A stretch of 35,322 nt of DNA from the NCBI GenBank assembly GCA_007695195.1, contig REEG01000131.1, positions 1-35,322 of the forward strand. Reading direction: 5' to 3'. Made by a program: the position numbers and the translations under genes. Of this stretch, positions 1 through 35,322 are shown piece after piece; position 1 is the first letter of the stretch, and each line of letters starts with the position of its first letter. The notes below the pieces were generated by a model. It was not told the DNA's origin and did no database searches. It was given only the letters and a program-made list of their open reading frames with translations. The stretch is from Gemmatimonadales bacterium. GTDB lineage: Bacteria; Gemmatimonadota; Gemmatimonadetes; Longimicrobiales; Gaopeijiaceae.

Positions 1-34
1 GGCTTGACCACCCCCGGGCCACTGGGGATTCCCC

Positions 35-793
35 TCAAGGAATGGTTCCTGTCAGGTACCCGCCTGCCTCATCGCCCCACAGCTCTTGCAGTCGCTCATC
101 CCGTCGACATCCCCGGCGGTAGCGTTCATAGTGCTGGGGATTCTTGAGGTAGAAGCCCTGGTGGTACTCTTCCGCGGGCCAGAAGGCGCCGGCTTCCGTC
201 ACCTCGGCCACGATGGGCCGGGGGAAGCGCCCCGATTCGTCCAGCTCCCTCCGGGAGGCCAGTGCCAGCGCCTCCTGCTCGGCATGTCGGTAGAAGATCC
301 CGGGCCGATAGTAGGCACCTCGGTCGCAGAACTGTCCGGTGGCGTCCAGGGGGTCGATGTTTCTCCAGAACACCCAGAGGAGTTCGTCGTACCCGATTCG
401 CTCCGGGTCGAAGATCACCTTCACCGCTTCGGTGTGCCCGGTCCCCCCTCGGGTCACCTCATCGTAGGACGGGTCCTCCACATGCCCTCCGGTGAACCCG
501 GAGGTGGTGGAGAGGACGCCGTCGAGCCGGTCGAATGGAGGCTCCATGCACCAGAAGCACCCACCGGCGAAAAGCGCCGTATCGGCAACGGCTGCCCTGG
601 GTTCTTCCTGGGCACGCTCCAGCGCCTCCGCCTCCCGTTCCAGCGACTCGGCCGCCGAAAGCACGGGAACTTCCGGAACGCCCCGCGCCTCTCCGCATCC
701 CGCCGTCAGGAGCATCGGCACCAGAATCACCAGGCTGGCCATGAGAGCCCGGAGTCCGGCTTCGCCCCGCTCACCAGCTCGCCCGCCCGCCAT
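35..793 (-). CDS. msrA: Exported peptide-methionine (S)-S-oxide reductase MsrA
   Basis: Reduces methionine-S-sulfoxide in oxidised proteins. The 252-aa product has an N-terminal signal with a lipobox (LTAGC, Cys33), so it should be a periplasm-facing lipoprotein. The MsrA core starts near residue 72, and the catalytic motif GCFWC places the nucleophilic cysteine at position 79. A single cysteine near the C-terminus (RRGC) could act in resolving. The start ATG shares one base with the stop of the upstream msrB (TGATG), which supports this start and translational coupling. Family membership is clear from the motif; the export and lipidation are predictions from the N-terminus. Confidence 0.95.
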   Translation of the reverse strand: MAGGRAGERGEAGLRALMASLVILVPMLLTAGCGEARGVPEVPVLSAAESLEREAEALERAQEEPRAAVADTALFAGGCFWCMEPPFDRLDGVLSTTSGFTGGHVEDPSYDEVTRGGTGHTEAVKVIFDPERIGYDELLWVFWRNIDPLDATGQFCDRGAYYRPGIFYRHAEQEALALASRRELDESGRFPRPIVAEVTEAGAFWPAEEYHQGFYLKNPQHYERYRRGCRRDERLQELWGDEAGGYLTGTIP

Positions 794-1326
794 CAGCCCC
801 GAAGCTCCGGCAGGGGGAGGCCGGCGGGGATGAACTCCAGCGCCAGACCGTTGTTGCAGTAGCGCTTCCCCGTGGGAGGCGGGCCGTCATCGAAGACGTG
901 CCCCTGATGCCCCCCGCACCGGATGCAGTGGTATTCCGTGCGTGGGATGAAGAGCTTGGTGTCTCGTGAGGTCCCCAGGACCGATTCGTCCTTGGGCGCC
1001 CAGAAGCTGGGCCACCCCGTCCCCGAGTCGTACTTGGTCTCGGAGGTAAAGAGGGGGAGGAAGCAGGCGGCGCACACGTAGGTGCCTTCCCCGTACTCCT
1101 GGTCCAGGGGGCTCGAGAAGGCGCGCTCGGTGTCCTCTTCGAAGAGGACCCGGTATCGGTCGCGGGGGAGGATCTCGCGCCACTCGGCCAGGGGCTTCAA
1201 GCGCTCAAAGTTCCGCTCCTCCTGGCGAGCGGCCGACCCCGGTCCTCCACAGGCCGCCAGGGGCCCCAGCGCCGCAGAGCCGAGCCCGGCAGCTAGGAGA
1301 CTTCTCAGGAAACGCTTCCGGTCCAT
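793..1326 (-). CDS. msrB: Exported peptide-methionine (R)-S-oxide reductase MsrB
   Basis: Reduces the R epimer of methionine sulfoxide, complementing MsrA. The 177-aa product begins with a basic n-region (RKRF), a hydrophobic stretch and a lipobox (LAAC, Cys26), giving a possible Tat- or Sec-exported lipoprotein. Zinc-site CxxC pairs lie at Cys85/88 and Cys134/137. The SelR signature GTGWPSFW is around residue 103, and the catalytic cysteine is Cys157 in RYCNN. A GAGG element precedes the ATG. It is first in a two-gene operon, with its TGA overlapping the msrA ATG by one base. Confidence 0.95.
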   Translation of the reverse strand: MDRKRFLRSLLAAGLGSAALGPLAACGGPGSAARQEERNFERLKPLAEWREILPRDRYRVLFEEDTERAFSSPLDQEYGEGTYVCAACFLPLFTSETKYDSGTGWPSFWAPKDESVLGTSRDTKLFIPRTEYHCIRCGGHQGHVFDDGPPPTGKRYCNNGLALEFIPAGLPLPELRG

Positions 1327-1532
1327 CGCTGGATCCTCGTGACATTCAGGTCATTGATTGGGGCCGTGGGAGGTCTTCCAAGACCGTGGCGCCGACAAGT
1401 GCAGAACCCCAGGGGATGGCGTAGGGTTTCGCCCGCCTTCCCTCCCACCCCTTCCCCTCACCCCCCTGACTCCGCATCATTCAGCCCGCCCACTCGGAAG
1501 CGCATCTGGACTGGAGGACCTTCCGCTCCTTC

Positions 1533-1595
1533 ACCCGCGACCTGCGTCCGCGCACCCGCGACCTGTTTCCGCGTACCGGCGACCTGTTTCCGCGC
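1533..1595 (+). repeat. Three 21-bp tandem repeats upstream of the GNAT gene
   Basis: Three imperfect 21-bp units (1533-1553, 1554-1574, 1575-1595) share the core GCGACCTG followed by TCCGCG. Units 2 and 3 are closest to each other. The block ends 26 bp before the predicted ATG of the acetyltransferase gene, so it lies in its leader or promoter region. A 21-bp period is two helical turns, which would place bound proteins on one DNA face. An operator role is only inferred. Confidence 0.7.
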
Positions 1596-1621
1596 ACCCC
1601 CGCCACCTTCAGGACCTGCTT

Positions 1622-2155
1622 ATGACGCCCTCCCCCGCCTCGGATCCCGGCTCCCATTCCCAGGATGACTCCGCCCCTGTCCTGATCCGCCCCCTGGCGG
1701 CCGGGGACGAGGAGGTCTTCCTGTCGTTGGTGGACGCCCACGCCGACTTCGAGAAGATGGATCCGCCGGGGCCCGACGCCCGCCGGCGCCTGATCCAGGA
1801 CGCCCTGTCCGATCCGCCGCGCTATCGGGCCTATCTGGCCACCATCGAGGGGCGGGACGTGGGTTACTGCATCACCTACCTGGCCTACTCGTCCTTCCTG
1901 GCCCGCCCCACCTTCTTTCTGGAAGACATCTTCGTCTTCTCCGAATACCGGAGCCGGGGGTTTGGCGGCGCCATGTTCGCCTATCTGGTGAAGGAGGCGG
2001 TGCGGCTCGAGTGCGGCCGCATGGAGTGGATGGTCCAGGACTGGAATGTGGGAGCCATCCGCTTCTACGAGCGGCGAGGCGCGGTGGAGTTGGCCGAATG
2101 GCGGACCTACCGCATCGATCAGGAGCAACTGGAGCAGTTGGCGGAGGGCGGGTAG
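1622..2155 (+). CDS. GNAT family N-acetyltransferase (diamine/thialysine acetyltransferase-like)
   Basis: Predicted to transfer acetyl from acetyl-CoA to a small amine or amino acid. The 177-aa product starts at the ATG at 1622, preceded by AGGA. The frame stays open upstream, but that stretch is Pro/Arg/His-rich and built from the tandem repeats, so it is unlikely to be coding. The GNAT fold is seen from VLIRPL to the C-terminus. The acetyl-CoA loop is EYRSRGFGGAM (the usual RxxGxG region), preceded by FLEDIFVF. The late motif DWNVGAIRFYERRGA resembles spermidine/spermine and thialysine acetyltransferases. Substrate is not determined. The gene converges on the TonB receptor gene, with 17 bp between stops. 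Confidence 0.9.
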   Translation: MTPSPASDPGSHSQDDSAPVLIRPLAAGDEEVFLSLVDAHADFEKMDPPGPDARRRLIQDALSDPPRYRAYLATIEGRDVGYCITYLAYSSFLARPTFFLEDIFVFSEYRSRGFGGAMFAYLVKEAVRLECGRMEWMVQDWNVGAIRFYERRGAVELAEWRTYRIDQEQLEQLAEGG

Positions 2156-2172
2156 CGGGCCACCCAGGACAC

Positions 2173-5100
2173 TCAGAAGCGGATCCGGATCCCAAGTTGG
2201 GCCTGCCAGCGCGAGGCCACCGAGTCCAGGGTGTACGGCGAGAGGGGACGAACCTCCCCCTGGGCGTCCCGTTCCACCGGCCCCACGAAGGCCATCCCGT
2301 GACGGGGAGGGCCCCCCACCTGCTCCGGTGGGAACTCGATGAAGCCCAGGATGGGGAGTTGGGCCTCCACATCCTCGATCCGCCCCCAACTGTCCCGCAC
2401 CATGTTGAGGGCGTTCAGGAGATCGGCCGAGACCTCGACCCGCCCGATCCGGCTATCCCAACCCCGGACGGCCTTCAGGTCGAGCTGGTTGGTCCAGGGC
2501 CCGCGGCAGGCCCCCCGCTCGAGAATGGCTCCCCTGGACTCCTGCAGGCAGCCCTCGCCGGCGATGAAGCGAGAGAACACCGCCCGGGTGACCGGGGTGG
2601 TCCGGGGGGTTTCGGTGGCGGATGTCCCGGCCGGCACGTAGATCAGATCGTTGTAGCTCTCCCGCCCCAGCCCCGCCCCGGAGAACCCGTCTCCATTGGC
2701 GTCTCCTTCGTACACGAAGGAGAAGGGCCGTCCCGACAGACCCCGGTAGCGGACCCCCACCTCCGTCGCCCCCCACCGGTCGGCCACGGCGGCGGTGAGG
2801 TTTACCGTGAGCGTATGGGGCCGCACGAAGGGCGACGGTCGACGCTGCGGGTCATTGGGTTCCACCGCAATGGGGTTTCGGCCGAAGCTGGAAATGGCGT
2901 CGGCCGCCGTCAACGTCTGGAGCGCCAGCCCTTGAGCGTACCGGTAGCCCACCTCGAAGCGGGACGAAGCACCCATGGGCCCGCGCACCTCGGCCATGAG
3001 GGAGAGGGTGCGGTCCCGATCCTGGTTCGCCACCTCCACCACCGGCCCGAACTCGGACGCCCTCCGGTTCAAGCCCGTGAACACCTCGCCGTAGCGGACT
3101 CGGGATCCCAGCCCCTCCAGCGGCTGTCCGTCCCCCGGCTCGACCCACGGTTCCGGCAGGTTCAGGTCCCGCACGAAGAGCTGGTTCAGACTTCGGGAGA
3201 AGAGGCCTTCCAGCGTCACGGTCAGATCGCCGGGAAGCTCCCGGTCCAGCGACAGGACTCCCTTCACATCCCGCGGGGGGGAGAGATCCGGCGCCATGAC
3301 CTGGATGGAGGGCGGAAGGACCGTCCGACCGAACACCTCGCTCACACAGTCGCGGGGCGCCGGTTCATTGGGACGCAGGGGCGGCGCGACCCGGATGTTC
3401 ACCCGGGGATCCTGCTGACAGAGGAGGTGGTGCCGCCGTGTTCCTGTGTAGGCGTAGCTGCCGGCGATCCACTCGAAGGGGATGCGCCCCTGGAAGACCC
3501 CCACCCCGCCGGAGATCTGAGTGAGCCCTCCGGCCACGTCCCCCCGCCAGTTGACGCCGATGCGGGGGGACACAGTGAGGGACTCGGGAAGGCGGGTGTT
3601 GTCGACCCCCAGCGTCTCCACCAGGAGTGGGTTGGGGTCCACGGCGCGGGGGAAGGTGGTGCGGTCCAGCCGCACGCCAAACCGGACGGTGAGATCCGGT
3701 CTGGGGGTCCATTCGTTCTCTCCGTAGAGACTCCATTCCCGCACCGGGAATCGCTCCACCCCGTCGCCGAGACCCTCCGCCGAGGTCATGATCTCGTAGG
3801 TGAAGGGCGTGTTGCCGCGAAGGTCCCAGAGATTGTCGAAGTCATAGCGCCCCAGCGAACCCGGAAGGTTGAGGTGGCGCACCTCGAAGTGCCGGAAGGC
3901 GCCCCCGAACGCCAGATGATGGGCGCCCAGCGACCGGGACACCTCGTTCCGGACCTCCACCAGATCCTGGGCCAGTTCCAGAGCATGGGCCGAGGATTCA
4001 CCGCCCATCCGCACTGTCCGGTTCAGGAAGAGATCCCCTTCCGTCCCCCAGATGCGTACATCCACCTGGGGGAGGGGCGAGGCGGGGTGGGCCGACTCCC
4101 GATTCCCCTGGTGCTGCACACTGAACTGATTCCCCCACCCGCTCCGGCTCCTGAGGGAGAGTTCGGCTCCCGTGAGGAGGGAACTCCGACTCCACCGGGT
4201 CCCGGCCGACGAGAAGCCGTACGGACCCAGGGGCCCGCGATTGGGCGAGAGGTCCTCCTCGGACCAGGCGCCCATATGACGGATGGTGAGGGTGCGGTTC
4301 TCAGACCAGTGGTGATCGAGGCGGGCGAAGGTGTTCCCCATGCGGGTGGTGAGGGTGTGGCTCCGGGCGGTTCCGGGATCGGCACCGAACACCTCGCCCA
4401 GAAGACGCCCCGCTTCGGCCACCGAATCGGGGATCAGCCGCAGACGTCCCACCTCTCCCTCGCCCAGGTTCAGACCCAGGGGCGGGCGTCGCTCCTCTTC
4501 GAACTCGCCGGCCACGAAGAGGTGGGTCCGGTCCAGTCGAAGGGGCCCTCCCGCCGAGAATCCCGCCAGGGCCTTCCGGAAGTCCGGGGTGTTCACCGAG
4601 ATGCCGTCCACATCCAACGGACCCAGGAGCCACTCGTGGCGCCCCATGGCGAAGACGTTGGATTCCCACGTATTGGTGCCGGCCCGGGTCACAGCCTGGA
4701 GAAGCCCTCCCTGGAAGCCCGACTCCCGCACATCGAAGGGACTCGCCGCCACCCGGAACTGCGCCACCGCCTCCAGAGGGAGGAGCTTCCGCCGCGCTTC
4801 CGGAAGATCTCCCCGGGGAAAGCCCGAGTTGTCCTGCAGGAGAAGCCCGTCCAGTTGGAAGGCGTTCAGCCGGTCGTTCTGTCCGGCCACGGAAACACGA
4901 CCCCCCTCCCGGTGCACCAGGGGAGATCGTTCGGCCAACTCGAGGATATCCCGCCCCAGCGTCGGGTGAAGGGCGATGGCCTCCTCGTCGGAGATGTGGG
5001 CCACACCCATTCGACCCACGGAGATCCCCAGCCCGGGCCGGGCCTGAACCTCCACCCCCTCAACCTCCAACACCGCCGTCCGCATCTCCACGTCGACGCG

Positions 5101-5499
5101 CAGATGCTCACCCGACAACAGCCGGACCCCTTCCAACTCCTCGTCTTCCAGACCGAATCGGGATACAACGATCCGGTATGGTCCGCCGGGGCGGAGGTTG
5201 GGAAGTCGGTAGCGCCCCTCGGCATCGGTGAGTACCGACGCGGCGGCCCCTGTGAGTTCATGGAGCACGCGGACCTGGGCTCCGGCCACCGCTGCCCCGT
5301 CGGCCAGCACCACCCGGCCCCCCAGTGAGGAAGACGCTCCGGCCTGCCCGGACAACTCGGCCCCGGAGAGGGCCAGGATCAGCGCGGTCACCCATGCGTA
5401 CGTGAACGGAGCAAAGGTGAACGGGCCCGGGCGCCGTCGTCCAGGGCGGCACGGGCCAGGGCGGCGGCGTCCCGGCCATTGCACCTCCACTCTTCTCAT
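2173..5499 (-). CDS. TonB-dependent receptor with N-terminal carboxypeptidase-regulatory domain (Oar-like)
   Basis: Outer-membrane active transporter or Oar-like barrel, 1108 aa; substrate unknown. The start ATG at 5499 overlaps the TGA of the upstream plug gene as ATGA, which fixes the start better than the open frame further upstream. The n-region is unusually long and basic, with PGRRRPGP written twice before the hydrophobic signal (AWVTALILAL). A CarboxypepD_reg-like beta-sandwich follows (GGRVVLADGAAVAGAQVRV ... LTDAEGRYRLPNL). Next come a plug region (QLDGLLLQDNSGFPRG) and a long beta-barrel. The protein ends LGIRIRF, with the terminal aromatic typical of outer-membrane barrels. Confidence 0.85.
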   Translation of the reverse strand: MRRVEVQWPGRRRPGPCRPGRRRPGPFTFAPFTYAWVTALILALSGAELSGQAGASSSLGGRVVLADGAAVAGAQVRVLHELTGAAASVLTDAEGRYRLPNLRPGGPYRIVVSRFGLEDEELEGVRLLSGEHLRVDVEMRTAVLEVEGVEVQARPGLGISVGRMGVAHISDEEAIALHPTLGRDILELAERSPLVHREGGRVSVAGQNDRLNAFQLDGLLLQDNSGFPRGDLPEARRKLLPLEAVAQFRVAASPFDVRESGFQGGLLQAVTRAGTNTWESNVFAMGRHEWLLGPLDVDGISVNTPDFRKALAGFSAGGPLRLDRTHLFVAGEFEEERRPPLGLNLGEGEVGRLRLIPDSVAEAGRLLGEVFGADPGTARSHTLTTRMGNTFARLDHHWSENRTLTIRHMGAWSEEDLSPNRGPLGPYGFSSAGTRWSRSSLLTGAELSLRSRSGWGNQFSVQHQGNRESAHPASPLPQVDVRIWGTEGDLFLNRTVRMGGESSAHALELAQDLVEVRNEVSRSLGAHHLAFGGAFRHFEVRHLNLPGSLGRYDFDNLWDLRGNTPFTYEIMTSAEGLGDGVERFPVREWSLYGENEWTPRPDLTVRFGVRLDRTTFPRAVDPNPLLVETLGVDNTRLPESLTVSPRIGVNWRGDVAGGLTQISGGVGVFQGRIPFEWIAGSYAYTGTRRHHLLCQQDPRVNIRVAPPLRPNEPAPRDCVSEVFGRTVLPPSIQVMAPDLSPPRDVKGVLSLDRELPGDLTVTLEGLFSRSLNQLFVRDLNLPEPWVEPGDGQPLEGLGSRVRYGEVFTGLNRRASEFGPVVEVANQDRDRTLSLMAEVRGPMGASSRFEVGYRYAQGLALQTLTAADAISSFGRNPIAVEPNDPQRRPSPFVRPHTLTVNLTAAVADRWGATEVGVRYRGLSGRPFSFVYEGDANGDGFSGAGLGRESYNDLIYVPAGTSATETPRTTPVTRAVFSRFIAGEGCLQESRGAILERGACRGPWTNQLDLKAVRGWDSRIGRVEVSADLLNALNMVRDSWGRIEDVEAQLPILGFIEFPPEQVGGPPRHGMAFVGPVERDAQGEVRPLSPYTLDSVASRWQAQLGIRIRF

Positions 5500-6350
5500 C
5501 GGGCCGATCCCACAAAGAAGCTGAAGGTGAGGAAGCCCACCAGCGTCGCCATCCGGCGCCACCCGAAGGGCTCCCCATCCAACACATCCCGTCGGGTGGA
5601 GATGACCACGGCTCCACACTGCCGTGCCAGATCATCGGCGAACTCACCCGGGAGCTCGGACAGCCGCCGGTAGACCTCCACCGACTCCACCTCATTCAAC
5701 GACACCATGTCGTCCACGGACCCCCCGAAGAGGGGCGACCGGATCCCGTCCACATAGATGGACGGCTGACAATTGCGCTGGGGATTGAGAAACAATCCCG
5801 CCCCCCCGGCCCCCTGCCCCCCACCCCGGATCTGGACCCCGGGAACGCGGGCCAGGAGGTGCGTGATACGGCTGGCGCGGGATTCCTCGATGGCCTGGCG
5901 ATTGAAGTGGGTCCCGAGTCCGACCCGCTCCATCCACTCGATGCGGTCGCGACTCCCGGCCAGGGGTCCATCCCGCCGTCCGGACACCACGATGGGATCC
6001 AGGGGGATGGCGTCGACACTGAGTCGGACCACCAGCTCATAGAGCATCCCCTCGCCCACCACTTCCACCTCCACACCCCGCTCCTGGTAGGCGACGTGAC
6101 GGATGGAAAGCGCGTAGGTGCCCGGGGCGAGACCCTCGAAACGGAAGCGACCTTCGGCATCGGTGACCCGACTCACACCGGTGCCCGCCAGGAGTACCGT
6201 AGCCGAGGCGATGGGCTCCCCGGATCCGGCGTCCACCACTGTCCCCACGATGCGAGACCCATCCGGGCCGGCCTGCTGGGCCACAAGCGGCGGCGCGTGG
6301 AACACGAAAGCGGCCAGGAGACCGAGGATCGCTGCGCCGACGCGGGACAT
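5496..6350 (-). CDS. Carboxypeptidase-regulatory plus TonB-plug protein without a barrel
   Basis: A 284-aa exported protein with signal peptide to PLVAQQ. A CarboxypepD_reg-like domain covers about residues 35-110 (VGTVVDAGSGEPIASATVLL ... VTDAEGRFRFEGLAPGTY). A TonB receptor plug-like domain follows, with ARVPGVQIRGGG, IYVDGIR and NEVESVEVYRR. The reading frame then ends instead of continuing into a barrel. The last residues (TLVGFLTFSFFVG) are hydrophobic and could anchor it. A strong GGAGGAG element precedes the ATG. The stop overlaps the start of a complete TonB receptor by 4 bp (ATGA), so the two are probably made together. The function is not known; an accessory or signalling partner is inference. 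Confidence 0.8.
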   Translation of the reverse strand: MSRVGAAILGLLAAFVFHAPPLVAQQAGPDGSRIVGTVVDAGSGEPIASATVLLAGTGVSRVTDAEGRFRFEGLAPGTYALSIRHVAYQERGVEVEVVGEGMLYELVVRLSVDAIPLDPIVVSGRRDGPLAGSRDRIEWMERVGLGTHFNRQAIEESRASRITHLLARVPGVQIRGGGQGAGGAGLFLNPQRNCQPSIYVDGIRSPLFGGSVDDMVSLNEVESVEVYRRLSELPGEFADDLARQCGAVVISTRRDVLDGEPFGWRRMATLVGFLTFSFFVGSAR

Positions 6351-6437
6351 GGGGACTCTCCTCCGGAACGGTGTCAGGCTGGCCGGCCCGACGAGACTAG
6401 CCAGGGTGGTATGGGAGGGCGAGAAGGCATGGCAGAA

Positions 6438-7040
6438 TCAGGGAATGAGGAAGTAGCCGCCGAGCGAGACCATACGCGGGTCCGATTCCATCCCGAAGCG
6501 GAGCGCCACCTGGCTACCCACCCGCAGAACAAAGCCCACCACGCCATTGGGACGGTTTCCGCTCTTCTGTGGGTCCTCCACCAGGAAGCTGAATTCCTCC
6601 GCCACATCCACGAACTCCACGAAGCGGGTCCGTTGCGCGAGCCCCCCTCCGATGAGGACAGCGAAATCCGGATTCAGGGCCAGGACAACGCCGCCATTGA
6701 ACACGTTCCACTCGTCTTCCTTTCGCAACCGGGAAATCCCCGGTCCGAACGTCCCCGGGTCATCCAGGAAGGAGGGCTCATCCCGAAGCGTCCCCCAGGT
6801 GGTCTTGCCCTCAGCGAAGAAGCCCAGTCGGCTCTCTGATGGAAAGAAGAGCACGCCGGCCCCGGCGGCGGCGTCCGGAATCACCCCCGTGTACCCGACC
6901 CCCAGGAGCCGACCATCCCCGAAGCCGGTTCCGGGATTTCTCTGGACCTGGGCGTCCACCGGGATCGCTGGAATGAGAAACGCCAGCGCCACGAGGAACT
7001 GTACGGCCACCGATCGGTACCACGATCGGGTAGAATTCAT
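6438..7040 (-). CDS. Predicted exported beta-barrel-like protein, unknown function
   Basis: A 200-aa product with a clear signal peptide ending in VDAQ. The mature part consists of short alternating strands rich in Gly and aromatic residues (LGVGYTGV, GAGVLFF, GVVLALNPDFAVLIGGGLAQRT, NGVVGFVLRVGSQVALRFGM) and ends FLIP. This pattern fits a small outer-membrane barrel, but I do not recognise a family. It lies 87 bp upstream of the plug-only gene on the same strand and could share its transcript. Its start faces a small divergent lipoprotein gene across about 100 bp. Confidence 0.7.
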   Translation of the reverse strand: MNSTRSWYRSVAVQFLVALAFLIPAIPVDAQVQRNPGTGFGDGRLLGVGYTGVIPDAAAGAGVLFFPSESRLGFFAEGKTTWGTLRDEPSFLDDPGTFGPGISRLRKEDEWNVFNGGVVLALNPDFAVLIGGGLAQRTRFVEFVDVAEEFSFLVEDPQKSGNRPNGVVGFVLRVGSQVALRFGMESDPRMVSLGGYFLIP

Positions 7041-7139
7041 TCTGGTTTCCCGTAGAAAGTATTTGGTGCAGATTCGAATTGCCGGCGCACCTGCACACCC
7101 CCTCCTTATCCGAACCCCGTTTCAGGAAGCAGGTTTCCC

Positions 7140-7337
7140 ATGAACGTCTGGTTTCGTTGGACACTGACGGCACTGATCCTCCTCTTCGTGTCGGCCTGCA
7201 TCCAGAAGCCCACCGTCCCGGAGCCGGAGAGGGATGAGCCGGAGCCGCCCGACGACTCGGGGCCCACCGCCATTCACGGTGAGCCCCTGCCCGGTCTGAG
7301 TGGTCCAACGGGTCTGTCCCTGTCGTTCCTGATCTAA
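7140..7337 (+). CDS. Small predicted lipoprotein
   Basis: A 65-aa product with a textbook lipoprotein signal: basic Arg6, hydrophobic segment LTALILLFV and lipobox VSAC at about residue 20. The mature chain of about 45 residues is Pro/Glu/Asp-rich and apparently unstructured, ending SLSFLI. The ATG is preceded by AGGAAG at suitable spacing. It is the only plus-strand gene in this stretch and converges on the next lipoprotein gene with 25 bp between stops. No family is recognised. A chance frame is possible, but the signal peptide, lipobox and ribosome-binding site together make it credible. Confidence 0.55.
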   Translation: MNVWFRWTLTALILLFVSACIQKPTVPEPERDEPEPPDDSGPTAIHGEPLPGLSGPTGLSLSFLI

Positions 7338-7362
7338 CCTCTCCGCCGCCAGGACTCCATCC

Positions 7363-7890
7363 TCAGGGGCCTACCATCCGGATCCCCGTGGAGAGGGAGG
7401 ATCGGATGTCGTCGGCAATCCCCGACGCGTAGGCACGGAATTCCGTTGTCACCGGACCCTCCGTTTCCCAGTCCCCGCCGTCCCGGGTCATCTGAACCAT
7501 GTTCTCGGCTCGGATCCGGACGCTGTAGATGTCCTGTCCCTCAGGATTCCGGGTCCGGGGACGGGCTTCCACCACGAAGCGGGTCTGCGCCATCTCAATC
7601 CCCGCCTCTCGCTCATCGTCAAAGGGCCCCCGCTGCCGCCACCGGGTAGTGATGTAGATGTTGGGTGGCCCATCCTGCCGTTCGATGTCGTACTGGTGGG
7701 TCCTCAGAACCTGAACCGGCTTTTCCATGGCGTCCCTGGGGGTGGCCACCCCCAGATCCCAGGTCATTCCCCGGCTCCCTCCGGCTCCCGCCGAAGCGCA
7801 CCCTGCCACCAGGACGACGCAGGTCAGGACAAGCCCCACCAGAGGTCCGGTCCAGCATCGTCGCCCCGCTCCCACGTGCTTTCTCTTCAC
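7363..7890 (-). CDS. Predicted lipoprotein, unknown function
   Basis: A 175-aa product starting at GTG 7890, with GGGAG upstream. The N-terminus is basic (KRKH, GRR) and followed by a hydrophobic segment and lipobox VAGC near residue 30. The mature domain looks like a compact alpha/beta fold with regularly spaced strands (IYITTRWRQRG, TRFVVEARPR, IYSVRIRAENMVQM) and an Asp/Ser helix near the C-terminus. I do not recognise the family. It stands apart from the SusCD operon, with about 250 bp of non-coding DNA (7891-8140) between; I see no gene there. Confidence 0.75.
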   Translation of the reverse strand: MKRKHVGAGRRCWTGPLVGLVLTCVVLVAGCASAGAGGSRGMTWDLGVATPRDAMEKPVQVLRTHQYDIERQDGPPNIYITTRWRQRGPFDDEREAGIEMAQTRFVVEARPRTRNPEGQDIYSVRIRAENMVQMTRDGGDWETEGPVTTEFRAYASGIADDIRSSLSTGIRMVGP

Positions 7891-8140
7891 GATACCGCTC
7901 CCTGTTCTGATCCACTGACTGGTTCATCCCCTTGGGTAGTGATAACCACCTGAGAGGGAAGCGATCCCTGCTCCGGGAGACGGGAAGCCCGAACGGCCAC
8001 CCCCGGAAAACAGGAACGGTGGCCGGCCTCGCCTGAGACCGGGCCACCGCGGAGTACCCTGCTTCACCACCCACCGTCGACCGCCCGACCCCAAGGAACA
8101 GGATCGGACGGTCACGGCAGGCCTGGCTAAGGCGGAGACG

Positions 8141-9661
8141 TCAGTTCTCCATACACCCGGGGGGTGTAGCGGCGCCACCCAGGTCTCCACCAAAGGTGTA
8201 GTTGGGAAGCCCGAGCTGCTCCAGCTCCGCACCGGGAATGGGCCAGTGGAGCGGTGTCCCGCAGATCAGGTCGCCCCAGCCCCGGCGTTCGGCGAAGACG
8301 AGACCGCCCTGGGTGTACGCGATCTCGATGAGCTTCTCGTACTTGAGCTGCTCGAACGCCTCAGGCAGGGAAATGGTGGTGGGGAGGGGCTCCATGCCCC
8401 CATTGCCCACCCGGGAGTTGTTGATGAGCTCCACCGCCGCTGCGACCCCGGCAGCCCCCTGGGTCTGGAGAATGGCCTCGGCCCGAAGGAGGTCCATCTC
8501 GGGGCGGGTGAACACCGGCATCTCACCCCGGAAGGCCGTCGCACGGTGGTAGGCAAAGCGCTCCTGATGGTACAGCGACTGGAAGTAGTTGCCCCGGGCC
8601 GCCTGGAAGGGCGACCCGCTCATGCGGCGGAAATAGGTCCCTGCCGCCGTGGGATCCCCGGGCGCGTGGATACGCTGGTCCGAAGTCTCAATGGTGAAGA
8701 CATTCCGGTCCATGGGATTGGTCGCCTTCCAGGCCTCATACGCCCCACTCTCGTCGGCCGGACCCACCAGGTCGTACGCCGCCCGGATCCAGGAATCAGG
8801 CCGTTCGGCGAAGGCCCACCACCAGATGCTCCCGTCGCCCTCCACCGACGTCATATCGTCCTGGACGCCCCGGTCCAGGTGGAAGATGACCCGGTTCCAA
8901 TCCACCGCATCCCGCTCGGCGGGGGTCCGGGCCACCGCCGCCAGGTAGCGGGCGGCGTAGGAGTGGGCCCACTGCGCCAGCTCGGTGTTGGAGAGGGGCC
9001 GCTCGTTGATCCAGGAGTTGTCCCCACCGGGGAACTGGAACGAGGACTGGCCCGCGATGGCCGCGGCCTCTTCCAGGTAGCCGATGGCCGCCTCCATGAC
9101 CTCCTGATACGGGCGCGGCTCGGGAATTCCGTCTTCCAGGTTCACCGTCTCATCGAACACGATGGCCTGGTCGAAGATCATGGCCAGCCACCCGTGGGAT
9201 ACACCCTGCACGAAACGGGCGTAGGCCAGAGCCCGGTCCGTCTGGTCCTGGCCATCCTCCGAGACGAAGCGCAGCCCCTGATTGATGGCGGTGACGCCGT
9301 CGGTCACATTGGAGATGGCCTCATAGAGCTGCCCCCACGGCACGGCGTTGGCAGCCCGGTAGGTGTAGGTGGGGGAGTTGTCCCAGGACCCGCGGGGCTG
9401 GGTTCCGGCGTCCTGCATCCCGAAGTTCCCCCACGACGACGTGATCTCATTCGCCGCTACGCCCAGCCACATGGACGGATTGTTCTTCTGGGTGCCGTTC
9501 CAGAAGCGGAAGTACCCGGTGGAGAGCAGCGCCTCCACGTCACTGGCCTCGGCCAGCGCCCGTTCCGCGTCCGGAGAGTTCAGGTTCTCCACATCCATGT
9601 CCAGACAGGCGGGGACCACCGCCAGCAGGGCAAGGGCAGAGAGGGTTCGCAACTTCTTCAT
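8141..9661 (-). CDS. SusD/RagB-family outer-membrane nutrient-binding lipoprotein (first pair)
   Basis: Surface lid and substrate-binding partner of the SusC transporter encoded just upstream. The product is 506 aa from ATG 9661, chosen because AAGGAG lies 9 bases upstream and the protein then begins MKKLRTLSALALL with lipobox VPAC. A start 36 bp further up would touch the susC stop but adds a charged tail before the signal. The SusD-like fold is seen from DMDVENLNSPD through helical TPR-like repeats (YARFVQGVSHGWLAMIFDQAI, ELAQWAHSYAARYLAAVAR). The C-terminal part has the usual LRAEAILQ ... AVELINNSRVGN and ERRGWGDL motifs. Confidence 0.92.
   Translation of the reverse strand: MKKLRTLSALALLAVVPACLDMDVENLNSPDAERALAEASDVEALLSTGYFRFWNGTQKNNPSMWLGVAANEITSSWGNFGMQDAGTQPRGSWDNSPTYTYRAANAVPWGQLYEAISNVTDGVTAINQGLRFVSEDGQDQTDRALAYARFVQGVSHGWLAMIFDQAIVFDETVNLEDGIPEPRPYQEVMEAAIGYLEEAAAIAGQSSFQFPGGDNSWINERPLSNTELAQWAHSYAARYLAAVARTPAERDAVDWNRVIFHLDRGVQDDMTSVEGDGSIWWWAFAERPDSWIRAAYDLVGPADESGAYEAWKATNPMDRNVFTIETSDQRIHAPGDPTAAGTYFRRMSGSPFQAARGNYFQSLYHQERFAYHRATAFRGEMPVFTRPEMDLLRAEAILQTQGAAGVAAAVELINNSRVGNGGMEPLPTTISLPEAFEQLKYEKLIEIAYTQGGLVFAERRGWGDLICGTPLHWPIPGAELEQLGLPNYTFGGDLGGAATPPGCMEN
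8152..8168 (-). other. Perfect 7-bp inverted repeat at the 3' end of susD (first pair)
   Basis: TACACCC and GGGTGTA pair exactly around a GGG loop within the last dozen codons of the SusD gene. No T-run follows on the minus strand, so it is not a classical intrinsic terminator. It could still stabilise the 3' end of the transcript, or be chance in GC-rich sequence. Confidence 0.3.
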
Positions 9662-9696
9662 CGTATGCTTCTCCTTGGTTCCCGTGGGCTTCGCCA

Positions 9697-12600
9697 TCAG
9701 AAGTCGATGGTGATGCCGAGGGTGAGGGTGCGGAAGTTCGGGTAGCCGAAGCTGTCGAAGGGGTTCTCCGTCACACCACCGGCGCCGCCGGAGCCCACCT
9801 CCGGGTCGTCGCCGGAGTAGTTGGTGAAGGTGAGGAGGTTCCGTCCGATGAGCTCCACCGAGAGGCCGGACATCCCGAGCCCACCGATGAACCGCTGGAG
9901 CTGGGACTGGTTGAAACGGTACGCCACCGAGAGCTCCCGGAGCTTCACGTAGGAGCCGTCCTCCACGAAGTGGCTGTTGGTGGAGTTGGTGTTGTAGAGC
10001 GCCTCGTAGTAGTCGATGGGCTTCTTCCGCTCATCGGGCTTGCCGGTCTGCACCTGATCCGGGGAGATGTTGTCCCGATAGGGCCACTGGCGGGTCTCGT
10101 TGTAGATGTCGCCGCCATTCTTCCAGTCGAAGAGGGAGTAGATCTGGATCCCACGCCACTGGAAGTTGTTGGTGAACCCGAGGTTGAAGTTGGCGTTGGC
10201 GTCGCCGATCTGTCGCTGGGCGAATACGCCGGACTCGTCCCGCTCCACAATGGGGAGCCCCCAGGGCAGGTTCACGCCGTCTACATTCACCTGGGTGCCC
10301 CAGAGCCCGCCCGAGAGGCCGTCGGTCCAGTTGGCATTCCCCACGGGAACCAGGTAGCCGTCGTCATTCACCTGGAACTGATCGGCGAAGTCGGCGAACC
10401 GGCCGCCCAGGTGCCGCTGCAGGTCGTTCGCGGAGGTCATGAAGCTGCGGCCGTACATGGAGCCGAAGTCCTCGCCCTCACACCGGTAGAACACCGAGGT
10501 GACGTAGCAGGAGCGGGGCCAGTCCCGAAGGACGCTCCGGGTCCGGTCGAAGACCATCCCGGCCCGCCACGAGAACTCCGGCTGCGAGACCAGGATGGCC
10601 TCGAAGGTGGCCTCGTACGCCGTGGCGTCCACAACGCCGGCGTTCTGCCACTGACTGCTGAACCCGAACACCCCCGGGAGGGGGATGGGGATGAGCTGAT
10701 CCTGCACCTCGGTATCGGCGTAGACCAGCTCAATGGAGAAGCGGTCCTGAATGATCATGTCCAGGCCGTACTCGCGCTCGGTGGTGAGCTCCGGCCGTAG
10801 GGCCCGGTTGCCGAGCTGTCCCTTGGAGGGCCCGGCGGTGCCCACGGACCAGGTCTCGTAGCGCCAGGAGAAGCCGGGGCGCGCTCCGGCCGTGCCCTGG
10901 GAGAAGCGGGGCTTGAACTCGGTGATCCCCAGGAAGGGCCACCAGTCTTCCTCGGCCATACGCCAGGCCGCAGCTACCCGGTAGTAGGTGTTCCACCGGT
11001 CATCGGGACCGAAGAGGGAGCTGCCGTCCTGCCGGATCAGCGCGTCGAAGATGTAGCGGCCGCCGTAGTCCAGCCCCAGCGCACCCAGCAGGGACTCACT
11101 GCGCACCTGGTTCGAGCTGCCGGAGGTGAACTCCTGGATCCCGTTGTTCAGCGAGCGGAGCCCGAAGACCCGAAACTCCCGGGCCTGCGCCTGCTGTGAT
11201 TCGAAGTCGTCCCGCTCGAAGTTGTACCGGATCCGGGTCCGGGCCGTCAGGTCTCCGAAGGTCCGGATCTGAGAGGTCTGGAGCGTACCGTTCAGCGACT
11301 GGTCGAAGGCGTAGGACCGGGTGTACTGCCCGTCGTTGAGCTGCCCCGGGTTCACCGTCTTGTACCCCTTGGGATAGAGCGTCGCCGACTCCCGGTCCGA
11401 CCGGTCGAAGGAGAGGATCCCCTCGAAGTTGAGCCAGCTCAGGGGGCTGTACCGGAGCTGCGCGCTCCCCTGGGTCCGCGAACGCCAGTTCCACGAATCC
11501 ACCGCCGTGAGGGGATAGAGGGGGTTGTTCTCCAGCATGGACGGATCGGGCTGGATCTTGAAGTCCCCGTCCTCGTCCCGGATGTTCAGGTCGATGTCCG
11601 GGGGGAAGAATCGCAGCGAGAAGAAGGGGCTCGGGGTCAGGTTGTCCCGGGCCGACCGGGCGTAGTAGCTGGTGAGCCCCAGCGTGAGATCGTCCCGGAT
11701 CCGGTGGTCCAGGTTGATCCGGAAGTTCTGCCGCTCGTACCCGCTGTTGAAGTCGGGAACGATCCCCGTCTCCCGGTAGTCCCCGGCGGAGAAGAAGAAG
11801 TTGGTGCTCTCCATGTTCCGGGAGAGGTTCACCGTGGTGTTGCTGGTCCGTCCCGCGTCGAAGAACCGGTCGAAGTTGTCGAAGGTCTGCGTCCGGTACG
11901 GCTGGTCCATCATCCGCGAGGGCTGGATGACCCGGTTCTGCCGGTCCACCACATTCCCCTGCATGTCCACCCACTGCCCCTGCTCATTCTGCAGGAACTG
12001 GTGGGCCAGGGCCACGCCCGGAAGCTGGCGGATGGACCCGAACCCCAGCTCGGAGCGGGCCGTGATGCGGGTGGCGTTCAGCGGCACGTCCCGTCCCCGC
12101 CGGGTCTGGATCTGGATGACGCCGTTCTGGGCCCGGGCGCCGTAGAGAGAGGCGGCCGCCGCCCCCTTCACCACTTCCAGGCTCTCGATGTCGTTGGGAT
12201 CGATGTCCACCGTGCTGGCGGCCTGGATCACGCCGTCCACCACGATGAGGGGAGCGGCACCGGTGTTCACCGAGAGGCGGTTGCGGAGGCGCACCGAGAC
12301 ACCGGATCCGGGCTGTCCACCGCCACTCACCACCCGGGCGCCGGCCACCCGGCCCTGCAGCGCCGCCACGGCGTTGGACGAGGGCACCGGAAGGTCGTCA
12401 CGAGATACCCGGGCCACCGTGAAGGGCACCCGGGTTCCCTCGGTGGGATCCGTCACCCCGGTCACCACCACCTCCTGGAGCCGGAGGGCCTGCGAGCGCA
12501 ACTGCAGGTCAATGGTGGTAGGCTCGCCGGGGCGGACCACGATGTTCTCGCGGCGCGCGTCGGCATAGCCGATGAGGCGGACCACCACCGTGTACGTTCC

Positions 12601-12816
12601 CGCCGGCACGTTGGAGATGGTGTAGCGGCCCTCCCCACTGGTCACCACGCCGAAGCCGGTGCCCTCGAGGAACACCTGCGCTGCCGCCAGGGGCTGCCCG
12701 GTGTCGGCTGAGGTCACCTGACCCACGACCTCGCCACTCTGGGCGTGAGCTGGAAGCGCGAACACCAGGAGCAAGAATGCTCCCAGCGTCGCACGTGCGA
12801 ACGAACGACCGAACAT
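9697..12816 (-). CDS. SusC/RagA-family TonB-linked outer-membrane transporter (first pair)
   Basis: TonB-powered outer-membrane transporter that works with the downstream SusD protein. The 1039-aa product has a signal peptide ending ALPAHAQ. A CarboxypepD_reg-like domain follows at about residues 28-110 (GQVTSADTGQPLAAAQVFL, GEGRYTISNVPAGTY). The plug at about 115-240 carries LQEVVVTG, ALQGRVAGARV, PLIVVDGVI, DIESLEVVKGAAAASLYGARAQNGVI, which are SusC hallmarks. The barrel ends TLTLGITIDF. A GGAGGA element precedes the ATG at 12816. The susD gene follows by 35 bp. The leader (12817-12968) has no promoter I can name with confidence. Confidence 0.95.
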   Translation of the reverse strand: MFGRSFARATLGAFLLLVFALPAHAQSGEVVGQVTSADTGQPLAAAQVFLEGTGFGVVTSGEGRYTISNVPAGTYTVVVRLIGYADARRENIVVRPGEPTTIDLQLRSQALRLQEVVVTGVTDPTEGTRVPFTVARVSRDDLPVPSSNAVAALQGRVAGARVVSGGGQPGSGVSVRLRNRLSVNTGAAPLIVVDGVIQAASTVDIDPNDIESLEVVKGAAAASLYGARAQNGVIQIQTRRGRDVPLNATRITARSELGFGSIRQLPGVALAHQFLQNEQGQWVDMQGNVVDRQNRVIQPSRMMDQPYRTQTFDNFDRFFDAGRTSNTTVNLSRNMESTNFFFSAGDYRETGIVPDFNSGYERQNFRINLDHRIRDDLTLGLTSYYARSARDNLTPSPFFSLRFFPPDIDLNIRDEDGDFKIQPDPSMLENNPLYPLTAVDSWNWRSRTQGSAQLRYSPLSWLNFEGILSFDRSDRESATLYPKGYKTVNPGQLNDGQYTRSYAFDQSLNGTLQTSQIRTFGDLTARTRIRYNFERDDFESQQAQAREFRVFGLRSLNNGIQEFTSGSSNQVRSESLLGALGLDYGGRYIFDALIRQDGSSLFGPDDRWNTYYRVAAAWRMAEEDWWPFLGITEFKPRFSQGTAGARPGFSWRYETWSVGTAGPSKGQLGNRALRPELTTEREYGLDMIIQDRFSIELVYADTEVQDQLIPIPLPGVFGFSSQWQNAGVVDATAYEATFEAILVSQPEFSWRAGMVFDRTRSVLRDWPRSCYVTSVFYRCEGEDFGSMYGRSFMTSANDLQRHLGGRFADFADQFQVNDDGYLVPVGNANWTDGLSGGLWGTQVNVDGVNLPWGLPIVERDESGVFAQRQIGDANANFNLGFTNNFQWRGIQIYSLFDWKNGGDIYNETRQWPYRDNISPDQVQTGKPDERKKPIDYYEALYNTNSTNSHFVEDGSYVKLRELSVAYRFNQSQLQRFIGGLGMSGLSVELIGRNLLTFTNYSGDDPEVGSGGAGGVTENPFDSFGYPNFRTLTLGITIDF

Positions 12817-12968
12817 GAGATGTCCTCCTGGACTGGAGATGGCTCTGGAGACGGAAAAAGACCCGACTCTCCCGAGGGCAGGGGTCCCACTGCTCCTCTA
12901 CCCGGAGCCACGGTACCTCCGAACTCAAGACCACGCAAGAAGGCTGAAAGGATTTTCCTGGAGCGCGG

Positions 12969-15335
12969 TCAGGAACTCGGTGATTCGTTAAATCCCTCGT
13001 CCGCGCACGCGCCAGGCGAAAGGTCGTTTCCAGCGAGAGTTGGAAGGATACACGCCCGCTCAATCCGATCGGTGGGCAGAAGCCCGGCGAGCACTCCGGC
13101 TCCCGCCACCGCCCGCCCGATAGCGGCGTAGCCGCCGTCGAATCCGAACTCGGGAAGGATGGCGACGAACAGGTTGAGGCCGCGGCCCAAAGGCGCCCCC
13201 ACTTCCCAGGCTACGCCCAGGGTGCCGGCGGAAAAGGCCGCCGTGGTGGATTCCCCTCGCAGGAGAATCCCGTCCCGCCCGGTCCCGTCATGGGCGATCC
13301 CGTCGCCCCCCTGCATGACCCGCCCGGGTGTTCCGCGGTGCCACGGCGTCCCATCCAGTTCGCCCCGCTCCACCCGGCGGACCAGAGCCGCCACACCCCG
13401 GGGCGCCTCTTCCGGGAGGAGTTGGAAGGCCACTGCCCCCCCGGTGGTCTCCAGGACCAGGATCGGGCGGGGGCCCAGAGGGCGCAGGAGTTCTCCGGGA
13501 AAAGCGGCCGGTTCCGCCACACCGCCCTCACGCCCCGGCACTGCCGCCGGCCCCTCCCATGGCGCCGGGGGAAGAGCGCCGGGATCGAGTTCGCGAAAGG
13601 CCAGCCCCTCCCAATCCTCGAAAAAGGGTGCCTCCCGCCGATTGGAGAAGGCGGCCCAGGCCTCCCGGATCACCGGGCGAATGGACCGCCCCTGGCGCCG
13701 CCGGTCCCGAAGGGCCTCCAGAACCGTCTCCTCCGGATCCATCCCGGCGAATATGGGGTGGGCGAGGGCGCGAACCCCCTGCACCGCCGTGGGCACCTCG
13801 CCGGTACGGACCTGCTCTTCGAAGAAGCTCCGGTAGCGCTCCAGCCCCTCCGGCCCCTCCCACAGGCGCTCCCACCTCCCGTTCAAAGCCCGGGACACGG
13901 CCAGCGTGACCCACGGGTCACCTTCCCCCTCATGGAAGAGCGAGAAGAGCTCGGTGGTGATGGGTGGATCGGCGAGCAACCCCAGCGCCTCGATTCCCCA
14001 GGCCGCCGCCTCGCCCTGGGAGGCGGCGAGCCGATTCCGTGTCCACACCGAGATGGGCTCCGGCGAGCGAAGCATGGCCACCGGAACGAGAAAGGGCGTC
14101 TGGCGCACCCACTTCACATCGCTGCGCTCCAGGAAGTCCATGGCCCGGGCGAGTGTCGTGGCCGGAATCCGGAATCCGCCCAGGAGCGCGCGAGCCGCCT
14201 CGTGGGCCACGGCGTCGGACGGGTCCGCCTCAACCCGCTCCCAGAGGAGGTCCCGGACCCCTTCCCTCTCCAGCAGGGTCGGTCTGCCCAGGGCCCGGAC
14301 CGCCGCCATCCGCAAGGACGGAGTCTCGGCCCGCGACGCCAGATCCATCCAGAAGGGGAGTTCCTCGGCACCGGCCATGCGCCCCAGTGCTTCGGCGGCC
14401 TGAATCCTCGCCGGATCGTCCGGGGGCAGTGACTGGACGGCATCCCGCAACCGGTGGGAAGCCGGGGCCAGGAGGGCCTCGTCCTGGACGCTCCAGAAGA
14501 ACCAGGCCGCCGCCGCCCGCACTCCTGCGTCCTCGTCCGTCAGTCGGTGCGCCAGACGGTCCGCCCATTCGGCCAGGCGGGGGGCCAAAGGCTCAGGCGC
14601 GCCCTCAGGAGTGCCCTCGCCCACCAGGCGAAGAAGGATGCGGGCCATGGCTACCGAGGCCGCCTCCCGGGCCACCTCGTGGTCGTCGAGAATGGGGAGC
14701 GCCTCTTCCCCGGCCACAAACCCCAGGGCGCCCACCACCGCCTCCCGGACCCGCTCGTCCTCCTCGACCGCGAGGGCCGCCACCAGCGCCCTCTCCACCT
14801 CGGGCCTCCGCTGCCCCACCAGCGGCACGCCGATGTGGGTCACGATCCCGCCGTCCACGCCTCGGAGGTCCCCTTCCCTTCCCCCACTCCCTCGCCCTGC
14901 CAGTCGACCCAGGGCAAAGGCCGCATCCCGGCGAACCGCAGCGGCCGGATCCGTCAGCGCCTGCAGGAGCGCTCCTTCCACCGCCGTGTCGCCCGAGGCC
15001 ATGGGCACAGAGGCCAGGGAGAACGCCGCTCGGGCGCGCTCCGGATCCGGGCCGGCGGCCAGCGCATCAAGAAGGCGTGGAATCTCTCCCGCCTCGGCCG
15101 CTTCCTCCAATGCCTGAAGGGCCGGATCGGAGAGGAGATCGTCCGACGGCCGAACCTCGTCCATGGCCGGCACCGCCAGCTCCCAGGTTGGATCCTGGAG
15201 GGGGACGGGGTCGACCGCTTCGTCTCCCGCGCAGCCGGCCACCAGGATCAGAAGGGTTGGCCAGGGACACCTTCCCCGTCGGGTCGCCCGGGGGGTCGGT
15301 GGGCGGGGGACAGCTTGTGAAGGCAACGAGGGCAC
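12969..15335 (-). CDS. HEAT-repeat lipoprotein with C-terminal degenerate cyclophilin-type domain
   Basis: A predicted lipoprotein of about 788 aa. The body is a HEAT/PBS-lyase-like helical solenoid with repeated motifs such as AVRRDAAFALGRLAG, RVREAVVGALGF, GVRAAAAWFFW and SLRMAAVRALGR. The last ~165 residues (about 13463 down to 12969) match the cyclophilin layout: LETTGGAVAFQLLPEEAP, then WHRGTPGRVMQGGD and FDGGYAAIGR. The catalytic Arg and the QGG motif are kept. The usual Trp/His region (LDGKHVVFG in relatives) is altered, so isomerase activity is uncertain. The frame is open to an ATG at 15488. GTG 15335 is chosen because it puts a basic n-region, the hydrophobic PTLLILVA and lipobox VAGC close to the start; there is no good ribosome-binding site, so the start is unsure. 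Confidence 0.8.
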   Translation of the reverse strand: MPSLPSQAVPRPPTPRATRRGRCPWPTLLILVAGCAGDEAVDPVPLQDPTWELAVPAMDEVRPSDDLLSDPALQALEEAAEAGEIPRLLDALAAGPDPERARAAFSLASVPMASGDTAVEGALLQALTDPAAAVRRDAAFALGRLAGRGSGGREGDLRGVDGGIVTHIGVPLVGQRRPEVERALVAALAVEEDERVREAVVGALGFVAGEEALPILDDHEVAREAASVAMARILLRLVGEGTPEGAPEPLAPRLAEWADRLAHRLTDEDAGVRAAAAWFFWSVQDEALLAPASHRLRDAVQSLPPDDPARIQAAEALGRMAGAEELPFWMDLASRAETPSLRMAAVRALGRPTLLEREGVRDLLWERVEADPSDAVAHEAARALLGGFRIPATTLARAMDFLERSDVKWVRQTPFLVPVAMLRSPEPISVWTRNRLAASQGEAAAWGIEALGLLADPPITTELFSLFHEGEGDPWVTLAVSRALNGRWERLWEGPEGLERYRSFFEEQVRTGEVPTAVQGVRALAHPIFAGMDPEETVLEALRDRRRQGRSIRPVIREAWAAFSNRREAPFFEDWEGLAFRELDPGALPPAPWEGPAAVPGREGGVAEPAAFPGELLRPLGPRPILVLETTGGAVAFQLLPEEAPRGVAALVRRVERGELDGTPWHRGTPGRVMQGGDGIAHDGTGRDGILLRGESTTAAFSAGTLGVAWEVGAPLGRGLNLFVAILPEFGFDGGYAAIGRAVAGAGVLAGLLPTDRIERACILPTLAGNDLSPGACADEGFNESPSS

Positions 15336-15432
15336 AGGACAGGGCGAGTGGAAGAAGCGAGGGCACCGGTCGATGCGTGCTCCCCGGGCCAGGAGACACC
15401 CATCGGGGTGAATCGAACGCACCAAAGGTAAA

Positions 15433-15444
15433 GGGGCCGGCCCC
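15433..15444 (-). terminator. GC palindrome, weak terminator candidate after the second SusCD operon
   Basis: GGGGCCGGCCCC is a perfect 12-bp palindrome. On the minus strand it is followed by TTTACCTTT, about 120 nt after the stop of the second susD. A 4-bp stem with a 4-base loop and a broken T-run makes only a weak intrinsic terminator. It lies upstream of the preferred start of the HEAT gene, consistent with a transcription unit boundary. Chance is possible. Confidence 0.25.
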
Positions 15445-15566
15445 GTTTGCCACGAGACCGACCCCTTCACTGTCCTGCACGCCTTCAACCGGTCAACTCA
15501 TCCGGCCACCGCTACCGGCCCCGCCGGCAACCGGAGGGCGTGACCGGAGAACCCCGGCCCACACCG

Positions 15567-17018
15567 TCACAGCGGCCGGCAGGGGCTCGCCAGATCCCGG
15601 GCCGAGCACTCGTTGGCCGGGATGATCATGTTGGTGAAGACGTTGTCTCCCTCCCGGTCCCGAGGAAGGGTGTCCAACCGGTTGTACCGGCGGGCATCGA
15701 TCCAGCGGGTGCCCTGGGTCCACATGAGGGAGTAGAGCCGGTTGTACAGAAGCTCCGTCACGAAGGCGTCATCGGAGCTTCCGGCCGTCAGCCCCGACGG
15801 CTCCAGCCCGCCGGCGTACTCCCGGATCCGGTTCAGGTCGTCCACCGCTCCCTGCCGGTCCCCGTTGTTCCACCGGATCTCGGCCCGGAGCAGGAGAAGC
15901 TCCTCGTTGATGAGCCGCGGAATGGGAGCCCCCAGATTCGGTGACGCCGGATTCGCCGGATTGTTGAAGAGCGTCGGCTTGTGGGTGGCGAAGAGCCCGG
16001 CCAGGGAGTGCTCCCGTCCGGTGTCCGTCACCTTGGATGTGAGCCGCAGGTCCGGCGTCCCATCGGCGCGGAGCTGGGCTCCGCTGATGATGGACGGGTG
16101 CACCCAGAGCCGGTTGTTCACCAGAGGCTCGCTCACCGGGTTCGACGGCTCACCGGCCGCCGCGGAGAATCCGTAGTACGCACCGGTGGCCAGCGACTCG
16201 GGCAGCCCCCCGTCCGTGATGAACGACTGGTCCAACGCCGCAGCCGCCTGGGCCCAGCACGCGGTGCATCCCAGGAAGGTGGCCCGGTGCACCAGCACCT
16301 TGGCCGCCAACCCCCGGTTGAACTGGGCAAAGGCCGCCGGGTTTCCGAAGCCCCCGAAGCCCGGAGCCATGGTGAAGGGGAAGTTGTCGCCGCCGGCCAT
16401 GAGGTCCCCATAGGCCTCGTCCAGGAGGCTCGAGACGTGCTCCATGGCCGCCGAGAAGCTCACGAAGGGCGCCGGGTCGGCCGTGATGGGCCGGTCCACA
16501 TCGATGGGAATCCCCAGCTCCCCGGTCCGGATGGCCAGGTTGTGGAAGTTGGACGCCTTCATGGTCTTGGCGAAGCCCGCCGAGGCCCGGCGCTCCGCGT
16601 CGGACAGCCCCGTGGCCGTCTCCAGCGCCGCCAGGTACGTATTGATGGTCCGGATGGCCGAGAACTGGCCCACCCAGATGGCCGAGTTCCGCCCCGACGG
16701 ATCGGGCGGCCCCCGGAGCTGCTCCCCGGTCTCGCGGGGGTCGTTGCCCAGCAGGTTCCACCCCTCCCGCCCGTACAGGGCGTAGAACTGGATCCGGGTC
16801 CCCACATCGTTCAGGCTCTGGGCGAAGATGCCTGTGGCCGCCCGGGCCATGACGTCCCGGGTGGGCGACTCGGTGAGGGTCTCCACGGTGGGAGCGTTGG
16901 TGTTCACAATGTCCAGGTCGCCGCACGCCGTGAGCGCTGCCAGGCCCAGCGTCGCCAGCGTCAACGCGCCCCGGCGAAGGTTCGTCCCCCGCATGGGGGT
17001 TCGGTTCGTCTCATTCAT
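15567..17018 (-). CDS. SusD/RagB-family outer-membrane lipoprotein (second pair)
   Basis: Binding partner for the SusC protein immediately upstream. The product is 483 aa from ATG 17018, one base after the susC stop (TGACATG), so the pair is tightly coupled. The N-terminus MNETNRTPMRGTNLRRG leads into a hydrophobic segment and lipobox LTAC, followed by GDLDIVNTNAPTVETL, the usual SusD opening. Helical repeats (ASAGFAKTMKASNFHNLAIRTG, AKVLVHRATFLGC) follow. The C-terminal domain has LLLRAEIRWNNGDRQGAVDDLNRIRE and MWTQGTRWIDARR. Frame extension upstream is inside susC and not coding. It is a different paralogue from the first SusD, with little obvious residue-level similarity. Confidence 0.92.
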   Translation of the reverse strand: MNETNRTPMRGTNLRRGALTLATLGLAALTACGDLDIVNTNAPTVETLTESPTRDVMARAATGIFAQSLNDVGTRIQFYALYGREGWNLLGNDPRETGEQLRGPPDPSGRNSAIWVGQFSAIRTINTYLAALETATGLSDAERRASAGFAKTMKASNFHNLAIRTGELGIPIDVDRPITADPAPFVSFSAAMEHVSSLLDEAYGDLMAGGDNFPFTMAPGFGGFGNPAAFAQFNRGLAAKVLVHRATFLGCTACWAQAAAALDQSFITDGGLPESLATGAYYGFSAAAGEPSNPVSEPLVNNRLWVHPSIISGAQLRADGTPDLRLTSKVTDTGREHSLAGLFATHKPTLFNNPANPASPNLGAPIPRLINEELLLLRAEIRWNNGDRQGAVDDLNRIREYAGGLEPSGLTAGSSDDAFVTELLYNRLYSLMWTQGTRWIDARRYNRLDTLPRDREGDNVFTNMIIPANECSARDLASPCRPL

Positions 17019-17019
17019 G

Positions 17020-19986
17020 TCAGAACCCCACGGAGATGTTGAAGAAGAGGCTCCGGGACGGCGGGTAGGGCGCAATGTCCAGGTTGTTGCGCACCGCCGC
17101 CGCGCCGAAGTTGGCCACCTCGGGATCGAGGCCGCTGTAGCGGGTCCACATGAAGACGTTCCGCCCGGTGAGCCCCACCCGCAGGCTCCGGGTCCCCAGG
17201 CGAAGCGCATCCGTGTACTCCCGGGGAACCGCCACGTCCAGGGCCACCTCGCGCACCTTCACGAAGGAGGCGTCCTCGATGTAGGGGGTGATGATCCCTC
17301 GCACCCGCTGGTTGTCCCGCCGCTCCCACGTAGGCGTGCCGTGGTCATCGGAGGTCCGGCCCGCGTCGCGGAGGAACTGGGTCAGGTTGATGACGTTTCC
17401 GCCCTTCTGCCAGTCCGTCACCACGCTGAAGCTCATGGGCCCCCAGGTGAGATCGTTGATGAAGCCCATGCGGAAGTCCGGCGCGCTGTTTCCGAGCTGC
17501 ACCAGCGACGAGGTGATGTTGCCGTCCTCACCCTCGCCGAAGCCCACGATCTGGGTGATGGGGCGGCCCACCTCGATGCGGGTCCGGCCCAGGTTCCCGA
17601 AGCCCGAGGCCGCCGGGAAGAAGGGCGGCAGCCCCGCCAGGTCCAGCACCTCGCTGGTGTAGCGGGTGAAGGTGTTCCGGCTCACCCAGCGGAAGTCGCC
17701 ACGCAGGATGGGGGTGAAGCCCAGCGAGGCCTCGATCCCCTGATTCCGGATCTCGCCGCCGTTGAAGATCTCGGTGGTGAAGCCCGACGAGGGCGACGGA
17801 ACCCGCTGCAGGAGGAGGTTCGTGGTGTTCCGGGTGAAGCCGGTGAGCTCGAAGGTCATGCGTCCGGCCAGCGCCTCGCCGTCGATGCCCGCCTCCCACT
17901 CCTGCAACCGCTCCGGCTCCACATCGGGGAAGCCGGCGGTGGTGGAGACGGTAATGCCCTGCTGGCCACCGATCTGGGGTGTGCCCAGATTGGTGAACTT
18001 CTGCCCGAAGAGGGGCTGGTTCCCGGTCTCTCCGTAGGCGACCCGGAGCTTCAGCTCGCTCCCGTCCCCGATGAGGCCCGGGAACCGGTACGACGCCGAC
18101 GCCTTGGGGAAGACGAAGAAGCGGTCGATGTCGCCGTTCACGCTGCTCCGCTCGGCCCGGAGTCCGGCCAGCACCAGGAGCCGGTCGTCCATGAGGAAGA
18201 GGGCTTCCTGGGCGTAGAGGGCGATGGTCCGCTCGGCGGTGAGGTTCTCCACCGCTGTGATGGCCGTCCCCTGGTTCACATTCCGCTCACCGGGGAGGAG
18301 GTTCTGGCTCCGGATCCGGAAGGTGTGGAGGCTCCGGTCCTCGTACTGGATCCCGAAGGAGGTGGAGGCGGTGAAGCCGTCGCGCACCCACTCGTGGATG
18401 GCGTTGGCGTTCCAGTTGACGAAGAGGCTGCGTCCTCCGGCCTCGAGGGACTCACCCGGAAGCGACTTCACCTGCTCGAAGAAGAGCTCGTTGGGACTCC
18501 ATACGTCGTTGCGCTGATCGAAGGCGTCCACGCCCACGCCGGCCACGAAGCGGAGCCGCTGCTCCCCGCCGTCCATGGCCTGCCACGACAGGTTGGCGCC
18601 GCCGGTGAAGCGGTTCGTCTCTTCGTGGTTCACCCCCAGCTCGGTGAGCTGAATGGGATTGGACTGGACCCCTACCGTGGGCCGGGGGAAGGAACCGTCC
18701 GGGTTCCGGGCCTCCAGATTCACGAAGCTGGGGATGTAGGCGATGGCGTAGCCATGGCACCCGAAGTTGTTGCAGTTGTTGTTCCACCCCCGGTCGTTCT
18801 CGTTCCGGGCGTACGCCGCCGACACGCTGATGTCGAGGCCCGGGCGCAGGTCCTGATCCAGGTTCATGCGGAGGCTCTGCTGGGTGGCGAAGGTGCCCCG
18901 TTCGGTGCCTTCATCGTGCTTCCACTGGCCGGACACGAAGTACCGGGTGGACTCGGTTCCACCCGAGACGCTGGCCAGCGTCTCGTGGGAGAGGCCCCGA
19001 TTGTCGTAGACGGCGCCGTAATGGTCGAAGTACGGATTCGGGTTGCCGTCGAAGAAGGGGGCGGCAGCATTTCCGAACTGGGCCACCGCCTCTTCCCGGG
19101 TCCAGCGCCGCGTCTCCAGGAGTCGAAGCGGCGACGAGACACCGAACCGCTGCGTCACATTTATCACAGGCTCACCGGCCCGTCCCCGATTCGTGGTGAT
19201 GACCACCACGCCGTTGGAGGCCTTGGAGCCATAGATGGACGATGCCGCCGCGCCCTTCAGGATCTCGATGCTCTCGATGTCCGCCGGGTTCAGGTCGGCG
19301 ATACGGTTCACCGCGTCGGCCTCCAGCGCCGGGCTCGCCGCGTTGTTGGCGAAGCCCCGGGGACTGGGGATGGACGCGTTGGAGAAGATGACCCCGTCCA
19401 CCACGATGAGGGGGTCGAATCCGCCCAGGAGGGTGCTGTTCCCCCGCACCTGCATCTGGATCCCGCCGCCGGGAGCTCCGGAGTTGGTCTGGAGGTTCAC
19501 TCCGGTGACCCGGCCCTGGAGCGAGTTCATCACCGAGGGTGAGGAGACCCGGCCCAGATCCTCGCCGGACACGTAGGCAATGGAGGTGGTGGCGTTCCGC
19601 CGATCCACGGCGGTGGCCTGCCCCGTTACCACCAGTTCGCCGAGGCGGAACATGTCCGGGCTCAGCGCCACATCGATGACGGACTGATCGGCCGGCACCG
19701 TGACCTCGGTGGCCGCGTAGCCGAAGGCCGAGACCTGGAGCCGGACCTCACCGGTAGGGGCCTGGAGCCGGAACCGGCCCGCCTCAACGGAAAGAACCGA
19801 CGTACCTGCCACCGGTGCGATGACCCGGACCTCGGCGCCCACCAGGGGCTGCCCCGACTCGGCCCGGGTCACCTGGCCGGTGATCTCCCGCTGCTGGGCG
19901 TCCAGCCCGGCGGGGAGAATGAATGGGGCGAGAAGCAGGCCCGCCAGAAGGCCGCCTCCCGCCCACGCACGAAGGACACTACGCAT
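17020..19986 (-). CDS. SusC/RagA-family TonB-linked outer-membrane transporter (second pair)
   Basis: TonB-dependent transporter of 988 aa paired with the following SusD. The signal peptide ends PAGLDAQ. The CarboxypepD_reg-like domain runs from about residue 34 (ITGQVTRAESGQPLVGAEVRV). The plug has LGELVVTGQATAVDRR, SLQGRVTGVNLQTNSGAPGGG, PLIVVDGVIF and DIESIEILKGAAASSIYGSKASNGVVVITT. The C-terminus SLFFNISVGF is a typical barrel end. A strong GAGGAGG element lies 5 bases before the ATG. The gene is divergent from the S9 peptidase gene across 410 bp. Confidence 0.95.
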   Translation of the reverse strand: MRSVLRAWAGGGLLAGLLLAPFILPAGLDAQQREITGQVTRAESGQPLVGAEVRVIAPVAGTSVLSVEAGRFRLQAPTGEVRLQVSAFGYAATEVTVPADQSVIDVALSPDMFRLGELVVTGQATAVDRRNATTSIAYVSGEDLGRVSSPSVMNSLQGRVTGVNLQTNSGAPGGGIQMQVRGNSTLLGGFDPLIVVDGVIFSNASIPSPRGFANNAASPALEADAVNRIADLNPADIESIEILKGAAASSIYGSKASNGVVVITTNRGRAGEPVINVTQRFGVSSPLRLLETRRWTREEAVAQFGNAAAPFFDGNPNPYFDHYGAVYDNRGLSHETLASVSGGTESTRYFVSGQWKHDEGTERGTFATQQSLRMNLDQDLRPGLDISVSAAYARNENDRGWNNNCNNFGCHGYAIAYIPSFVNLEARNPDGSFPRPTVGVQSNPIQLTELGVNHEETNRFTGGANLSWQAMDGGEQRLRFVAGVGVDAFDQRNDVWSPNELFFEQVKSLPGESLEAGGRSLFVNWNANAIHEWVRDGFTASTSFGIQYEDRSLHTFRIRSQNLLPGERNVNQGTAITAVENLTAERTIALYAQEALFLMDDRLLVLAGLRAERSSVNGDIDRFFVFPKASASYRFPGLIGDGSELKLRVAYGETGNQPLFGQKFTNLGTPQIGGQQGITVSTTAGFPDVEPERLQEWEAGIDGEALAGRMTFELTGFTRNTTNLLLQRVPSPSSGFTTEIFNGGEIRNQGIEASLGFTPILRGDFRWVSRNTFTRYTSEVLDLAGLPPFFPAASGFGNLGRTRIEVGRPITQIVGFGEGEDGNITSSLVQLGNSAPDFRMGFINDLTWGPMSFSVVTDWQKGGNVINLTQFLRDAGRTSDDHGTPTWERRDNQRVRGIITPYIEDASFVKVREVALDVAVPREYTDALRLGTRSLRVGLTGRNVFMWTRYSGLDPEVANFGAAAVRNNLDIAPYPPSRSLFFNISVGF

Positions 19987-20396
19987 TGCGCCTCCTCAAT
20001 AGGGGAAGATGTTCGGCGGAAGCGGTCCACTTCGGGACCCTTTCCACCACGGATCCGGCGCAGCCCTGACTCCTTCCGATGCAGGAAAGGGCAATCGCCC
20101 ATCCCGAAGGAGGAAGGCCGATTGCCCCGATGGGTTCGCCGAGTCCGATGTATCGTTGAAATACGGTCCCCGAGAACCCGGCGCAAGGACGTTGAAGGCT
20201 GCGGGTCAAGCTTTTAGGGCGGACGAAGGCGAGCCTGCAGGGAAGGGCCCTGATGGACCGGTACACCGATCCGGGCTCAGCTCCGAACCCCCGTCGCTCC
20301 GACTTGTGAAGCCTGCTCGGCGGCGGTAGCATCGAAGACATTTATCGACAGTTGTTGGAGCCTTCTCCTACCGACCCTTCCCATCAGGAGCCAGTC
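19987..20396. other. Intergenic region between the second susC and the S9 peptidase gene
   Basis: This 410-bp divergent region holds the start signals of both flanking genes: GAGGAGG before susC on the minus strand and AGGAG before the peptidase ATG on the plus strand. No frame in it has a credible signal or motif. A plus-strand promoter candidate is listed separately. I found no clear minus-strand -35/-10 pair. Confidence 0.6.
20304..20332 (+). promoter_or_regulatory. Candidate sigma-70-type promoter for the S9 peptidase gene
   Basis: TTGTGA (20304-20309) and TAGCAT (20327-20332) are separated by exactly 17 bp. Each matches the sigma-70 consensus at 4 of 6 bases. The implied transcript would start near 20340, about 57 nt before the ATG. 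The spacing and position fit, but the match is moderate and unconfirmed. Confidence 0.35.
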
Positions 20397-22790
20397 ATGG
20401 ATCGACCGCTCTCGTCCCTCTGCGAAGCTGCGACCCGGTCTCGCCGGATCCGTCGTTCTCGTCCCCCCCGTTTCCGTCCTGGAACCACGCGAGGATCCGC
20501 ACTCCTGTCCCTGGGCTTGGGGATGGCGCTATCCATGACCGTGGTGGCCCCGGCGCCGGCTGTGGCCCAGCAGTCCGCCGAGGACGGCCTGCGCCCCATG
20601 ACGTTCCTCGATGTGCAACATCTCCGCTCGTGGGGATCGCCCGCCCCGAGCCCCGACGGTCGGTACATCCTGCACACCGTCACGAAGCCGGATTGGGAAG
20701 AAGACCGGGCCCAGACCGACCTGTACCTGGTTCCCGTGGCCCAGGGAGCCGAAGGTGCCCGGCGGCTGACCTTCACCGAGGAACATGACGAGACCTCGCC
20801 GGCCTGGGGACCGGACGGGAGCTTCTTCGTCTTCCTCTCGAACCGGGAGGGGTCCAACGGGAATCAGCTCTTCCTCATGAGGACGGACGGCGGTGAGGCC
20901 CAGCGGCTCACCAATCTCTCCAACGGCATCTCCAACTACGCCTTCAGCCCGGAAGGCGACTGGTTGGTGTTCCGCAGCGGCCCCTCAGGCAAACAGCAGC
21001 TCCACCGCCTTCCGGTCCACACCGAAGCGGGACGGAGCTGGATCGAACCCGATTCCCACGAGGCTGTGACCACCCATGAGGCGGGCGTCCTTTCGTGGGA
21101 GTGGGCGCCGGACGGGCGGCACATCTACTTCATCGGGCCCGATGAGGTGGACAAGCTGAACGAACAGCGGCGGCAGAACGGCTTTTCGGTGAACATCCAG
21201 AACCAGGAGACACCCCTGGCCTCTCTCCACGTGGTGGAGGCCACCACGGGCGAGTCCCGTCGCGTGGCCGGCGACCCGGCCTACACCGTGTCCAGCTTCA
21301 GCATCTCGCCGGACGGGCAGTGGGTGGGATACTCGGGCATCTCGTCTGAGCGCTACCACCGGAACATCACCGAGCAGGGGCTCCACGCCGACCTCTACCT
21401 CCTGGAGACGGCCTCCGGCGACATCGAGCGCCTCACCGTTTCCCACGAGACGGGGCTGGGTGGCCCCTTCTTCTCGCCGGACGGGCGCTGGATCGCCTTC
21501 TCGGCGCCGGAGGACATCAGCCGCTACTCCATGGCCAACCGGCGGCTGCATGTTCGGGAAGTGGCGGACCGGGGTGGGGATTGGCGAATCCTGGGCACCG
21601 GATTCGACGGGCATGTGGGGGTCTCGTTCTGGTCCGACGACAGCCGCACCGTCTACTTCAACGAGGGGATCCGCGCCACCCGGCAGCTCGTGGCGCTGGA
21701 CATCGAGAGCGACGAAGTCCGGCAAGTGACCACCGAGGACGCGGCCCTGGCGGTCTCCCGGGACGACGACACGGGGATGCTCCTCATCACCTACCAGGAC
21801 CCCCGGACCCCTTCCACCCTCTTCACGGCGCCCTCCACCGAGACGCTGGGGAACCGCTCGGCGTGGACCCAGCTCACTGATGTGAACCCCCAGGTGCGTG
21901 AGTTCGCCCTGGGCGAGGCACAGGAGATCACCTGGACCTCCAGCGACGGGGTTGAGGTGGGCGGGGTGCTCACCCTGCCGGTGGGGTACGAGCCCGGGCA
22001 ACGGGTTCCCCTCATCGTGGCCATCCACGGTGGGCCCGCCTCCGCCGACGTCCTGAGCTTCAACGGCGGCTACGGCGCCCAGATCTACGCCGGCGACGGC
22101 TACGCGGTGCTCAAGCCCAACTACCGCGGCTCCACCAATTACGGCGAGGCCTTCCGCACCGGGATCGTGGGCAACTACTTCCCGCCGGGGTACGAGGACA
22201 TCATGACCGGGGTGGACCACCTCATCGCCGAGGGGATCGTGGATGGGGACCGGATGGGCTCTCTGGGATGGAGCGCCGGTGGTCACTGGTCCAACTGGAT
22301 CCTGGTGAACACCGACCGGTTCAGCGCCATCAGCTCCGGCGCCGGCACCATGAACTGGATCTCCATGTACGCCCAGAGCGACGTACAGCGGAACCGCCAG
22401 TACTACCTGGGCAACGAGCTTCCCTACTTCGACTTCGACGCCTACTGGGATCAGTCGCCCCTCAAGTACATGGCCAACGCCTCCACCCCCACCATGATCC
22501 ATGTGGTGGAGGGCGATCCGCGGGTCCCCAGCGCCCAGTCGCTGGAGCTCCACATGGGCCTCCGCCAGTTGGGGGTGCCCACTGAGCTCTTCCTCTACCC
22601 GGGGCAGACCCACGGCATCACCCAGCGCCGCAACCGGCTCCTCAAGTCGGTGAGCGAGAAGGCCTGGATGGACTACTACGTCCGGGGAATCGGCGAGGGC
22701 TTCCAGTGGGAGCAGGTGCTCTCGACCCTGGAGTCGTGGGAGGCCCCGGCTGAATCCCCCGCCGCCGAGGATGGGGCGGACGGACTCTGA
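20397..22790 (+). CDS. Exported S9-family serine peptidase (DPP4/prolyl oligopeptidase-like)
   Basis: Cleaves oligopeptides, probably in the periplasm. The 797-aa product starts at ATG 20397, with AGGAG 6 bases upstream, and carries a long basic n-region and a signal peptide ending PAVAQQ. The first ~500 residues form a beta-propeller built of PD40/WD40-like blades (PAPSPDGRYILHTV, FSPEGDWLVFRS, SISPDGQWVGYS, FFSPDGRWIAFS). The alpha/beta-hydrolase domain has the catalytic triad visible: Ser626 in GWSAGG, Asp707 in EGDPRVP and His739 in GQTHG. The divergent SusCD operon next door suggests peptides as imported substrate; that link is inferred. A flavoprotein gene follows by 20 bp. Confidence 0.93.
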   Translation: MDRPLSSLCEAATRSRRIRRSRPPRFRPGTTRGSALLSLGLGMALSMTVVAPAPAVAQQSAEDGLRPMTFLDVQHLRSWGSPAPSPDGRYILHTVTKPDWEEDRAQTDLYLVPVAQGAEGARRLTFTEEHDETSPAWGPDGSFFVFLSNREGSNGNQLFLMRTDGGEAQRLTNLSNGISNYAFSPEGDWLVFRSGPSGKQQLHRLPVHTEAGRSWIEPDSHEAVTTHEAGVLSWEWAPDGRHIYFIGPDEVDKLNEQRRQNGFSVNIQNQETPLASLHVVEATTGESRRVAGDPAYTVSSFSISPDGQWVGYSGISSERYHRNITEQGLHADLYLLETASGDIERLTVSHETGLGGPFFSPDGRWIAFSAPEDISRYSMANRRLHVREVADRGGDWRILGTGFDGHVGVSFWSDDSRTVYFNEGIRATRQLVALDIESDEVRQVTTEDAALAVSRDDDTGMLLITYQDPRTPSTLFTAPSTETLGNRSAWTQLTDVNPQVREFALGEAQEITWTSSDGVEVGGVLTLPVGYEPGQRVPLIVAIHGGPASADVLSFNGGYGAQIYAGDGYAVLKPNYRGSTNYGEAFRTGIVGNYFPPGYEDIMTGVDHLIAEGIVDGDRMGSLGWSAGGHWSNWILVNTDRFSAISSGAGTMNWISMYAQSDVQRNRQYYLGNELPYFDFDAYWDQSPLKYMANASTPTMIHVVEGDPRVPSAQSLELHMGLRQLGVPTELFLYPGQTHGITQRRNRLLKSVSEKAWMDYYVRGIGEGFQWEQVLSTLESWEAPAESPAAEDGADGL

Positions 22791-22812
22791 CGTGGCGGAC
22801 GGACTCTGACGT
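22775..22812 (+). repeat. Perfect 19-bp tandem duplication across a stop/start junction
   Basis: The unit GGCGGACGGACTCTGACGT occurs twice back to back (22775-22793 and 22794-22812). The first copy contains the TGA of the peptidase gene. The second places an identical TGA just before the GTG of the flavoprotein gene. With one copy removed, the stop and the GTG would be one base apart, so a recent slippage duplication is likely to have separated them. Confidence 0.9.
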
Positions 22813-24073
22813 GGAAGGTGTACCTCAGGACATCCTGGTGGTGGGGGCGGGGGCCGCCGGCCTCATGGCGGCCATCTTCGCCGGTCGGGCCGCCCCCGCC
22901 GCCAGGATCCTGGTGGTGGAACGAAGCCGGGATGGGGGCCGGAAGATCCTCATCAGCGGCGGAGGCCGGTGCAACGTCCTTCCGTCCCGTCTGGACCCGG
23001 CCCACTACGTCACCGCCTCGTCGCCCAATACCCTCCGGAAGCTCCTGCTCTCGTGGCCCCTCCCTGAGCAGCGGGCGTTCTTTGAGGAGGACTTGGGCAT
23101 TCCCCTTGCGCTGGAGGCCGAGACCGGGAAGCTCTTTCCGGTTTCGAACCGGGCCCGGGATGTGCGCGACGCCCTGGTGGACGCCGCACGGAGAGCCGGC
23201 GCCCGGTTCCTCTTCCAGCGCTCCGTGGAAGGACTGGAGGCGGTGGAAGGGGGTTGGCACGTCACCCTGGACGGGGGTGAGTCGGTCCAGGCCCGGCGGG
23301 TGATCCTGGCCAGCGGGGGACTCTCCGTTCCCGCCACCGGGAGCGACGGAACGGGACTTCGCCTGGTGGAGTCGCTGGGCCACACCCTCCACCCCACCTA
23401 TCCGGCCCTGACTCCCCTCCTGGCCGACCCACCGGTACACGGGCACCTGGCCGGTGTCTCCCTTCCCGTTACCCTCCACGTGCCCGGTGTGCGGGGGCGG
23501 GCCGGCGAGGGACGTCCTGAGGCGGAGGGTGGGTTCCTGTTCACCCATCGTGGCTACTCGGGGCCCGCCGTCCTCAACGTCTCCCACTTCGCGGTGCAGG
23601 CCCGGGACCGGAACACGGAGCAGCCTGTGACGGTGGCGTGGACCGGAGAAGACGCATCGGTCTGGGACACCCGGCTGCAGGAAGAGGGCTCAGGCCCCGT
23701 CACCGCCCTCCTCCGTCGTCATCTTCCGCAGCGGCTGGCCGACCACCTCATGGCCGAGGCCGGAGTCCCCCTGGACCGGTCCCTGGCGCGCCTTCGACGG
23801 GATGAACGCCTGCGCCTGGTGGAGGCCCTCTCGGCCCTTCCCCTCCCCTGGACCGGCGACGAGGGGTACAAGAAGGCCGAGGTCACGGGGGGCGGTGTGG
23901 CCCTCTCCGAGGTGAACCCCCGGACCATGGAGAGCCGTCTGTGCCCGGGCCTCCACCTCTGCGGGGAGATCCTGGACGCCTTCGGCCCCATCGGGGGGTA
24001 CAACTTCGCCTGGGCGTGGGCTACGGGCCGGGCGGCCGGACGGAGCGCAGGCACCACTGCGGCAGTCGACTAG
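22811..24073 (+). CDS. HI0933/BaiN-family NAD(P)/FAD-dependent oxidoreductase
   Basis: A 420-aa cytoplasmic flavoprotein. The N-terminal FAD-binding motif is VVGAGAAG (residues 10-17), followed by GGRKILISGGGRCN (42-55), the signature of this family. Further motifs include FPVSNRARDV, RRVILASGGLSVPATGSDG, and the C-terminal LHLCGEILDAFGPIGGYNFAWAWATG that closes the FAD site. The start is GTG 22811, because the Rossmann motif begins only a few residues later; the ribosome-binding site is poor, so coupling to the upstream peptidase is likely. The true substrate of most members is unknown; the BaiN bile-acid role should not be assumed. The TAG stop touches the left 67-bp repeat. Confidence 0.88.
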   Translation: MEGVPQDILVVGAGAAGLMAAIFAGRAAPAARILVVERSRDGGRKILISGGGRCNVLPSRLDPAHYVTASSPNTLRKLLLSWPLPEQRAFFEEDLGIPLALEAETGKLFPVSNRARDVRDALVDAARRAGARFLFQRSVEGLEAVEGGWHVTLDGGESVQARRVILASGGLSVPATGSDGTGLRLVESLGHTLHPTYPALTPLLADPPVHGHLAGVSLPVTLHVPGVRGRAGEGRPEAEGGFLFTHRGYSGPAVLNVSHFAVQARDRNTEQPVTVAWTGEDASVWDTRLQEEGSGPVTALLRRHLPQRLADHLMAEAGVPLDRSLARLRRDERLRLVEALSALPLPWTGDEGYKKAEVTGGGVALSEVNPRTMESRLCPGLHLCGEILDAFGPIGGYNFAWAWATGRAAGRSAGTTAAVD

Positions 24074-24138
24074 CTCGCCGACCTCCAGCCGCCTACTCCC
24101 GCTCGTCCCAGGGCGGTGTGGGGAAGCGAGGGTCGGCG
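24072..24138. repeat. Left copy of a 67-bp direct repeat flanking vapBC
   Basis: This copy matches 24880-24946 with only 2 mismatches in 67 bases, at an offset of 808 bp. The right copy is the last coding part and stop of the LivK-like gene. Read on the minus strand this copy encodes the same ending, PRFPTPPWDERE and stop, with Asp for Ala and an upstream Asp for Glu. It starts within the flavoprotein stop codon and ends 4 bases before the vapC stop. Confidence 0.92.
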
Positions 24139-24142
24139 AGGA

Positions 24143-24541
24143 TCAGGATCCCAACAACCGCACGTTGGAAATCCCTGCCGCTCGCCGATCCAGTGTCACC
24201 AGTTCCGATGCACCGGCACGTTCAGCGGCCTTGGCGATCATCACATCCGCAAAGCCTAGCCCCTCCTCCCGGTATCGTTGTGCGGCTCGTCCAATATCCT
24301 CTGCAGCTTCTACCCTTATCTCCGGTGCAGCCAGAAGTCCTTCCACCGCCTGCGCTATGGCGGAACGATCCCTCTTGTAGGCTCGCTCCAGAACCCAGAC
24401 CAGTTCGACCATCACTTCGCGGCAGATGAACCCTGGATTTTTCTCGGAAAGGCTCGAGATGAGCGCGTTGGCCAGAGCCGTCTGAGCCTCGTCGTCCTCA
24501 GTGAGGAAGCGAACCAGGATATTCGTATCAAGAGCGATCAT
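24143..24541 (-). CDS. vapC: VapC-type PIN-domain toxin (RNase)
   Basis: Toxin of a type II toxin-antitoxin pair. PIN-domain proteins cut RNA using a metal held by acidic residues. The 132-aa product shows the expected set: Asp5 (MIALDTNILV), Glu46 (REVMVELVWVLE), Asp99 (GLGFADVMIAK) and Asp118 (LVTLDRRA). The start ATG 24541 overlaps the stop of the antitoxin gene as ATGA, giving tight coupling. Base composition is lower in GC than its neighbours (36/60 at 24301-24360 and 35/60 at 24421-24480, against 46/60 at 24001-24060), which suggests acquisition by transfer. The cellular RNA target cannot be read from sequence. Confidence 0.9.
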   Translation of the reverse strand: MIALDTNILVRFLTEDDEAQTALANALISSLSEKNPGFICREVMVELVWVLERAYKRDRSAIAQAVEGLLAAPEIRVEAAEDIGRAAQRYREEGLGFADVMIAKAAERAGASELVTLDRRAAGISNVRLLGS

Positions 24542-24789
24542 GGCTCGATGACGCACCCCTCCGCAGCCCCTTCGGCGATGGCTGTATCCATCTCTTCCAA
24601 ATTCACGGGCGTGGAATGGGCCTCGGAAAGGATCCCGGCGAGAGAAACGACCGGTCGGACCTTCAGAAGACGAACTTCTCCATCCAGGACGAAATACCGA
24701 ACCCGGTCGCCAGACCGAAGGTCCAGCGCAGTGCGCACATCCTTGGGGATCGTCGTTTGCCCCTTGGCCGTGACTGTGGACTCCTGCAC
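24538..24789 (-). CDS. vapB: AbrB/SpoVT-type antitoxin of the vapBC module
   Basis: An 83-aa antitoxin that should bind and neutralise VapC and repress its own promoter. The N-terminal half is an AbrB-type swapped-hairpin DNA-binding domain (STVTAKGQTTIPKDVRTALDL, RSGDRVRYFVLDGEVRLLKV). The C-terminal tail (LEEMDTAIAEGAAEGCV) is the likely toxin-binding part. The start is GTG 24789, with AAGGAG at good spacing. The TGA overlaps the vapC ATG by 4 bp. Three GTAAGG boxes at 20-bp steps lie directly upstream and are a plausible operator. Confidence 0.88.
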   Translation of the reverse strand: MQESTVTAKGQTTIPKDVRTALDLRSGDRVRYFVLDGEVRLLKVRPVVSLAGILSEAHSTPVNLEEMDTAIAEGAAEGCVIEP

Positions 24790-24796
24790 AGATACT

Positions 24797-24842
24797 CCTT
24801 ACAAAATGAAATCTTTCCTTACTATAACCCCACACCCCTTAC
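24797..24842 (-). promoter_or_regulatory. Three GTAAGG direct repeats at 20-bp period before vapB
   Basis: On the plus strand CCTTAC occurs at 24797-24802, 24817-24822 and 24837-24842, an exact 20-bp period. On the minus strand these read GTAAGG, and the one nearest vapB forms part of its ribosome-binding site (GTAAGGAG). The spacers are AT-rich and include TATAGT, a possible -10. Autorepression by the AbrB-type antitoxin bound to these boxes is inferred from the layout. Confidence 0.5.
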
Positions 24843-24848
24843 CCCGGA

Positions 24849-24865
24849 ACCCATTCGAGATGGGT
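24849..24865. other. Small perfect hairpin between the vapB operator and the right repeat
   Basis: ACCCAT and ATGGGT pair perfectly around a 5-base loop (TCGAG). It is positioned 36 bp beyond the livK-like stop on the minus strand, upstream of the GTAAGG boxes. It lacks a T-run, so it is at best a weak transcript-end or operator element. Confidence 0.25.
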
Positions 24866-24879
24866 GCCGCTGGTGCCGA

Positions 24880-24946
24880 AGCTCGCCGACCTCCAGCCGC
24901 CTACTCCCGCTCGGCCCAGGGCGGTGTGGGGAAGCGAGGCTCGGCG
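24880..24946. repeat. Right copy of the 67-bp direct repeat flanking vapBC
   Basis: This copy spans the last 14 codons and stop of the LivK-like gene, plus 21 bp beyond the stop. It matches 24072-24138 with 2 mismatches. Together the copies bound an 808-bp repeat-to-repeat unit holding vapBC and its control region. Confidence 0.92.
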
Positions 24947-26163
24947 GTGGCCAGGTCCGTGGGCCACACCACCGCCTTCTCGCCATCCTGCCACTGGATG
25001 GTCACCCCCTGATTGGCGATCTGGTACCCTCGCTCATCCACGGCGAAGGGCCCGAAGACGGTGGTGGTCTCCAACCCCAGGAGGGTGTCGCGCACCGCCG
25101 TATCGTCCAGCGTCCCGGCTCCTTCCACCGCCAGGGCCAGGAGGCGGCAACTGGCATAGGCGCCGGCGGCATGGAAGCTGGGCATCCGGCCGAACGCCTC
25201 CCGGTACGCCTCGGTGAATTCGGTGATGCCCGGGTGGGGAAGGCTCGGCTCCCAGGCCGACAGCCCGTACACGAACTCGGCGTCGGGCCCCAGCGCCTCC
25301 TGGAACTCCACCACCGCCCCGGACGTCCCGAACATCTCCACATCAATTCCCGCGGCCTTCATCTGGCGGGTCACGGTGATGAAGTCACCCAGCGCCGACG
25401 CCGCCATGGCCAGCACCTGGGTGCCCTCGGCCGCCATCCGCTCCAGGATCGGTCCGAAGTCCTCGGTGCCGCTGGGGTAGGTCTCGTCCAACACCACCGT
25501 CATCCCCCGCTCCCGGGCCCGCTCCGCCGCGCCGGCTCCGGCCGCCCGGGGGAAGAGCTGATCCTCCTGGAGTACGGCCACGCGCTCGAGTCCCGCCTCG
25601 GCCCCGAGCTCCACCAGCCCCGCCAGGAAGAGCTCAGCCGGCGGCAGGACCATGAAGAGGTACTCCCGCCCCTGCTCCCAGATGGAGGAAGTCGCCGCCA
25701 GGGGTGAGATGTGCACCCGCCCATGGCGCTCCGTCACAGGTGCCACCGCCTCGGTGAGGGTGGACCCGTAGGGCCCCAGGATCAGGTCCACACCCTCCTC
25801 GGTGATGAGCTGCTCATAGAGCTCCGGAGCCCGCTCCGAGTCCGAGCCGTCGTCGTGGATCCGGAATTCCACCCGCCGTCCCAGGAGGCCGCCCTCGGCA
25901 TTGAGGTGCTCGCCGCAGAGGAGATAGCCGTCCCGAGCCGGGATCCCCTGGGTGGCGTACGCCCCGCTCTCGGACATGGTGGCCCCGATGACGATAGGAT
26001 CATCCTGGTCCGGAGCGATCCGGGCCGGAACCTCGGCTTCGGGAGGCAGGGGCTCGGCGCCGGGATCCGGCGCGTCCGCCTCCCCGCAGGCAACGACGAA
26101 GAGAACCGGAAGGGCAAGGATGCCCCGAACAAGCCATCGTGAAGAAGAAGACAGGGAGGCCAT
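24901..26163 (-). CDS. LivK-type periplasmic substrate-binding lipoprotein (Peripla_BP_6)
   Basis: Ligand-binding component of a branched-chain amino acid-type ABC system, or a stand-alone sensor. The 420-aa product starts at ATG 26163 with signal peptide and lipobox VVAC near residue 26. A Pro/Glu-rich linker follows, then the type I periplasmic-binding fold: IVIGATMSESGAYATQG, GGLLGRRVEFRIHDDGSD, VDLILGPYGSTLTEAVAPV, VAVLQEDQLFPRAAGAGA and YGLSAWEPSLPHPGITEFTEAY. No permease or ATPase gene is adjacent, so it is an orphan here. An ATG at 26211 would overlap the upstream gene and push the signal away from the N-terminus. The last codons are duplicated beyond vapBC. Confidence 0.88.
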   Translation of the reverse strand: MASLSSSSRWLVRGILALPVLFVVACGEADAPDPGAEPLPPEAEVPARIAPDQDDPIVIGATMSESGAYATQGIPARDGYLLCGEHLNAEGGLLGRRVEFRIHDDGSDSERAPELYEQLITEEGVDLILGPYGSTLTEAVAPVTERHGRVHISPLAATSSIWEQGREYLFMVLPPAELFLAGLVELGAEAGLERVAVLQEDQLFPRAAGAGAAERARERGMTVVLDETYPSGTEDFGPILERMAAEGTQVLAMAASALGDFITVTRQMKAAGIDVEMFGTSGAVVEFQEALGPDAEFVYGLSAWEPSLPHPGITEFTEAYREAFGRMPSFHAAGAYASCRLLALAVEGAGTLDDTAVRDTLLGLETTTVFGPFAVDERGYQIANQGVTIQWQDGEKAVVWPTDLATAEPRFPTPPWAERE

Positions 26164-26170
26164 GACGGGC

Positions 26171-26791
26171 TCAGAGGGTTCGAGTGCAGAAATACCAGTC
26201 GGTGCAGTCATCTGGACCGTTCATCCGGGCCTCGGCCTGCTCGACGGTGGTGGGCGGCGGGACGAGCACCGGATCCCCTTCTTCCCACCCCTCGGGGGTG
26301 GCGACCCGGTGCGTATCCGCCGTCTGCAGCGCCTTCACCAGACGGACGAGTTCGGTAACCGACCGGCCGCACGTGTTGGGGTAGTAGATCATGGCCCGGA
26401 TGAACCCCTCCGGATCGATGATGAAGGAGGCGCGCACGGGCGACGTGTCCGACGAGCCGGGGTGGATCATTCCGTAGGCGTATGCCACCTGCATGGAAAG
26501 GTCGTCGATGATGGGAAAGGGGATCTCCACCTCGAACCTGTCGCGAATGCTCCGGATCCAGGCCAGATGGGAAAAGGTACTGTCGACGGAGAGGCCCAGA
26601 AGCTCGGTGTTCAACGCGTCGAACTGGGGCTTGGCACGAGCGAAGGCGATGAACTCGGTGGTGCACACGGGGGTGAAGTCACCCGGATGTGAGAAGAGGA
26701 GCAGCCACTTCCCATGGTAGTCCGATAGGCGGCGCACTCCGTCGGTGGTGTGTGCCTCGAAGTGCGGAGCCGGTTCGTTGAGGCGTGGCAT
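26171..26791 (-). CDS. Peroxiredoxin, Prx6/archaeal thiol-peroxidase type
   Basis: Reduces hydrogen peroxide and organic peroxides. The 206-aa product starts MPRLNEPAPHF, where the family normally begins. The frame is open 297 bp further up but that stretch is low-complexity and unlike the family. The peroxidatic cysteine is Cys43 in DFTPVCTTEF. The C-terminal arm carries Cys196 and Cys202 (DDCTDWYFC), the pair seen in archaeal-type enzymes that form decamers. FIIDPEGFIRAMIYYPNTCGRSV holds the conserved active-site Arg. There is no signal peptide, so it is cytosolic. Its stop lies 7 bp before the LivK-like start. The 220 bp upstream (26792-27011) show no gene. Confidence 0.92.
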   Translation of the reverse strand: MPRLNEPAPHFEAHTTDGVRRLSDYHGKWLLLFSHPGDFTPVCTTEFIAFARAKPQFDALNTELLGLSVDSTFSHLAWIRSIRDRFEVEIPFPIIDDLSMQVAYAYGMIHPGSSDTSPVRASFIIDPEGFIRAMIYYPNTCGRSVTELVRLVKALQTADTHRVATPEGWEEGDPVLVPPPTTVEQAEARMNGPDDCTDWYFCTRTL

Positions 26792-27011
26792 GACCAGCGG
26801 AGGACGGGTGGACGCAGGTGCAAGCGTGTGGGGGTTGTTCCCCGCCGGTGCCGACGAGGGGACCTGATCCAACGGTGGTGAGTGGAACGTGTCCAATGGA
26901 TCTCCGGACTGAAAGGGATTTGGGTAGGATGGCGAGCCTATCGGGAGGACCGCACGCATCGAGGCGGAAAGGGATACCCCAGACTCCTCATGGCAGCCGC
27001 TCATCCGAGCG

Positions 27012-27545
27012 CTACCGGTAATTTCCGAACTGCAGTTCCACACCGAAATCCTCGCTCTTGAGGAAGGCGATGACCTCCTGGAGGGCATCCCGCTCAGGGC
27101 TCGTGACCCGAAGTTCTTCGCCCTGGATCTGGATCTGCACCTTCTTGAGCTTGAGGGCCTTCACCCGCTTCACGATCTCCTTGGCGGTGTCGGACGGGAT
27201 GCCCTGCTTGAGGCTCACCACCTGCCGGGCCCGACCCATGGTCCCCAGGTCCACCTCACCTTCATCCAGGTTCTTCAGAGGTACCCCGCGCTTGGCCAGC
27301 TTCGAGACCAGGATCTCGTAGAGGGCCTTGAGCCGGTACTCGTCGTCCGCATCCAGTTTGACGGCCCCGGCTTCCCGGTCGAAGTCGAGGATCACGTCGG
27401 CGCCCTTGAAATCATAGCGCTGAGCCGACTCCTTGCGGGCCTGGTTGACGGCGTTGTCCACCTCCTGCAGATCCACGCCTGTGGAGACATCGAAAGAGTG
27501 GTTCTTGGCCATGGTCAGTTGGTTGGGGTTCGAGTCCGGATTCAT
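27012..27545 (-). CDS. yajQ: YajQ-family nucleotide-binding protein
   Basis: Members bind nucleotides, and the Xanthomonas relative binds cyclic di-GMP. The 177-aa product matches the family throughout: SFDVSTGVDLQEVDNAVNQARKE, QRYDFKG, ADDEYRLKALYEILVSKLAKRGV, KQGIPSDTAKEIVKRVKALKLKKVQIQIQG, and the ending FGVELQFGNYR. The start at 27545 overlaps the stop of the upstream lipoprotein gene as ATGA. An internal ATG at 27512 (MAKNHSFDV) would give the more usual family length of 166 aa. Neither has a good ribosome-binding site, so coupled initiation at 27545 is slightly preferred. Cytosolic. Confidence 0.93.
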   Translation of the reverse strand: MNPDSNPNQLTMAKNHSFDVSTGVDLQEVDNAVNQARKESAQRYDFKGADVILDFDREAGAVKLDADDEYRLKALYEILVSKLAKRGVPLKNLDEGEVDLGTMGRARQVVSLKQGIPSDTAKEIVKRVKALKLKKVQIQIQGEELRVTSPERDALQEVIAFLKSEDFGVELQFGNYR

Positions 27546-28624
27546 GGATTTCGGGCTTCGGGTACACCAGCGGGAACCGAATCCCGGGGAATGCCCCGGG
27601 CCACCGTGATCTCTCCGATCCGCAGCGACTGGTCCACCGGTGAACCGTCACCAATGTAGGGCGCAACGAGGAGGTGCTGGAAGGCCATCTCCGGATGAAG
27701 GGCGGTGCGCATGAGGATCGAATCCGACGCCACCACCTCTTCCCCGTCCACCCAGAGGCGGATGCGCCCGTCCGGGACACCCCGTCCGTCCTGGATCGAA
27801 TTCAGCGCCAGGTAGGCCTCCACCAGACGCCATCCACCGCCCCCTCCGGGTCCATCCGCCGGCGCCGACTCCCGGAAGACGGGCCGGTCCGCCCGCCAGG
27901 CTCGGGAGCTGTACCAGCGCCCGGGTCCTGTGGGGAAACAGTCGCCGGCGTCCACCTCTCCCACCAGGCCGTTGCACGCCGCCACGGACCGATCCTCCCC
28001 AAAGGGAAAGGCCTCCACCGACCCGCCGTCACATCCCACCGCAACTCCGTCGTTGCGGCGAATGCAGGCCGGATTCACGTTGCGGGAATCCTGAAGGGCG
28101 ATGAGGGGCGTCCCTTCCACCTGTTCGACGTAGAGGGTAAGGTGGGTCCTGGCCGGTCCCACGAACCGGTGGTCGGCGTTGGTGAGGAAGTGGAATTCGT
28201 GGGGATGGTAGGGTCGACCCGACCCCACCCACCCGCTGTCGTACCGGATGCGTACCGTAAGATGCACGGCCTCCACGTCCGGGAAGGCCCGGCGACCCAG
28301 GATCCCGCCGGCGCATCCGGAGGCCCCGACATGGAACCGGCAGAGAAAGGCGCCGGGACTTCCGGTACCCGGAGCCCCCTCCGCCGCCAGGGTCGGCGTT
28401 CCCGTGTCATACCACCCTCTCGATTCGAGGTCGGCATCGGGAAAGACCTCACGGAAGAGAACCTCTCCGCGCCAGGCCGCCGCCGGGGTCTCCCACATGG
28501 CCGGTGGACCGTCGCCTTCCTGAGACGACTCCTGCGCCACCACGGCGAGTCCGTCGCTGCAGGCGGCAAGGCCGATAGGCAGGAAGAGGACGGAGGCGGC
28601 CCGACGCAGGAACGAGGGGATCAT
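27542..28624 (-). CDS. Predicted lipoprotein, unknown function (beta-rich)
   Basis: A 360-aa product starting at ATG 28624, with GGAAGAAG upstream. The N-terminus SFLRRAASVLFLPIGLAAC gives a lipobox at about residue 22. The mature protein is rich in strands, Trp, Asp and Gly (VEAVHLTVRIRYDSGWVGSG, HEFHFLTNADHRFVG, RTHLTLYVEQVEG, GRIRLWVDGEEVVASDSILMRT). This recalls concanavalin A-like or polysaccharide-lyase jelly-roll domains, but I cannot name a family. Several cysteines (CRFHVGASGC, PACIRRNDGVAVGC, CNGLVGEVDAGDC) suggest disulfides outside the cytoplasm. It overlaps yajQ by 4 bp and is divergent from the J-domain gene across 137 bp. Confidence 0.75.
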   Translation of the reverse strand: MIPSFLRRAASVLFLPIGLAACSDGLAVVAQESSQEGDGPPAMWETPAAAWRGEVLFREVFPDADLESRGWYDTGTPTLAAEGAPGTGSPGAFLCRFHVGASGCAGGILGRRAFPDVEAVHLTVRIRYDSGWVGSGRPYHPHEFHFLTNADHRFVGPARTHLTLYVEQVEGTPLIALQDSRNVNPACIRRNDGVAVGCDGGSVEAFPFGEDRSVAACNGLVGEVDAGDCFPTGPGRWYSSRAWRADRPVFRESAPADGPGGGGGWRLVEAYLALNSIQDGRGVPDGRIRLWVDGEEVVASDSILMRTALHPEMAFQHLLVAPYIGDGSPVDQSLRIGEITVARGIPRDSVPAGVPEARNP

Positions 28625-28710
28625 AGGCTTCTTCCGGATCGGGAGAAAGAGAACTTCACCACTACTCGCACCGTACCGAAACCGAGAGAATGGGGAAAGC
28701 CTCGGTAGGG

Positions 28711-28752
28711 ATGAATCACAAGAGATAAATCCCAAGGGATGAATCCCAAGGA
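28711..28752 (+). repeat. Three 14-bp tandem repeats in the leader of the J-domain gene
   Basis: Units ATGAATCACAAGAG, ATAAATCCCAAGGG and ATGAATCCCAAGGA follow each other exactly (28711-28724, 28725-28738, 28739-28752). The last runs into the ribosome-binding site AAGGAAGGAAG, ten bases before the ATG. Each unit carries a purine-rich, SD-like piece, so the array may affect ribosome loading or be an operator. Its function is not known. Confidence 0.7.
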
Positions 28753-28761
28753 AGGAAGACC

Positions 28762-29388
28762 ATGTCCGATCAGGACCAGATCGACCACTACGAAGTGTTG
28801 CAGGTGAGCCCTCGGGCCGACGGGGAAACCATCGAGCGGGTGTTCAGGCATCTGGCCAAGCGTCTCCACCCCGATAACACCCGGTCCGGGGACGTGGAGC
28901 GGTTCTCCCAGCTTGTGGCTTCGTACCGGGTCCTGTCGGATCCCGAGACACGGGCCCGCTACGATGCCGGGTACGACGACCTGCGGCGCCGGTCCTGGCA
29001 GCTCTTCGACCAGTCCGCCGCCACGTCGCGGGTCGAAGCCGACCGTCGCATCCGGCTCGGGATCCTCACCCTCCTCTACCAGGCAAGACGCCGGGATGTG
29101 GACCGTCCAGGCGTGGGAGAGCTCGAACTGGAGCGGATCCTGGACTGCCCTCCCGAGGTGCTCCGCTTCCATCTCTGGTACATGAAGGAGAGCGGGTGGC
29201 TGAACCGTCTGGATACAGGCCTCCTGGCCATCAGCCACCATGGGGTGAACCGCCTCCACGAAGAGGAGATCCCGTGGGAGAAGGGAGTCCACCGCCTGAA
29301 CCCCGCTCCCATCACCACGCCGCCCCGCCGGGAACGGGCAGACAACGGAGGCGACCCCGCCGGGAGCGCCGATTCCACCGAACGCTGA
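28762..29388 (+). CDS. J-domain (DnaJ-like) protein with a C-terminal winged-helix-like region
   Basis: A 208-aa cytosolic protein. The N-terminal J domain (residues 8-70: DHYEVLQVSPRADGETIERVFRHLAKRLHPDNT) has an intact HPD motif at 36-38, needed to stimulate a DnaK ATPase. The Gly/Phe and zinc-finger regions of true DnaJ are absent. Residues about 95-165 (RIRLGILTLLYQARRR ... CPPEVLRFHLWYMKESGWLNRL ... LAISHHGVNRLHEE) look like a winged helix, as in type III J-proteins that recruit DnaK to one client. A strong AAGGAAGG precedes the ATG. It converges on the SDR gene with only 2 bp between stops. Confidence 0.88.
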   Translation: MSDQDQIDHYEVLQVSPRADGETIERVFRHLAKRLHPDNTRSGDVERFSQLVASYRVLSDPETRARYDAGYDDLRRRSWQLFDQSAATSRVEADRRIRLGILTLLYQARRRDVDRPGVGELELERILDCPPEVLRFHLWYMKESGWLNRLDTGLLAISHHGVNRLHEEEIPWEKGVHRLNPAPITTPPRRERADNGGDPAGSADSTER

Positions 29389-29390
29389 GC

Positions 29391-30329
29391 CTACCCACCC
29401 CCTCCGGTCACCCGGTTCAGGATGCGCTCCGTCTCGTCCCATAGCTGCCGTGCAAGCACGGGGTCACGTCCGTGGGCCGAGGACTCGGCCGGATTGCAGT
29501 CGGCGAAGTAGGCCCCACTGATCTCCGCCGCCTCCGGATGCACGGCCACATAGCACTGGGTGGCGGCGCCCTGGGGCACGCTCTTCAACAGGAGAGGGCT
29601 GAAGGCAGCGAACAACCCTGCCGCGAAAGGGTTCAGGTGCCGGGCCAACCCGGTCTTGATGACCCCGGGATGCACGGCGTTCACCGTTTTTCCCGTGCCC
29701 TCCAGGCGGCGAGCCAACTCCCTAGCGTACAGGAGGTTCGCCAACTTGGACTGGCCGTAGAACTTCCAGGCATCGTAGCCCCGGGAACCGTCCAGATTCT
29801 GGAAATCGATGCCGCCCTTGGGCGTTCGCTGATGGGCCGTGCTGCTCAGCACCACGACCCTGGCTTCGTCGGAGAGAAGCCCCATGAGCCGGTCGGTGAG
29901 CAGAGCGTGCCCGATGTGGTTGGTGAAGAACTGCAGTTCGAGCCCGTGAGTGGTCTGTACCTTGGGCAGCGCCATGATGCCGGCGTTCAACATGAGCACG
30001 TCGATGGGTCGCCCCACCCCGGTCAGGGTGCGGGCGCAGGCCTCTACCGACTCGGGATCGGAGAGCTCGCATGCCACCGGGGTGGCCTGGTCCCGGGCTC
30101 CCACCTCGGCGGCCGCCCGCTCGGCCTTCTCCACGGTCCGGGCGGCGGCGATGATGTGAGCGCCCCGGGCAGCCAGGACCCGAAACGACTCCTGTCCAAT
30201 CCCTGAGTTGCACCCGGTGATGAGGATGGTCCGCCCGGAGAGATCCAGTCCGCGGGTCACGTCCTCGGCGGTGGATCCGTACCCGAAGCCGTTGGGGCCC
30301 GGGCGCTTCAGCTTGGCTACCAGTGACAT
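29391..30329 (-). CDS. Short-chain dehydrogenase/reductase (retinol dehydrogenase-like)
   Basis: NAD(P)-dependent oxidoreductase of 312 aa; substrate unknown. The Rossmann motif is TGCNSGIG (residues 38-45), with LNAGIMALP as the NAG motif. The catalytic Ser is in VVLSSTAHQ and the Tyr/Lys pair in YGQSKLANLL. The motif VHPGVIKTGLARHL and overall pattern resemble the retinol dehydrogenase/WW-domain oxidoreductase branch of the superfamily. ATG 30329 is chosen because GGGAG lies upstream and the protein then begins a few residues before the domain; the open frame further up overlaps the divergent receptor leader. Cytosolic. Confidence 0.92.
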   Translation of the reverse strand: MSLVAKLKRPGPNGFGYGSTAEDVTRGLDLSGRTILITGCNSGIGQESFRVLAARGAHIIAAARTVEKAERAAAEVGARDQATPVACELSDPESVEACARTLTGVGRPIDVLMLNAGIMALPKVQTTHGLELQFFTNHIGHALLTDRLMGLLSDEARVVVLSSTAHQRTPKGGIDFQNLDGSRGYDAWKFYGQSKLANLLYARELARRLEGTGKTVNAVHPGVIKTGLARHLNPFAAGLFAAFSPLLLKSVPQGAATQCYVAVHPEAAEISGAYFADCNPAESSAHGRDPVLARQLWDETERILNRVTGGGG

Positions 30330-30379
30330 GTCCGTTCGTACTCCCGTCCATCGGTGTGGGACTGGCCTTGGCGGTGATG

Positions 30380-30385
30380 TATAAT
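30380..30385 (+). promoter_or_regulatory. TATAAT -10-like element upstream of the BtuB-like receptor gene
   Basis: A perfect TATAAT lies 192 bp before the receptor ATG in an otherwise GC-rich divergent region. No convincing -35 sits 16-18 bp upstream. If used, the transcript would have a leader of about 185 nt that includes a direct 11-bp repeat (30442-30463) and a hairpin (30471-30496). Confidence 0.3.
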
Positions 30386-30441
30386 GGGCTGTGCCCGAAT
30401 CGGTGATTCTGGAAAACCACTCGCATGAGGCACCGAACAAC

Positions 30442-30463
30442 CGGGTGTCCATCGGGTGTCCAT
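30442..30463 (+). repeat. 11-bp tandem repeat in the receptor leader
   Basis: CGGGTGTCCAT occurs twice in tandem (30442-30452 and 30453-30463), upstream of the BtuB-like receptor gene. It could be an operator half-site pair or simple slippage; nothing further can be said from sequence. Confidence 0.6.
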
Positions 30464-30470
30464 GGGTCGT

Positions 30471-30496
30471 GGGAAGGTGCCCTGAAGGCTCTTCCC
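30471..30496 (+). other. Hairpin in the leader of the BtuB-like receptor gene
   Basis: GGGAAG pairs with CTTCCC, and inside it GCC pairs with GGC around the loop CTGAA. The structure lies about 80 nt before the receptor ATG. It lacks the conserved boxes of the cobalamin riboswitch, so I list it only as a candidate leader structure. Confidence 0.3.
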
Positions 30497-30576
30497 ATGG
30501 ACCCGTCTGCGCCCTCTGCGTTCCCTTACGCCGTCGCCGCACCTGCATCCTGCCACTCGTTCCCCACGCCTCGGCC

Positions 30577-32502
30577 ATGAACGCCATGATCCCTTTTCGG
30601 CTCCTATCCGCAGGCATCCGACGTCATCCGGTGACGGCGAACCCACTGCCGGCGAGCCTACTGCTCCTGGCCACGGGCCTCCTGATCCCGGCCATGGCGC
30701 CGGCTGTGGCCCAGACCCCGGCGGACTCCGTCCCCACCTTCCAGGGTGACACGCTCCATGTGGGCGACACGCTCCATGTGGGCGACACGCTCCATGTGGT
30801 GGGCACGCGGGTCAGCGCCGACCTCCCCGAGCGGACCCGTGCCGTCCAGATCCTGCACCGGGCCGAGTTGGAGCGGTCTCCGGCCCGCAATGCGGTGGAA
30901 CTTCTGAGCTGGGTCACCGGCGCCGATCTGGGAGCCAGGTCCCGGGCCCAGGCGGACCTCTCCCTTCGGGGCGCCGGCTTTGAGCAGACGCTGATCCTGG
31001 TGGACGGGGTCCGGATGAACGATCCCCAGACCGGCCATTTCAACCTGGATCTGGCCCTTCCCCTGGACGAGGTGGAGCGAATCGAGATCCTGCGGGGACC
31101 GGCCTCGTCCCTCTACGGAAGCGACGCCGTGGGGGGGGTGGTGAACCTGGTGACCCGTGGGGGCCCGGGGTGGAGTGTGCGGGGCGAAGGGGGCTCCTTC
31201 GGATCGGCAACGGTGGGTGGGGGCGGATCTGTGGAGCTGCCGGGTGCGGCCCGGCTCCGTCTGAGCGGAGAGTGGGACCGCACCGATGGCCACCGGCCGG
31301 GAACCGATGCCGAGTCCCGATTGGGGCAGGCCAACCTCCGGATGCCCCTGGGGGGAGGTGAGCTGCGAGCCCAGGCCGGCGTGGGAGACCGGGCCTTCGG
31401 CGCCCGGGACTTCTACGCCGTCTTCGATTCCTTCGAGGAGACCCGCACCACGACCCTGGGCGTGGGATGGCGTTCCGACCCCACCCGGCGCCTTATGGTG
31501 GAGCCCCGCGTGGACTGGCGGCGCCACGGCGACGACTTCCTCCTGGAGCGGGACAACCCGGCGGGATTCCGGAACGTCCATACCTCGGAGCGGCACGGTG
31601 GCGAACTCACCCTCCGGACCCGGGCCCATCCGCGCATGGGCATCGCCTGGGGTGGCGGCGCCTGGCGTGAAACCCTCTCCAGCACCGGTCTGGGCGAGCG
31701 GGAAGAAGGGCGCCAGGCCCTCTTCGCCGAGGCGGACATCACGCTACCGGGAGCCGTCCGCACCGCGCTGGGGCTCCGACTGGATCGCCACGACCTCTGG
31801 GGCACTGCGGTCTCGCCGTCGGTGGCCGCCGGATGGGAGGTGCGACCGGGACTCCGGTTCCGCGCCGCCCTGGCCGACGCCTTCCGCGGTCCCACCTGGA
31901 CCGAAAGGCACTACACCGACCCGGCCCACCGCGCCCGCCCCGACCTGGATCCCGAGCGGTCCCGCTCGGTGGAGGCCGGGGTGCGACTGGAATCGGCCAT
32001 GGGGACCCACGTGGACCTCACCCTCTTCCGCCGGAGCAGCCGCGACCTCATCGATTGGGCCCGCCCACTCAACGACCCCTCGGCCCTCTGGGAAACCCGG
32101 AATCTCACCCGGGCCGTCTTCCGGGGCGCCGAAGTGGATGCCGCCTGGACACCTGCCGACGGAACGACGCTCCGGGTGGGGGCGACGCTCCTCTCCCTGG
32201 ATGCCGTGGCGCCTGGAGACCTCCTCTCCAAGTACGCCCTACGACCCCTCACGGAGCAGTTCACCGTGGCGCTGGACCAGCGAGTAGGCGGGCGCCTGGG
32301 CCTGTCCCTCCGCGGGATTCACGGCCGACGCCCGGGGGAGAGGGACTGGCGGGAAGTGGACCTGCGCCTGGAAGCCCCCCTGGCCGGGGCCCGCTGGCAC
32401 CTGGATCTCCGGAACCTCCTGGGGTCGGACCACCCGGACCTCACCGGAAACGCCGTACCCGGTCGGGCAGTGTACCTGGGGGTCCGCTTCGCCGGGGGCT
32501 GA
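30577..32502 (+). CDS. TonB-dependent receptor, BtuB-like, with triplicated TonB-box-like motif
   Basis: Outer-membrane TonB-dependent transporter of 641 aa, the length of vitamin B12/siderophore-type receptors. ATG 30577 leads to a signal peptide (SLLLLATGLLIPAMAPAVAQ); ATG 30586 is an alternative, and neither has a clear ribosome-binding site. After the signal, GDTLHV is repeated three times and runs into VVGTR, aligning with the BtuB TonB box (DTLVVTANR). The plug follows: LLSWVTGADLGARSRAQADLSLRG, TLILVDGVRMNDPQTG, EVERIEILRGPASSLYGSDAVGGVVNLVTR. The 22-strand-type barrel ends AVYLGVRFAGG. Cobalamin as substrate is a guess from similarity. It converges on the next gene with a 1-bp gap. 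Confidence 0.9.
   Translation: MNAMIPFRLLSAGIRRHPVTANPLPASLLLLATGLLIPAMAPAVAQTPADSVPTFQGDTLHVGDTLHVGDTLHVVGTRVSADLPERTRAVQILHRAELERSPARNAVELLSWVTGADLGARSRAQADLSLRGAGFEQTLILVDGVRMNDPQTGHFNLDLALPLDEVERIEILRGPASSLYGSDAVGGVVNLVTRGGPGWSVRGEGGSFGSATVGGGGSVELPGAARLRLSGEWDRTDGHRPGTDAESRLGQANLRMPLGGGELRAQAGVGDRAFGARDFYAVFDSFEETRTTTLGVGWRSDPTRRLMVEPRVDWRRHGDDFLLERDNPAGFRNVHTSERHGGELTLRTRAHPRMGIAWGGGAWRETLSSTGLGEREEGRQALFAEADITLPGAVRTALGLRLDRHDLWGTAVSPSVAAGWEVRPGLRFRAALADAFRGPTWTERHYTDPAHRARPDLDPERSRSVEAGVRLESAMGTHVDLTLFRRSSRDLIDWARPLNDPSALWETRNLTRAVFRGAEVDAAWTPADGTTLRVGATLLSLDAVAPGDLLSKYALRPLTEQFTVALDQRVGGRLGLSLRGIHGRRPGERDWREVDLRLEAPLAGARWHLDLRNLLGSDHPDLTGNAVPGRAVYLGVRFAGG
30745..30798 (+). repeat. 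Three 18-bp in-frame repeats encoding GDTLHV
   Basis: Copies at 30745-30762, 30763-30780 and 30781-30798 differ at a single base (GGT against GGC for the first Gly). Because the unit is 18 bp the frame is kept and the protein gains two extra copies of a TonB-box-like hexapeptide. Near-identity suggests a recent expansion. Confidence 0.9.
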
Positions 32503-32503
32503 C

Positions 32504-35322
32504 TCAGCGATCCGATTCAGCGCGGGAGGCAGCCAGGGCGCGCATACGCTGCAGGCGGATGGCGGTCCGTAGCTCTTCATTGGTTCGCTCCACCGCCAGG
32601 GGAATCCCCAGGGGACCGTCCTGAAGGCTCACCCGCTCGGCCAGGAGCCCACCCATGCGCTCCGCCCGTTCCCGTGGCGCCTCTTCCAGCCAGACCACCC
32701 GGAGTGCACTTCCGCCCTGGGCTACGGCCCCGCAGAGCCCCGCTCGGTCCAGGAGGCCGTCGGACCCGGTGAGGAGTTCCCGGAGTTCGTCGTCCCGCTC
32801 CAGTGCCCCGGGAAGTCCCAGTGCCACCGCAGCGGAGAGGACCGCCCGCGTCAGGGAGAGGCCGTCCAGCGCCGAGCGGATCCGTACGGCAGACTCCAGA
32901 TCGGCGCCGTCGAGCCCGGCCAGACCGGTGGCGGCGGCTCCGTCGTCCATGCAAACGGCTCCGAATACCCGTGTGAGGGAAACGGACTCATACCGGCGGA
33001 GTTCGTCGGCAATGGCCCGGTCCAGCTCTGCCCGCAGTCCGCCCCGAGGGGACGCCAGGCTCCACCCCTCCACCCCTCGAGCGGCCTGGGGCCAGAGGGT
33101 CCGCAGCAGGGTCCCGTGGGGGTCGGGCTCCTCCATCCGGACCTCCCGGACGCTCCCGCTGTCTTCTCCGCCACCCATGGTCTCCAGCCGCCGAACGAAG
33201 GGGGGAAGCTCGACCCGGTGGGTCCAGACCGAACGACCCTCGTCCAATCGGAGTTCCACCTCCACGACGCCATGGGCCATGGTCCGACGGTCGTGGCGCT
33301 TCCAGAAGATGAAGCGGCGGCGGAAGTTCTCCCGATTCACTTCATACGTAATCGAGGTCCGGAAAACGAGCTCCGGCTCTTCCAACGCCAGCACCGCCGC
33401 CGTGCGGACTTCCGGTGGGATGGTGTTCCTGAGCCACTCGGGCACCTCGAGGGGTTGCCGACCCTCCGCGTGTGGATCCCGTCCGGCGCCGGATCCTCCC
33501 CGGTGATCTGAATGAATCCGGTTCAGAAGAGAAGCCGGATCGACCCGCCGAAGCTGAGCCTGCCGGTGCCGTGTGGCGAGGCGGTCCGCTTCGGCTACCA
33601 GAGCATCCAGCTCTCGCCGATATTCCGCCAGGACCGGCCCCAGCACCCCCATCTCCGTCCCTTCCCCGGTGCCCTGCCCGGCCATCGCGCCCGGACCGGC
33701 CCCCGCACCCTGTCCCGATGTCCGGCGGCCGGTGACGGCCTTCAGCACCCCTTCCACCTCGGTGCCCACCGCCAGGAGTGCTTCCAGATCCCCCGGCGCC
33801 ACACCCTGGGCGTGCTCGGGCCAGGCATCCAGCATGGTCAGATAGGCGTCGGCGGCCAGCCGCCACTCCAGGGGATTCGCCACCCCCCTTCCCCGGTCCA
33901 GGGCGCCGTACCCATAGAGGTCGACCCCGACCCTGGCCAGGAGCGGGAGCCGATGCGCCAGATTCTCGGACGACAGATCCCGGAAGGCCTCGCGAACCGC
34001 TTCGTCACTCACCGGAGTGGTGCGATCCGCCAGCAGGGCGTCCCGGGCATCCCGCTCTCCGCGGACCCGGAACTCGGTGAGGCACCCGGCGAAGGTACCG
34101 AAATCCATCCGGTCGAAGGGAGGAAGGTGCCGACTGCGGTGCTCCAGGCATCGAACCAGTGTCCGGGCATGATCCCGATCGAACCCGGCCTGCATGTAGG
34201 CGGCGAGGGTGGCCTCACTCCGGGCGAGACGCTCTTCCAGTCCTTCCAGCGACCGGCGCACCTCCATCAACTCGCTCTGGACCTCCCGGTGCGATGACTC
34301 CACCAACCGCTCCAGCCGGGCCATCCCATCATCCACCGTATCCAGGAGGGCATCCAGACGCAGTTCCACGAGACCGTGACGCTCTTCCAGATCGGCCCGG
34401 AGTTCGTCCACGGCATCCCGGAGCGCCCGGACATCGCCGGCAGCACCCATCCCCACCCCCCCCGGGGTCATCTCGAAGAAGGAGGCGACACTCGCCGCCA
34501 CCCCCACCACATTCCCCGAAAGGAGCGAGACCGCCGCGTCCCGCCCGAAGTCCCGGACGTTTCGGCCGAACAGCCGGCCCTCCAGGCGGAGATCGGCGGC
34601 AGCCTCACCAAACATCTGGAGCCGGCGGGCCGCCCCCTCCTCCAGGCCTGAGAGGAGGGCCGAGCGGGAGGCGAGGTAGGCCAGGGACCGCTCCTCGGCC
34701 CACGCCAGGCGGCCCCGGATCCCGTCCTCCACATCGTCGAATCCCGACTGGACTCGATCCCCGGTGGAGGCCAACCCGGAAAGGATCTGCCGGTACTGGG
34801 CCACCACTGCCTCTCCGTCGTCCACCAGACCCCGCCCCCCGGCCTGAGCCAACTCCCGGAACTCGGCCACGGCCGGGTGCCCCCAGGTGAGGTCGGCCAG
34901 CCCCGGGAGCGAGCCCCGCCGGTGGGACGCATCCTCCAGGACCCCTTCCGCGTAACGCTGAAGAGGTCCCAGAAGCTGCCCGCCCTCGCCGGCTTCGATC
35001 CGCCCCGCCTCCCGGTACAGGACCAGGAGCCGATTCGCCTCTTCGGTCAACTCAAGCCCCGCCCTTGCCGGAAGCCGAGGCACCAGCAGTTCGAGGGAGC
35101 AGAGTGTGGCATCCACCGGCGATGCCTCATCCCGACAGCGATGAAGCCCCGGCGGCAGCACGGCGTCGTCGCCGGTGGCCAGCGAACGGAGCACCGCATC
35201 CAGAAGCTCCGGCGTGGCGGTGGGTGGCCCCTCCCCTACCTGCGGAAGCCCTTCGAGGCGGGTCCAGGCGGCCAGGGCCAGGAGTCCGGGCACATCACCC
35301 CGGCCCAGGACCTGACCCAGGA
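32504..35322 (-). CDS. Large unrecognised protein with hydrophobic segment and coiled coil, 5' end outside window
   Basis: The frame is open to the right edge, so the start is missing; at least 939 codons are present. I do not recognise a family. Counting from GTG 35293, residues 1-250 are mostly helical. Residues 252-273 form a hydrophobic stretch (VSLLSGNVVGVAASVASFF), and about 286-366 form a strong heptad-rich coiled coil (LVELRLDALLDTVDDGMARL). A Gly/Ala/Gln-rich linker lies near 530-555 (about 33650-33730). The C-terminal third is mixed alpha/beta (TSITYEVNRENFRRRFIFWK). Six cysteines occur, two near each end and two in the middle, which might form disulfides. Location and function are unknown. 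Confidence 0.7.
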   Translation of the reverse strand, partial: LGQVLGRGDVPGLLALAAWTRLEGLPQVGEGPPTATPELLDAVLRSLATGDDAVLPPGLHRCRDEASPVDATLCSLELLVPRLPARAGLELTEEANRLLVLYREAGRIEAGEGGQLLGPLQRYAEGVLEDASHRRGSLPGLADLTWGHPAVAEFRELAQAGGRGLVDDGEAVVAQYRQILSGLASTGDRVQSGFDDVEDGIRGRLAWAEERSLAYLASRSALLSGLEEGAARRLQMFGEAAADLRLEGRLFGRNVRDFGRDAAVSLLSGNVVGVAASVASFFEMTPGGVGMGAAGDVRALRDAVDELRADLEERHGLVELRLDALLDTVDDGMARLERLVESSHREVQSELMEVRRSLEGLEERLARSEATLAAYMQAGFDRDHARTLVRCLEHRSRHLPPFDRMDFGTFAGCLTEFRVRGERDARDALLADRTTPVSDEAVREAFRDLSSENLAHRLPLLARVGVDLYGYGALDRGRGVANPLEWRLAADAYLTMLDAWPEHAQGVAPGDLEALLAVGTEVEGVLKAVTGRRTSGQGAGAGPGAMAGQGTGEGTEMGVLGPVLAEYRRELDALVAEADRLATRHRQAQLRRVDPASLLNRIHSDHRGGSGAGRDPHAEGRQPLEVPEWLRNTIPPEVRTAAVLALEEPELVFRTSITYEVNRENFRRRFIFWKRHDRRTMAHGVVEVELRLDEGRSVWTHRVELPPFVRRLETMGGGEDSGSVREVRMEEPDPHGTLLRTLWPQAARGVEGWSLASPRGGLRAELDRAIADELRRYESVSLTRVFGAVCMDDGAAATGLAGLDGADLESAVRIRSALDGLSLTRAVLSAAVALGLPGALERDDELRELLTGSDGLLDRAGLCGAVAQGGSALRVVWLEEAPRERAERMGGLLAERVSLQDGPLGIPLAVERTNEELRTAIRLQRMRALAASRAESDR

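Follow-up and report, generated by a model that had tools for sequence, protein, structure and literature searches.

The window analysed here, that is, the whole stretch of 35,322 nt, belongs to contig REEG01000131.1 of assembly GCA_007695195.1, from a Gemmatimonadales bacterium of the Gaopeijiaceae. The source genome is metagenome-derived (3.92 Mb, 306 contigs), and its relatives are Gemmatimonadota, many of them represented by soda-lake metagenome-assembled genomes. As indicated in Table 1, a vapBC operon lies in this window between two convergent genes, one for a flavoprotein and the other for a livK-like substrate-binding protein, and the operon is bounded on either side by one copy of a 67-bp direct repeat. 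The reading frames of both neighbouring genes are intact around the insert. The livK-like protein is 70–73% identical to its relatives within the genus, and we also observed 65–73% identity with proteins from soda-lake genomes labelled Gemmatimonadota, Balneolaceae, Wenzhouxiangella and Idiomarina; since the identity across unrelated phyla is about that found within the genus, horizontal spread of this gene is suggested. Tyrosine recombinases are present elsewhere in the source genome. One of them, on contig C80 (L197:1015-2355), has 446 aa, including a long extension at the N-terminus; it scores under the integron-integrase cut-off and has similar matches in same-genus genomes.

Table 1. Features of the vapBC locus (positions of the window; a dot marks features given no strand).
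Feature	Positions	Strand	Evidence or remark
HI0933/TIGR00275-family flavoprotein, left neighbour	22811..24073	+	PF03486 3.6e-65, TIGR00275 7.3e-100
Left repeat copy, 67-bp target site, probably duplicated	24072..24138	.	65/67 to 24880-24946
Insert, 741 bp, consisting of the vapBC operon with its upstream region	24139..24879	.	Absent from the orthologous G001 junction
vapC, PIN-domain toxin, 132 aa	24143..24541	-	PF01850 9.9e-17
vapB, AbrB/MazE/PrlF-type antitoxin, 83 aa, GTG start	24538..24789	-	PF04014 4.8e-9, PF15937 3.6e-8, TIGR01439 1e-10
Candidate vapB operator/promoter	24790..24845	-	CCTTAC repeats
Right repeat copy: final 46 nt of livK, stop included, and 21 nt past this stop	24880..24946	.	
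livK-like periplasmic substrate-binding protein, right neighbour, intact	24901..26163	-	PF13458 4.1e-63

The vapB and vapC genes overlap by 4 nt, and an alignment of relatives showed that residues D5, E46, D99 and D118 of VapC are invariant. With a PIN-domain toxin carrying these acidic residues and a small, overlapping, DNA-binding antitoxin encoded upstream of it, the pair is, judging from its sequence, a VapBC type II toxin-antitoxin module, with toxicity and neutralisation as its predicted activities. The right repeat copy lies 90 nt upstream of vapB. Within this interval the motif CCTTAC (GTAAGG on the coding strand) occurs at positions 24798, 24818 and 24837, about 20 bp apart, and comparable CTTAC/GTAAGG motifs precede vapB in relatives; this region is likely to function as the vapB operator/promoter. 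The GC content between the repeat copies, described as low in an earlier note on this DNA, was indeed 0.582 for the insert against 0.677 for the window, a value below that of all 346 stretches of 741 bp sampled from the window. Since the insert has the lowest GC content in the window and the nearest known VapC relatives are just 53–58% identical, it looks foreign. A profile search for integrases, transposases and recombinases gave no match in the insert or the window, in agreement with the earlier note. VapC had no match in a phage collection and a single relative in viral contigs, and carriage by a phage was rejected on these grounds. No match to VapC was found among solved structures.

The match of 65 out of 67 bases between the two sides of vapBC, on which the earlier note was built, was confirmed both by alignment and by a genome search. 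The copies are in direct orientation with a spacing of 808 bp, the longest exact word that they have in common is 34 bp, and they differ at 24106 (T in the left copy, G in the right) and 24132 (G left, C right); these two mismatches mean that the insertion event is not brand-new or that copying was imperfect. When the left copy was searched against the whole 3.92-Mb genome, it retrieved itself (E 8.6e-34), the right copy (E 2.9e-26) and then a match of just 22 bp, with no third copy in the genome. The repeat is thus neither a chance match nor a dispersed repeat, and a REP-type reading was likewise ruled out because the genome holds two copies only. No other long direct repeats within 6 kb were found in the window.

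Read on the forward strand, the repeat begins with the AG of the flavoprotein TAG stop (24071-24073), continues with a 19-nt spacer (24074-24092) and the livK stop, the complement of which (CTA) stands at 24093-24095 in the left copy and at 24901-24903 in the right copy, and ends with 43 more coding bases. It had been taken for the 3' end of the livK-like gene; this holds for the livK stop and last codons, but the repeat also includes two bases of the flavoprotein stop and the 19-nt spacer; it thus spans all of the junction at which the two convergent genes meet. Similarly, the left copy does occupy the gap between the flavoprotein and vapC stops, except that its AG overlaps the former and that the latter (24143-24145) stands 4 nt past it. 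The flavoprotein stop next to the left copy is intact, the livK C-terminus encoded in the right copy is that of relatives (RFPTPxW.ER), and damage is apparent in neither flank. By direct reading, the ends of the left copy form a 10-bp perfect inverted repeat (CTCGCCGACC/GGTCGGCGAG). The RNA fold of the left copy was better than that of shuffled sequences (z -2.84), that of the right copy was not (z -0.55), and the DNA folds were unremarkable. Given the RNA fold of the right copy and the ordinary DNA folds, we rejected the idea that the repeat exists to serve as a functional hairpin or terminator.

A comparison with close relatives, proposed in the earlier note, led to a junction that is empty. 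In G001, a genome of the same genus, the flavoprotein (70% identity) and livK (73%) genes are convergent and separated by a spacer of 84 nt, against 19 nt in the window; no vapBC was found in the G001 genome at E 1e-8, and no repeat was found at its flavoprotein-livK junction. This gene pair without vapBC or repeat supports the reading of vapBC as a newcomer, but G001 is diverged (about 70–74% identical) and the exact ancestral 67-bp site is for that reason not visible base by base. When one copy and the 741-bp insert were removed from the window, a normal junction was restored, with TAG-CTCGCCGACCTCCAGCCGC-CTA present once. In a shuffling test, the end of the G001 spacer nearer to the flavoprotein gene resembled the 19 nt that the window has after its flavoprotein stop (CGCCG-CCTCCAG, p 0.004), and the livK-proximal end gave p 0.09; both outer flanks therefore look native. 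The simplest history is that of one site, one insertion and a duplication of the site.

We thus consider it likely that the 741-bp vapBC operon was inserted into the 67-bp junction of the two convergent genes and that the site was duplicated in the process, that is, an insertion with long target duplication. As in insertions of this type, the flanking repeat is of the order of 100 bp (67 bp, 65/67) and the unit contains neither transposase nor integrase; the usual, though not defining, cargo of restriction-modification genes is absent, and the cargo is VapB and VapC. The starting point would have been a staggered chromosomal break, the cut in one strand lying about 67 nt from that in the other, or else a repair that included a short switch of template; a fragment with vapBC would have been captured and joined in, and gap filling would have made the second copy of the 67 bp. 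No integrase of its own would be required for vapBC to enter. Because livK and the flavoprotein gene survive, the insertion appears nearly harmless. If the two copies recombined, exactly the empty site would be regained, and such a precise excision should be possible. Selection may nevertheless keep the insert, since its loss between the copies would remove the antitoxin of an addictive module; excision would be counter-selected only if vapBC is addictive.

A search for similar vapBC units gave one parallel. In L203, a locus of genome G071 from another family of the phylum, a vapBC operon whose VapC is 35% identical to that of the window lies between direct repeats of 68 bp (94% identity, positions 1255-1322 and 2209-2276). 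The earlier note had looked to units bounded by gene 3' ends, but the L203 repeat is the 5' end, including the start codon, of a GNAT acetyltransferase gene; one copy is within the intact GNAT gene and the other is about 20 bp past the stop of the upstream gene. If one copy and the insert are removed, the upstream stop falls about 20 bp before the GNAT start, where a start would be expected. No empty site for L203 was found in 79 other genomes. We surveyed vapBC loci for flush repeats, meaning direct repeats scoring at least 40, neither copy lying more than 250 bp from the operon, and used 442 stretches of the same geometry as controls. Such repeats were present at 2 of the 43 vapBC loci (the window and L203) and at none of the controls (Fisher p 0.008). 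Without the window, which had been chosen for its repeat, the counts were 1/42 against 0/442 (p 0.087), and regardless of repeat position they were 3/43 against 6/442 (p 0.037). These counts are suggestive of a recurrent process behind flush repeats at vapBC but are not proof of it; the L203 case hints that toxin-antitoxin genes can spread by target-duplicating insertion without a transposon.

A variant of this explanation, unlikely in our estimation, is that vapBC came to lie beside livK in a single repair event, in which the replicating end switched template, copied 67 nt of the livK end and then joined the flavoprotein side; a longer spacer, comparable with that of G001, would have been lost in exchange. 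Microhomology at each end of the left copy (AG; CGCCGA) would fit such a switch, as would the longer G001 spacer and the RNA fold of the left copy compared with that of the right. In addition, the bases at 24132, 24139 and 24140 differ from the right copy and all three complete the 10-bp inverted repeat, as in quasipalindrome correction. Three changed bases are weak evidence, however, and the resemblance of the left flank to the flavoprotein-proximal G001 spacer is better accounted for by simple duplication of a native site.

Site-specific integration, in which an attP carrying the livK 3' end would have recombined with livK by means of an integrase encoded elsewhere or since lost, leaving a CIME-like remnant, appeared very unlikely. 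The gene end is rebuilt, as had been pointed out earlier and as the intact livK frame attests; the flanking identity blocks are of a length usual for att sites, and the tyrosine recombinases of the source genome could be invoked. Yet the 741 bp hold vapBC alone and the window offers no integrase. Only one of 70 livK-relative loci has a tyrosine recombinase, which does not adjoin livK, and the L203 site, being the 5' end of an unrelated gene, means that no target is shared. The att-like event considered in the earlier note is thus not sustained, and neither is its second reading, a tandem livK duplication with one body then replaced by vapBC, the left copy being the remnant of the second livK. 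Although this course would lead to the same final order, and livK-type arrays do exist among distant paralogues (G030 and G026, 34–38% identity), it is highly improbable: two precise events would be required, identity stops abruptly at 67 bp, and the closest livK relatives are single-copy, tandem arrays being found only among the 34–38% paralogues. An artefact of assembly or strain mixing might come to mind for so fragmented a metagenome-derived genome, whose relatives are mostly soda-lake metagenome-assembled genomes; it is extremely unlikely, since the copies differ at 2 of 67 positions with no exact word beyond 34 bp, their flanks differ, the insert is a complete operon and the same arrangement recurs in an independent genome (L203). 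Insertion of an IS or transposon was rejected because the duplication measures 67 bp rather than 2–15 bp and no inverted-repeat pair stands at the insert ends, which agrees with the earlier remark that this is no ordinary transposon footprint. An integron gene cassette was rejected because the genome has no TIGR02249 match over the cut-off; no attC boxes (RYYYAAC/GTTRRRY) were seen on reading the sequence from 24072 to 24147.

Insertion with long target duplication has precedents. According to reviews (PMC3874152, citing Nobusato 2000 and Furuta 2010; see also PMC1643837 and PMC3031569), the insertion of some restriction-modification systems, otherwise unlinked to mobile elements, is accompanied by target duplications that are long (of the order of 100 bp) and variable. 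As in those insertions, an addiction-type unit without transposase lies here between direct repeats on the 100-bp scale, probably copies of the target, and a relative has the junction without the insert; unlike them, the cargo is a type II toxin-antitoxin pair, the host belongs to the Gemmatimonadota and not to Helicobacter, and G001 stands in for the empty site without representing the exact pre-insertion sequence. The route was called unusual in the earlier note; this applies to the toxin-antitoxin cargo but not to the type of insertion, already described for restriction-modification genes (PMC3874152, PMC1643837). In an incomplete coverage of the literature, no paper came up that explicitly describes long target duplication at the insertion of a type II toxin-antitoxin operon. 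In Microcystis aeruginosa PCC 7806, a ParDE-like module lies between 152-bp direct repeats (PMC7935541), and there too a toxin-antitoxin pair has a long direct repeat on either side, with an inverted repeat inside it. The Microcystis repeats are intergenic, identical and start 14 bp past a stop codon, whereas the vapBC repeats carry coding gene ends and have a known empty site; the ParDE-like pair, not analysed as such in PMC7935541, may be another example of target duplication. CIME-type elements, with attL and attR and no integrase, resemble the vapBC locus in having gene-end direct repeats that rebuild the gene; they differ in that no related integrase-bearing element is found at this site, that the insert is only 741 bp and that the second case, L203, uses a different gene and its 5' end. 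Insertion with a copied landing site would be one route by which chromosomal toxin-antitoxin modules travel without a nearby mobile element. The locus thereby links toxin-antitoxin modules to an insertion type of restriction-modification genes. Small toxin-antitoxin operons might even constitute a mobile class devoid of transposase which, like restriction-modification genes, enters chromosomes at gene ends and duplicates about 70 bp of the target, perhaps through staggered breaks kept by addictiveness; we advance this generalisation tentatively and regard it as rather doubtful.

Related vapBC operons also occur elsewhere. In one related genus vapBC is present in ten genomes (the L160 copy is truncated) as a block of about 690 bp, 83–91% identical, with the operator at one end and the vapC stop at the other. 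The block has the same location in four genomes, and in the others its flanks are unrelated, mostly without a flush repeat. In G029, the one related insertion for which good empty sites exist (three of them), vapBC took the place of a 54–66-bp spacer that separates a tRNA-Gln gene from the stop of another gene, with no duplication. Target duplication is therefore not a rule for this vapBC family, and we discarded it as such, given this replaced spacer and the many blocks without flush repeats. Altogether, related vapBC operons move to new places often, with target duplication as only one of several results. Near the G029 operon, a REP-like element of about 60 bp (L158:3452-3510) lies 60–120 bp past vapC and adjoins the tRNA-Gln gene; dozens of copies of it are present in the genomes of this genus.

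At L154, vapBC lies between repeats of 114 bp and 89% identity (2193-2306 and 3503-3616, equivalent to L140:693-806 and 2003-2116), the left copy of which is the 3' end of a small ORF resembling a Phd-type antitoxin, without a Pfam match. We set this locus aside as a further case because blocks of 200–370 bp recur there in shuffled order in many genomes of the genus. In the same genus, L236, L237 and L238 are mosaics in which small gene pairs and repeated blocks abound, and no integron integrase over the cut-off was found in the tested genomes of this genus. PrlF/AbrB-VapC modules are also found on alphaproteobacterial plasmids (for example NZ_CP121117.1), with a VapC 58% identical to that of the window. 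These modules belong to the same families and have the same gene order as vapBC here; unlike it, they had no flush long repeats (0/14 loci tested). On a Pseudosulfitobacter plasmid (L252:2272-4128), the PrlF-VapC pair overlaps a DNA repair exonuclease gene, which is followed by a YhaN-like gene.

Follow-up and report, generated by a model that had tools for sequence, protein, structure and literature searches.

A Gemmatimonadota TonB-dependent receptor, probably for cobalamin, with a TonB box that looks recently tripled

The window, which is the whole stretch of DNA analysed here, comprises 35,322 nucleotides of a Gemmatimonadales genome (contig REEG01000131.1). Towards its end it carries a gene for a TonB-dependent receptor with the following features (coordinates are those of the window).

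30577–32502, + strand: TonB-dependent receptor gene, 641 amino acids, predicted cobalamin type (open reading frame, Pfam, structural model)
30577–30711, + strand: predicted signal peptide, cleavage AVA/Q between residues 45 and 46 (placed by eye; a similar AxA/Q-like site in relatives)
30712–30744, + strand: short tether QTPADSVPTFQ, probably disordered (sequence; low model confidence)
30745–30762, + strand: unit 1, GDTLHV, extra TonB box (sequence, TRF)
30763–30780, + strand: unit 2, GDTLHV, extra TonB box (sequence, TRF)
30781–30798, + strand: unit 3, GDTLHV running into VGTR, canonical TonB box (aligns with the single box of orthologs)
30835–31140, + strand: Plug domain PF07715, residues 87–188 (83.5 bits, cut-off 23.9)
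31360–32214, + strand: β-barrel match PF00593, residues 262–546 (92.6 bits, cut-off 27; barrel also in the model)

The receptor frame opens with an ATG at 30577 (an alternative ATG lies at 30586) and closes with the stop codon at 32500–32502 on the + strand; a longer frame with a GTG start at 30391 is not needed for the receptor. The gene is flanked by an SDR gene and by a 929-residue frame on the − strand (32507–35293), which is open to the window edge and has no Pfam or NCBIfam match. Three more frames in the window, all on the − strand, combine Plug and CarboxypepD_reg matches (5499–6350, 9700–12816 and 17023–19986), the last of which adjoins a weak SusD match at 15570–17210 that falls below the cut-off. 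Repeats are also present elsewhere in the window. A prolyl-oligopeptidase-like gene has at its end a perfect tandem duplication of 19 bp (22775–22814), a period that is not a multiple of three, and at 1532–1599 a 21-bp unit, to which no gene is assigned, occurs in 3.2 copies that match at 87%.

The protein has the architecture of a TonB-dependent receptor: PF07715 and PF00593 both match above their cut-offs, and AlphaFold, run on the mature protein with 39 sequences, gives a model with a mean pLDDT of 88.2 that contains a plug and a barrel, the latter taken from its fold to be of the 22-strand type. Signal peptide, TonB box and plug follow one another in that order, as judged from the sequence and the alignment of relatives, with the cleavage site placed by eye. 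Mature residues 1–27 have pLDDT values below 50, and most of the remainder is well folded. The boxes begin at mature residues 13, 19 and 25, and are therefore predicted to lie on a loose tail next to the plug.

Directly after the predicted signal peptide and its short tether, an 18-bp unit encoding GDTLHV is present in frame three times (30745–30798), so that the N-terminus reads ...PAMAPAVA/QTPADSVPTFQ-GDTLHV-GDTLHV-GDTLHV-VGTRVSADLPERTRAV... TRF reports a period of 18, 3.1 copies, 97% matches and a score of 105. The units vary at a single codon, the first, which is GGT in unit 1 and GGC in the others; the 15 bases that encode the box do not differ between the units. Arrays of 2.9 or more copies that match at 90% or better number only three, this one among them, in 324 kb of the genome (the window and 20 further stretches). 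An assembly error is an unlikely source of the 56-bp array.

A sequence-only reading of the window had proposed a tandem triplication of GDTLHV, which the reading frame and TRF both confirm, and had taken the repeated unit for a TonB box that expanded recently and in frame. The identification as a TonB box stands: the unit lies in frame after the signal peptide, and unit 3, proximal to the plug, aligns with the conserved xLDT[LIV]xVxxSR that orthologs have shortly after the signal peptide and immediately before the plug. By this alignment the third copy is the TonB box of the relatives, to which copies 1 and 2 have been added on the N-terminal side. The identity of the three boxes at the DNA level likewise agrees with a recent expansion, and the change from one box to three looks to have come about through in-frame tandem duplication of 18 bp. 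The objection that the repeats might be removed with the signal peptide fails, because the array lies behind the predicted AVA/Q site, placed by eye as noted above.

Copy number was compared among relatives, as the same reading had suggested, by counting strict DT[LIV]x[VIL] matches within 50 residues ahead of the plug. Among 45 Gemmatimonadota orthologs, one (the window receptor) has three boxes, seven have two, 27 have one and ten have no strict match, one of these ten being truncated and the others having variant boxes. In one of the seven two-box receptors (G002) a third, weaker copy, DTIAP, is present. Beyond the phylum, 56 relatives were counted in the same way, and none has two boxes. 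The 121 genomes of the family, one per species, were all searched and yielded no new close relative. All eight multi-box receptors fall within one clade of 16 on the tree, where box number undergoes five changes of state, a count that does not tell gain from loss. The window gene has the longest end branch of this clade, and its place there is not fixed by the tree.

Box copies in relatives differ at 3–7 of 15 bases with the motif mostly kept; the spacing between copies is six residues in three lineages, five in one and seven in one, and tail length differs widely among orthologs. The sister receptors L017 and L132 illustrate this pattern: their tails read QAPGQAASQAR-DTVLVL and QGTGPA-DTIVVL, so that the extra box is kept and the other letters and the length of the tail have changed. 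A second sister pair, L011 and L012, has a common DTLTL on very different tails.

The number of extra boxes was compared with that in shuffled tails. Of the 16 tails in the clade, 15 are readable and eight of these contain an extra box (L013, truncated ahead of the plug, was excluded from tail counts). Shuffled tails with an extra box average 0.12, and none of 20,000 shuffles reaches eight, although this null takes no account of duplication, by which a motif is copied intact. A box lies no more than 40 residues from the cleavage site in 13 of 138 genes with a signal-peptide-like start (804 kb), and 11 of the 13 are this receptor; the sample favours this receptor, since 20 of the 60 loci are centred on it. 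Three of the 138 genes have two boxes, and all three are receptors of the window type. Retention of the extra box in sister pairs amid turnover of the tail is a better hint of selection than the shuffling.

Serial boxes are not confined to this receptor family. A loose tandem DT..DT pattern matches in 192 of 394 genomes of the class. This pattern by itself fails as a marker of TonB boxes, since in the 30 loci that were read it fell either out of frame or in proteins, Ig-like ones among them, that have no TonB box. Among 18 near genomes the loose pattern finds 18 places distributed over 17 genes, one being out of frame, with eight instances of this receptor, two of other Plug proteins and six of unrelated proteins. 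A stricter pattern that demands a following R gives 38 places in 36 of the 394 genomes, against one in the reversed control, and the surroundings of all 38 were read. Twelve of the 38 are tandem boxes directly before a plug: eight orthologs of the window receptor, G138, G048, G046 and G341. G138, from another receptor family, has QQSR-DTVRL-DTLVVTATR directly before its plug, and G048, G046 and G341 have DTVPVAL-DTLAVRVLR in the same position (pattern DTVPVALDTLAV); among doubles in other families, Pfam scans covered G138 and G048. Besides a match in G013 (contig C248), the other 25 places are in other proteins or in proteins without a domain test.

A second receptor of the window genome, from another family (L220, G000:C257, about 3256–3287, − strand), has DTLAVGDTVILD ahead of its plug, with a box stretch that reads DTLAVG-DTVILD ahead of PVEVTVLR. 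This receptor and those of G048, G046 and G341 form what looks like one family. The match in G013:C248 (L221) consists of DT[IL] repeats at a clear distance before a weak match to the Plug domain. Outer-membrane-type proteins of G356 (L290) and G211 (L286) have several DT[IL] repeats and look similar to it. Runs of DTV or DTM also occur in non-receptor proteins of the class (L280 in G325, L311 in G051 and others), which makes pairs of DT a poor marker of TonB boxes.

The cargo of the window receptor is likely to be cobalamin, as suggested by the fold of the model, which is best matched by BtuB, and by gene order in relatives, in which the gene lies between meaB and mutase. Compared with solved structures, the model has Escherichia coli BtuB at rank 1 in Foldseek, and the first 11 rows of VIA-align are all E. 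coli BtuB (Z 37.6–39.4); ChuA (36.5) and Cir (36.4) come close behind, so that the margin is small. The proposal that the receptor is BtuB-like thus holds for the fold and for the operon of relatives. It does not extend to the curated NCBIfam equivalogs, the cut-offs of which are missed by far (TIGR01779, 151.7 against 599.7 bits; NF007926, 99.8 against 836 bits). No cobalamin riboswitch was found at 29000–32600 of the window at E values up to 1, where only a sub-threshold chance match appeared, or in ten loci of relatives, or in ten loci of relatives from other phyla, one of which has a molybdenum riboswitch instead. This molybdenum/tungsten riboswitch, which scores 72 bits against a cut-off of 36, is at L073:8392–8511, just downstream of a distant receptor relative in the MAG CS1-C068.

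Methylmalonyl-CoA mutase requires B12, and MeaB is the GTPase of this mutase. In 20 loci of relatives, with neighbours identified from one scanned representative per neighbour family, B12-dependent methylmalonyl-CoA mutase follows the receptor in 11 and MeaB precedes it in seven; in one locus (L161) the receptor is absent from the called genes and was located by its coordinates. The resulting order, meaB–receptor–mutase, points to a likely cobalamin receptor of Gemmatimonadota. In the genome of the window, meaB (C83:2486–3694) and the mutase gene (C83:594–2318) are adjacent, with a gap of only about 120 bases between them (L267, G000:C83:594–3694). The only close copy of the receptor in this genome is the window gene, and none of its neighbours is common to the relatives' loci examined. 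Because meaB and mutase adjoin without a receptor and the only close copy is at the window locus, gene order indicates that the receptor has left the operon and moved from the slot between meaB and mutase to its present place.

We propose that the window gene encodes a BtuB-type receptor, probably for cobalamin, with a recently tripled TonB box, in which the upstream copies would be extra docking sites for TonB and the inner copy would transmit the pull, a reading that we hold with about even confidence. The three boxes would be displayed on a disordered periplasmic tail. The copy proximal to the plug, placed at the usual distance from it, would pair with TonB and pass the pull to the plug, as the single box of relatives does. 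The two outer copies would be further docking sites, raising the odds that TonB is captured and, after release, recaptured; a pull through an outer box would first take up slack of six or 12 residues. Binding of the BtuB box peptide to TonB is weak, with a Kd of 9.4 µM (PMC5413942), and several adjacent boxes should therefore raise the chance of capture. Box starts are only six residues apart, an estimated 2 nm or so of extended chain, and the tail is therefore likelier to hold a single TonB than two at once. About 50 Plug matches stand against three TonB_C matches in this genome, which makes competition among receptors for TonB plausible. Such competition was reportedly described by Kadner and Heller in 1995. 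Against capture by extra boxes stand the sufficiency of a single box in most orthologs, the five switches in box number across the tree, the spacing of five, six or seven residues and the frequency of DT pairs elsewhere in the class. A more ambitious version, in which serial boxes form a selected multivalent tail, is improbable in our judgement. Several TonB proteins or repeated strokes would then act on one receptor, copy number would tune the force and frequency of the pull on the plug, and slippage would be a quick evolutionary dial for access to TonB where dozens of receptors face few TonB proteins.

A serious rival is neutral slippage, to which we assign a substantial chance, if one short of even. 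The stretch before the functional box would be free and carry no load, so that copied boxes are tolerated, drift, are lost and remain idle throughout. This fits the window copy well, given that its DNA-identical copies may be too recent for selection to have acted on them, and it sits comfortably with the predominance of single-boxed orthologs, the repeated changes of state and the variable spacing. It fits the relatives less well: their diverged copies retain DT[LIV]x[VIL] while the tail around them turns over, and no duplication that leaves out the box was recognized in these tails on inspection by eye. Arrays comparable to that of the window are also rare in the genome, at three in 324 kb, and the other exported proteins sampled have no doubles near the signal peptide.

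Alternatively, each copy might be read in its own register by a different TonB protein, much as HasB binds HasR on a stretch upstream of that read by TonB (PMC3602595). Of the three TonB_C matches in this genome, one is in a classical TonB and another in a protein of 376 amino acids; the third (C235, 145 amino acids), however, reads as lipoprotein-like and not as a Ton energizer. A division of labour among paralogs is further disfavoured because the copies are identical and could be told apart solely by their distance from the plug, and we regard it as very unlikely. Less probable still is that the repeats merely lengthen the tail and that their sequence is irrelevant. Tail lengths of orthologs do vary widely, but additions on the N-terminal side leave the linker between box and plug unchanged in length, and diverged relatives retain the box motif, which a mere spacer would not require.

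Whether the extra boxes capture TonB, as we propose, bears on the open question of how TonB locates and pulls a single receptor when many are present. Nature provides the same scaffold with one, two or three boxes, which allows the effect of box number to be separated from the binding of cargo and the mechanics of the plug. Should the extra boxes prove advantageous, access to TonB would be limiting and open to evolution; if they give no advantage, the stretch before the box would be shown to be unconstrained. The literature searched holds no description of serial TonB boxes in one receptor, a weak absence since subscription journals lay mostly outside its scope, and it yielded nothing on a receptor with a mutase in Gemmatimonadetes.

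Known systems offer partial likenesses. E. coli BtuB has the same fold of plug and barrel and a DTL-type box directly before the plug, followed by a conserved R. It differs from the window receptor in having a single box, PDTLVVTANR (PMC5413942), in an identity of only about 20% and in the missed BtuB cut-offs. In Serratia HasR, which works with TonB and HasB, one tail likewise offers more than one register readable by a TonB-type domain (PMC3602595); there the registers overlap and serve different partners, whereas the window receptor repeats whole boxes in tandem. TonB-dependent colicins also use more than one TonB box per transport event (PMC8546555), but there the second box is on the imported protein, and in the window receptor the extra boxes are on the receptor itself. 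Judged by its sequence against these systems, the window receptor is of ordinary architecture, with its docking peptide multiplied in a way that is uncommon but recurrent.
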